Positions 1 through 64,000 of a stretch of 64,000 bases of DNA are shown here, piece by piece. A program made the position numbers and the translations under genes. The notes below the pieces were generated by a model. It had not been told where the DNA came from. It was given only the letters and a program-made list of their open reading frames with translations, and made no database searches. This stretch comes from Cinnamomum chago (taxonomy: Eukaryota > Streptophyta > Magnoliopsida > Laurales > Lauraceae): assembly GCA_038049695.1 (NCBI GenBank), contig CP142457.1:57036501-57100500 (forward strand). The letters run 5' to 3'. Within the stretch, counting starts at the first letter, position 1, and each line of letters starts with the position of its first letter.

Positions 1-1718
1 CATTCTCAAATAAAGATAAGATTTGAACTTTTATCAAAAAAGCATAACCTAGTTTTAGATCGGCTCAGCCATACCGTATCGTACCCTAATTAGGCCAGCA
101 AGTGTCACCCATGAGCTGGCCCACATGCCCATCATAATCTTTTATTTTTAAATTTGCTTATATAAATTAAAAGAGGCTTTATGGGCTTTTAGGGTTTTCA
201 ATTTGAAATAAAGTTGAAATTACTAAAATAAATACATAAACATTGATGTTAATTTACATAAGACTTGAAGTTTCATACTCATTTATATAAACAGTAATAT
301 TTACTTTGTATAAATGTCGGGCTGGGCCATGCTTCGAACCGTGATAAATGTTATATTTTTTTATTTTATATTTATTTTCATATTTTTTTGTTTTATATTT
401 ATTTTCTCATTAATTAATATCTCATAAAATAGCCACAAATTAGACGTGTTTTTTTTTCTGGGCTCAGGCTTAGCGCGGGCATGCTTTGCTAGTAAATTAT
501 TATTGATATCAAGATACTCTTTGTGACCCATGCAGCCCATGCAAGTATTTTGTACGAAAAATAATTATATTATATTAACATCGTACCTTTTCAATAAATT
601 AGTACCTTTCTCAAAAAAGTATATTATATGGAAAATATATTTACGTATTGTATTACTTATATGATCATGGCATCCATGGGAAAAAACATTTTCCTTCTAA
701 AGTACCTATTGGCTTTTATTTATTTTAGGGCACGTTTGTGCAAGGGGAGATTCAGCGGAAATCGTTGCCGACATGGCCTGAAATTTCGGCTCCATCTTTC
801 TATTGTTTGGTGCATCACGGAAAGGGCCGGCTTTTCCGCCTCATTTTGTTGTGTTTCCACGCTAGACGAGTGATGGGTTTTCCATCTGTGACCATCAGAA
901 ATGTAGAGTCGCGGAAAAGGAAATCTGGGTTGTTGGACCCACTTGGTTGTATGCAAATCATGACATTCATGGGAAAAATGACCAACTTTGCTTTTACTTC
1001 TATTAAGAGTTTTTTTTTTTTTTTTTTTTTTTGTACGTATGTTTAAGGGGTTTACATGAAAATGTAAGTCACTATTATTGCATGATGGCCCCATGGGAAC
1101 CACTTGAATATATGCAAATCATGGCATCTAGGGGAAGATTTGGTCTATATATAAGTTTTTTATTATTTTTTGTTTAAAGGGTTTACATGAAAATCTAAGT
1201 TTTTTTATCCCATAATAGGCCTGTGGGATCCACTTCGATGTATGTAAATCATGGCATCCAGTGGAAAAAATGTTCTATTTGGATTTTATTTTTTTTATTT
1301 TATTTTATTTTTTTTGTTTGTTTAAAGGGCTTCCACGAAAAAATTTAAGTTTTTTTATTGCATGATGGACCTGTGGGACCCCGTAAGTGTGGGTCAGGTT
1401 TTCCTCATCTACAAATACAATCGACGTGTATAATTGTGGGTCAGGTTATGCATGTTAGATTAGTGAATTAAGACTGTCTGTAACTATATGAGAGCACGTA
1501 TTATTGTTGTTTGGCCATGTGTGACCTTTGAATGAAATGATCTAGTATTAATCACCTTAACTCAATTTTACTATTAATCAAAGGCTACTTACTAAGAAAA
1601 TTGTCGACTTGGCACCCATCCAGCAGAGTTCTTGACAAGATGTGGTTCACAGTGAGTAGATTAAATACTATATTATTATTTAAATTTATATAAACTGTGG
1701 CCTCTTAATCGGTTCTCG

Positions 1719-1760
<42 letters not shown>

Positions 1761-2049
1761 TAAGTTATAGACCAAAATTGGAGATATGTTTATAACAAGG
1801 TCCGGGTTTAGCACGAGCTTTTGTTGCTAGTTTATTTTCTATAACTACAAATTATGTGAGGTGGCTAGCTCATTTAATTGGATAACTTAATGGGGCACAA
1901 GCGCGCCCTTTTTAAATGGGGCATTTTTTAGAATTTCTCAAAAATATGTATCCAGAAAAACATAAAAACCAACTATAAATTTGGCTTTCTTTATCCGTTA
2001 TTTGACCCATAATTTTCGTTCTCATTCCACATGTTAGTGCTGAGTCCAC
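1..2049. other. Gene-free AT-rich intergenic DNA
   Basis: I see no supportable gene here. Short open frames lack family resemblance and are interrupted by homopolymer and TA-rich stretches. Contents are a degenerate tandem repeat (655-1400), a poly-T run at about 1010-1032 and a TA microsatellite at about 1727-1752. Confidence 0.6.
655..1400. repeat. Degenerate tandem repeat, unit about 130-160 bp
   Basis: A phrase of the type 'caaatcatggcatccaggg' recurs near 660, 950, 1115 and 1235. The linked phrases 'gtttaaagggtttacatga' and 'catgatggacctgtggga' recur at the same spacing. Between units lie T-rich runs of variable length. The units have diverged and no coding frame runs through them. Origin is unknown; it could be an old satellite-like expansion. 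Confidence 0.55.
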
Positions 2050-2600
2050 AATTAGTTCTTCGTTCATGATCTTTGGGGGAAAAAATCCAACGCAGATCAA
2101 TGTTTCTCAATGTATGGCCTTTATATATTTTATATATATTTCACAATAGTAAACCCACGAAGATCCTTGACAGATAATTAAGGATTCTTTAGTCCTCTTA
2201 CGAGTACTAACGGTGATAGGCTAAATTTCACTTCAGTTTTAGGGGGTATACTGTTTAAAACATATGATCAAGATATATAGACAAGACATAGAGACTGGTG
2301 AAATTACATGTTTAACTTCTGATTGATCTAATAGTAGCCTAATCTTTTATTTTATTTTATTTACGTTTAGTGGGTCCAACTCTATCTATAATGAGTTTTA
2401 ACCTAGAGTCAGTAGACGGATTAAATGAATTTGAGGAGGTTTAGAATTATCAGTGGGGCACAGAATCCAAATCCATCCACATATTAAAGGTGATTATAGC
2501 AATTGGCTAGTGATGGGTGATACTAATGTCATAGGAATCCATTGGTGTGATCCTGAAAAATGCAGTTATGTTATTGGAGTGCGCGCACTTGTTTTGAACC
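2050..2600. repeat. Duplicated copy of the far-upstream flank of the peptide gene
   Basis: This block is alignable by eye with 4251-4770, the DNA beyond the promoter of the peptide gene at 3684-3992. Shared phrases in the same order include 'gatctttggg', 'ttcacaatagtaaa', 'gtgaaattacatgttta', 'taacctagagtc', 'tttgaggaggttt' and 'aatccattggtg'. No peptide reading frame is visible beside this copy, so it is either a partial duplication or the remains of a third gene unit whose coding part is gone. Confidence 0.65.
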
Positions 2601-3088
2601 TGAGTAATTTGGCCTTATATGGATGGAGGCTCTGAGTTAATTCTGACCATGACCAATGCATATTTTGCTTGTTAAGTCTAAAACTAATTAAAATATGTGG
2701 CAACTTAATTCTTATTACCACATGTAAATCATTTTTATTGACTTTTGAGATGATCAATCCTTTTTTTCTTGCAACAAACATGCATGAAGTCAAATAGTCA
2801 ATGAAGAAGCACCAATTCGTCAGATTGCTAACGTTTGAACTTGCCATAAAACCATAGATGTGACCAAACAATAGGACATTCTTCAATTATGGATGGTTAA
2901 TGGTTTGACAACTGTAAACTAAAGAATAATACCAACTCATGAGGGATAGCTGATTTGAACTACCTGCATTCTTCAAGGATGTGTTTGTGGAGGACATTTT
3001 TCGTGAAAGTGAAATGAAACTTTTCATTTGAGTCTCTTCTCTGATTTGTTTGATGCAACGACATTCATAGTGGGAAAGCAAAGGCTTT

Positions 3089-3137
<49 letters not shown>

Positions 3138-3457
3138 CATGGAAACAGAAATTCAAAATATATATATACCTCCTTAAGAAATGCTTAGATAAGAAATGCT
3201 TTTTAGCTGCAATTTTTCATCCCACCATCAAATGGGAAGGGAAGGAATAAAAAATTAACAAGAAAAAAATAGGTACCACATTAAAATATTGGATCATCTT
3301 CAAAACCCAACTTATTTATTACATTCAAAATAATCTTTACACTTTCAAAAACAAAAAACCAATACTATTCATTAAAAAAGATAAAAAAAAACTGTATCTA
3401 GCACACCATTCAAAAAATAAAAAATAAAAACAGTCTGTCCCATTGATTAATGTATCC
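2601..3457. other. Intergenic DNA with TA microsatellite and shared downstream flank
   Basis: No gene is seen. A TA microsatellite fills about 3092-3133. From about 3270 the sequence matches the DNA downstream of the second peptide gene (around 7173-7336), sharing 'ggatcatcttcaaaac' and 'ttacattcaaaataatct'. This marks it as part of the duplicated unit. Confidence 0.55.
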
Positions 3458-3581
3458 GGATATCCCCTGTTTGGACGAATCAAGGGGCCGCCACATGCGG
3501 GGGTGGAGGAAAGAAAAAGTGCATTTCTTATTCATCCGCCCCCGCATGTGGCAGCCCCTGATTCATCCAAACAGGGGATCC
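3458..3581. repeat. Foldback (inverted-repeat) element in the 3' flank of the first peptide gene
   Basis: Two arms of about 43 bp face each other: the left arm from about 3463 ('tcccctgtttggacgaatca') and the right arm ending at about 3579, whose complement reads 'tcccctgtttggatgaatca'. The loop is about 30 bp. The arms continue through a GC-rich 'ccacatgcggggg' core and differ at only a few positions, so a strong hairpin is expected. The second peptide gene has no such element at the matching place, so this is an insertion after the duplication. It starts about 100 bp past the stop codon of the minus-strand gene and could lie in its 3' UTR. Confidence 0.75.
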
Positions 3582-3683
3582 TCTTCCTTAATGAATCCAG
3601 ATTGCAAATGAGCGGCATCATATTTAATTTGAATCAATCCCAACAGCAACTTCCATGCATGCAGTAGATTAAAAAAAGCTTCG

Positions 3684-3992
3684 TTATTTATTGCTAGCCA
3701 TTCCGCGAGCAACCGCTGGAGGCTGGTAGGCACTAGCACGAGCCCGCGCATGACCGGCGAAGTTCATTTCCTGCACCGCCGGGCAGCTGGGACCAGGATT
3801 CCCGGGGACGTTGGTGCACCCAGAATGCCCCGGAGGTGCGTCAGAACCCTTTTGCAAGGACCCCAACAGAAGGCCGCCTCCTCCCTTCCTGACTCCTCCT
3901 TTGTCCTCCAGAATTCTGCATGCTTTGTATGGATGGATTCTCAGAAGAAGAAGAACGACAACAAGAGCTGCAACCTTGTTTAAGAGCCCCAT
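3684..3992 (-). CDS. CTNIP/SCREW-like secreted signalling peptide precursor, copy 1
   Basis: The frame encodes 102 aa in one exon. Residues 1-24 form a signal peptide with a hydrophobic core (VAALVVVLLLL) ending near YKA. A charged segment follows (CRILEDKGG), then GGLLLGSLQKG, and a C-terminal block with two cysteines in SGCTNVPG and GPSCP, then EMNFAGHARARA. From family knowledge, CTNIP (SCREW) phytocytokines are small secreted precursors with a CTNIP-like core and two conserved cysteines, perceived by the receptor kinase HSL3/NUT, with roles in defence and water loss. That assignment is motif recall, not a search. The tandem paralogue at 7559-7864 shows the same domain order, which argues that both frames are real. 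The start chosen is the only ATG before the signal peptide, with a TATA box about 60 bp upstream. Another small cysteine-containing peptide family is possible. Confidence 0.72.
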   Translation of the reverse strand: MGLLNKVAALVVVLLLLRIHPYKACRILEDKGGVRKGGGGLLLGSLQKGSDAPPGHSGCTNVPGNPGPSCPAVQEMNFAGHARARASAYQPPAVARGMASNK

Positions 3993-4021
3993 TTCTTGAA
4001 GGAATAGAGTTCTGATGAAGA

Positions 4022-4240
4022 AAACTAGAGGTAGTGTGGATATCTATCTACCTATTTATACCCAGAAGCTGGTCCTGCTTCAGGTCTCTAACTTGATCTT
4101 ATTCTATTAGCCTTACGATCAGTTTTTGACTATTGACCAGTGACCACTAGGATTTTCCACGAGGGGCCGATATTGGAATGGGTCATAAGAGGTGACGGTG
4201 GGTTTTGAACAAGACCTTTCATTGGCTCCCTATGATTCAA
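4022..4240 (-). promoter_or_regulatory. Promoter of peptide gene copy 1 with TATA box and W-boxes
   Basis: On the minus strand a TATAAATAGG box lies at 4051-4060, about 60 bp before the ATG. Two W-box cores (TTGAC followed by T or C) lie at 4126-4131 and 4133-4138 on the plus strand, inside a block (gatcagtttttgact) also conserved in the second copy at about 7975-7989. W-boxes bind WRKY factors and are typical of defence-induced promoters. That this promoter is elicitor-inducible is inference. Confidence 0.55.
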
Positions 4241-4250
4241 CAATTAAATT

Positions 4251-4770
4251 CTTTGTTCCTGGGTAGATCTTTGGGTCAAATTCCCATGCAGACATTTCTC
4301 ATTGTGGGATTTTTTTTTATTTTTTTATTTAATACTTCACAATAGTAAATCCACAGAGAGTCTGGACATAGAAGAATTCTTTTAGGGCCTCTTGTAACGG
4401 TTGTGTGCTGATCACTTGAATTTTATTTATCCTTGTATCATGTGGACACACTGTTCAATTTATCAAGTGTACCATACATGATTAATTAAGATAAACATGA
4501 CAAAGGGAGTGAAATTACATGTTTATAATATGTGATTAATCTGATGGTAGGCCCAATTTAAAATATATATATATGTTTAGTGGGCCCAACTCTGTTTAGA
4601 GTAAACTGTAACCTAGAGTCTATAGATTGGTAATGGGTTTGCATGAGTTTGAGGAGGTTTGGATTTTTATAGGTGAGGCATAGAAATCCGAATTCATCCA
4701 AAAATTAACTGTGATTATTCAAACGGCTCAGATTGAGTGATAGCACAAAAATCCATTGGTGGGATCCTGA
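4251..4770. repeat. Far-upstream flank of copy 1, duplicated at 2050-2600
   Basis: This is the partner of the block at 2050-2600, with the same phrases in the same order and no coding potential. It adjoins the promoter of the peptide gene. Homology between the two peptide-gene units themselves stops around 4235, so this block belongs to a separate, second duplication event. Confidence 0.6.
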
Positions 4771-4970
4771 GTCCTGACTATGATATACAGTTAAATTTCC
4801 AAATTGAAATGAAGACGTCTTATTGTTTTGTCACATCTACATATATATAATTTTACAAGAAGTCCCCAACGTTTACGTTTTGACGAATTATACTTCTGAC
4901 TTCATTGACGTCTGGTACAAGAAATTCTTTTCTCTAAAAGTCAATAAAAATGACATTAAATATAATTAAT

Positions 4971-5722
4971 TTTAAAAAATAATCTTCATGATGTAAATAA
5001 AATATATTAATGTTAAAGATGCCAGCACACCAACGTTGCGTAGTGTACGGCATGCACGTTAGTTTCACATATATATATATATATATATATCTGGAGATTG
5101 ATCCCTATGTCTTCAAGTTTAAAGTATTACTCTTGATGAGTAGCCCAAACTAGCACAAAAATAAATAATTTTAAAAAATAACATTTAAGTAAATAAAATA
5201 CGGGGGGTTTTACCAAAAAAAATCCCCTTAGACTTAGTGGAAACAAAAAAGGCCCTGAACAGGGGATCTCTCCGCTTGTTTCTCTTTTTCTTTTTTTGTT
5301 GTTTTGCTGAGCAGCAATATTGCAGCTCGTGACAAAGTAAGCGATGATATTGTTGCTCAGCAAAATAAATAAATAGAAAAAGAAGAAGAAACAAATGGCG
5401 ATATCCTTGCTTAGGGCCTTTTCGGTTGATGTTGAAATTTGAAGGCCTTTTTGGTCTTCACTAAGTCTAAGGGATTTTTTTTTTCCGTAAAACCGTCTTC
5501 TATATTGATGTTGAATATGCCAATACACTCAAAGTTGAGTGGTGTCAACATGTTAGTTTCTCACACATGCATGCAGGGAATCAATACTTGGGTCTTCTAG
5601 TTTCACAGACATGCCGGGGATCGATCTTCGTGTCTTCAAGTCTTGAACAATATCCCAACCTAGCAAAAACATGTTACAGATAATTGATTTAAAAAAAAAC
5701 ATGGTAAATAAAATGAAAAAAT
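4971..5722. repeat. Two-copy direct repeat (about 200 bp unit) split by a MITE
   Basis: The stretch about 5001-5200 and the stretch about 5496-5722 share the order 'atgcca..ac', 'acgttagtttc' or 'atgttagtttc', 'gtcttcaagt', 'ctagcacaaa' or 'ctagcaaaaa', and an end of the form 'taaataaaat'. A third partial end lies at 4971-5000. The foldback MITE at 5201-5495 sits between the two main copies. No gene is seen. Confidence 0.5.
5201..5495. mobile_element. Foldback MITE with long terminal inverted repeats
   Basis: The left end reads 'ggttttaccaaaaaaaatcc' and continues 'ccttagacttagtg'. The right end in reverse complement reads 'ggttttacggaaaaaaaa' and continues 'tcccttagacttagtg'. A second inner inverted pair around 5307-5366 (core 'gctgagcagcaatattg') lets the whole element fold on itself. 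It has no coding capacity. The target-site duplication is not clear because the flanks are themselves repeats, so the superfamily is left open. Confidence 0.6.
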
Positions 5723-6500
5723 AAATTCAGTAGAAGAATTGAGTTGCAGTATGTTTTTAAACTTAATACAAAAGTTATGCAATGGACATGGTCAAAACCT
5801 TATGTAAGGCAAAATTACTCAGTTTTGGCCGACGTTTAAAACAAGTGCAGTCCAATAAACATAACTGTTCTTTTTAAGAATTGCTCTCCTTCTGTCACTT
5901 AAGATGTATCTGAAATTAAGGGGGTAATTAGGTAGCATGTGTATTAGATATTGAGGTATGAAATTTAAAAATATAAAGATTATTCTAAGTGTTCTTATTT
6001 GAATTTAACAATGACTAATGGTTGGATAAGTCTACAATTAGGAAATAACTCCAGAACAACTTGGATTCCTCAAGGATGTATTTGTACATTACCGTCTCAC
6101 ATCACTGTAGATACACTGTAGCTACACTTTTCCATATATGCATGGATTCTCTCGTTCCGAGGAGGGGTGGGGATAGCGGGTTTCTGATTTTGCAAATAAT
6201 CTCATTAGAGGATAACTCACGTCATTCCTCTCAAAATCATCTCCCAACCAAATGTAGGAAATCCTCGAAAACGCGGAAAATTGCGAGGATTCCTTGCCCA
6301 TGCCCTTTGCCAAACGTGCCTCTAATAAGTAATTACCCTGGTTGAAAAAAAAAATTCTAATGGCAAGAAAATTTACTCTTTCCATCCAAACGTCAATGAA
6401 GCAAAACAGTCACACTACAACTTTACTTCTTTCATATAACTACATTTAAGTTAAAAAATAAAATAAAATAAAAACACAATCATGTCCTTTTTAACTATTA
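5723..6500. other. Gene-free intergenic DNA
   Basis: No gene, RNA or clear repeat is seen. Short frames around 6061-6385 lack any recognisable motif and overlap on opposite strands. Confidence 0.5.
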
Positions 6501-6780
6501 GGGCATGCTTGTTGCAAGCATTTTTGTCAGAAATTCACCTTATTTGGGAATTCACCTTGACAGAATGCAGTAGTTGTATGTGTTTCCTGTTTGAGAATTT
6601 GCTTAGTTGTCCAGTTTAAAAGTGACTTTTCACCAAATGATTTCTTTGAATTATGGGATTCAGAATGCTCATGACTGAATAGCCAGCATTCAGAGATTCT
6701 ACTTCTTGAGGGGGCAACCTTGAGATTCTCTAAATTCTGGAGACATGGTATCCCCTAGTGCTTGCAACCAAACATTGCCT
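6501..6780. mobile_element. Candidate Tourist-like MITE
   Basis: The left end 'gggcatgcttgttgcaagca' is matched by the right end, whose complement contains 'atgtttggttgcaagca'. The element is about 280 bp with no open frame. TTA precedes the left end, but a clean TTA is not seen at the right end, so the superfamily and exact right border are uncertain. Confidence 0.4.
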
Positions 6781-7172
6781 CTTCCTATGCTAAAGCAAAG
6801 AGAGGTAAAGGAGCATGTGTTTGTTTGACACGGGAAAATAAGACCCTAGGAGCACCCAATGTAAAATAAAAGAAAAGAAGCATAAGTCAATACAACGTGG
6901 CTTGGTCAAAGAACCACCCCTTTACAGTACATCTTTGAACTTTTCCCCCTTCAGTCTTCACCAATACCACAGAATCCACATGCAGGAAGCTATTCCTGTG
7001 GTACCAACCTACCATTGATGGGCCTCTCTCTCTCTTTCTCGCGCGCGCATGCACATGCACAGTTACTGAGAGCTACTTGTGTTTCAGCACATGGACGGTC
7101 AAAACACCGATCTAGACCCTCCATCTAACATTCCAACTCTTCTTTCTTTCATTTCCACATACCACATTATAT

Positions 7173-7336
7173 TTGGATCATCTTCAAAACACAACTCATT
7201 TATTACATTCAAAATAATCTGTACACATCATCAATCATAGAGCATTGGATCATCTTCCAAACCCAACTCATTTATTATATTCAAAATAATCTGTACACAC
7301 TCATCAAGCCTATAGCATAACTGTTTCTTTTAGCAA
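7173..7336. repeat. 82 bp tandem duplication downstream of peptide gene copy 2
   Basis: Two direct copies begin at 7173 and 7255, each opening with 'ttggatcatcttc' and containing 'aactcatttatta' and 'caaaataatctgtacac'. The same sequence occurs once at about 3289 downstream of copy 1, so the tandem doubling came after the two gene units separated. Confidence 0.7.
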
Positions 7337-7558
7337 TTCCTTGCTAATAAAACAATATTATCTATTAAAAAAAATGTGTATCCACAAGAATACATTAGCA
7401 ACCCATGGAAAAGAAAAAAAGGCAATCCATCCCACTTGTGAATGGAGACAGCAAATCAGCGGCACCGGATTTCATTTCCCAGAGCTTAAGATTCAAACCC
7501 AACTGCAACTTAATTGCATGCAGTAGAGAAAATATTAATTCCAACTGTTGCAAAAGAT

Positions 7559-7864
7559 TCATTGTTCATTGCTAGCCATGCGGAGAGGAATGATCGGTGG
7601 CGGGTAATAACCTGCACGAGCCAAAGCATTGCCAGCGACATTCATTTCCTTCACCGGGCAGCTGGGACCGGGCTTGCCAGGGACGTAGGTGCACCCAGAA
7701 TTCCCCGAAGGTGGGACGGGACCCTTTTGCAAGGTCCCCAACAAAAGGCCTCCTCTATTCTCCCATACTCCTTTGTCCTCCAGAACTCTGCATGCTTTAC
7801 TTGGATGGATGCTCACAAGAAGAAGAACGATGACAACAGCTGAAACCTTGCTCAAGAGCCCCAT
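7559..7864 (-). CDS. CTNIP/SCREW-like secreted signalling peptide precursor, copy 2
   Basis: A single-exon frame of 101 aa. It has a signal peptide (SAVVIVLLLVSIHP, end near SKA), then CRVLEDKG, GGLLLGTLQKG, PPSGNSGCTYVPG, GPSCPVKEMNVAG and a Pro/Tyr-rich tail. Every block of copy 1 is present in the same order and the spacing of the two C-terminal cysteines is kept. The core is CTYVP here against CTNVP in copy 1. Function, from family knowledge and by inference: an apoplastic phytocytokine processed from the C-terminal part of the precursor. Neighbours: same strand as copy 1, about 3.6 kb apart, with homologous 5' and 3' flanks, hence a tandem duplicate. Conservation of the secreted part suggests both are under selection. 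Confidence 0.72.
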   Translation of the reverse strand: MGLLSKVSAVVIVLLLVSIHPSKACRVLEDKGVWENRGGLLLGTLQKGPVPPSGNSGCTYVPGKPGPSCPVKEMNVAGNALARAGYYPPPIIPLRMASNEQ

Positions 7865-7889
7865 GATCTTAAAGGATTAGAGGTCTGAT

Positions 7890-8095
7890 GGAAAAACTAA
7901 AGGGAGTGTAAATGTCTATTTATTTATATATACTTGTTGCTCCTACTTCAAAGTTGGCATTCTATGAGCAATGTGATCAGTTTTTGACTCTTGAACACTG
8001 GGACTTTCCACGAGGGCGGGGATTGAATGGGTCGCAATAGATTACGGTAGGTTTTTTGAACAAGGACCCAAGGTTTTTCATTGGTGAAATAAAAA
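7890..8095 (-). promoter_or_regulatory. Promoter of peptide gene copy 2 with TATA box and W-box
   Basis: On the minus strand a TATATAAATA box lies at 7921-7930, about 60 bp before the ATG, as in copy 1. A TTGACT W-box lies at 7984-7989 within the block shared with copy 1. Homology to the copy 1 promoter continues through 'gggtcgcaatag' and 'gttttttgaacaag' up to about 8095. Confidence 0.5.
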
Positions 8096-8099
8096 GAGA

Positions 8100-8470
8100 T
8101 GGAGTGCAGATTAGTTTGGGGTTTTAGATTGGTCAAAGCTAATGAATCTTCGTGTGAATTTAACAGTTTGAAGTCTGATGGTCCATGTCTTACGTTGTGT
8201 GCGGAAAAGGAGGTAGTAAGATGAGAATCAGACAATTCTGATGTTGGATTGCCATGCACGTCTGCTCTGTGATGAGAGGACATGTGTTCTACGTTGTGCT
8301 TACAAGTGGGTCCCTACTTTGCAATTTGGGCTGTCTGGCCAGATGAGCCCTTGATCAACTGTGATGTTTGCAGAGAATCAAACGATTTAGAGGTCGTCCA
8401 AATCAAGGGCCCCACATTTACACTGATCAAGTGCTGAGGACTTTTGACTTTTTTCAATGTCACACACACA

Positions 8471-8504
<34 letters not shown>

Positions 8505-9796
8505 ATATTTATGATGTGTGACTATTTTAGTTGTTATGGTGGAAGGGCTAGCTGAGGAATTTATTTATATGAAGTGGGCCTTGCGTATGTGAATGTAGGG
8601 CCAATCGCCAGGTGATTAAGACTAACCGATGGGTCCACCATAGATGTGATAGCAGCCTTTCAAGAGAATGAGTCGTGGCTCTGTCAAGGGTAAGGTGAGA
8701 CTTGTTCAAATGCAAAAGGCACGGCACTTAGGAGCTAGCTGTTTCTTCAACGCCCTAATTAGTTTTTTTTTTTTTCCTTGAATCAACTCCCTAAGTTTGA
8801 AACCCTGGATGGTCCCAAGAAATTTCCCCCTCCTCCCTCTGTGTGGCTTGCTTCATGTCTCATGTATTAAGTTTCCGCATCTGGAACTCCATTGGTGCAT
8901 TTTGGGCGACACATTTTTATTTCTTTTACATGGAATCAGTTTTTCTGGATTCAAACTCTAATACCATATTAAATTTTTTTAACTAAACATACCAATTAGT
9001 GAGCTACATAAATATTTTTGAAGCCCTTGCATGCACATGCACGTACGTTACTCATCGAACCTTTATTCAACCGTTGGATTGAATCACAAAATTATATATT
9101 GTTTAAAGCCGTTCCTAATACTCATCTATCGGAATGAACTTAGGTGGACCCCATGTAGACAGTCTGAAAATTTTTCACGCCCCCTTGTCCACAGGACCAC
9201 ACTTAACATGCGGTAGAACGTGCACTCCGCAACATGCGCTCGAGGATGGCTGGCTCCTGGCTGTATGGAGACGTGATAGTGTGATCTGCTCTAAATGTAA
9301 AAATCTCTCATAGGAATGCTAGTTGTTGTTCAAATGAATGTTCTACATACAATGGGTTGGAGCCTCTGATCAAGTTAATTATTTGATCGATCAGGGTCCC
9401 ATAGATGGGTGGATGTGGATCATACCACGATTAATTGACAGTGCACTATGAACAGTTTTTTTGGAGGGAAGAGATAGAATTGATGTCAGCATACACGTTT
9501 CAAAACTTGGTGTGTGGAGATGGGCTGCTGAAAACACGTGATTTGACCTTTTTTTTTTTCCCTCCCAACTTATGCGACTATTGGTTCTTACTTGGTGTTG
9601 GGGTTAGACTCGTTATTTAAGTCAATGTTTGGATGTAGAGTTTAATTAGTCTGTAGGTCTTTAATTCAAAGTTGAGGTATGAAACGGGTCTCAAGACCCT
9701 GAGTCGGGTCCCAAGTCAGTCATATGTCTCGTCTAGTAATTAAGTTTTGGGTCTGGTTGCACTATGAAACCTACTAGTTTGGCTCATATGGGATCA
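8100..9796. other. Gene-free intergenic DNA
   Basis: I see no gene. A TA-rich microsatellite lies at about 8470-8512 and poly-T at about 8763-8776. The open frame at 7948-8283 (minus) covers the promoter of peptide gene copy 2 and has no recognisable motif. Confidence 0.5.
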
Positions 9797-9984
9797 AGGG
9801 CGGATCTAGGAAATTCAACTTGGGGGTTCTACGTAAAAGAAATATTGGGAGGATGAGCAAATTTAAAAAAAAAATACATATTAATATTTTTTTAAATATG
9901 CCAGGGGATTTTTAAAAGATTTAACTATTTTTAGATATGGGTGAGGCTTCAGCCTCCATACCCATGTACCTGGGTCCGTGCCTG
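9797..9984. mobile_element. Short Mutator-type MITE with 10 bp target-site duplication
   Basis: The 188 bp segment is flanked by identical 10 bp direct repeats TATGGGATCA (9787-9796 and 9985-9994). Its ends, agggcggatctagg and the complement of the right end aggcacggacccagg, are imperfect inverted repeats. A 9-11 bp duplication points to the Mutator superfamily. There is no coding capacity. A segment opening 'agaggtggacccagg' near 23730 looks like a relative. Confidence 0.6.
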
Positions 9985-9994
9985 TATGGGATCA

Positions 9995-11433
9995 TATAGG
10001 TTTTAGCTTTGTCCATCCCAAGTTGCTAGTTGCCAATCACTTGGCCTGTTTGCTTGGGTACAAGGGTAGATCCCACATATTATGGTTTTAGGGGCAATCA
10101 CCCGTCGACATGAAAAAGGCCCAAGAATCCATGCAAAAAAGGACATGAGAATGGTGGGTTTGCACCTAAAACCCGGTTTTGTTCGCTCAAATGAAAATCT
10201 CGAGTCTACCATTGCTTGTATAGAATGCATATGAATTAAATACATAGAATTTATGTCATAAGTAGTTAAAAAAGAAGATCAAAGTAAATATACAATAATA
10301 ACTATCAAATACCTCCTTTTTGATGAAAAAGCAAAATCAATGGAAGGTGGAAAATGATTACCTGACCATCACCTTAATAATTTAAATCCTAGGAAAGTCG
10401 TTGTCTCATTGATATTGCATTCAATGCCTTATATCCTTCAATTCCAAGTCATATTATTCACACTTCACCTCTTTAATAAACCTTTGGTGGAGCTTATTTG
10501 ACCATGTTATATTTTAATGCAAACAACCAGTCTCTAACTATGAATCATATCCACATTGGGACAATGTATGTTTTAAAGAAAAAAAAAAAACTGACATTGT
10601 TAGATGGCACAAACAACATTGCCGTTATGTTCACGAAGAAAAGGAAAACCATGGGAAGCAAGTTCATGCAGGTCTTTTTTGGATCTAGTTGCACTATAGA
10701 CCCAACTTGTTCTCATTCCTTCTTGGACACGTGAGAGATCTCGCGTGATTGGTCTATAAAATATGAAGAAAAAATATGAAATAACAAAGGAACAAGAAGA
10801 GAATAATTTGTGCAGCCAAGTACAGGAGGACTATTTCAAGGATTGATTGGTCCATAGGATTGAAGCTCGGCAAATTAAACCATTAATTGTATAGACTGGG
10901 ATGAGGTTTTGCAATCTAGGTAATGACTAATGGGGCACCTGGTGAAGCTTCCAACATCTAGTGGTTGGCTAGCTACACCCGTGTCAAGACTAAAATTAAT
11001 GGTTATTGCAAGATGTAATCCATATGAGCTGACTAATCTAAAGATTTGAGGTTTAATTTGTTGATGATTTGCAGTCACAATTCAGGGGAATCTTCTGCCA
11101 TCATGGGAGGGCTCACTTAATATCGATCCAACCTCCTCACCCATGCGTGAATCCTGAGCTCAGACAAATTGGACCGCAAGTTGAATTGAGCAAAAAGGAA
11201 AATACAGAGAGAGATACTGTTAAAACTTCCAAGCCCAATTCCAACAACTCAGGTATGCGAAGGTTTCATTTAGGCTGATTTTGAATCTGGATTTACCTAT
11301 ATGTAATATTCTGAGCTGAGCTGAAGTTGGGTTGGGCCAATATTTGATACAAGCACTCTACCAAAATCTCGAAGCGTTAGTAGAGACAGCGGAAATACTT
11401 TTTAATATTTCCTTTTGGGTGGAGCCCACTCCT

Positions 11434-11466
<33 letters not shown>
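9995..11466. other. Gene-free intergenic DNA
   Basis: I see no supportable gene. The stretch ends in a TA microsatellite (about 11434-11466) that forms the left flank of the large inverted-repeat element. Confidence 0.5.
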
Positions 11467-11469
<3 letters not shown>

Positions 11470-12009
11470 AGGGGATCACACAGGCTGCAGCCTGTGTTAT
11501 CCCAAGCTGCACGCGTGCGACGGCCCAATGCACTAGCCCAACAACGCTGATGCATTTTTTCTGTTTCCCGCTCTCACGAAACAGTATTCCCCCAACTCAT
11601 TTCAAAATCGCCTATCCTCTGTTTTGCAAAACTCCTCTCCTCCGTCTCTCGTCTCCGTCTCTCGTCTCTCCTCTGAAACTCCTCTCCCTCTCGGACGACG
11701 ATCGCTGCCTCTCGGACGACGACGGCCAGTCGACTCTCTTCTCTCGTCTCTCATCTCTGTCTCTCTGTCTCTCGACGACGACCAGTCGAGGATCTCTGCC
11801 TCGTCTCTCGTCTCTGTCTCTCGACGACGGCCAGTCGAGGATCGCTGCCTCTCTGAAACTGCTCTGCCTCTGTCTGTCGTCTCTCTCTGCTGGGGTGTGC
11901 GACATGAGTTTCTCTCAAGTGAATGAATGACTGGATTTCGAAGGGTGCTCTTTTTTGGATTTCGAAGGGTGCTCTTTTTTGGATTTTCCCCTTCTGCGAA
12001 CTAAATGGA

Positions 12010-12088
<79 letters not shown>

Positions 12089-12279
12089 CGAACGAACGTC
12101 TCTTCCTCCTCGTCTCTCTCTCTCTCCTTTGAATCAACGACAAAAGCTCTCTCTCGGACGTCCCTCCCTCTCTCCAATGTGCTCTCCCGCTCTCGTCTCT
12201 CAACTTAGGGCTCGTCTCTTTGCTGGATGGAAATTTCAGGCTTCAATCCCCTGAGATTCTCCCTCTTGGCTCTCTCTCC
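11467..12279 (+). repeat. Left terminal inverted repeat of the Pack-MULE
   Basis: This is the arm matched by 15984-16756 in reverse complement. It holds several 'cgacgacggccagtcgag' units, a direct repeat of 'ggatttcgaagggtgctctt' at 11934 and 11959, and a CT microsatellite at about 12014-12077. The protein-like Ser/Leu frames here are read from CT repeats. Confidence 0.8.
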
Positions 12280-15200
12280 TGGGCATCGCTGCACTCTCTG
12301 CCGACGACTCTCCCTCCCCCGTCTCTCCGCTACCTGCAATCAAAGAAAATGAGCGATTTCTTAAAAAAACAAAAAATCAAAAAAGGTAAGAAAATCATCC
12401 CAATCATGTCGATTTCTCTCTCATTTCGGTACTAGGGTTCGTGTCCTTTTTTAACCCTTCCATGTTTGTTGCATTTTATGTTCTAATTCATCTTCTTCTT
12501 TAGGTTACTGTTTGGTTGTCCCTAAAATCGCTATCGGTTAATGGGACCCACCATATATTCTCATCCCATCTTTTGGTTTCGATTTCATTCATTCATGGTT
12601 TGATTGAAGCTCATAGTTTTTGGTCATCCAGACCGTTGATCCGGCTGGGCTTCATGGAGGTTGGCCAAAGTTTCATTCTTTTCTGGAAGATCCCAACTAT
12701 CCAATACTTGGTACTTTTGCCTGATGACCTGCTGGGATTTTTTTTTTTTTTTGGGCCCTTTCTGTTAGATTGAACCTTGAAGGGTTAAAATCATCCAGTT
12801 TCTGGGGTTTCCTTGAAACCCTCTGTCTGCAACTGTGTATGGGTTTAGATATAGTTGTGGTAAAAGGGCAACGTAAGATTAGAAAGACCATATGAAATTT
12901 AGATATAGTTGCTTATGGGTCTGCAACTGTCTAGCTGTGAACTATTATGGATGCAAAAGAGTAACTGAAGTACTTATTCCACTTCTTCTATTGTCCAATT
13001 CAGCAAGGATAGTGAATGTTTCATCTGAAACAGGGCGGCTAAAGGTAACAAAATCATCGTTTATTTATTTAATGCAGAAATGTGGATAGTCATTCCAGGA
13101 AGCATGCTTGAATGTATAACCGAATTAAATTGTAAAGAATCTGCATCAGTGATCTGCATTGAGAGAAGGGAGGGACGATTGAGTGCTGGTGCTGCCCAAA
13201 CCTGCCCTCTTTAGTTCTCTCTTTTTGTATCTCAACTGTAGTACTTAAAGGGTAGTCATGTGCAGTCATCTGAGCTTGTGAATCAAGAGGGGTGAATTCA
13301 TTGGATATGTTATGGTAGCAGCTCTCTTGGATCTCCTTAGTGTTTTTTATTATTATTATTTAGCATTAGAGGTTTAGTGTTATACTGGAGCAACTGTCTC
13401 GATGTTTGCATAATCTTTTACAAGCATCTATGATTTTGCTATTTTGAATTTCCTAAGATACCCACATTAGAAAGCAAATGTTCACTTAGTGTTGGACACG
13501 TCATCTATTTTTATAACATCTGGTTATCATGGCCTAGTAGCAATGAGGACACATGGAATGGATGGAATGCTGTGCTTCAATTTCCCATTAAGATTCAATT
13601 ACTGCAATATGAAAAACACTGCAATACTTCAATTTCTGATTCGGTTATTGAATTTCTGCAGAGAAGGTTCCATCAAGACGGTGTATCTAGAGAAGGTGCC
13701 ATCAAGACTCAATGCTTCAATTTCTACTTCAGTTGCTGAAATGAGATGTTCGTTGCATTTGCAAGAATATGAATATGGCTACTTTCGTCTATCGTGTGAC
13801 ATATTATTTGTGGAACGTATAAAACTCTGAGTTTTTGTTCTTGTAGGACTCTAATGATGACTGCAAGGAATGGTGTGTGACAGTTTATGATGCATGAACC
13901 CTTTGTCTCTAGACATTGAATGGATGGATAACCATTTTGTTATGGGGTTAGCCATTTTGAGCAGATGCAATTTGTCTAGTAATGTTTTTCTGTTGTCTTA
14001 TGAGTGTAAATTATTTCTTGAGTGTTTGCATGTGCAAATTATGGAATGGATGGAATTTGTCTAGTAAATGCAAGGGTTTGCATATGCAAATTATTTCTTG
14101 AGTGGTTTCATGGTATGAGAGATTAGGCTCTCTGTTCTGTCTCATCCAAGTGATCTTGGATTGTGTCGGTGAGAGGTGAGATTTCTCTGTTGTGGGAGTC
14201 AAGATTTGATCCCATCAACTGTAGAAACCACAAACTCCTTTGTAAGGTCTAGTGTTAGTCTCATTCCCTCCTCATCTACCCATTCTATCACTCAAACCAC
14301 CCAAAAACTGTAACAGATCAAAGAAAAAAAAAATTGAATCAGTCAACTGCTACCTGAAACAGGCGATAAATCAGTGGGGCCCACTTCACCTCTCGAAGCC
14401 CTCAACTTACTATAGACTTTGAATGGATGGATAACCATTTTGTTATTAGGCCATCCATTGCATGCACAGAGAGACTATACAATTGACATACACCCAATTC
14501 GAAAAAACCAAAAAACCCAATTTGAGGACCAAACAAAACCAATATGAATACCCCTGTTTAAGGCACTGGTTAACCAACTTCCAAGGGATTTTTTGGATGA
14601 AATTTGCTGAACATTTAAGCTGTAAGAGCTCACTTTTAGCCCGCTGGAGGGTTAGTATTATGATATGTTTTTAATATGTAAGAACCTACTGTATATTCAA
14701 AATGTAAGAGCCACTATAATGCATAGTGTGTAAGAATCAAGTAGAAGTGGAGTTCGTCTCTGATAGCCTGAACTACTCATATGGCAGAATCTTCACTCAA
14801 CATCTACTCAAATTCAAATTAAGGACTGATATGAAATTCAACATTCAACACCTCCATAATAGAAAATAGATTAAAATCCAAAAAAAAAAAAAAAGAGAGA
14901 ACAATCCACAACAAAGAAATAGGACATCCCATAACGACAAACTTGAAACTGTTACATTTCATTGGATTCACTTTGCAATCTACAAACTCAATCCCATCAC
15001 AACACATTCCATTGAAACAGATTTAATCCGTTTTCCACACAGCCACATTCATAATCTATTTTACACAATCTCATTAGAAAAAATCTCACACATCCACCAA
15101 GCAGTTTGAATCATCAGAAAAAAAAAAAACCTTAAAATCTCTCTCTTAAGTCATGATACCCTCTCCCATTAATAACCATCTCATCTCCATGAAGATGGCA

Positions 15201-15983
15201 AGAAATTCCATCCTGCGAGTTAAGAAAGCAAAAATAGATGCCAAAAGTCAGTCAAAAAGATAAAATAATATAATGTACAAAGGAAATTGAGCAAAAACCA
15301 TTTTCTTCTCAGAAAAAAGGGATAAACACAAAAAAAAAGAGCTATGATAGAAGAAAAGACGGTTATTTTTTGTCAATTGTGAAAGTACTAATTTCAGTGT
15401 TGTTAAAAAATTTAGGATGGGAGAAGGGGTGAGATTAACATTCAGAAAAAGTGAGTATTTGTTGCCTTTGTCTGACTGATAAAGGGATCTTTGCTTTCCT
15501 GCCAATCTAAGTATATCTATTCAGTTTTCAATTTTCTGTAGGAAATAAAGCATTAATAAGAAGTATTGAAATATAGTAATTCAGCCCTTCAACCCAATTG
15601 CATAAACATTTTTACAAAGAAAAAAAATCCTAATCCCTTCATCAAATATATACCCATCAACTGATAAAAAAATTCTGAATCTGTGAGAAAGGGACATAGC
15701 AATCACATCAAATCCATAATCCTAAAACCCCGTTTATGGTTTTTTTTTTCTTTTCCCTCCAAAGGGCGACTCAGACCATGTCGATCAAGAGGGGCAAACT
15801 CAGAGAGAGATATGGTGTTGGGAGGAGAGGGACGAGATCGAGAACGAGAGAGGTGAGGAAGAGATGATGTCTCTGTATCCAGCTCCGTCTTCTGATTTGG
15901 GCGAATTTTTTTGCCCCTTTCGTTTCCCTCCGTTTGTTATATACTGGCGCTGAGAGCCGTTGGATGAATCTTTCAAACGAGCG
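12280..15983. other. Interior of the Pack-MULE apart from the captured exon
   Basis: Apart from the short-chain dehydrogenase fragment I recognise no coding sequence in this 3.7 kb. A run of 'tgcttcaatttc'-type phrases recurs around 13570-13740. No transposase motif is seen, so the element would need a helper to move. Confidence 0.5.
12935..13044 (+). pseudogene. Captured exon of a short-chain dehydrogenase/reductase
   Basis: The exon-sized stretch (110 bp) is preceded by AG and followed by GT. In frame it gives AVNYYGCKRVTEVLIPLL and then SNSARIVNVSSETGRLK. This matches the conserved TNYYG-KRVTEALIPLL ... PRIVNVSS-GRLK core of the plant NADPH-dependent SDRs related to salutaridine reductase and menthol dehydrogenase, including the substrate-pocket Ser region. 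The family often has an exon border after the GxLK. Neither the Rossmann glycine motif upstream nor the YxxxK motif downstream is present, so it cannot encode an enzyme. It is host-derived cargo of the surrounding element. Confidence 0.75.
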
Positions 15984-16200
15984 GGGAGAGAGAGACAAGA
16001 GAGGGAGAATCTCAGGGGAAGCCTGGAATTTCCGTCCAGCTGAAAGACGAGCCCTAAGTCGAGAGACGAGAGCGGGAGAGCACGTTGGAGAGAGAGACGA
16101 GAAAGGGAAAGACGTCCGAGAGAGAGCTTCCGTCGTTGATTTAGAGGAGAGAGAGAGACGAGGAGGGAGAGATGTCCGTTCACAGGGTGAGTTTCGCTCT

Positions 16201-16247
<47 letters not shown>

Positions 16248-16754
16248 GCTCCATTTAGTTCGCAGAAGGGGAAAATCCAAAAAAAAGCACCCTTCGAAAT
16301 CCAAAAAAGAGCACCCTTCGAAATCCAGTCATTCATTCACTTGAGAGAAACTCATGTCGCACACCCCAGCAGAGAGAGACGACAGACAGAGGCAGAGCAG
16401 TTTCAGAGAGGCAGCGATCCTCGACTGGCCGTCGTCGAGAGACAGAGAGACAGAGCCGAGAGACAGAGATGAGAGACGAGAGAAGAGAGTCGACTGGCCG
16501 TCATCGTCCGAGAGGCAGCGATCGTCGTCCGAGAGGGAGAGGAGTTTCAGAGGAGAGACGAGAGACGGAGACGAGAGACGGAGGAGAGGAGTTTTGCAAA
16601 ACAGAGGATAGGCGATTTTGAAATGAGTTGGGGGAATACTGTTTCGTGAGAGCGGGAAACGGAAAAAATGCATCAGCGTTGTTCGGCCAGTGCGTTGGGC
16701 CGTCGCACGCGTGCAGCTTGGGATAACACAGGCTGCAGCCTGTGTGATCCCCTC

Positions 16755-16756
<2 letters not shown>
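15984..16756 (-). repeat. Right terminal inverted repeat of the Pack-MULE
   Basis: Reverse complement of the left arm, with the same direct repeat of the 'ggatttcgaagggtgctctt' type and a GA run at about 16206-16243 where the left arm has a longer CT run. It ends at 16756 against a TA microsatellite (about 16757-16805). Confidence 0.8.
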
Positions 16757-16806
<50 letters not shown>

Positions 16807-17611
16807 GTCCTAGTGCTCCAGGACATTATTTTATATCCTTGGATTGGAATGTATGTAATATAAAGATTTCATTGCCACACAGAAACTTTTGTTTGTGGAA
16901 TTTGGTTGATTAAAATAAGAATCTAGTCTTAATCACCCACGTAAGAGACAGCCATAGTGCTAGGGAACATGTTCACTCGCAATTTCGCATGACCTGATTA
17001 GCCATTGGATTGACTGAGACAAGTCCAATGAGGATCACAGAGTCCAAACATGAAATGAAATAAAAATGGTTGTCCCCTTGCCCCACGCAATGAACGGCAG
17101 TGAAAAATCCCAACACTCTTTTGCACCTGCCGATTAAGACCAAGGCTCTCAGACTCAACTGGATTGAACTCAAACGTGACTCGTTAGGCATGATTTCCAC
17201 TGTAGCCAAGCTCAGGCTAGGCACTGGTTCAGCCAGGCTTGGGATTTGGCTTAACAATGAGCTCAAATCTTATGAAGTTACAGCAGCTTTGTTGTTGTAT
17301 TTGATCATCAAGAGAGAGAGAGAGAGGAATTTGTAAACCTGCCCACCGTTTTACAGAAAGCCCTTTCTGGCAGGGTTGAAACGTGTAAAATGACCAATTC
17401 TGTATAAAGTGAACTACAATATGTGAATTACACAGTTTTACGTACAAAATATCCCAGCCAATGCACTAACATATTCTTCACAAGCAATAGGCCAATCGAC
17501 ACAGAATGTTGTACTGCATATAAAAGTAGGTGAGGTGCATACATTATTACAGACAAATCAGTGCATCTTAACAAGTGCAATATACAAGTTGAGAATAAAG
17601 AGGAATACTAT
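16757..17611. other. TA microsatellite and 3' flank of the F-box/kelch gene
   Basis: A TA run fills about 16757-16805. The rest shows no gene; the last few hundred bases before 17612 are the expected 3' UTR and terminator region of the minus-strand gene. Confidence 0.45.
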
Positions 17612-20600
17612 TTACAACCGAATCGTGCACATGACAGCAGTCTTAAAATCGAGTGGGAACTGGGATGGTGGTTTTGTCATTTGATGTCTCCATGCTCTAG
17701 TTTTGGGGTTGTATGCTTGAATGAACAGGGCTGTTCTCTTTAGTCGCGGCCTCCTGATCTCTTTAAAGTCGAAGAAAGGTGAAGCAAACATCACATACAG
17801 CTCTCCACCCAAGGCAACAAAACCACAAGAGGAGTCTGGAGGGGTTTTCTTTGGCAAGCTTGACTCCTTCTGCCAACGGTTCAACGCAGCATCGTATCTG
17901 CAACAGATATTCTCTTTTTAGGAATACAAGAGATTGAAATAATAATAATAATATAAGTCGTGGAGGCAAAACGTTAATGCAAAATCAGCTGCTTAAGGCT
18001 TAAGGCCCATGTGTACAAACATAAATGTAACATAAGGTGACTTTGCAATCTTGCCCATCCACGCTTTCTCACACAAATGAACTTGCTTGAGAACCTGTGG
18101 GATATGTCAGGTGGAATAGAATTTGGAAAAGAATTTCGGGAAAACAAAAGTACTAAATAATTTGGACTGAACTTTTGAAAACCAAACCAAACCAAGCCTT
18201 TTCCCACTTGGTGGGGTCGGCTATATGGATTTGACGACGCCAATCAAATCTGTTTAGGGTCATGCCCTCCGTTAGACCCATGTAGGCAAGATCATGTTTA
18301 ATAGTTTCTTTCCAACTTCTCTTTGGTCTCCTTCTCCCTCTCCTACTCCGGGCAATCTCCATGCTTTCACACATTTTAACAGGTGCCTCCGATGGGCGCC
18401 TTCTAACATGGTCAAACCATCTCAGTCAATTTTCTCTCATTTTATCTTTAATTGGTGCTATTCCTACTTTACCCATAATCTCCTCATTCCTAATCTTATC
18501 TCTCCTTGTGATCCCGCACATCCATCTTAGCATTCTCATCTCCGCAACTTCCATCTTCTTAACATGATTATGCTTTACTGCCCAACACTCTAATCCATAT
18601 AATAACGCTGGACGTACCGCCACCTTATAATACTTTTCTTTAGCCTTGAGGGGGACTTTCTGATCACACAAGACCATCGAAGCACTCCTCCATTTGGTCC
18701 ACCCGACCTAAATCTTGTGACTTACATCAGTATCAATCTCTTCATCTTGTTGCACCATAGATCCAAGGCACCTAAAGTTTTCTTTCTCTATAATCTTTTG
18801 TGAGCCCAAACTTACTTCTAAGTTACCAGGTGTCCTATTTTGACTAAACTTGCATTCCATATATTCCGTTTTGCATCGACTTAGCCTAAACCCTTTTGTC
18901 TCTAACGTTTTCCGTCACAATTCTAGCTTAGCATTCACTCCTTCTTTCGTCTCATCCACTAAAATAATGTCATCTGCAAATAGCATACACCACTGCACCT
19001 CATCCTGAATATGTCTTGTAATCTCATCCATAACTAGGGCAAATAAGTACGGGCTTAACGCTGAGCCTTGGTGTAAACCAATCGTAATAGGAAACTCTTT
19101 AGTCTCTCCGTCAGTCTTTCTTAGAGATGTCACAGCTCTATTATACATATCCTTTATCGCCTCAATATATACAACACACACTCTTTTCTTTTCCAGTACT
19201 CTCTATAGAATCTCCCTAGGAACTCGATCATATGCCTTCTCCAAGTCAATGAACACCATATGTAAATCTCTCTGACATTCTCTATACTGTTCCATTAACC
19301 TTCTCAGGAGAAAGATAACTAACCTCTATGGTTGATCTCCCAGGCATGAAACCAAATGATTCTCTGAAATGTTTGTTGTTTTTCTTAGTCTTCTCTCAAT
19401 AACTCTCTCCCATAATTTCATTGTATGGCTCATCAATTTAATCCCGTTGTAGTTCGCACAGTTCTGAATATCTCCTTTGTTCATGTATATGGGTATAAGA
19501 ATACTTTTCCTCCATGCACCAAGCATCTTCTTGCTCTTTAGCACTACATTAAAAAGCTTTGTCAACCAACTTATGCCATCCTCCCCCAAGCACCTCTAAA
19601 CCTCAATAGGGCAACCATCTGGCCCAACCGCTTTCTCATTCTTCATCCTTTTCAATACTTCTTTAACTTCTTCCCTACTGATTCTCCTATAGAACATATG
19701 ATTCGATTCTTCCCTAGAAATGGTAAGTTGCCCCAATTGTATGTCACTACTACTGCTATCGTTAAATAACTTGTAGAAGTAGCTCTTCCAACGCTCATTT
19801 ATCTCCTCATCATTTACTAATACCTTTTCATCCTCATCCTTAATGCATTTAACTTGGTTTAAGTCCTTGGTCCGCCTATCTCTGGCTTTGGCAAGCTTGA
19901 ATATCTCTCTTTCGCCTTCCTTAGTGTCGAGTCGCCTATATAGCTCCTCAAAAGCCTTTGCTTTTGCTTCACTAACTGCCTTTTTTGTTTCTTTATACCT
20001 CTCCAAGTTTGCTTCATGTCAATCCTTTTGTCAAGTTTTAAAGCACTCTCTTTTAACTCTTATCTTGTCTTGGACGGCCTCGCTCCACCACCATGCCTCT
20101 TTTTGTGCCGGAGCACCCCCTTTGGATTCTCCTAAGACTTCTTTCCCTACCCTCCTAATACACTCTGCTACCTTATCCCACATTATTTGCACTCTCATTT
20201 ACCGCCCAAACGTCTTCCTCTAGTACTTTTTCCCTTAATGCTAGTTGCTTATCACCTTTCAAGTTCCACCATTTAGTCCTTGAGCATCTATACAACTTCT
20301 TTTTTCTAGTCCACATTTGTAGCTACACATCTATGATCAACAACCTATGTTGGGAAGTCAAGCTCTCCCCCGGTATAACCTTGCAATCTTTACAAGCTAA
20401 GTGGTCTCTTTTCCTAATTAAGAAGAAGTCAATCTGTGTCCTTGAGGAGCCACTCTTATAAGTCACCAAATGTTCATCTCTCTTCCTAAAAAAAGGTGTT
20501 AGTTACCATGAGATCATAAGCCACTGAAAACTCCAAAATATCATTCCCTTCTTCATTTCTATTACCGTATCCATGTCCCCCGTGTACTCCTACATGACCG

Positions 20601-23600
20601 TTCAAATCTCCTCCTATGAAGACCATCTCGCCTTGGGGTATCTCTAGTAGCACTCCTTCCAAGTCTTCCCAAAACTTCTCCTTATGTCCATCTCCTAAGC
20701 CCACCTGGGGGCATAAGCACTAATTACGTTCACTATCTCTTCTCCTAACACTAACTTAATTGCAATAATCCTATCTCCACATCGCTTTACACTAACTATA
20801 TCTTCCTTTAAGTCCTTGCTTACCACTATGCCGACCCCATTCCTCAATCTATTAAGTCCCATATACCATAACTTATACCCAGTCCTCTCAATCTCTTTAG
20901 CTTTTTGTCTCACCCACCTTGTCTCTTGCAAGCAAGCAATTGCGATTCGTCTCCTTTCCATTGTATCCACTACTTCCATAAGTTTCCCAGTTATGCTCCC
21001 AATGTTCCAAGTACCTAATCTCAGCCTTCTATTTTGGACTAGCTTCCTTACCCCCCACACTCGTCTCAAGTGTGAGGACCCTTGCCTATTTAGCATTGCA
21101 CCCGGGCGCCGATGCAGCGGTCCTTGCTCACTTATCACTGTACTCGGACCATACAGCGCGTCGCTAAGTAGGGGACGCCCCCACGAAAACTTGAACTAAA
21201 CTTTTGAAAGAAAAAAAAAATAATCAAAAAGCACTGAACCGAACTTTTGAAGGAAAAAATACACCATATTCTGTTTTTTTAAGGTAACAGTAACTTGTAT
21301 TAAACACCATATTCATCAATGGACTGAACTTTTGAAGAAACAAAAAGTTCAAAAAAAAAAAAAAACACACACACTAAACATAGAGGCCCTAACCTATAAA
21401 TCAAGGGTTAAGATGATCTCATGAGTGCAAGTAACATTCCACAATGAGACCTTTCCAACTCTATTATACATAATAGGCATGCATCCAGGTGCACCCCCAC
21501 AGGGCCCCCAACTGCGGATGGAAAACATTCTAAGCACACTGCTAAAAAAATCACTACATCTTCACTACTGTAATCTTCAGGATTTTGAATCAAATAGCAA
21601 AGGAATTTGGTTCAAGTCGCACAATTCAATCATAAATCTTGAAACCGTACATTGCAAAACATATGATTTAGGCAGATTGTGACATTTAGGCAGAGTCAAC
21701 CATGCTATATTTTTCTCCACTGAAAAATATACTTCTGTTCATCAGTAAACTAATAGGTTTTCAAAGGTTTTAAATCCTTATTAAACGTTCTATAGAAAAT
21801 TGGTTTGACTAGCCTATCAACAAAACCAAGATCAAAATTGGTCAGCTAGAAGAGAAGTTCATTTGGAGCGAAATTAGTCAACTGGCCAATAAACAAAACC
21901 AAGAGCAAAAAACCATCAGAGTTCCTGTTGATGGGTTTTCTTTCAGGGTTTTTTTTTTTTTTTTTTTTTATTTCCTCACCATAAGGTCTCATGTAGATTT
22001 TTTTTAGTAGTTACATACCATTTTAAGAAAAGTTCTTTTTATAGCGGTTAAAAACCTTTTTGAGAAAAGTTTTTTTGAAAAATGGAAGTATTGTGGTTTT
22101 CTTCACCGGCAAACTTATACATACTCCCTCTCCTCAAATTTGACAATCATCTCCTAAATTGGACACTGTACCAAGGTCCCCCCACCCACTCATAATTGTC
22201 AGTGACAATATTTATGAATCGCTGCCTGACATGACTGAGGAAGCTTGAATTTTGAAGTCACATTCCCTTCATGCATCTTCCCTTAAGAACAAAGGAAAGT
22301 GTGCTCTATAGTCATTCCCTGGACCAATGTAAGCTGCTTTGCCCTCTTGGCTCATCTCCGAAGGCAGGCAAAATTCTCCACAACCTGAGCATTTTGGCTC
22401 TAAGAACCACAAATTGAGCATTTTGGTTCTAAGAACATTACACGGCACCCAGAGCCTCTTCCCTTCCCCACACTTGCTGCATACAAGTTTCCTCCATGAT
22501 CCATCCTCCCCAAACCACCACCATCATTCATTGGAAAGCCCCACCTCAATCCCTAAACCCCCTTCCTTCTCTGGCTTCACAATCTTGTTCCATTCGACCA
22601 AGTGCATATTCTTCTCGTTCGTGCCCCTTCCATAAAAATTTCATAAAGACCTCTCTCAGTCTCAGATTGAATCTTGAAAATAGAGCAGCAAAACAAAGGA
22701 TATAATAAAGTCACTTTAAGGATTATCCTACCTCCACGGGAAATACTCTCTTTCGAGTCAAGAGCTTATGCTCCCCAGATCCCAAAGTGATTCTGATCAG
22801 GGATTAGCACCTAATGCGAAGCCTGCGTAACTAAATGGGAGTAAACCAACTTTGCAGGTGGCCCTGTCAGCAAGAAGATGAACCCTTTCCATTGAAATCC
22901 TGATTCCCACCATCAAGCTTTGAACTCATTCTGTCTAAGGCAACTGAGACTGGTTTGAAACCTCTGAAGATACCTTTGATAGATTTACCCTCCATTTTTT
23001 AAAAGTAATTGAACTATGATAATATGTACTTCATAAGCATCAGCTAAACACAAGCCTGTTGTACCATCAATAAACAAAAGATGAGTTACTTGCCTGCCTT
23101 TGCCTATCACAAAGCCATTAATCACGCACATGCCTTTCACCTTCTGAAAAAGAGCACCCAGGCCTTCTACTACAGTAGGAAAATAGAAAATGAGAATTCA
23201 GGTCACTTCGTCTAAGCCCTATGGATGCCTTAAACAGACGAGTGGGAGGACTATCACCAAAACCCAAAAAAAGGAAGATGGTTAAATGCAATCCTCCATC
23301 CAACTCTCTCCATTTAGACCTAAAGAATGCAATCATCCACCCAACTCTCTCCATGTAGACCTAAAGCATGTGTACTGTACACCACCAATCCACATAATCT
23401 TAGGCCTTTCATCAATTCTAAAAAACAACCCCAAGTTTCCATCTCTTTCTGGAATTATAAGTTCATCCACCACCAACACTACATCCAATATCTAATGGTC
23501 ATCCACAAAAGCTCCTTGGTGAGCCAATGACCGAAGGCATAACCCTTTGAAGATGACTGGCTAGCTCTTTAGATAAGAGCTAGTAAATGCATCCTACCAA

Positions 23601-26600
23601 ACTAATCAGTCTATAATGACTAAGCTCTGCACCTCACTCGAACAAATGGAATCTAAGTCACAAGAGTAGGGGTTTTTCTTTTTTGGCTAGAGTGGTGGAG
23701 TGCTACTAGGAATGATCCTTCAATGTGAGGACCAGGCAGAGGTGGACCCAGGAATTCTTCCTCGAGGGGGCCACCATGTAGAAAAAAATTTCTTAGGAGG
23801 TCATATATAAAAAAAAATTATATATAATTTTCAAAATATCTAGGGGCTTTTTTGAAAAAAAAAATTGTGTGTGTGTGTGTCTGTGTTTGGGGTTGGGGGG
23901 GGGCGAGTTTGGGGATGCATATGTAAAAAGTTATAAAACTTTGTAAAAAACTAAAGGGGATTTTAGAAATTTGGGAGAGGAGGGTAGAAGAAGGGGGGGT
24001 ACGCCAGTGGGACCAGGGATCAACCCTAGGTCAGTACTGTAATGCAAAGGTGCCTCAAGGCCCTCAACACAGATCTATCAGTATTCAGTGGTTTGGCCAC
24101 AAGACAAAAGTATTTTTCTCCTTATCACCTCAACCATGGAATTCAGCCAGCATGACCAAGAAATCTCATTTTTAAAACATCTCAACTAGCTTTGATGAAT
24201 GAGAAATTGAAGTCGCAACTTCTGTTAAAATATTGCATCTCTGACACATTTTGTTAAAGCAGTCACAACTTCTTACTTGGATCAACCCCTTCCTATCCAC
24301 AAAGCCAATCCTGATATATTAAAGGAAATGATACGCCATCCAATTTCAATCTACTAGCTGCACCATATATATACATATAAGGTCTCTCAAGATCCTCCAT
24401 TGACCTGCCAAATCTCTTGAGCCTGCTGATGTAATCGATCTTCCTTCTCATGTTGGCCATTCTATGAAAAAAAAATTATGTTTTTTTAAATCACCCTCCT
24501 CTAGTCATTGCGGTCTCAACTTTTGCCTCCATGATGCCTCTCCCATTTAGATCCAAAACCTCCTTTGTCAGAAGCACCCTTTTCTCTTTTGCCACTGGAT
24601 GTAGCCCTATCTTATTCCATTATGTGAAAGGAATCCATCTATGCAATACACTGCTCGAATCTGTAATCAATAATACCAAAATCATCTCTATTTCACACCT
24701 TTAACTTTGACTTTAGCATTTGAAGTTCCTTTGGCGGTTTGAAACCAACCTTGATTTGAACTTGAAATTCATTCCACCAACCCCTGACCTTGTGGGCCCC
24801 TTCCTATATATGACCCTTCCTATATATGAGTGAGTAGTTCGAACAAAGCCTGTCGCATGAACTGGCTTTGGAAGGATTATTTTTTATAGGTTTATTGGTC
24901 CCAGAGACAGAACAGTTTATGGCTTAAGATACTAGCTCCATTAGCTACACTCCAGTGGTTGGATTCACTACTATTGAGGCTAGCTGATTACAACACATGT
25001 CTACAATACTAGCGAGTTGCTTCCTGGCAAAGGCTTCCTTCTTGTAGATGTGAAAATTTCCCTCTAATCCAATTCCACATTGGCACACCCCTGCCCCATG
25101 CAGACTCCTTTAAATGTCTACTGGGCTTTCTTTTAGAGGACCACTACAAGTTTGAATTCGACCATGACTGACAAGAAAAGATGGTTTGGAAAACTGCTAA
25201 TTTTGGCATAATTAGCATCCAAAATCCTCCCCAGACCCCTCACAACAAGTCCACCACATCATCACTCCAGTACAACAAAAGGAAAGAGCAAAATCCTCAT
25301 AGCACATCATCATCTTCCCCCTACTGCCCTCACTGCAATCTTTCACTGATACGGTTGAGGACTGAGAGTAATTGATAGTCACGTGTCGGCCATGATGAAC
25401 TGACTATTTCTGCATAATCAAACCTCGATCATGAGAAGCTGGCTGGGTAGAGGTTCTTTCTTATCTACAATGGTGAATGGGTTATCAAAAACTATAAAAT
25501 GCATCACTGCTTCCATGCTTTAAGGACAGTAGCCTCCAATATAAACCTACCAAGTTCAATAAATTATTTGTCAACTGTCTTACAGTTGACAGTTATCATG
25601 TCCCCAGTCCTACTTCAATAGCCTCGAAGAGTTCCTCATACCAAATATGGAAGTATCTAAACTAGGCTCTTGTTCTAATTTCATGCATAGAGGGCCTCTA
25701 TTTTTTCTAGGAGCCAAACATCTCTGTCCATTGTACTCCAGCCTCAACTAGCACATACCCCAAAAGGGTATAATCAGCACTACATCTCCCAGGCTCTAAA
25801 TTGTTTTGAGTCTATATCACAAAAAAGGTGAAAAAACACCTGCAACAAATCAGTTTTTAAAAAAGGTAAACTAGTTTTTCAACCAGACTTCTAACTAGAC
25901 TTCTACACAACTGACACGCCTATTGTCTGCAGTCTGCACTCTTCACCTTTGATAAAGAAAAAAAGACCTACTACCTTTCTTCTTGGGATCCTTTGTTGCT
26001 GCTTGAAAAAATCTATCTGCCTTTTGCCTGCTCGTCAGCGCAGCAATTTGGAAGAGGTCACGTCCAGTTTTCTGGCCCAAATCAAGGCAGGTTTTATGAT
26101 GCAAATTCTAATATGTAGAAGAAAAGGCAGCTCTGTAAAATATTCCACCTTCCAATTTCCACACCACCCCATATGCATGTTGGTACCCTCCTTTTCTAAC
26201 AATACATAAACCACTAGCAACTTGAGGCAAATCAGAATAAAAACCCTAATTATTAAATAAATTCTACGTAGATCCATGACCAATCAAGTAACAGTTACAA
26301 AACATGAATCAAATAAAAGAAGCAAATAATAAAATTCAAGCAGTAACATATTAACTTTTCCAACAATCCAAAGCGCAACAAATCCTATCAGTCTCTGAAT
26401 TACATGAAACCTGTCAAGCAATGAAAAGTAACAAATCTACAAGTAATGGAAGATAACAATCATTGTTAAAAGGTTAATTCTCACTCAGATTAGAAAAAGA
26501 AAAACTGATGAGTAATACCTGAAAATCTCATCCCTATCAAGCATGAAGATCCCGGGCGCCTCCCCATTAACACCATCAATAACAACAACTGTCCCAAGCC

Positions 26601-27525
26601 TCCATCTCTCCCCTTCCTCCCACATGTTCCCAATCTCCCTCCACTTCCCACTTTCCAAATCCATCACCGCCCCATCGCGATAATGCTCATCCACAGGAAA
26701 AACCCCAGAAATCTTGCGACAATTCCCGTACCCGCCCATCACCCAGAACTCCTTCTCTCCGGCCAAGAACCCAATACACCCGGCGCGGAACCTTGGGAGA
26801 TTTTCCTCCAGGACCCAATAGTCCTTCCCGGAATCAAACCGCTCGACAGAGCTCAGCCGAGTGCCAGCAGCCCCAAAGAGCGCATGGCGGGAGCCGCCCC
26901 CTGCGATAAGGATGGAATTGGAGGAGGGGATGGCGGCGCAGGCGAAGCTACCGCGGGGAGTGCGCATTGGGGATAGGGACTCCCAGACGAGGGAGGATGC
27001 GGTGAGGTCGAGGCGGAGGGTGGCGGCAGAAGGGTGGGGGCAATTAGGGTAGGAGCGATTGTCGAAGAGAGATCCGCCGAGGACGTATAGGTGGCGTCCA
27101 AGGCAGACGGCGGAGAAATTGGAGAGGCCATAGCTGTGGGGGCTGCAAGGGGCGGGGGGGAGCGACCGCCAGGCGCCATGGCGGGGATCGAAGAGGTAGG
27201 GGGAGACGAGGGAGGGGTCTTGGGGGAAGATGCAGAGGATGGTTGGGTGAGGATTGGTGGGATGGAAGAACCAACGGCTGAGATGGAAAGGGAGCTTCGA
27301 TGAGAGGAAGGTTTTCCAAGATTTGGAGGTGGGTTTGAGGCGATCGTGGTGCGAAAAGGGGACGAGGGAGAGGATGATGGAGGATATGTCGTCTGGGAGG
27401 CCTGGAATCAGAGTTTCTGCATTCGAAGTTAGGGTTAGGGTTAGGGTTTCCTGTGAGTAGGAGGAGGAGGAGGAGGAGGAGGAGGAAGAAGTAGGAGAAA
27501 TAGGCATTTCATCTTTCCTCTTCAT
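17612..27525 (-). CDS. OR23: F-box/kelch-repeat protein, OR23 type
   Basis: Two exons: 27525-26519 (1007 nt) and 17897-17612 (286 nt). They join in frame across an 8621 bp intron (GT at 26518, AG at 17898) to give 430 aa. The junction restores an Arg codon: [24 protein letters not shown]. The N-terminus carries a poly-Ser run made by a GGA/TCC repeat, then an F-box ([17 protein letters not shown], about residues 38-75). Kelch units follow ([24 protein letters not shown]) and the family-typical end [14 protein letters not shown]-box/kelch proteins are substrate adaptors of SCF ubiquitin ligases: the F-box binds SKP1 and the kelch propeller binds targets. I chose the ATG at 27525 (MKRKDEMP); the upstream in-frame ATG at 27642 precedes unconserved residues. 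The OR23 name is from recalled resemblance; targets unknown. Confidence 0.88.
18181..21190 (-). mobile_element. Near-full-length RTE-type LINE in the intron of the F-box gene
   Basis: The 3010 bp element runs right to left. It is bounded by 19 bp direct repeats ttg-act-aacttttgaaa type (18162-18180 and 21191-21209, two mismatches). In order it shows an endonuclease (GTWNIGS near 21010, [13 protein letters not shown] near 20610), reverse transcriptase (GPDGCPIE near 19610, [22 protein letters not shown] near 18960) and a C-terminus ([14 protein letters not shown], then [14 protein letters not shown]). The 3' end is a short ttggtttgg tail, as RTE elements use instead of poly-A. The single reading frame is broken into about six frames, so the copy is inactive, but sequence and target duplications are well kept. 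Same strand as the host gene. Confidence 0.88.
21900..25100 (-). mobile_element. Degraded L1-type LINE relic in the F-box gene intron
   Basis: Minus-strand translation in shifting frames gives, in L1 order, WWNEFQ (about 24770), [13 protein letters not shown] (about 24430), a SFPLIYQD piece, [10 protein letters not shown] (about 23085, the position of the FADD box, degraded), SRGGRI (about 22740) and FLWSNG-like remnants near 22600. Many stops and shifts interrupt it. From family knowledge this order matches the linker, reverse transcriptase and thumb of plant L1 ORF2. Borders are not defined and no target duplication was found, so coordinates are approximate. It is clearly older than the RTE copy next to it. 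Confidence 0.55.
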
Positions 27526-27554
27526 CTTTGCTGTGTGTGTGGCAATGGGGGCCA

Positions 27555-27563
27555 ATTTATATA
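27555..27563 (-). promoter_or_regulatory. Possible TATA box of the F-box gene
   Basis: TATATAAAT on the minus strand lies only about 30 bp before the chosen ATG. If used, the 5' UTR would be very short; otherwise the start lies elsewhere. Weak evidence. Confidence 0.25.
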
Positions 27564-27599
27564 CGTTTTTGTTGGCTATGTTTTCTGGCAGTCTATCGG

Positions 27600-30500
27600 T
27601 GAGGTGGGTGAATAAAAATGCTTTTAGATAATTTACAGACAACCCCTTATATGAATTATATTACAGTCACAAATACTATACCCTGTATAAGTTTTTCAAT
27701 GTTGGGTTGAAGTGGTGGCCTACCCCAATTGGTAATGGAGAGTATGTGTTGGGGAAAATGGTACAGCAGAAAATGCCTCTGGTCGATGGTCTATTACCAT
27801 GCAGAAACATCAATTATGCAGGATTTACGTGGTTCGACAATATTACTTAGGTTTATTAAAAAAAAATAACTTTTCCTACTCGACCCTATGTGGTTTAGCT
27901 ATCACATGCACAAAGGGAGATAGAGTTCTCAATCTCTTCTAAAACCAATGGATCGGCCTTCTAAAACTGAAATACAAAACAATAATCCAACAATATGTAT
28001 AGGTTTATAAGTATTTACAGGAGTCGCTAGCTAAGGATTTGGGTGGAATCTAGTTTATATATATATTTGTTAGGTGGGGCTTTTGCATATGAAAACATTT
28101 GAATGCGATTTTGATGGGACCATCAAAGAGGTGGGGCTTCGTCTAAAGACCCAGAACCGCTTCAATTAAAAGGTTTGACCATGATGTCTCTGCATGCAAG
28201 ATTATCTGAACGATAAAATTTAAAAGGCATTAAACTTGCATAACGCACTTGGTATAAGACATTTGAAAGTTCATGTTGTATGGTAAAATTATGAAAATGC
28301 TCTTAGGTGTAACTTGGATTAGCTTAAATTTTGGACGAACGCATGAAATTACTACTAAACCAAGTTAATTTTTCAAATTAAACATTTAACCTTAAATCCA
28401 AACCATGTTAGATCTTCTTCTATTTAATAGATTACACCAGGTTTTGTCGATTGGTAGCCAAGATGGTCTGTTATTACATATGCCCCACTCAGATGTTTTT
28501 GTTTTTCAATTTTCTCCAGCGGCGGCCTACTCAAGGAAAATTTCGCTGGGTGTGTCTCTGCTGGGTCAAACAACAAATTATATCTTCTATATGTGTAACA
28601 ATATCAATTTTGTTTATCTGCAACAAAACACAACTGAAAGATACAGTTAGATAGGCTTAGTTTACCAAGTTCTTTGGGATGGTAGGATTTTTTGATATAA
28701 GAAAAAAAGAGTACTACAAACACAAGGAGAAACCCACAATCTAAATAAGTCACATACTAAATGATCAGAGAAATGTCTTCTCAAAATGCCATAAGGTCAC
28801 TGAGCTAATTGGAATAGTGGGAGTCCCTTTGCATCATGTCCCCTCCAACAAGCCATAAGCTACTGAAATTTGGTGTGGTGAGATGCTAAGTTTGAGTCTG
28901 AAAAATAATGCTATCCTGACCCTTCAAGATTAGAGGTGTTCCCGAGCCTAGACTGGTAAAGCCTGGTTAGTCGCCGGGCTTAATTTCAGGACCAGATATG
29001 TCCACGGGCTTGAAAGTTAGGCACAGGCCCAGTGCATTTGCAAATTTATATGTTGTTTGGGCTAATTATATTGGTTCAGTCGAATCCTCAAGAACAAAGC
29101 GTCTCAAGCCTGGCACATTTAGCTATCAGGCCAGAAAATGAGTCAATGCCCAGCCCACAGTTCTAAGAACACTGTCCACATCGAGCTCAAGTAGACTGGG
29201 CTCGAGTCAGGCCTGGGCTGCCCTACCCCATGAGCACCTCTATTCACAATATCTTGCCAGCTATACACAGGAATTCGGCTTTGACTTGGTAAGGTGAGTC
29301 AAATGGGTCGAACTTAATCTGAGTGGATATTACTCGGTTAAGACTCGCCCGAGCAACTCGACTCATTACTTTCCTAGTCAATTTGGGTTTTTGAGCTTTT
29401 AAACAAAGGTCAAAATTGGGTTGGCCGTTTGCTTGTCCATGAACTGATGAACATCTCCATGCACCACCAGGAACATATACCACAATTCCAGAACGTTCGT
29501 GGACCTAAAAAAACAACAATTCCCTGTTCTGAAAGGGAATCAGTGCACCAATTCTGGCCACTGAATGTACGGCATAAAGAGTTAGTGCAGTCATATGGAT
29601 ATAAAGAGCTACATCCAGATTCCAAAGCTGTTGCTGGGCCCACTAAGTTTTGAACCCAGGATATATCTTTTAGTCCAAAGCCCAGTTACTTGCAAACTTA
29701 AATCACGATCAAGGTTGGACTCTGATTTATACCTGGCTTCAATGTGAAATTTGTAAATAGATTGGTTGAATTCGAGCCTGTAGAGTAATCACAAAGACCC
29801 AGCTCCACTCCAATCTCAACCCATTGGGCCCATCTTACTGCCCAAGTCTGGCCAATTGGATATTGGCAACCTTACCCTATTCAGTATGCCCGAATGGCCT
29901 CTGTCAGCTCATTCAGGACATAAACGTATCCTAGCAAACCACCTGATGTTATATGACTCTTGTCCACACCCATCTAAACTTATAATCCGGTCCAGGTTCA
30001 CATAAAGTCCTAGGCTCAGACTCGAATTCAAACACTTGTAGGAAAGGAATCTCCGAAGGATGGCAAAACTGCATCAGCCCTCCCACAGTCCCACCAAAAT
30101 GACCCTACATGGAATTCTCCGCGTCAAATTGATGAAGGACAAGTGGACGACTATAATAGCACGTTTGTGTAGCACAAGAAAAATTGATAATAGATTTAAG
30201 TAGACTTTTGTTTTACCATGGAATGCTCCACTTTTCATATAGCCTCTTATCGAAAAGGTTTTTTTCGCAGATTTCAAAAAACTAAGATAAAACAAGGTTT
30301 GCCGTTTAACAAAATAAAAAATTCATACCAAACGAAGGAAAATGAAAAATAAAGTTTGTGAAGAAAAAAAAAAAAAAGTACCCTATATGAAGATGGAGAG
30401 GGATGATAGGAACATCTCTCTATTGTACATATATGGTGATGGCACAACTTTTGAGAGCGAGCCCAATATACCATACCAAGATTTATAGTGCTTGGAGGCC

Positions 30501-31259
30501 ACTCATCCAAAATCTTTCTTCATACATTGGTAAACCCTTGTTGCATGTGCATTGCACGTTCCTACACATGGCACTATTTTGACCAAAGGCTTCTCTTTTC
30601 TCAATGAGTTAATTCCATTTATATACTAACATAACCGCCCGTTCATGCTGCTGCAACCAGAATAACCAGTGAAATATTGGCAATGATGTTCTTTCGATCA
30701 AACTTTCTTTTTAGGTCTGTGGGAACTTAGAACAATGCAAGTTTTCCAAACCGTTTGGTTATTTAAACTCTTGGACCCTCGTTTGGGTCTGAATTGAGTA
30801 TAGAAGATTCAAATGGCCCAAGAAACTTTGGGTATTCTCTTTCGTTGAGGAGATTAAAAGGACATATTTGTGTAATGCCGATCATTCAATGATCCTGTGG
30901 AAAATACCCTATCCTTTTTTTAAAGGGCAAAACGTTTATAAGTCCATACGACACTTTTCTATCTATACAAATAGAAGAAAATAATTAATAATTTTGTTCG
31001 AATAATAAATGTATACAATTGGTGTCCCTAATTGCACCAAGACATTGGAGTAAGTGCAAAGACTGTATAAGTACAAGACCTCTTTGTAAAAAGGAAAATA
31101 AAAGAAGGACACAAGAGCTTGTTTGGATACAGGTCCAAACACAACTAGATATGGGGTCCAATAGTCCAAATCGAGTTTAGGTTCTTCACAATCATGATTG
31201 TGGGACTTGTTATACGATAATGAAGTCCGCATGGGTGTGATCAATTGGCCTCACTAAAT
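27600..31259. other. Gene-free divergent intergenic region, left half
   Basis: This lies between the 5' ends of the F-box gene (minus) and the MATH gene (plus). I recognise no gene. Around 28930-29230 there is a run of 'gggcttgag/gggctcgag'-type phrases without a clear repeat structure. Confidence 0.5.
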
Positions 31260-31273
31260 ACGATAATATATTT

Positions 31274-31494
31274 AACCCCAATGGGTTGGCTGAGTGGTCA
31301 AGACCACGGTTTCTCTCTCTTTCGGAGCTAGAGGTCCTGATATCGACTTCCGGTTCCCCCCTCTTCAGGAACCGAAAGTTAAGTTCACTTGTGCTACCAC
31401 CCAGGGGCCACAGGAGTTTTACTTAACTTCTCTCTGAGTCCGGAGGGAATAGTCCAGTCAAAAGGATTGGGAACCCTCCGTTAGCAAAAAAAAA
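31274..31494 (+). mobile_element. tRNA-derived SINE with target-site duplication
   Basis: It begins AACCCCAATGGGTTGGCTGA, which contains a pol III A-box-like GGCTGAGTGG, followed by a weak B-box-like stretch about 40 bp on, and ends in poly-A after 'gaaccctccgttagc'. 13 bp direct repeats acga-T/G-aatatatt flank it at 31260-31272 and 31495-31507. A second copy of the same family is at 57584-57759 in the other orientation, sharing both the head and the tail sequence. Confidence 0.8.
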
Positions 31495-31507
31495 ACGAGA
31501 ATATATT

Positions 31508-32694
31508 GTAGATAAAACATTTACAAAAAATAATACGTTTTTTCTTAACCATTGAACCAATAACAGACAAACTTACTGCTAATATTTAATGTAAGATAAA
31601 ACCATTTTGGTAGCTTAGTTTATTGTGATTGGCAGTAGAAATAGCCAATGGAATTGAACTTTTTAGTGATGCCATTTCTATAAGGGGTCCATGTGAATTA
31701 AGAGTTTGACATTTAAGTACCACTAGTATGATCTTTGATTAAAACGGGGAATTTCATTCTTAGAAGCCTTGAGACTTATAGTAAAATGATCACTAACATT
31801 TCTTAGTAGGAAGGCTTTGTTCTAAGTCTGAGTTCAAAATTGGGTGTTTGCTCTGGTTACTATTCCGAATCCACCTTCGAGTTATAGTTCTTCCAACCCT
31901 AAGATACAAACCTAAAAAAAGGAGAATTAAAAAAAAAAATTTGTCACAAATCCCCACCCCAGTAGCATGCATACCCTAAAAAACAAAGAGAAAAAATATC
32001 AAATCATGTCATGAAAAAAATATCATAACACATGTGTGTAGCGAGAGAGAGATCATTTTCCCTTTGGGTGTGGAGATTGAAGAAGTATTGTTGATGAAGA
32101 TTGATGAAGCATGGAGTTTGGAGAGGTGCGGGAAAAATAAACCCAATTGAAAGAAATCCTAAACTTGTAATGAGTGGCATGTAGCTAGTGTTGAAAATGT
32201 GGCTAGATCTTTGGGTATGAATCTAAACACAGTTTCTTATTGAATCTTGTCATGTGCGTGCACGTGAAAGCGCAGAACCTACGATTGAATAGAGAAACAA
32301 GTTTACGGCATATCACCTAATACAATAACAAATAGGGAAACAAGGATTTTACGTGGTTTGACATTACACCTACGTCCAACGCAAGAGAGTACCAGTTTAC
32401 ATCTTGATTCTCTTCAGATGACCGGATTATAGATTGCATTGTATATATAATCTCAGCTTTCTTAGCCTTTTAAAAAGGCCCACTACAGGTACCAAAATAC
32501 CCCTAACTTTGAACCCGGTCCATGGCCAGCCCAACGGACCACTCCGCAAACCCGGAATACAATACATAAACTCAACAAAACTGAATGGTTCCGGATGTCG
32601 ATCCAATTGTCTATCAAAATCAGAATAAGGTCCCATATATATGTATATATGTTGAAATGGAGGAAGACTAGTGAAACAAGGATCCACTTGCAAC
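31508..32694. other. Gene-free intergenic DNA
   Basis: No gene is seen. An LTR-like phrase near 32350-32380 is discussed among the rejected items. Confidence 0.45.
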
Positions 32695-33206
32695 TAGTGG
32701 TGTACACGGATCAGATTAATGCGGATTAAGTCAAATCTGTCACCAATTTGTCACCTATGGATTGATGGATTTGGAATCCGTCACCAATCCGTGACTGTTA
32801 AAAACCGATATGATATGCGGAGGGCCGAATCGAATCGGTTTAATCTGTTGAATCTATTGTTAAAGAAAATTTGAAGAGCATGCTCTCAAGACTGTGGTGG
32901 AATTCGGTATAGGGTTTCATTTGTTGTACTTATATATAAAAGTGAATTACATTTTGAACCCTAAATTTTTTTCTTCTTTTATATTTAGACCTCTTAACTT
33001 ATATTTAGACCCCCTTAAATTTTTTAATTTATATTTAATGTCAACGGATCAGATCGGATTGAATCCGCAGATTGAGGGTGAATTCGTCACTGATTCGTTG
33101 TTAACGGATTAGAATATTTTCAATCCATTTATCTTAAGATTAGTTAAAAATCCGCGAATCAAATCCGATTGATTTTACGGATCAACATATTTTTTATGCA
33201 TCCCTA
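32695..33206. mobile_element. Non-autonomous hAT element, 512 bp
   Basis: The 8 bp direct repeats CTTGCAAC (32687-32694 and 33207-33214) are identical. The left end tagtggtgtacacggatc pairs with the complement of the right end tagggatgcat. Internal ends are rich in short 'ggatc/ggatt/gaatcc' motifs, a common subterminal pattern of hAT MITEs. There is no transposase. Confidence 0.8.
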
Positions 33207-33214
33207 CTTGCAAC

Positions 33215-34600
33215 CCTACCTACAAGCTTATTGGTTGGATATTTCGCTTGTGCAGTTTAGCTTTTAGGCCCACTTAGAGGGGGTAGTATAGAACTATAGA
33301 TGGAAAGGTCTCTTCAAAAATAGGGTCAGAAAAAATCAAGCCTTGAGATTACCTTAACCTTTGATTTAATAATCTTGAGGTTTAGTGGTTTTCTAACCAT
33401 AGGCATCAATAGTATGAGGGCAAATTAGCGAGGGCGAGACTTGTAAAGAGCATTACTTATATATACCACAATAGGTTGTCACTCAATAACAACTAAATAC
33501 ATGCATGTATTTAGTAGTCATTTTGTTGTCTTTTGTGCTTTGCAATTGTCCAAGCGATGGAGAACACACATGATAAGGTGGGCAAAATGATCTAAATTTA
33601 TTGATGGAGATCTTCGTGAGATTTTGAGTCTTCAAACTATATAAAAATATATAGGATACTATCCTGAAATATGAAAATGCATATAGACATCAAAACATTC
33701 TAGAATATGATAAGTGTAGAAATAGGGGAAATTGTGTCAAAAGTTCTAAAGCAGAGTTTCAAATGTTTTTATTGGTCCAACGACTGACTAATAATAAGAT
33801 AGAGCATAACTATTTGCCTCTCTTTGTTGGTACCATATCTAGAACCCATGACCTAAACCATAGGTTTCCACCATCTCGACAAGGCAGAGATTGGCATAGA
33901 GTATAACTATAAATATGGTTCTCTATATTCATTTGCAAGTAACTAGGGTTGAAACAGTAATAGCATCACATAAGTATCATCTTCTATTGGTGTGTTGGCA
34001 TTGAAAGCCTCCTACAGGGGGTACTTATCAACATCCTATACAATTTATTAATGATCTAGATTGACAACGAATAAGAGAAGAAATTGGAAATTTACAGCGA
34101 TTGCCTTACATTTCGAAATCCCTAACCCTCAAGTCCTTTTGATTACTTGAAAAGCATCAATAAGATGCAATACGTAGAGTGGTTTACATGCCGCGTATTT
34201 CCTATGGACGTTCGTAGTAGAAAAAAAAACTGCTCAAACTAAATAATTACAAGTTATTAAAAAGCGTATCACAATTGTTGACAAATAAATCTTGCTATCA
34301 TCATCATTCTTATCCAATCCTCTCAAACAAGATGGTCTTAAAAACTTTCTACCTAAACGCACGAATGATAAGCTGATAAGTTGATGGTAAAATGTAAGTT
34401 GCCAATGCTACAAGTTTCTGTCCATTGACCTAATTGGATCCACCTTTCAGTAGATAACCAATTAGGTCAGATGACGTTCTGAGTATGAATCAGCTCAAGA
34501 CTTGTGGTGCACTGTGGGCTGGGGCCTGGGGCCATATGGTCCCATATGGGTGGCCCCAGTATGCATGAATGTTTTCTAACATTTTTTACTTTTTTTAATT
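33215..34600. other. Gene-free region upstream of the MATH gene
   Basis: I see no gene or clear repeat. The last few hundred bases should contain the promoter of the MATH gene, but I cannot point to a convincing TATA box. Confidence 0.45.
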
Positions 34601-34619
34601 TTCTGTTGTTATTTCAAAG

Positions 34620-34861
34620 GGAGAAGTGAGAACCCTTGTTTCCACTTTCCATATCCATATACCATATGTTTGGTTTTTTGGGTTTTAACCATATTCTTAA
34701 GAACACACACATCTTCTTTGTTTCTCTGTTGCCCGGCTGCTGTGCTGCCTCCCTTTCCAAACAGACCATCGCCTCTCGCTACTCGTCAGAAAGGAAATCT
34801 GACTTCCTTTTAGCCATTCCTAAACTGAGCCCCCGATTCTGTTTTTTATTTTTCTTTTCAG
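34620..34861 (+). other. Probable 5' UTR exon of the MATH gene
   Basis: A pyrimidine-rich stretch ends at a strong donor (cag/gtaagt at 34861/34862), 1.6 kb before the start codon. Candidate acceptors before the ATG are tgcag at 36075 and gtag at about 36458. A leader intron is my inference from splice signals only. Confidence 0.4.
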
Positions 34862-36358
34862 GTAAGTTTTCTCAGATCCCCGTAAACCTAGGCTAATCTT
34901 TGACATGCTGTCTGTTTACGTTTTAATTGATTGATTTTAGATTATGGGTTTTTGGGGGGTTGGGTTTGCAGACTTGTTTTTGTGGATGGAGGGTCATGGT
35001 TTAGGATTTTTGGATGTGGGTTTTCTTTGAATTGGGTTTTTGGGTTTTGGGTTCTCTTTTGTTTTCAAGATTTTTTCTTTTTTGTTCTTGTTCTTGTTTT
35101 TGTTTGTTTCTTATAAGATGGGTGCATTTTGTATGTGAGTTTCTCCAAGATTCATTTTTGATAGGAAGGTATTCTGCAATTCGTTTTCTGATTTTATTTT
35201 ATGTTTGCATTCTGGAGTGATGGCCTGATTGGGTATTTCTGTTTTTTTTGGACATGGGTTTCCCTTCTGGGATTATTATTCCAGCTAGGTTTCGGTTGTG
35301 TTTTTGTCTGTATATATATACACACGCGCGCGCACACACACACACTTTCTAAAGAGACTTTATGAAGAGATGGGTGTGGATGTGGGTTATTTGAGAATGA
35401 AATGCCCAACATCCACATCAAGTGCAGGTAGATACAATATCCTAATGCACACCAAAGAATACGAAGATTCAATGAACAAGTGCATAGTACTAGAGAGACC
35501 ATAACTAAGCTCACATCGAAAATATAAATATAGATTATTAAACTTATTTAACATATTTAACTTCTCTTTCCAACATCAATCCAAAAAGAGCAGCCAATAC
35601 TCCTTTTAAGATCTCAGTGACCATTGCCTTTTGAACAACTTAGTAACAATTGTCCATGAAATGGCTCTGTGGTGAACTTGCTGGCCAAGGCATCATGTTT
35701 CATCTTCCCTCTCTCTATTTTATTTTATTAAAATCTCCAATGACCAAGCTGCTACCTCAATAGTAATCATCCAGAGCAGGTGATCCTTAGCTGTCAGGAA
35801 TTTGGTTTTCTTAAAATTTGTCTTTCAATTGTATTTTGGTATTTTTCTATTCTATAACAGTGATGGATGTCGAATTGGGTGTGGGTTTGTTTGCAATTGA
35901 GTTTTTATAGGTCATTGTTTTGTGTTCTATACCTTCCTTGTGACCTTTTCTTTTAACACTTGTTTCGGATGTGAGTCTCAGGAATTCATATTTAGTGTGA
36001 GCTTCCAGCTATGAAGTTTGATTTTTGTTGGGGTTGCTTACACTATGACAACATTTTTTTTTCCCTTTCCTGCAGTTGCTTTTGGGATCCATAAACATTT
36101 TTAAGGAGAAAATGAAGATGCTGAATTATTTATTTATTTATTTTTTCACTTTGAAAAGAAAGCTGAGCCAAACTGGCAATCTCATTGGTTGTGACAATGA
36201 GGACCTTCCAACTGTTTAGCGTCTCTTATATCGTTTGGATTTGTAGGTCATTGGAACATTTCTGCATGGTGTTTATATCTGCTATGGCTTGTTGGTTTTG
36301 ACAAGATGTACTTGTTGATGACTTCAGAATAATGATTATTTGATTATTGATCTTTCTT

Positions 36359-36412
36359 GAGTTGCCCAACATAGTTGGGACAAGGCTTTGATGATAATGA
36401 TGATGATCTTTT
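36359..36412 (+). mobile_element. Very short RTE/SINE 3' end with GAT-rich tail
   Basis: The phrase 'cccaacatagttgggacaag' followed by gctttgatgataatgatgatg is the known 3' end of plant RTE-mobilised retroposons. Only the last ~50 bp are present. It lies in the leader of the MATH gene, upstream of the ATG. Confidence 0.5.
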
Positions 36413-36478
36413 TTGAGTTAATTTAATTTTTCATTTTGCAAATTGAGATTGGAGTAGGTCGAGGCTTTGAAGTGGACA

Positions 36479-39400
36479 ATGGCTGGGAGTGTGAGGGAGG
36501 ATAATGGAGCTGGTAGGCCTTCAGAGGGGATCTCAAGTGGACAGCGGTGCCAGTCTGGCGATTCCTTGTCGGAATGGCGTTCCAGTGAGCAGGTGGAAAA
36601 TGGAACCCCTTCTACTTCACCCCCTTACTGGGACACTGACAGCGACGATGATTGCGGTACTCTCTCCCCCTCTTCAATTTATTGTGACTGTCATTTCTTA
36701 TTGCCACGTTTGTGAAGCCCTATAACCAAGGGTTACAAATTAGCAGAGGGCACCTTGGTCATACCATCCCTTGACACCGTGACTGGCTAACAATCATTAT
36801 GGTATATGAATACTATTGAGCAATTACAGTATTCTCGCACCTCCTCCTCCAGTTACATGTGTTGAGCTGACTTCATAGGGCTTGCTCGTAACTAGTGAGG
36901 TAGTTGATGTGGAACATAACATCAGTTTTCAAGTTATGGTTGTTAAATAGATTTTGACACATTATAATCATGCCCAGTTTTGTGAATTGCGAAAACGGAA
37001 ATCAGTTACCAAGATGCAGCTTGGATTAAGTGGTTGATTCCTACAGTGAGATTTTGCATTATTATTCAAAATCAAGAGCTTAATATCAGTCCAAAGATAA
37101 CATGTTCTGGTGTGTATTGTCTGCTTTGGAATATCATGGTTATATATTCTGACATGGGGCTGCTTATGAAGCATGACAAATGCAGTCTGACATGCTGTAA
37201 TACAAGCTGAAATATATTTATATATTTGTATTTTTTCTCTTGAAAAAAATCGCACCCCGTTGTCTTAACATGTCAGTTGTATTTGCCAGTGTGTCATATC
37301 GGTTGGTGAAAGTAGGGTATTGTTTTCGTAGGCGAGTGAGAAGCAAGTGAGGCGAGCCTGCAGAAAGCGAGCCGGGAGCGATCGAAGTCGATAAATGCTT
37401 GATTGTATTCTTGACTGATTCAATCGATAACGAGAAATAATGGTACCTCGACTGGACATAAGTAATATGAGTCTGGCTGATATAGTCTAACAAAAATAAT
37501 TAAAATTTTCTTGATGAGGAGATTCCTTCGAACTCTCATCACTGATGTGATTTGAGAAGAGGAATCTTTTTGGTTCCTTTCTACTGGCGGTGCCACGAAA
37601 GGTGTAGGGAGTGGGAGCAAGTACTAATTAACCGCTTGGTCACTTGCCTATCCAGATAGCTCAAGTGGTGAGGCACTTCCCTTTCCATAGAAATAACCAA
37701 GTATTGATCTTTGGGTCTATCACTGATGGTTATGCGACTTGGGTAGGGGAGGGGTGTGTGAGTATTTACAGAGCAAAATAGATAAATAGTAAAGCTCCAC
37801 AATTTTAGTTCTTTTTGTTGAAGTAAGTGGTACCGATATGATTTCACATTTTGGTTTTTGTTGTCATTAGTTTATGTTCAATTGAGTGGTTAGATTGAAG
37901 TTCCTCTATACGTTTCATTTTCAAAACTGAAACGATCCAAATGAATAGTGTGTCACTTCTTGCTTGTATTCAAATTCATATGCATACCAAATCCTTAAAA
38001 ACTTCAGTTTTAACAATTCAATTTATAACTTATTCTGATTGTATAAATATTGGTATTGCTTGGTATTGTGGCCATTTTTTTAAAAATGAGAATCGTATCG
38101 CAAATCATTCTTACCCATAAATCGAATCGAATCGCGAATTGTATCGCGAGTCAAAGGATTTTTATTTTTCTAGTAAAAATGAAAAATAATTAAAAATTAA
38201 AAGAAAAAAGTAATTATTCATAACCATCCATTTTTCCATTTATAGTATTATAAATACAATAACAAATAAGTCTATCATACAATTATATCACGAACATCAT
38301 GACATATATATGAAATAAATGATGTGTACATAGTTAAATATATATATATATATATATTTACTATCTTCAAAATATAAAAAGAAAAAAATCCAAACCATCA
38401 ATCTTACACAATAGTATATCTCTTGAAGTTAAGAAAGTGTTCGTGAAGAAAAAACCAAAATAGATTAAAAAAGAAGAAGATATAGACAAGCACCATACAT
38501 ACAGTTGAAAGCTTTAAGTAAATGCGTGTTCTTTATTCATCTTGAAACCCTCATCGAAGCTGCAAAAATTCTTAGGAGGTTTTGTTAACTACTAAATAAT
38601 GTTTTAAAAATAAAAGCGCTAAAAGAAAGAAAGAGAATAAAGAAAGATAAGATTATTAATATTAGCTTATTGGTCATAGCTATTCTCTCTTAGTCGAATA
38701 GCAAGATTTGATGAAAGGAGTATCGAATCGTAGGATTCACATTTGAATCTTAAGATTCATTTGTAAATGGGATTCGTTGCATAGATACGAATCGTTTTGC
38801 TTAAGATTCGGGATATGAATTGTAGGATTCTGATAACTATGATTGTGGCATTGTTTTTTCATTTTGGAAGTAGAAGATGTTGGGAAACCAAACTAGGTCT
38901 TAGTAATTAAAATTTAGCAATGCAAACTTGGCAAGCACTTAATCATTGTAAACGATAATGTTATTTACACTATGAGTGGTCTTAATGTTTCTATAGGGGC
39001 TAAACCTTCCGAGCTATATGGAAGATTCACATGGAAGATAGAAAAATTTTCACAAATCAACAAAAGAGAACTACGAAGCAATGCATTTGAGGTTGGCGGC
39101 TACAAATGGTATGAGACCCTTGCATATTTGGTCTTCACTCTAGCATTTACATTTCTTCATTCCTTTGATGCTGACTTGTATAAGGTAGGTCATCACCCAG
39201 TGCGGTCCCGCCGAAGCAGGGTCCTTGGAGGGTCCAGACCGGAGACAGACCTAACCTTTGGCAATTTTGCACAAAGTGGCTGCTCTCAGGTCTTGAACCC
39301 GCGTTATGCTGACTTGTAGAATTTTTCTTATTTACATAGATAACAAGCACTCTCATGATTTCTTAGGCACCAGAAGGTTTCTTCATAGTTCACAATGACA

Positions 39401-42400
39401 ATACATGAATAATATTCTATGACTATTGACTCGTTGATTTTCAAACCGATCATTTGGACACCAAATTAATGCTTCTTGTAGCATTCTATACATTTGGATA
39501 TTTATGATCCATTTGGACACCAATAGCGTTCTATACATTTGGATATTTATGACAAAAATACTTCACTTTTAGAATCACTCAAATTTTGAGGCCTTACATT
39601 CAAGGGTTAGGATCATATGATTGTAGTTATAATGATCCACATATATTTCCCTATCCCTTGTCTTTGTTACTAACATGCTTCTAGATGGGCCCCACAAAGG
39701 TCGCTTGCACTATATATGGGGTTGTGACATGTCTCTGCTTCCCATGTGGGTCCACCTGGATGCATGCTGATCGCAGGGGTTAAGGGGGGCAAATTATTAA
39801 TTAGGATTGGAAAAAAAAGTAGCCTTCCTGTAGTTTTAAGCCCTTGAGGCTTAATAGTTTTGAAGTGCACAGTTTCGACTGTAACTCATTCTAATCATGT
39901 GTTTGTTTATTATTATTATTATTTATAAAATTTTGATCCAACATTTTGATGAATATGTATCCTTTTGACACTCATTGGATTAGTATCTGCCACTGGATTG
40001 AATCATGATCAATGCTGCACTTTATATACCTTCAAAATCTTGAGGCCCTAAATCAAAGGTTAGGATGATTTGGTTGGGCCTTTTCTTGTTACCCCTAACC
40101 CTTGGGTAACCCCGTGCCCCTCTTCCCCTAATAAAGAAAGGAATTGTTCCCCTAGATGATCCTTCTATGCAACCAAATTATGCAGAGAGATCGAAGCCCA
40201 TTTTAGCTAAAAGAGCTCCGTCCAGAAACCTAAACTACACCCCATCTCCTGATATTGATACTCATATGACTGCTAGTCACAGTTGAACTGGATCATAAAG
40301 AATGCACTATGAGGCTTTTAAATCAAGGGATAGGATGATTGATGGCGAGCACCCCTAATTTGCACCTAGATCTTTCCCACCCCCATCACCTCATGATTGA
40401 TACATAACCAAGTGGGCCCCACAGGTTGAATCTTTTTTAGATGAAAAGAGCTCTGATTTTTCTGGATAATTTATCATATATTTACATATGGGCAGGGTTA
40501 GATTTATAGGCCTAGATGTATACCAAATCATTAGAGGGGAATTTAAAGGAGACCATATAATGTGGGTGTATGTTGCAATTTCACCGCAGCAGTTCATCCC
40601 ATCCATGTTATTGCAGGCATTAAAAAAATGCATGGTTCGACAACACCGCTTAATGACATGGTTTGGATGCTCTGTTTTGGGTGAAATTGACCCCACCAGT
40701 TTATATGTCTCCTTTATATCCCCTTACGATTTGGCATGAATGCAGGCAGGCTTCACAATTTTTATTGCACCATCGAATTTGATGGATTTCTTTAGCTTAG
40801 ATGTGTTTGTACTTTTTTAATGACTTGGTCACACAGACGATCTTTTTGTGGGGCCCACTTATTTGTCTTTCAAATTTACTCGGAATATTATGCATAATAG
40901 GAACAAACCACCCTTATCTTAACCATTAATTATTTAGACATTCAAATCTGTGGATTTGATTAATGGACAAGGTATTTTTGTTCACTTCCTAATCTTTGAT
41001 GTTAAAACCATTAATCATAATATGTATGCACTTCACTCTGATTGTCATTTGTTGAATGTACGGGGCCATCCTTGATTTGGTGTAACATTGTATAAAGTTA
41101 TGCACACAGGTTGTAGTGTTGCATCAATAAATGACAAGATGAAATATTCTTTGCATTTTACCAAACCACTTGATTATGCATTTGGGGTTAACATGTAGTC
41201 GAGGGACACTTCGAAATTTCTGGGGAGGATGAATGGAGGTCATCAGTGTGGTGACTGGTGAGGGTTCCACTCAGACAGTCATCCTTTTAGTTTCCAATGA
41301 AATTATATATATTTTTGTAATGATTTTATTGATGTGTGAGACTACACTAATAGAGCTATACTGGACAGGAGCCCCAATCGTGAGGCATGAGAAAAGAATG
41401 TCCCTTGTCCAGCCAACTCTGAAATCCGATGAAGTTATATTCTCAAAGGAAAAATAACACGAACATACTTATATCTATTTGTGTACTGGTGCATGCATTG
41501 AGAATCGAGATATACATTATCTATTTACCTTCTCATTTTAAATTTAATTAAACCAAGCTGAATCTTCTGCAGGTACATTTTAATCTATCCCCAAGGTTGT
41601 GATGTCTGCAACCATCTCTCTTTGTTTCTCTGTGTTGCTAATCATGACAAACTTCTTCCAGGTAATATATTGTATCATCTTTCAACTATTCTAGGCTGTC
41701 TGCTTCCATGCACTTGTTTCTTTTTTATTTATTATTTATTATTTTTTGGGGACAAATACTTAGTTCTCCTTGTTAATGTTGCATAGTTTTGATTTTGTTT
41801 AAAAATTTGACAGGGTGGAGTCATTTTGCACAGTTTACCATAGCTGTGGTGAATAAAGATCCAAAAAAATCTAAACACTCTGGTGGGTTGACTTGTGCAA
41901 TAATGTAATTTGACATGCAGTCTGCTTTTAACACTTCCAAGTAGCTTATGCACTTGATGGAAATTTTGCAGATACGTTGCACCGATTCTGGAAGAAAGAG
42001 CATGATTGGGGTTGGAAAAAATTTATGGAGTTAACAAAAGTATCAGATGGCTTTATTGTCTCTGACGCTCTTGTGATCAAGGCTCAAGTTCAAGTTATTA
42101 GGTAAGTTGGTTGTGGTCACGTGTTTTTAAATTACTCCTCTCTCTCTCTCTCTCTCTCAACATTCTGTAAGATTTGTTATTAAATCCTACACTGAAGATG
42201 AAGGTGATTAGATTAGCATCATGTTTGGGACATTTACCAATGCGTCGGGGGTTGTTTATAAAGGGTGTAGATTGATTATAGGTGGTCTTCGCATATATTT
42301 ATATATATGTAGTAGTCATCAGGGGCACATGACTCCCATAGGAGCTCCAGGGTTCGAGTCTTCCATGCTGGCCAGTGTGGCAGCCTAAATAAAAAAAAAA

Positions 42401-43129
42401 AAAGAAAAACTATGATGTGATGGATCTTTATGAGGTCCACTTGGATTCATGCTAATTCATGAGAATGAGTGGGGTTTGCAGAGGAAATATATTGTGAATT
42501 ACTGTGTGGCGTTCATGTCATAAAAAAAGAAAAAGAAAAATTACTGTGTGAAATCCACCCCATTTGGAAAAAATTTAAACACAACGATCATGCCGAACCT
42601 TTCTAGCTGTCTATTTTCACTTTTTCAGTGCCCCTAGTCACATGGCTACAATCATCCAACTAGATAACTGTCGGGTCACAGTTTGGATTTGATTTATATT
42701 GGAGTGAAATTCTTGCCACTATATTGGTGATTTGATCATCTCATTGTCTTTGGTGATGTGCTGAACAGTTCTTTGAAATGAACTTTGTATCACATGTTGA
42801 CTCTAATCACATATTTTCTGGAGTCAGATTATTCCCAACTAAAGTGAAGTTTTCAAATACTAGTTTAAATGGTGATTTGGGATTTACAATATTTTACCAC
42901 ATATTTTTTGCTTTTGAAATCTAAATGAAGTAATAATTTATTACTTAATTGTTTAAAGTAAGACTAGTAACGTATTATGTTATTATCATTTAAAAAAAGG
43001 TATTATGTTATTCTTTTTGCATATTGTTTTTAAACGATAATTAGTTTACCATTCATAAAATCTATGCATTAATTTTAATTACCATATATATATATATATT
43101 ATGCAGAATCCACAAATCCTTCCTTTTTT

Positions 43130-43160
<31 letters not shown>

Positions 43161-46100
43161 CTGAATCGGACACCTTAATAGCACTGTCATATTCGGATAT
43201 GGATCTTGTACAGCTATACTCATGCAATTTAGATTGTGTGAATATCTATTTCAGTCATTCCAATATTAAACATGATACAATCATGGATCAAGATGGTTTG
43301 ACCCTTCATTGCAGCCACTACTCACAACATTCTCTTTGAGTACTGGCCCAAAATGTGCCAAAATAGCCCACTAATATAACAAATTTCTAGTCAAGGATCT
43401 CCCACTATGACTACCCAAATAAAATTACAGTAGAATAGGAAATTTCCTGAAACAAAATTTTAGTGAATCACACCCCAAACCAACCCAAATCCGAGGGAAA
43501 CCATACATACAGAGGATTGGCTGAAATTATGTAACCTGAACCTGTAGACAGGTTCATGATTTTGGAATTACAAACTGGCAATTAAATTCTCCTAATTTGT
43601 GGTTGGATTTCAACATTTATATATCTGAATTTACATTTATATCCGTGCACTCATTCTACACAAATATATCCAATCTGATATCAAGGGAAAACTCACTGAA
43701 GCTAGAAATTGCAAATCGAGTTAATTGTATGATCAATATATGGAAGAATCCAATCCAAGGTGCATTCCATATAGAGACAGCAAGGATCACAACCTTCTTT
43801 CAGCGTGGTCTAGGCCCCTAGTTTTCTCCAAAAACGAGAATGCGAGAAACAATCAGTTCTTTCAAAAGCCCTTATACACTTGCTAATAGAGAAAAGCCCT
43901 ATAGAGTTCTGTCTTTAATGCTTTATTATACGAACCCTCTAGATTGGGAACTCTTTATCTGATTGAAATAGAGAAAAAAGAAGCTCCTATTTTATATGAA
44001 GTCTAATAATGGCATGAATCAATGAAACTACTTGTAACGAACAATAAAATTTGAAAGCCCTTTTTTGATTTGTTTAAGCATGTGGATGGTGTGGCCCACT
44101 CAAACGTATATGCAATTGTGAATTTCAGTTTAGATGGCCTCCTGACCAGTTATGCACTACTGATAGTGGGATTGCCTCATTAATGTTTCTTAGTTTGTTC
44201 ACTTACAACAATTATATATTTGAAGTTGTGCTGAAAGGTACCTTTTTAATAAGTGCTTTTGCGTCTGCATTTTGGTACTTCAGGGAGAAAGCACATCGCC
44301 CTTTTCGTTGCCTTGACTGCCAGTATCGAAGAGAATTGGTTAGGGTATATTTATCAAATGTGGAGCTAATTTGCCGACGGTTTGTTGAAGAGAAAAGAGG
44401 TGTGCTTGGCAACTTGATTGAGGACAAAGTGAGGTGGTCAAGGTAAATGGTTTTGCTTATACATTTATGGGGACAAGGCTTTGATGATGATGATGAAGCG
44501 TTTATTCTGTGTTGTTTTTATCATATAAGATTAAGAAAGAATCAAACTAAGTTATGTCTATTGATGTGGCATGCATTTAACAGATCATTTCTTGGCATGG
44601 TTGCAGCTTTCGTGCATTTTGGTTGGGGGTTGACCGAAATGTTAGGCAACAGATGTCAAGAGACAAAACAGATGCTATATTGAAAGATGTTGTGAAATCC
44701 TTTTTTATAGAGAAGGAAGTCACATCAACATTGGTAATGGATTCTCTCTACAGTGGTCTTAGGGCTCTTGAATCCCAAAACAAGAGCAAGAAAGGAATGG
44801 TGAAGTCAGTGGAAATGGAGGAAATACCTGCTCCTATTGTCTTTGTTGAGAAAGACATGTTTGTTCTGGCTGATGATGTATTACTATTGCTTCAGAGGGC
44901 TGCCAATGAACCTTTGCCACCTAAGGACGACAAAGGTCCTCAGAATCGTATGAAGGTAACCTTAAGAATTATTCAACTAAGATATTCCTGCAAGATATTC
45001 TTTCTTAAATTTGTTATGCCACTATCTTGCAGTCATTGACTGTATCACGGTGGCATAATATTTCTCCAATACTGGCCTTAAGGGGCACTGATATAGCATC
45101 TGATCCCTAAAATACCACTTCACCTGAATTGGAGTAGTGGTGATGATAATTATTTGATATCTTGGATGGATTCTGTATCTTTTCTTGTTTATTTATTTTA
45201 ATTTTCTGGTGGTAGGTGAGTTTCTATAATCAGAATAATTAGAAGCCTTAGTTTTATTTATCTTTAAGTTTTATTTATATTGAACTGCGGTTTGGTATAA
45301 GTATGTAAGTAGCAAAGGTGTTTGAGACTGAGAAAGTAGGCAAAACTCTTCAATGTATTTTACGATTCATAAGCTCTGAGATGAAAGTGGAGTTGTATTC
45401 TTCTGCTCAAGGTACAAACTAATTTCGTAAGAGGAATAATAATGGTGTGATTTTCTGTTGTATCTGTCCATCAAATCCTAATGTGCATTTTACCATATCA
45501 TGTATATCCTTAGCCAAGGAACCAAAGCTCAGTCAAAATCAAGTTGACTTGCCTGTGTTCTCTCACTACCACTCCATACTGAGCTGTGTATGGTTTGATT
45601 CAACTTGTCTTGACTTACATTGAGTCAGCTCAATTACTGTGGTGATTGATGACCAAGTTGGACATACAACTGAGATTTAATTCCTAAATATCATGTTCTT
45701 TACAATGAATTTGTGAACATCTCGATATAAAATGATTGCAGAAGATATGAAGGGTTAACGATAAAAAAAAAGAGAAGAAGATACGAAGGGTTCTGCCGCC
45801 TGTTAGTTTCTTACTTAATTCGGTAGTAGGATCTGATTTTTTTTTTTACGAAGTAGTATAGGATCTTAATTTTTCGGTTTTATCTCGCACGACATCTCTT
45901 CCTGTTTATATAGTATATTTGATATATTGATTCTTTATGCTAATGTGTGTTTACTTACGCTTGACGATGTTTGTGCAATGGTCACATATTAGGATGGAAG
46001 TTCTGGAGATGACTTCAGCAAAGATTCAATAGAACGTGATGAAAGGCGGCTTACAGAGCTGGGTCGCCGGACTGTGGAAATTTTTGTTTTAGCACAGATC

Positions 46101-49100
46101 TTCAGGTAATCTACATGCTAATTCCGTTTGATCCCTGATGAATGAATTCTAAGAATTTTCACTTGCTTTCTTGGAACATGATTTTATTGTACAATTGTCT
46201 TCTTGTTTTAGAGCTACTTGGAATAATTCATTTTGACTTGTTTCTTAAATGTTATAGTTCCCGTTACTGAAAAAAAAAATGTTGTAGTTTCTCTTGAAGA
46301 AATTTCTGAAATTGCAGCTAGCTTTAGTTAGGGGATATAAGTTGCGTGCTTCGGCTGTGAGTAATGAATCCAATACTTTGGTGTTCAATTTTGCAAATCC
46401 CAAGAAAAGTAGTGTGGATTCGACAAATTATTTGAATTACTTTGAATAAATGAATTTTTTAATATAAAATAACGTTCAGTAAAATTATATTAAAATAATG
46501 TACAAATCCTACTTTAAACAGTTAGGTAATATACTAATAGACATTTTGATTTCAGGGGAAGAAAAAAAAAAGTAGTAATATATGGTCAAAGAATCCAGTT
46601 ACTTGTAAAGATTTTGGCTTGAGAATTTGTGTTGATATGTGAGATGTTGCTTAGTTAAAATAATCTACTCAAATTAAGTTGTATCTGTAAGTCTCTAAGA
46701 ATTGCTGTGAGGCCAGCGAATAATGTATAATAATGTATTTTCAAATTCCACCTGAGCCCTTAACTCCTATGAACTAAGCCAGCAGATCCTCACATTGGAA
46801 TACTTATTCGTCTGATGCTTTTAAAAGCATTTGGGGCTTGCACCTCAAGGATTGCCTAGGGCGAGGAGTGCCAAAACCACTGCGAGATTTCAGTCTGAGG
46901 TATAAGCTGCATTCTAGATGCACACTGCATGAGGCATATTTGAGCACTGCACCTTACATGAAGCATACACTCCAGTCACATCCCATATTGATGGGCTCCG
47001 TTAACACTTATTGTTCTTAAGAAAAAAAAGAGCGGGAGTCTGTAATTTTAAGAACTTGAAGTTTCAAAAGAGCAGGGCTTTTTTACTGCTTCTAGAGGTC
47101 TGCGCCAAGGGGACCCTCTTTCACCTTTCTTGTTTGTTATTGTGGGCGAGGCATTGAGTCGTATGATTGAAACAACAGCCAGTGGAAACCTTATCAAAGG
47201 GTTTAGGACCAGCATTAATGGCCCTACAGTCAGCCATTTGCAGTTCGCTGATGACACGCTTCTATTCTGTTATGCTGAGGACGACGAAATTAAAAATGTC
47301 AAAGCCACTGTTGTGTTTTGAAGCGGTATCAGGGCCCAAGGTTAATTTCTTCAAAAGTGAATTGATTGGTGTAAGAGTGCATGAAAGGCGTCTCCTAGCT
47401 TTGGCTGGGCTTATGGGTTACAAGGCTGGTGGGCTTCCCTCAACCTACTTGGGGTTGCCTCTCTGCATTGGTGCTCCTCCTAAATAGTTGTGGTTTCCGG
47501 TGGTGGAAAGGCTAGAAAAGAGAACTCGCTCTTTGGAAGGCTAATTACTTATCTATGGGAGGAAGAATCACCCTAATCAAGTCGGTCCTCTCCAGTTTGC
47601 CTTTCTACTTGTATTTGTTCAAGTGCCTGATGGAGATTATCAAGCACATTGAGAAATTACAGTGGGATTTCTTGTGGTGAGGGTCTGAAGTGAGGAAAAA
47701 ATTTCACTTGGTAAGATGGAATCTTGTCTGCAAACCAAAAAAAGTGGGAGGCCTGGGAATCAGATCTGTCAAAACTATGAATCAAGCTCTTCTTGCCAAA
47801 TGGTTATGGCGCTTAGGGGACGACTCAGTCGGGCTCTGGAAGGATGTGCTTTCCTCTAAATACAACGTTGTTAGAGGAGGTTGGGAGGTGAGCAGTGATT
47901 CTCATCGCCATTCGGGAATTTGGAAAGGCATCTTGTCTGTGTGGAATTTGTTCTCTAAGTTCACACGCCTGCAGGTGGGAAAGGGAGATAATGTTTTTTC
48001 TAGTTGGATACTTGGATTGGAGACTCTCCTTTAGCATACCAATTCGCCGACCTTTTCTGTTGTGCAAAGAATAAAAGAGCTCTTGTGAAGGATTATGTGG
48101 AGCGAGTTGGAGATAATTTAATATGGGGCCCTATTTTTTAGAAGAAACCTCACGCTTGTGGAAGAGGGACAATTTTGCTCATTCCTGGCCCAAATTGATG
48201 GGGTCTACATCCTTGTGGATGATAGAGATTTGAGGATTTGGTCTCACTCTACGGACGGGAGCTTTTCTGTTGCCACTTGTTTTTTTGCTTTCAATAGCAA
48301 TGTTTCAGATGTTTCCAGCATTGCCTAGTTGTGGAAATTCAAAGCTCCCCCAAGGGTCCTTGCCTTCTCATGGGTAGCCTTACTTGGAGGTACTTTAACC
48401 ATAGATAATCTTCGACGTCGGAAATTGTGCATTGTAAATGCCTGTCCCACGTGCTTGGCTGATGAGGAAGCAATGGATCACCTGTTTCTAAATTGTAGGG
48501 TTTCACGGTTCCTTTGGAATTCTGTATTCGGCTGGTTTGACGTAAGTGGGGTCCTTCCCTCTACTCTATCTCAACTCTTCGGTGTGTGGAACTTAGGGCC
48601 TGTTTGGGGGCTTTACTTGTAGAGTTGAGTGGAGTAAAGGTGATTTTGAAGAAATAATAAAATATAAGTGGATAATGATGATATTTTGTTTTTAGTTGAT
48701 TTTTTAATGGAAAGTGGAGTTTTTTTGTCTTTTAGTGAGTAAATGAGGTTACTTTTTTGACTTTTTTGGAAAAAGTATGGTGGGAAATTTAATGTAAAGT
48801 GTTTTTGGTGGGATTTTTTTCTTGAGAATGGGGCTTCACCTTACTTGACTTTACAAGTAAGGTGCCCAAACAGCCCCTTAGGAGGTGGTTCTTGTCGAGG
48901 TAGGATAATGTGGAGATCTTCGTTCGTGCTACGTTATGGGTGATCTGGAAGGAGAGAAATAATCAATGTTTTCAAGATAAATGTACCAACCAGGTCCAAC
49001 TTACGGACAAGATAAAATATCTTGTAGCTTCCCGGGTCTCTCCTCTTGCTCCTTTTCGAGATTTCACAGTGGATATGATTCAGAGGAATCGGGAAGAAGT

Positions 49101-51888
49101 GTCATGCTCCTCTCTGGCAATCTTCAGTGCAAATGGATCCCCCCCACCTACAAACAGTTTGAAACTAAACTTTGATGGAAGTGCTCGTGGTAACCTTGGT
49201 CTGGCTGAGGTGGGAGGCATTATTCGGAATGATATGGGCCATCCTATCCTTTCCTTCTCGGGGCCTGCCGGTTTCAACTCAGCAAGTGTCGCAGAATTAC
49301 CGGCTATTAAAGCCAGCCTTAGAGAGGTAAAGCGATTGAACATTCAAATTTTGATTATTGAAGGGGACTCCTTTTGTGCAAATCCGGTGGGCATCGGGAG
49401 TTGCAAAAGCACCTTGGAAGGTGGACAGTGTGGTTGGGGAGATTTCTGATCTAGCGAAAGGCATCCAAGTATCCTTCTCTCATATTGACGGAAGTGCCAA
49501 CTCAGAAGTGGATTGTCTAGCCAAAGAGGGTGCTTCTCGCCATGATCTGAGGGTTATTTTGTATCCCTTGTAATTTTGTCTTGTTCTTTTTATTGTTGTT
49601 TTGGGATGGGGCTTGGGTCCAGAGTTTTTTTGGTCTGGGCCTTGGTTTTCAGCCTTCTTTTGTCACAGTATACCCTTCCTATACTGTATAGTTTTCTTCT
49701 TTTAATCAAGCACCTTTTAAAAAGAAAAAGTTTCAGTTTTTTTGTTAGTTTAAGGCCATTGTAACTACAGTTAAGCCAGCCTTAAGTAACTCTTCCGAAG
49801 GGCTTACAACAGTCGAATTGCAGTTGTTTCTAACCTTTTTGTTACTATATTCAATATTTTCTTGTGATTGTTATTATTTTATAGGTGTGGTCATGAGGCT
49901 CACACCTAATGTTTTGGGAAATTGAAATGCCTCTCCTCTTGCTTCATCATTTTAAACATTGGTTCATTCTAGCAGGCCACTGCCACTTATGGGCTACGTT
50001 AACTATTTTGTCTATAGTTGTGGACGGCTGCATACATTTTAATGCCCAGTTAATTTCTAGAAGCCTTAGCTGATTTTATGTACATGGAATGAGACGTTTG
50101 ACACATTGTAGTATCTTCACAAACATTCTATTATTAATTCAAAATGTGCCAAAAGAGTTTGCTCGCGTTACTCCTTTTACAAAAGCTCATATACTTGGTA
50201 ATTTAGTTCTTTGTTTTGTTTCTTGAAAATGAATTAGATTTAATATATTACTTTCGGTTGTTTCCAATCGTCTCTTCATCTTTCATGTTGCAGCGGTAAA
50301 ATTGAAGCTGCATACCAGGAGGCAGTTGCTCTTAAGAGACAGGAGGAGCTCATACGTGAGGAAGAGGCAGCAGGGCAAGCTGAAAGTGAGCTCAAGGCAA
50401 AGCATGGAGCAACTGAGAAGGAAAAGCGTGCTAAGAAAAAACAGGTTTGCATCTATTTGTTCTTCATGAATCATCTTTCCATGGGTCCATGAAACTCCTC
50501 CCACCCCACCCCGCCCCAATTTGGTGTGGAATATTCTCTAGGAATTTCTAGTTTCCTAACTCCTTAGATAACCTAGGATAATGGTATGTTGTCAGAGAAA
50601 TCCTATCAAAATTTTGGTATGGTATGAATAGTAGGGGCAGTCAACAGACTGGATTCAGGCCAGTTTCATATGGGCACTGATCTTGTATGTATCAGGTTTA
50701 TAGGCTTGAACCTGAGTCTGGGTCTGACATGAACCCTAGAACCTGGATTTGAGCCTGCTTGGTGAGTGTTATCTGAGGCCTGATCTGAACAATTGGTGGT
50801 GATTTTTCCGTTTTGCCCATGGAATGTTCAGGCAATCCAGTGCAGAAAAATAGGAAAAATGTAAAAAGTAGTAATATATTAGAAATTCTAAAACGAAACT
50901 AGAAGTGCATATTTGCATTAAAGGTAAATTAGACTAGAATTATCTATTTCCACCTTTCTACAATTGGTCATGCAACATAAAAAATTGCGTCTTGCATTTT
51001 GGGCGAAACAATAATTTTATTGATTCTTGTCAGAAAGATGATTAGAAATGCAAAGACCAGTTTGGAACCAACCCCCTCTTGGTATTTTTAAGTTGAACAT
51101 TGATGATAGTTTTGTTTGAAGTGTTCAATGAGGTGTTGGTGGCGTCATCAGAGATTGGAATGGAATCAGTATTAGAAACTTTTCCGGGTTAGGTAAATTA
51201 GACTAGAATTATCTATTTCCACCTTTCTACAATTGGTCATGCAACATAAAAAATTGCGTCTTGCATTTTGGGCGAAACAATAATTTTATTGATTCTTGTC
51301 AGAAAGATGATTAGAAATGCAAAGACCAGTTTGGAACCAACCCCCTCTTGGTATTTTTAAGTTGAACATTGATGATAGTTTTGTTTGAAGTGTTCAATGA
51401 GGTGTTGGTGGCGTCATCAGAGATTGGAATGGAATCAGTATTAGAAACTTTTCCGGGTTAGTGGATTCTTATGATGCAAACGAAGCTGAGTTGTTTGCTA
51501 TTCTAATTGGGTGTCGTGAGGTGCGTAGAATTGGAGGTCTTAATCCTATCCTTGAAGATGATTCCTTTTTTTTTTTTTTTTCTGTCCAATGGGGTTTCGG
51601 AAAAGCTATTCATCCTTGGAGGCTAGCGGATTGGGTGGAGGAGATCCAAGTTATTTCAAGTCTGTTGGATGCTTCTTTCCATCATATTTTATAAGAGGCT
51701 AAAACTATGGCTGATGGTCTGGCCAGGGAAGGTTTTTCACACTTATAGTTTTTTTTTATGTAGAAGTTTTTTAGGTGTTTTCCTTGTTCGTTGTAGTTTT
51801 CATTGTGTCTTGCTTATGCCTGTCTGTTTTGGTGAAATCAAATTTTATCTTTTATAAAACAAAGATGATTTGTAAGATATCTTACAAA

Positions 51889-51927
<39 letters not shown>

Positions 51928-54900
51928 GCGTGCAGGCGCGTGGGTGGGTGGGGTTGTTGTGAATATATCCTACCTTTTAGGGTTTCCAAAGGGCAAAAAA
52001 ATTGGAACACATTAAACAAAAACTGCAACATACTTCAGTGTGGAACTGTGCAGGTGTTTTCTTGCCTAGACAGAATTTTGAATGGATTGTTGGGTGGTGT
52101 GGATGTTCCATTCTGTTGTGCTCAGAACGTAATGTTCTGGCTATTCCGACCAGAATAAACATAATTGACAACTATCCTAATACATCGTCATCATCATTCA
52201 CATCACAACTTTGAAAACCTCACAAACATGAAAAAAGAAGAAACCTTAATGTATCAATGCTATCATCATAAACAAAACAAAAATAAATTAGATGCTCATA
52301 AGCCATTTCCCCATCATAATAATTCATAACAATCTCTCCTTTAAAAAAAAAATTCATAACAATCTTGATTGTATTATATAATCCCCGAATACACCCCATA
52401 CCCTGGAATACTAATATCCTACTAATAAAGATCTCGACTTTAAGCAAAACTGAAGCCCTATTTATGAAATAGTGTTATGATTTCACTTTAAAAGATAGGG
52501 TTCATTTAAAAAGTAGATATACGATATCACTACTTCTATTTAAACCATAGTTTTTTTGTCTTGTTGGGTTGACCGAACTCGTCTAGTTTATGGGTTGATA
52601 CTTGAGTAGACTAGGGAACCTGGTGGGTTGATTAGGTGAGTCAATAAACCAATTCTTACATGATTATATTAATTTGTTTCTACTAATTTTTTTCTTAAAT
52701 TAATATATTTAAAGGAAAATAATCTTGAAAAACCTACATAAAGTTTGTATGAATTGCATTTCATTTTAAATTTCATCATATCTAGTTAACAATCCCCACA
52801 ATGAAGGATAAGTAGAGTACTGCCTCTAGATGGGTAGTAGTCTTAATTTGGTCTGGCAGAGTTTGTTTTTGGGTTGGCTGCCTTATGCAAACCCTTTCTT
52901 TCTAATGAATTCTTGAATGCCATTTTTCCTAGCTTACTTCTGGGCATGCATTTTTGTAGATTTTTTTTTTTAATATTTAGGATCTAATAGATATGTTTTT
53001 TATTTTATTTTATGGTCTAATCTCTGCCAACCTTTTCTGGTCCAGATTATCTCACCCTTTATGCATTCTTTATAAGTGTTTAGGTGTTGAGACTGAGGAA
53101 GATCAGTGCTTTGAATTAAATTATTTTTCTTGTTGCTCCTTTGTTATTTTCTTAGTTCTGCAACTCATCATGTTCTCCATTTGTGTACAAGCGAGAAAGG
53201 AAACTAAAATTACGTCAAACTACTTGAGTAGAAATCTTAAACTTACTCCTTTCAAGTGCATGAATTTTCATTTATTGTATTTTTGGCCAGTCGAAGCAGA
53301 AAAGAAAAAGTCGCAAGGGAAAAGATAAGGGAAGGGATGTAAAATGCACTGTGATAGGGCCAGAGCACCAACGAGAGAGCCCTTCTGTCAAAATAACCTT
53401 GGTGGACTTTTCATTGAAGCAGGCACGATCCATCCTTGATAAACCCAATATGCTAGAAGATGTTTCCGATGTTTCTGATGACAGGGATGATGTCGCTGAA
53501 ACACCTCAACATGATTCAGAAGATAGAGATGGCAGCCCTGGGAACTGGGACACAGATACATCAGAAATCCATCCTTATACTGAACCTAGTAGCAGTGCGA
53601 GCTCCTTACCTGTACTTAATGGGGGAGTAGAGAAGAAGAGCCCATCTACTATGGACGACAGTTCCTCAACATGTTCGACAGACTCGGTTCCTTCGGTTGT
53701 AATGAATGGACCGTACAAGGGCAGTTCCTTGCCTAGCAATAAAAGCCAAACATCACCAAGCAGGTATCTATATGGTTTTATATAGTTCTTGATACGCTGT
53801 GACACTTAGTTTGTAACTGAGCTGGTTTTTATTGCCGCAGAGGGAAAAACCAGCATCAACAAAACCGACATGCCTGGACTGTTCAGGGCAATGTCAAGGA
53901 TAATCAGCATTCATATTCTGCTATTGCTAGCCGTCTACATGATCATGCTGGAAGTTGTACAGGAGATGCACCTGAATCAGAGGCTGTTAGTATGTCCTTG
54001 AAGGGTGGTATAGACTCGCTTGAGCTCCATCTACATGAGAAGGTGAACTTAATGTTATTTCTCTTCTATATTAGCTTTTCTGATGAGGGAACACAATGTC
54101 TTGGGATTATGAGGCTAAGAAAATATGAACTGCATCATTCAAAAAAAAAAAGAAAAGAAAAGAAAAAGCAAAAGAATATATGAAATGAAGTAAATGATTG
54201 TCATTCAGTCCTATTGTTGCACATTCATGGCTAAACACTTTCATTTATTCATACAAGTGATAGAAGTGCATTAATGCATGAATGCGAGCATATGATTTTT
54301 TTTTTAAATAACTCATGAACATGTCACCCAGACGCGCACACACACATGATGTGTCAACTTAATCCTAAATGTTAATGTTAATACATTTTTTACTGTTTTA
54401 AATATGTCATCATTGTCAATATTGCTTTGTCCCATCAATCTATTCCAGTATTTTTCTCATCCCATTTGGGTTATTTAATTAATTTGTGGTATTATGTAGC
54501 TGCAAAAGAAGCGGGACGTCAATGGCCAGACTTGTGACAACAGACCTTCCAAGCAAAGGACAGCAGAAGCACCGTTCTCTCCGAGTAGTCCCACAAGAAA
54601 TATGGCCTCCAGTTCACAGCCAAAGCAAGCTGCCATTGAAAACACAACTCCTGCGGTACAGATTGCAGGTAGGGAGGCAACTTCAAACAGCCCAAGCCAA
54701 AGTGATAAAGCTGTTCCTACAACAACAAGGTCGCCTCAGAGTCCGGCCTTCTCCAGACAACCAGAGGTTCAAAAACCAACGAGTCCTGTGAAGGGACCAA
54801 TAGAAATGTCTACAACTCAAGTTTCTGCAATTTCAAGGCCCTCAAGTGCCCCTGTTGTCCCTGTACCCAGGCCAAATGCTCCTGTTGTTTCTGTGGTTCA

Positions 54901-55855
54901 GACTTCACCCTTGTTATCACGGTCAGTGAGTGCAGCTGGCCGATTAGGCACAACAGACTTGTCACCATCAACTCAAGATTACATACCGCAGTCCTACCGG
55001 AATGCTATAACGGGAAGAACTATAGCTACAACCTCAGCCAATTTTGCACCCCGCCCCACCACTAGTTCTTCTGTCCCATCTCCATCGTATGCTCAACCCC
55101 CCTCTCCTGTGGCTTCTATGCCCATGCATTCACCTCAAATGTCCATGAGGGATGAGCAGGGGTTTGCTTTTCGCAGTGCAGTGCCCTCAGTGCTGCACAA
55201 TCAGTCCCACAGGATTGAGGGCCGTCAACGGGAGAGAACGAGTAATATGCCATGTGATCCTTATCTTTTGAATGGGATGCATAGCTTTGACATGTATGGC
55301 GCAGCTAGGAGTGAACCACAGACATTCTATGCTGGTGAGGAACTGACGGGTGCACCACATCATCAGGTGCAGGGTCCTTCAGATGACTTTCCCCACCTTG
55401 ACATCATCAATTCCTTGTTTGAGGATGACCCCACTGTTGGAAAGGTGGGAAAGAGAAATGGGGTTCTACAAGTTCCCAACAATAGGCACAATCCTCTGAG
55501 CCGGCAGTTCACATTTCCAGGTGATTCGTGTGTGGCAGATGGAGGCCTCTCTTGCAAATTTGATCATCTAGGGAGATTCCTTGATGATGGATTTGGAAGG
55601 ATGCAACTGTCATCCAGTGGACCTTATGATGGTTCAAGGGGTGTCGGCACCCAGGTCGGTCGGTCGGGTTACATGAATGATGGACAAATGGGTGGAATGA
55701 TTCAGAACCAGTGGCAGACTCATGGCCCTGATCTATCATTATTTAGGGCGAGTAATGCAGTTGATGATGGGTACCCATTTCCTTTACCAGATTACACAAA
55801 TTTGGCATGTGGTGTTAATGGGTATCCTGTATTCAAGCCTGCAAATGGACATTGA
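36479..55855 (+). CDS. MATH-domain protein, TRAF1a/TRAF1b (MUSE14/13) homologue
   Basis: Coding exons: 36479-36656, 38997-39108, 41573-41661, 41814-41882, 41972-42101, 44284-44442, 44607-44955, 45993-46105, 50294-50444, 53291-53763, 53841-54042, 54500-55855. All borders are GT/AG and all phases agree, giving 3381 nt or 1126 aa. A Ser-rich N-terminus leads into a MATH domain (residues about 69-193; GRFTWKIEKF, FEVGGYKW, PQGCDVCNHLSLFLCVA, WKKEHDWGWKKF). FRCLDCQYRRELVRVYL and VEKDMFVLADDVLLLL blocks follow, then a charged coiled coil (about 400-450), a Lys-rich NLS-like stretch (KKKQSKQKRKSRKGKDKG), and a long Ser/Pro-rich tail. In Arabidopsis, TRAF1a/b bridge SCF(CPR1) to NLR receptors to limit their level, and act in autophagy with ATG6 and SINAT ligases. 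Order and length match the family. Introns carry many insertions but no exon is damaged. Confidence 0.93.
38073..38841. mobile_element. Non-autonomous hAT element in MATH gene intron 1
   Basis: Flanked by identical 8 bp repeats ATTGTGGC (38065-38072 and 38842-38849). The ends are catttttttaaaaatgag on the left and, complemented, catagttatcagaatc on the right, with many 'gaatcg'-type subterminal motifs. 769 bp with no transposase; it includes a TA run near 38338-38358. Confidence 0.75.
39181..39305 (-). mobile_element. Au-like SINE fragment in MATH gene intron 2
   Basis: On the minus strand it reads gcgggttcaagacctgagag, then cagccactttgtgcaaaatt, then a 'gcttcggcgggaccgcactg' end, which matches the 3' half of the Au SINE family as I recall it. 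Perfect 13 bp repeats ATGCTGACTTGTA (39168-39180 and 39306-39318) flank it. The A-box head is missing, so it was 5'-truncated at insertion. It lies 73 bp past the donor of exon 2. Confidence 0.75.
39590..40460. repeat. Degenerate repeated phrases in MATH gene intron 2
   Basis: Phrases of the type 'aatcaagggataggatgatt' near 39598, 40045 and 40320 are followed at similar distance by 'cccctaac/ccctaatt' and 'gggccccaca'. They suggest three diverged copies of a 300-400 bp unit. No coding content. Confidence 0.35.
42311..42405 (+). mobile_element. SINE-like fragment in MATH gene intron 5
   Basis: It contains a good pol III B-box (gggttcgagtcttcc at about 42351) and ends in a poly-A run (42390-42403). 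No target duplication was found. Confidence 0.35.
44464..44500 (+). mobile_element. Very short RTE/SINE 3' end in MATH gene intron 6
   Basis: The phrase 'atggggacaaggctttga' followed by tgatgatgatga repeats the tail seen at 36359-36412. Only the extreme 3' end is present. Confidence 0.4.
47067..49728 (+). mobile_element. 5'-truncated L1-type LINE with RNase H in MATH gene intron 8
   Basis: Plus-strand pieces in L1 ORF2 order: GLRQGDPLSPFLF (47092), HLQFADDTLLFC (about 47236), STYLGLPLCIGAPP, KKVGGLGIRSVKTMNQALLA (47740), a zf-RVT region (FKAPPRVLAFSWVA, CPTC at about 48450, DHLFLNC), then RNase H (LKLNFDGSARGN at 49160, ASVAELPAIKA, DGSANSEVDCLAKEG at 49490). It ends in an A-rich tail near 49715-49728. 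A weak 8 bp repeat aagtttca lies at 47059-47066 and 49729-49736. Stops and frameshifts show it is inactive. The 5' half, including the endonuclease, is absent. Same orientation as the host gene. Confidence 0.82.
48596..48877. mobile_element. Tourist-like (PIF/Harbinger) MITE nested in the L1 copy
   Basis: The 282 bp segment is flanked by TTA on both sides (48593-48595 and 48878-48880). The ends are gggcctgtttgggggc and, complemented, ggggctgtttgggcac, continuing as 'ttacttgta-ag'. L1 sequence breaks off at the left border and resumes at the right. A TTA duplication with these ends is the hallmark of Tourist elements. Confidence 0.88.
50922..51459. repeat. Perfect 269 bp tandem duplication in MATH gene intron 9
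   Basis: Copy 1 (50922-51190) and copy 2 (51191-51459) are identical as far as I can read them, both beginning 'aggtaaattagactagaat' and ending 'aaacttttccgggtt'. The unit includes the start of an L1 RNase H relic. Identity implies a very recent event. Confidence 0.92.
51040..51850 (+). mobile_element. Second L1 RNase H relic in MATH gene intron 9
   Basis: In shifting frames it reads WNQPPLGIFKLNIDDS, GVGGVIRDWNGISIRNFSG, VDSYDANEAELFAILIGCRE (51461), HPWRLADWVEEIQVISSLL and MADGLAREGF. This is the RNase H domain and 3' end of an L1 LINE, a different lineage from the copy in intron 8. Its first ~150 bp are doubled by the 269 bp tandem duplication. Confidence 0.75.
51893..51925. repeat. CT microsatellite in MATH gene intron 9
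   Basis: An uninterrupted CT run, not connected to any gene feature. Confidence 0.9.
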
Positions 55856-57460
55856 AGTCCCAAGTTGGAATTCTCCTTACAATTAATCATCATCGTGAAC
55901 CATAATAATGTAATCAAGGAAATTGTCAATCTCAGCTTTGGAGTGGGGTGTAATCCTTGACAGAAACATTTTGTAAAAGAGTGATTCTGGTTTCATTTGC
56001 ATACAAGTTCTTTCCAGCGTCCTTTGGTTGCTATATATCCATTATAGAAAGGTGAATGCTCTATTGGATCTCTTGAAATTCCTGGCTTTTGTTTGAATGC
56101 TGACGTTTATGTGCCCCTACTGGACAAAAAGTGCATGATTGCCTGCAACAATGTGGCAGATGTAGTATTAATGGCTTTTGTTTACATCTCCATACTCGGT
56201 GCCAGATCAATATGGCAGCTATAAATCCAATATTTCTCATCTGATGCTCTACTCGAATGAACATACGAGGGTGTCTTTTCTTTTGTGGAATGTTTCCTCC
56301 TATTGTGATCATGCTCAACCCTTTATTGGGAGCTTGCAAAATGAGCTAATTCTATGCACTGGGGACTCTTGCAGACCAGTTCATCTTGCGTGTAAGCGGG
56401 GCTTGTTGAAGGATGTAAATGTTCCAACTTCAAATTCAGATCTTGATGACTAATCAATGAGTATTTGGATTTTTTTTTCTTCTAATTACCATCATTTTTC
56501 TAAAAATTAGATGTGCGCAAATGGATGTAGTGCTGAGATCTCCTAATCTGGAAAATTCTAGGAGGGCACGCTCCATTCCATCCACAGTTGGGACATTATG
56601 GACGAACTGCGGTTGGGTCACTTTTCCTGTTACCTTTCAAGTAATAATTTCTATTTGTATCATTTTCGGCTCCAGCATTAGATTTATGTATGGTTACAAA
56701 ATGCATGCATGCATAGCTTCTTTTCTTCCTTTTGGAGATGGAATGATTGACAAATGGACTTAAAAAGAGTGAGTGCCGGGAAACTGTGTTTAGATCCCAA
56801 CTTAGTACTATTTTAATACCTAAAAGCTTACTATTCTTGTCATCCTCTTGCCTCTTGGTTACTTTATTGTTGTTGAGGCCCACTGTTAAAAAAAAAAAAA
56901 AAAAAAAAAACGCAGACAAGCTAGGCCGATGGACATCCATGGGGTCTAACGTGGCACTGTTATGTAGGGTGCCTGCGGTCGGAGGGATCACCTGGAGCCT
57001 GAAGGGTCCACTGATGATGTGATTGGATAAACACGATGATGCCACCAAAAGTCTGATTTAAAAAGAATCTCAACTGAGCCACATTAAGGGCCTGTTTTTT
57101 TCCTTAAAGAAAATGATATTTGATGTTTATTTTTTTTTTAAATTCACGTTTGATCTTCATTTTTAACAACCCTATATATATATATATATTCAATTTCTAT
57201 GTATTTTGATACATGTTACGCATCACCGTTGATTTTGAACAGGGGCTATAATGATCGAGGAAGTTGTTACGCCACTTGCTGTTCCACTAAAAGGTGGCCG
57301 CATATAGATTTCATTTCATCATCTCATCTCATGAAACCTATAAGCAACTGAAGCAGTTAAGAGCAACATGTGGACCATTGATGATCTGTAATTGACCTTA
57401 ACCTTTGATTTGAATTGATTTTTCATCACCTCACCGCTTGAAAGTTGAAACCAATCGACA
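55856..57460. other. 3' flank of the MATH gene; no further gene seen
   Basis: The 3' UTR should occupy the first few hundred bases. Open frames at 56061-56453 and 56521-57048 overlap on opposite strands and show no family motif. A poly-A run lies at about 56886-56910 and a TA run at about 57172-57190. Confidence 0.5.
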
Positions 57461-57461
57461 T

Positions 57462-57777
57462 CATAAGCAATTACTAGAGACATCTGGAGCATTGATAAAC
57501 CTTAACTGATATTGATCATTGATTCAACATAAGCAATTACTAGAGACATCTGGAGCATTGATAAACCTTAACTGATATTGATAATTTTTTTTTTTTGCTA
57601 TCGGAGGGTTCCCAACCCTTTGGACTGGACTAATCCCTCTGAACTCAGAGGGAAGCCGGGTAAACTCCCCTGTAGCCCTAGTGCAGTAGTGCAGTTTTGA
57701 ACTTACAACCTCCGGGTGCAAACCGTAGTCTTAGGCTAACTAAACTACCCATTGGGGTTTGATATTGATCATTGATT
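57462..57777. repeat. 66 bp tandem duplication, second copy split by a SINE
   Basis: The phrase beginning 'cataagcaattactagagac' occurs at 57462 and again at 57528. The second copy is interrupted after tgatattgat (57582) by the minus-strand SINE and resumes at 57760 with 'tgatattgatcattgatt', matching the first copy. The duplication therefore preceded the SINE. Confidence 0.8.
57584..57759 (-). mobile_element. SINE, same family as 31274-31494
   Basis: Read on the minus strand it starts AACCCCAATGGGTAGTTTAG and ends 'gggaaccctccgatagc' plus poly-A, matching head and tail of the first copy. The target-site duplication TGATATTGAT (57573-57582 and 57760-57769) is perfect. Confidence 0.82.
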
Positions 57778-58599
57778 TTAATAGATTGGATCAAGCTTGA
57801 ATTGCTCATCTTTCTTTCTCTCTTCCATGGATTTCCTAAAATTTGTGGGGCTTTTCCTAACAGAGATGGGGATCAGTTCCATTGGCCAACTAGAGATGGG
57901 AGATGCTAACATCTTGTCACTTTTATCCATCCATAATTATTTTAAAAGTTTTCATGAAAGTGCTGTTACATGAAAGATAGAATTCCATGTTAGGAATATG
58001 AAAAAGAGAGGAGGAGAAAAAAATCTTGAATGGATTGGTGAGCTATCACCCAAGATTGAGGCAATTATATAACCTGAGTGGGTCGATGAGACCTTGAGAA
58101 TCAAACATATTTGACTACCTTCACCTAAAAAACTAGGCAACAAAAATCTACTCGAACAAGATTAAAAAAAAAGAAAAGAAAGTCAAATGATATAAAAAAA
58201 AAAAAAAATGAAAGTTTTACATGTTTCGTTATGCTCAAATTTCTTAAATACACCCTTGAAACAAACACATACAACACATTCTGTCAAGAAAAATAATGTC
58301 GATGCATTATGCAAGGCAGGCTGAGTTAGGCAATTGTTTTGATTAGGTAGAATTAGGCCAAAAAACACCTAAGATGAAAGGGAACATTTTTTTCCCTATG
58401 GAACTTTTATTAAGAGAAGAAGAAGATACAAAATGCTCTGTGAGTATAAGATACATATACACAACAAGGCAAGGAAAGGAGCCAATCAGAATGTTGTGAA
58501 GAATGCTAAAATAAGAAAAAGGGGGAGAAATTACATCATTAGAGCTCCAAAATCACTTCTATCAATTCCCTGTTTAGCAAAAGACTCCACAACTTCATT

Positions 58600-58785
58600 A
58601 GCTCTTCTCAAAGTACGCCGGTAACTCTAATATTGTTTCATACCCTTTCCTCTTATCTCCATTCAAAATCAGCCTCCGAGTGATCATGTTAACTGAATTG
58701 CTTCCCACACTAGGACTACCTAAATAGGAACTACCAAAAATCCTTGACTTCCTCTTAGAGGATGCCCCCCCTGCTTTTGAGGTGT
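58600..58785 (-). other. Uncertain open stretch, Ser/Gly-rich then RRLILNGDKRK
   Basis: On the minus strand an open frame reads KAGGASSKRKSRIFGSSYL, NMITRRLILNGDKRKGYE and ends LPAYFEKS before a stop. The plus strand is also open across part of this region (58762-58932). I recognise neither and cannot choose a strand. It may be a gene fragment downstream of the coiled-coil exons. Confidence 0.2.
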
Positions 58786-59079
58786 TTTAAAGTGATATGG
58801 TGCTTTAGGGTTGATCTAGGCATAAGTACAATGGTAGATTTAAGTCTTCGAGAAGAATGGAGACAGTGTGTGGTAATTGAGGGCGGGAACTTTGCTAATG
58901 ACCCATCTATGTTTACTTTTAAGGGCTGCTAATCCTCGATTCAAGGCCATTTGGAAATTCAGATCCCACAGTAAGTGAAGGTGAAGGCGGTGGGGGAAAA
59001 GTATCTAAAAAGACGAAACCATCCTATACAAATGGTGGACCATCATCTTCCAGTCAACATGAGTAATATATGATATCAG

Positions 59080-59730
59080 TCAACCCTTTCTTTTGGATGG
59101 TGATGGGGACTCACTGTCACTTGAGTTCATGGAGGAGGCCTCACTATGAGAAATATTGTTCTCAACTTCGTCACCGCCTATAGTTCCATCATTAAGAGCA
59201 GCAAGGGCGGGTCCATCTCCATCAATGGAAGCAATGCTGGCCCTAGATCCATCACTGACATTATCATCAACAACTGTCATCCCACCATCATCTATAGGGT
59301 AATGAGAACCCACTTGAGAAACAAGGACATCCGCAAGAGACACAGGAATACTCGTGTTGTTCATTGCCTGTCCCACTGAATTGACAGGTAAGAGAACTAC
59401 TAACCGAGAAATTGAACTCTTGGATAATTCCCTCTGAAAGTGTTCAATATCGTGACCAGCCCTTGAAGGACTCCCAGGTTTGTGAATCGACTTGCCAGCC
59501 AAAAATGACTCACAGAGACGCTTATATGCTTGAAGATCTCTCTCAAGGGTTTTGATTTGGACATGAAGCTCCATCATATCATGAGAGCACTCTAATTTTG
59601 TTTCCATTTGAGCTTTCTCTACCCGTTCAGCAACCATGCGCTCAGCAAGGAGGCCTTGAAAGCGTGACTCAAAGGTCTCAAAGGACGATGCATTTTTAAT
59701 GGCTTCTCGAAGTTGTAGGATCTCAATGTC
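59080..59730 (-). CDS. Terminal exon of an unrecognised coiled-coil protein
   Basis: A strong acceptor (ttcttttcag) precedes the frame at 59730, which runs 216 aa to a stop. The first ~90 residues (DIEILQLREAIKN, FESRFQGLLAERM, VEKAQMETKLE, IKTLERDLQAYKRL) have heptad-like spacing and suggest a coiled coil. The end is acidic and Ser-rich (SHSEASSMNSSDSES) and finishes SPSKRKG. Phase is 0, as for the myosin-type exons upstream at 61830-63407, so splicing to them would keep frame, but a link is only inference. Possible small upstream exons lie near 59800-59880 (AYDHSLAQLQENGL) and 59960-60010 (NDQMSQELNAQLEAL). I do not recognise the family. Confidence 0.5.
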   Translation of the reverse strand, partial: DIEILQLREAIKNASSFETFESRFQGLLAERMVAERVEKAQMETKLECSHDMMELHVQIKTLERDLQAYKRLCESFLAGKSIHKPGSPSRAGHDIEHFQRELSKSSISRLVVLLPVNSVGQAMNNTSIPVSLADVLVSQVGSHYPIDDGGMTVVDDNVSDGSRASIASIDGDGPALAALNDGTIGGDEVENNISHSEASSMNSSDSESPSPSKRKG

Positions 59731-60784
59731 CTGAAAAGAAAAGCAATAACGATTCATCACAAAAGAAATGATCAAGAGAAGTCTAACAAATCATGATAAA
59801 CTAAGCCGTTCTCTTGCAACTGTGCTAAACTATGATCATAAGCTTCAACTGAAGTCTTTTTAGCATCCGGCACGTCATCCATGTATGAGGAAGTTGGGAG
59901 TTAGAATTGGAAATAAGGAACACAAAAAGAAGAGAAAGAGGCCATAGCATGTACTAAAGCCTCAAGTTGGGCATTTAGCTCCTGACTCATTTGATCATTT
60001 TCTGCTATGGTCAGCAGTGTAAAAAAAAAAAGGACAACATTTCCCATAACATGTGGAGATTTTCCAACATTTCCGTGGTGGGTGGGTGGGTGGGTGAGGT
60101 GAGGTGGACCGACCCCACCAAAGAACAATATGCCATAAAAAATACTATGTTAAAGCCACACAACCATCCCTGATAAATGTCAGTTAGTCCCACCTAACTA
60201 AGTAAGCCCACAATGCCTTAATGGAGATGCAACCTACTCTTTAGGAAAGGAAATGAAATCCATTTCTCACAATGAAAAGTACAAAGACGAGAAAGAAAAC
60301 ATCAATACATAGTCTAAGATACTTCCATAAACGATGCTGCTTCAATTGAAGTGGCATTAGACAATCACACCACCAAAAAACTCCATTAGCTAGCATAAGT
60401 GACAATTTTATTTTGGATCCCTTTTCAGTTTCACTGTCATCTAAAATGTTTCCACCAATTTGACATTATGGTAGAATTTAAAAAATATACTTATATAATA
60501 ATTTTTTTGAAAATAATAAAAAGTGAAATTAATGTATTTGTATCTTAAATTCATTTATATCAAATCAACAACCCAATACATTACTTCCATATGCCAAATA
60601 AATAGTTTAAAAGCCGGACACTAAAACTAAGACATCTTCTTTTAGCTCTAAACTCCAATTATCAATGTTGCTTATTAAAATAACATAAAAAACACATTCA
60701 CACAATCACCTCACTACAGTGGGGAAATTAGTATCTAAACAAAAATGAAGAAAGCTTTTGTTAAAAAAATTGAAAAAGAAAAAT

Positions 60785-60855
60785 TGAAGCCTCTCATTCC
60801 TTGGAAAGCATCATCAATATTGAGTTGGCTATAAGGACCTTGTCCCTTGTCACTT
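60785..60855 (-). pseudogene. Degraded fifth copy of the myosin-type exon
   Basis: An acceptor-like ctcttag at 60856-60862 and a following 'aagtgacaagg' resemble the start of the exon copies at 61985, 62234 and 62485. The reading frame soon stops and the 3' part is lost. The intron before it (60863-60930) still matches those of the other copies. Confidence 0.5.
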
Positions 60856-60931
60856 CTAAGAGAGTAATGACATTGCTTGGCAGGACATAAGAACACCAAC
60901 ATAATGCAAGTACCATTGATTGGGAATGGAC

Positions 60932-61815
60932 CATGGTTTAAAAAAATGGTCGTGACCGTTTTATTACGGCTGTTATGAAACGATAACAGCCTATGCCATT
61001 ATGTTTTTCAATATAAGGACCATAACAGTCACGGTATAAAAAACGTGAAAAAAATTCAGTCCATAACGGTCCATAACGGCTGTTATTTTGAATAAAACGG
61101 TCATACCGACCGATATTTTGAAAATAACAATCAAACTATCGGCCAATGATATTTATTTTTTACGTTTTCATCCTTCTGTCTTTCCCTAGCCATTTGTGGA
61201 GCTTCTTGAGACCGTGCTTGAGCTTCCCAAGCCTCTTTTTTCACCAAAACTCAAGTGATTTGCAGGATTATGGTGGATTCTCATATGAGGGATTTTTCCC
61301 TCCTTAACCATAATACCTCCATGTACATACTCCAATGTTTTCATTAATTAATTCATCTTGATGTAGTAGTAAATGTCACTTGAAAGTTGAAATTCACTCT
61401 TAACTTACTCGGTAATTGAGTACGCAGCTACTAGTAATTTCTTGACCTTAAGTGTTTAACACAAATGGTTAGTTCAAAATTACGGTTGCATTGCATACTG
61501 TAAAATTTGTGGTATTTCAAATTATTTTAATATATACATGTAAATCAATTTAATTCAGAGCAGACTTTACAAGTTTCACATAAGAATGCGATACGGGATG
61601 TTATGACTTAGGAAGACCGATATTTTACTTTAAAGTGTTTACTAATGAATTTTTTTTCCTAGCATTTTATAATATTATGTATTTCTTGATATATTTTTTT
61701 AGATTTTTTTTGGGGTAAAATAAAAATTTGCACCGTGATGACGGCGAACCGCATTTCTGCACGTCATAACGGTTTTCAGGGTTGACTGGGATGGTGACCG
61801 CAATTTTAAACCATG
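60932..61815. mobile_element. Non-autonomous hAT element splitting the myosin exon array
   Basis: The 884 bp segment has perfect 11 bp inverted ends CATGGTTTAAA and is flanked by 8 bp repeats GAATGGAC (60924-60931) and GTATGGAC (61816-61823), one mismatch. The other array copies have the uninterrupted target GTATGGAC, which confirms insertion. Subterminal parts repeat 'ataacggctgttat'-type motifs. No transposase. Confidence 0.85.
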
Positions 61816-61829
61816 GTATGGACAACTAC

Positions 61830-63407
61830 CTTCAAGTATTCCACTTATGCAATTATCTTTTCAGTATCTTGGATAAGAATTGGAACTTCTTTGACAGCAG
61901 GCGGTGCTTCTTCAATAGACTTCAATACAGCCTCTCCTTCCTTGGTAGGCATTGCATTGAATTTGCTAGAAAGACGTTGCCACTTCTAATGGAGTAATGA
62001 CTACACTACTTGGCAGGCATAAGCAAACCAAGATAATGCAAATACCATTAATTGAGTATGGACAATTACCTTCAGGTATTCCACTTCTTCGGGTAAGGAT
62101 CTGATCCTTTCAGTATCTTGGACAAGAATTGGAGCTTCTTTGATAGCAGGAGGTGCTTCTTCAATAGCCTTTAATACAGCCTCTCGTTCCTTGGTAGGCA
62201 TTGCATTGAGTTTGCTAGAAAGACCTTGCCATTTCTAAGGAGTAATGACTACATTACTTGGCAGACAAAACAACACCACTGACATAATGCAAGTACCATT
62301 AATTGAGTATGGACAATTACCTTCAGGCATTCCACTTCTTCAGTTAAGGAGCTGATCCTTTCAGTATCTTGGACAAGAATTGGAGCGGCTTTGATAGTAG
62401 GAGGTGCTTCTTCAATAGCCTTCAATACAGCCTCTCGTTCCTTGGTAGGCATTGCATTGAGTTTGCTAGAAAGACCTTGCCACTTCTAAAGGAGTAATGA
62501 CTACATTACTTGGAAGACATAAGAACATAATTTACATCTACATCAAACTATTGATCACCTCATAATTTCAGTGAGCAATAGATCAAGGGGTTATGAGCTT
62601 ATGATCATGGGGCTAATTTTTTCCCCACGCCTAAGCCAGAATGAGATCTTTCCATCCCCTTACCACCCATGATTTTATGCATCAGGTGGGCCCCACATGG
62701 AGGTGCACTCGTAACTTGCCGTGCACGAGGTGCGCACCCGATCAGTACTCGGTAGGATACTGGAAACACCAAAATGCAAGTACAACTAATTGGGTATAGA
62801 CAATTACCATCAAGTGTTCCACTTCTGCAGTTGGGGAGCCCATCTTTTTAGTATTCTGGACGAGAATAGGTGCTTCGAAAACAGGAGGTGCTTCTTCAAT
62901 AGCCTTCCCTGCAGCCTCTTGTTCCTTGGCAAGCAATGCATTCATCTCATATACATTGTCTTCCATGACTTTAAGAGAGTTCCGTAACATCATTATCTCT
63001 CGCTCTTTTTCTTCCCCCAACTCCATCTGTATAAAAGGCTTTAAAATCTTAGTAGTAGGCCCTACATTTAAGATAAAGGAAAAAAATGCAGAAATCTGTT
63101 AGTTAATCAATTTCAGTCTAGTCTACAAGAGAGTTGTGTTGGTGAGTGCCATTATCTTGTTCGAGTTCCTTGCCCAACAAACATGTCGGATTTCACCATT
63201 TATGCTTTTTTGTTTATTAATTTTTGAGAATCAATTGCCCATCTGTAGAGAGGTGTAAAACACACAGGCAACGCACAAACATGCATTGCGTTAGCACAGA
63301 CACATTACCCTTAAGCGTTTCTCCAACTCTAAATGCCGAGTGAGTTCTTCAACCTGTTTTTCAAGCTTCTCCTTAGCCTCTTTAAGTGCACCTGTTTCTC
63401 TTGCAGC
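61830..63407 (-). CDS. Partial myosin XI heavy-chain coiled-coil exons with tandem exon copies
   Basis: Exons, right to left, each with AG/GT borders and phase 0: 63407-63309 (33 aa, [18 protein letters not shown] ... LEKRLR), 63026-62808 (73 aa, with [20 protein letters not shown] and LVQNTKKM), and copies of a shorter exon at 62485-62321 and 62234-62070 (55 aa each, [24 protein letters not shown]) and 61985-61830 (52 codons with one in-frame stop). [17 protein letters not shown] and [28 protein letters not shown] are hallmark sequences of the plant myosin XI coiled coil just after the IQ motifs, the actin motor that drives organelle streaming. In myosin XI the coil leads into a globular DIL tail, but none is visible in the window. 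The gene continues beyond the right edge. It may be a rearranged gene or a pseudogene. Confidence 0.68.
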
Positions 63408-63742
63408 CTGCTTAAACCAGTGACTCATGAATACTCATAACTAGTAACAATAAATAAAGAAGACGTGAAACGTGTTTGAAGGAAAGCTGATGTTAGAACA
63501 TGTAATATTAAGTATTATGATCCATAAAAGGATTTGGAAAATACTGATGGAAGTAAGCAGTAAGTCACAGAAGAATCAGTCTTATTTTCTACAGCTGACT
63601 AATTTACATCCATCTTTGAGCTAAATTTTTAAGGAAATAGATGTGAGTTAAACTATTGTTTAGCTCAATTCCACCAAGCCCTATGACTCTATGAGTTAAT
63701 ATCATCCTGTGCTTCCTAGAAATATATTACATATAGAAAAAT

Positions 63743-63860
63743 CATCATGATCAAAGTCTTGTCCCAACTATGTTGCGCTCAGCTACATGAATTCTATTTC
63801 TCCATTCCAGTCTATCCTAGACCATTCTATTCTATTTCTACATCAAAGCCCTACTTTCAG
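63743..63860 (-). mobile_element. Short RTE 3' end near the right edge
   Basis: On the minus strand it reads 'atagaattcatgtagctgag', then 'caacatagttgggacaaga', then ctttgatcatgatgat. This is the conserved 3' terminus of plant RTE elements (the IHVADP-coding stretch, decayed, plus tail). The body is truncated. Confidence 0.55.
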
Positions 63861-64000
63861 AACTGCTAAGAGCCCTCCACTTCATTGTCAAATACGGATG
63901 GTGGCGATGGAGGAGACGAAACATTATCATCAAGAATTAAGCTTGTCATTTTTATTATGCTGCTTATCTTTGTTGTGGTTGTTTCCTATGGCTTTTTAAT

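Follow-up and report, generated by a model that had tools for sequence, protein, structure and literature searches.

A probable CTNIP/SCREW tandem gene pair in Cinnamomum chago, in a genome with multiplied ligand and HSL3/NUT receptor families

Two small open reading frames on the minus strand of a 64,000-nucleotide stretch of Cinnamomum chago DNA (the whole stretch analysed, hereafter the window) raise the question of whether they are working phytocytokine genes of the CTNIP/SCREW type and whether, as the original prediction had it, they form a diverging ligand pair. Both frames are open, as predicted: gene A (3684..3992, minus strand) encodes a 102-aa precursor with a CTN core and gene B (7559..7864, minus strand) a 101-aa precursor with a CTY core, the assignment drawing on the intact ORF together with the family profile for A and with alignments A1 and A2 for B. 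The two proteins are 66% identical over 102 aa (E 2.5e-37, tblastn within the window) and carry the LEDKG, LLLG-LQKG, and CTNVP/CTYVP blocks ascribed to them. The two-cysteine core of gene A, CTNVPGNPGPSC (3783..3818, minus strand), runs from C59 to C70 with 10 residues between the cysteines, the same number as in the core of gene B, CTYVPGKPGPSC (7658..7693, minus strand). Residues 1-25 of each protein form a hydrophobic, signal-peptide-like N terminus on the Kyte-Doolittle scale (3918..3992 in A, assigned without cleavage-site prediction, and 7790..7864 in B, both on the minus strand), and by length and hydropathy both products are short precursors (<150 aa) that begin with a putative signal peptide. 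The second cysteine is followed in both by a 32-residue tail with an E-M-N-x-A-G block. A six-frame scan of the window gave three matches to the pattern CTx[IVL]P...C, two of which are genes A and B.

The family identity of the pair was addressed with profiles that include genes A and B. Against the PDB (177,635 sequences), the core profile matched two entries only, 9w1s_C (E 2.1e-6) and 9wum_B (E 0.048), and the full-length family profile gave the same chains at E 5.7e-4 and 2.1, respectively. In both entries the partner chain A is AT5G25930, listed as AtHSL3 (PMC13056886) and also called HSL3/NUT, so both matches are HSL3-bound peptides. An absence of CTNIP hits had been named beforehand as counterevidence; the sensitive profile searches did return matches, and these, together with the HSL3 clade that this genome contains, support the CTNIP/SCREW assignment. 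The spacing of 10 in A and B also lies inside the filter of PMC9191895, which takes two cysteines 9-11 residues apart. Arabidopsis has five CTNIP/SCREW genes (AT1G06135, AT1G06137, AT2G31335, AT2G31345, and AT3G23123), whose products are HSL3/NUT ligands (PMC9191895), and A and B share with them the short precursor, the hydrophobic N terminus, and an LQ[KR]G-x-GxxGCT[NY][IV]P...C core with cysteines 9-11 apart. To judge from the locus tags (PMC9191895), neighbouring gene pairs may occur there too.

Genes A and B lie in duplicated units comprising the gene, its 5' region, and part of its 3' region (3592..4213 and 7439..8064, both on the minus strand), which are 72% identical to each other. Further duplicate blocks lie on the 3' side beyond these units (3274-3342 versus 7160-7226 and 3288-3342 versus 7244-7298), where the homology continues into flanking DNA; a tandem duplication is supported. 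Within the window, tblastn revealed no third CTNIP-type gene, A and B being the sole copies. Promoter-distal DNA is also present in duplicate (2041-2556 and about 4233-4770), which hints at the trace of a lost unit.

Six genome searches combined placed CTNIP/SCREW relatives at 97 places in the source genome, clustered on four contigs except for two that stand alone, and we propose that the family grew mainly by local duplication. The third core residue of its members is N, Y, H, or S, and Asn and Tyr have been exchanged at least three times on the family tree; because of these repeated changes, Asn against Tyr is a toggle that recurs in the family rather than an event peculiar to A and B, and the idea of a switch specific to this pair is weakened. 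Whichever residue is present may, as originally suggested, affect receptor preference. The notion of a diverging ligand pair is too narrow, given that A and B belong to a family with 97 places. Close to canonical are the relatives located at C6:17.9-18.4 Mb (RGPVPPSGDSPCTYVPGHGGGDCHS). A subfamily on C6 has its first cysteine moved, with a spacing of 14 in 11 ORFs and 13 in 2; since these 13 ORFs fall outside the 9-11 spacing, we term them CTNIP-derived and not CTNIP. Two further moved-cysteine ORFs have a spacing of 11.

The receptor side of the genome is multiplied as well. In a tree of 21 rows, 13 loci formed one clade with AtHSL3 (support 100/99), and three other tested receptor loci grouped with HAE/HSL1, the sister of the HSL3 clade. 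At all 13 loci, bit scores against AtHSL3 exceeded those against HSL1 and HAESA. Five of the loci (L043-L047) have a full ectodomain and are 50-51% identical to AtHSL3, and the other eight carry an in-frame ectodomain deletion of 70 or 166 residues. The kinase motifs VAVK, HRD, and DFG were present in all six loci that were read that far (L043-L047, and L049 with L078). The glycine-loop string GSGGSGKV is visible in the two HSL3 sequences inspected for it. By eye, none of the 50 longest distinct ORFs (≥130 aa) at the ligand loci L001-L042 looked receptor-like. The varying third core residue, the moved first cysteine of one subfamily, and the differing lengths of the receptor copies would fit the view that A, B, or both derive from CTNIPs but have left HSL3, acting through another receptor or as antagonists of family members. 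We consider this unlikely, since constraint in A and B falls on the core, and it is the core that matches the HSL3-bound peptides.

The two promoters had been predicted to match, down to the W-boxes. The TATA box TATAAATA starts at -68 from the ATG in gene A (4053..4060, minus strand) and at -64 in gene B (7921..7928, minus strand). Upstream of it, gene A carries the tandem W-box GGTCAATAGTCAA (4126..4138, minus strand), which has one match in the window against 0.08 expected. In gene B the first of the two positions reads GTTCAA, and the second box alone is kept, as AGTCAA at -125 (7984..7989, minus strand). A shared WRKY-type promoter element of A and B is therefore supported as a common block, but gene B has one box fewer. 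Of the 11 genes of clade I, to which A and B belong, 7 have the tandem W-box, namely gene A and six others; of the genes from the first genome search that lie outside clade I, 0 of 35 have it.

Selection on the pair bears on a further alternative, namely that A and B are decaying, nonfunctional leftovers and that the clusters arose incidentally, through local duplication in a genome rich in repeats. A dN/dS near one between the copies, along with absent transcripts, had been named as evidence against the original prediction; the value was 0.57, though the bootstrap interval (0.33-1.02) just touches one, and the signal and linker regions, at 0.88 and 1.03, would suit decay. So would the degraded relatives, which comprise L004, whose core is frameshifted, as well as L025-L028, L065, and L041 in its minus copy, and the retroelement-type ORFs seen by eye around ligand genes. 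Against decay stand the two reading frames, each uninterrupted for some 100 codons, and the core, where dN/dS was 0.18 between A and B (C59-P71, from two nonsynonymous and three synonymous changes) and 0.15 when pooled over clade I, compared with 0.42 for the whole genes (32 pairs). The tandem W-box has been kept across clade I members with a dS of up to 1.4, and 60 of the 62 tabulated ORFs are free of a frameshift in or near the core. On this evidence we regard the decay of A and B as improbable.

That small secreted peptides of another, unrelated class converged on the CT[NY]xP motif is very improbable. The sequences are short and rich in proline and glycine, a Pfam scan of A and B found no family, and single-sequence searches of the PDB were weak, with no match for gene A and E 0.012 for a near-canonical relative; but the sole two PDB profile matches are HSL3-bound peptides and the C6:17.9-18.4 Mb relatives are almost canonical. 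Of six core strings looked for in the papers searched, five gave no match, and the sixth, PPSGPSPC, occurred in a single CLE paper.

We therefore favour, with a probability of roughly 0.8, the reading that A and B are working CTNIP/SCREW precursors, a tandem pair in a mainly locally duplicated family, in a genome where HSL3/NUT has multiplied too. By analogy with Arabidopsis (PMC9191895), WRKY factors would bind at the W-box, which lies upstream of the TATA box, and so induce A and B under stress; the precursor would be secreted and then processed around the LxSLQKG-PxG-S-G-C...C region; and the two-cysteine core would bind an HSL3-type receptor kinase at its ectodomain and recruit a SERK/BAK1 coreceptor, giving calcium, ROS, and MAPK outputs as with Arabidopsis CTNIP4. 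HSL3 as the partner is an assumption here, because CTNIP signalling does not cross between species in those tested (PMC9191895). Processing may differ from that of the two solved Arabidopsis peptides, which lack the E-M-N-x-A-G tail and end two residues past the second cysteine, since 32 residues follow it in A and B. Direct evidence that CTNIPs act in immunity was not obtained in PMC9191895.

The source genome departs from Arabidopsis in having 97 ligand places against five genes, CTY besides CTN cores, a moved-first-cysteine subfamily, and 13 loci in one clade with the Arabidopsis HSL3/NUT gene AT5G25930, eight of them with ectodomain deletions. Poaceae also have several HSL3 paralogues but no clear CTNIP (PMC9191895), whereas this genome is rich in both ligands and receptors. 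A many-member phytocytokine family is known from the SCOOPs of Brassicales, for which PMC11331138 gives 1,097 putative precursors, counted across numerous proteomes; SCOOPs are a different peptide family (SxS motif) with MIK2 as receptor and are a precedent for a large ligand family only. Among the titles and abstracts surveyed, we recognised no earlier report of such an expansion, and a like expansion may exist in other species.

By themselves, A and B are ordinary family members. It is possible, though we put it forward tentatively, that toggled-residue and moved-cysteine ligands correspond to HSL3 paralogues of full-length and LRR-deleted form in a diversified many-ligand, many-receptor CTNIP-HSL3 code. 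Subsets would then have private pairings, and certain shortened receptors or ligands with the moved cysteine would be decoys or antagonists. If so, the growth of both partners would be ligand-receptor coevolution and not two unrelated tandem expansions. How duplicating peptide signals and receptors keep or change specificity is an open question, for which the HSL3-CTNIP module has been named as a tool (PMC9191895), and this genome, through its 97 places for ligands and 13 loci for receptors, is a natural variant library in third core residue, cysteine position, and LRR number. The family also shows what size short, easily missed gene families can reach, over 40% of CTNIPs being unannotated (PMC9191895). 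With its multiplied CTNIP and HSL3 families, the source genome is a natural test of signal-receptor coevolution.

The window (contig C7, 57,036,501-57,100,500) is part of a 1.06-Gb genome whose gene content suggests a plant. The two small secreted-peptide-type genes predicted in the window were both found intact on its minus strand: gene A, with a CTN core, has an open reading frame at 3684-3992 encoding a 102-residue precursor, and gene B, with a CTY core, one at 7559-7864 encoding a 101-residue precursor. The two proteins, whose signal peptides were judged from hydropathy, share 66% identity, and the duplicated DNA extends to about 4213 (A) and 8064 (B) and includes parts of the 3' side. The dN/dS between A and B was 0.57 (bootstrap range, 0.33 to 1.02); by part, it was 0.88 for the signal region, 1.03 for the linker, 0.18 for the core C59-P71 (2 nonsynonymous and 3 synonymous changes), and 0.35 for the tail. 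The core looks constrained, and selection outside it may be relaxed, taking the A-B pair alone.

The DNA upstream of A (about 4233-4770) is repeated to its left, at 2041-2556, with about 70% identity and no adjoining gene, and this repeat is perhaps a trace of a third, lost unit. Downstream of A lies a 118-bp near-perfect palindrome (3462-3579; 85% self-complementary), perhaps a small mobile element. The window also holds an inverted duplication of about 850 bp, rich in simple repeats (11436-12279 and 15985-16788; 88% identity), a perfect tandem duplication of 271 bp (50922-51461), and a cluster of diverged tandem repeats (61815-62942; 75-89% identity). Other coding traces are a Kelch/F-box open reading frame (26488-27660, minus strand; F-box just under its cut-off), a partial MATH domain (38918-39316, plus; below cut-off), a reverse-transcriptase-like remnant (48904-49446, plus), and a weak endonuclease match (20698-21195, minus; below cut-off).

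We tested the family assignment of A and B, which the original prediction had placed in CTNIP/SCREW by their motifs. A Pfam scan of both proteins gave no family, and a PDB search with A as a single query gave no match. A profile built from 15 full-length members hit solely 9w1s_C (E 5.7e-4) and 9wum_B (E 2.1), and a 31-position core profile found the same two chains (E 2.1e-6 and 0.048) as its sole matches among 177,635 sequences. Chain A of both structures is named as the AT5G25930 protein, which PMC13056886 lists as AtHSL3. The 9wum_B sequence, GPVRGSGRNGCTNIPRGSGRCHN, is 23 residues long, its cysteines at positions 11 and 21, in agreement with CTNIP4 peptide 48-70, which has cysteines C58 and C68 according to PMC9191895; A and B fall within the 9-11 cysteine-spacing filter described there. 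With the near-canonical member L076 as a single query, the two HSL3-bound chains were matched weakly (E 0.012 and 0.93); an unrelated enzyme ranked between them (E 0.093). The link of A and B to these peptides therefore comes from the profiles, since single-sequence matches were weak (L076) or absent (A). The assignment is upheld by these matches and the cysteine spacing, and A and B are most likely CTNIP/SCREW ligands, predicted to be stress induced, for HSL3-type receptors.

A search of the genome with the AtHSL3 ectodomain gave five full-length matches (50-51% identity) plus eight that were split in two (main pieces, 44-47%). At least 13 HSL3-type loci are present, 11 on contig C2 (108.32-109.00 Mb) and two on C1 (90.78-90.79 Mb), a lower bound from 75 scored candidates of 1573. 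All 13 scored higher in bits with AtHSL3 than with HSL1 or HAESA and formed one clade with AtHSL3 (100/99; tree of 21 rows). As an internal control, the three other loci at 42% identity (L048, L057, and L058) grouped with HAESA and HSL1, and L059 and L060 (39%), the two placed among the matches at 39% identity or less, fell outside both groups. In-frame ectodomain deletions remove residues 421-490 (9wum_A numbering) in six copies and 325-490 in two. The kinase motifs VAVK, HRD, and DFG occur in all six loci read that far (L043-L047, and L049 with L078), and GSGGSGKV is visible in the two receptor sequences inspected for it. Since the C1 copies (L043 and L044) have an apparent intron after GY[VI]AP and the four C2 copies read (L045-L047, and L049 with L078) run through the kinase without one, an intron-less copy may have founded the C2 group. 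Ectodomain dN/dS was 0.40-0.85 in receptor pairs with dS below 0.6, with the single exception of L055-L056 (C2:108.32 and 108.45 Mb; 1.52, from 5 synonymous and 25 nonsynonymous changes). These are the most shortened copies, with a 166-residue ectodomain deletion, and their divergence suggests relaxed or positive selection.

Relatives of the ligands are encoded at at least 97 distinct places (union of six genome searches with different member queries, each place reaching E 0.001 or lower in one search or more; counts for large families are lower bounds): 39 at C6:69.4-70.0 Mb, 24 at C4:30.8-31.5 Mb, 18 at C3:122.0-122.5 Mb, nine at C6:17.9-18.4 Mb, five, including A and B, at C7:56.79-57.04 Mb, and one each at C6:67.2 Mb and C1:102.1 Mb. 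Places are not genes throughout, several lacking a start or carrying stops or frameshifts. In L004, which lies at C7:56.798 Mb and is closely related to A, a core frameshift puts the second cysteine out of frame, and in L061 one just past the core removes the tail. We tabulated 62 open reading frames with a start codon, L004 and L061 among them and one other reaching the end of its fetched piece; the degraded or start-less L025-L028, L065, and L041 minus copy were omitted. Six further places read outside this table keep two cysteines, L083 among them without a clear start. Cysteine spacing was 9-11 in 47 of the 62, 14 in 11, 13 in two, 12 in one, and 22 in the one frameshifted in the core. In all the spacing-14 and spacing-13 frames, and in two of spacing 11, the first cysteine is shifted a few residues towards the N-terminus (PPCRSDGSN, PPCSSDGTS, and PPCRSGG). 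Both forms occur in an array at C6:69.837-69.962 Mb (L032-L040), where each unit of an approximately 14.3-kb repeat carries a canonical gene on the minus strand and a moved-cysteine gene on the plus strand; a single unit breaks this pattern, as the plus gene was not found in L033, nor the minus gene in L034. The units compared (L032, L033, and L035-L040) are 98.9-99.7% identical across matches of at least 2.6 kb and differ by unit-specific mismatches and gaps.

In a tree built from 31 distinct proteins of the first genome search (L004 and L028 left out; the later-found C4 and near-canonical C6:17.9-18.4 Mb members absent), clade I, ten proteins including A and B, was split from clade II at 100/99. 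The third core residue toggles recurrently between N and Y, since CTN required three changes, even counting well-supported branches alone, and a single-base codon change separates the two residues (AAC in A and TAC in B; AAT and TAT in the C6:18.21/18.26 Mb pair). Pooled core dN/dS was 0.15 in clade I versus 0.50 in clade II (whole protein, 0.42 and 0.52; 32 and 125 non-independent pairs), so the core is markedly constrained in the former but not in the latter.

The window contains the tandem W-box RGTCAANRGTCAA once (0.08 expected), and seven of 41 ligand loci have it, each time upstream of a clade I gene (six at -111 to -154 and one at -332 from the ATG); clade I contains a pair with dS 1.4. 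It was absent from the 600 bases upstream of the 35 other genes, many of them near-copies. A single W-box is kept at -94 to -125 in B, C6_69423275, and C6_18261645, and L004 has one at -257. The promoters of A and B had been predicted to share a W-box block: the block is indeed shared, but B retains a single box of the tandem. At least two boxes occur in 6.8% of random 300-bp pieces of the window, and the absence of any W-box within 300 bases of the ATG in the minus-strand genes of the C6 array counts against a general rule.

The unusual feature is the setting, in which one genome holds many ligand-family members as well as many receptor copies. PMC9191895 describes HSL3 as expanded in Poaceae, with no clear CTNIPs there, and reports five CTNIPs for Arabidopsis, in contrast to the at least 97, partly degraded, places here. 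In the one genome seen, this joint growth may reflect coevolution of ligand and receptor or two separate tandem expansions.
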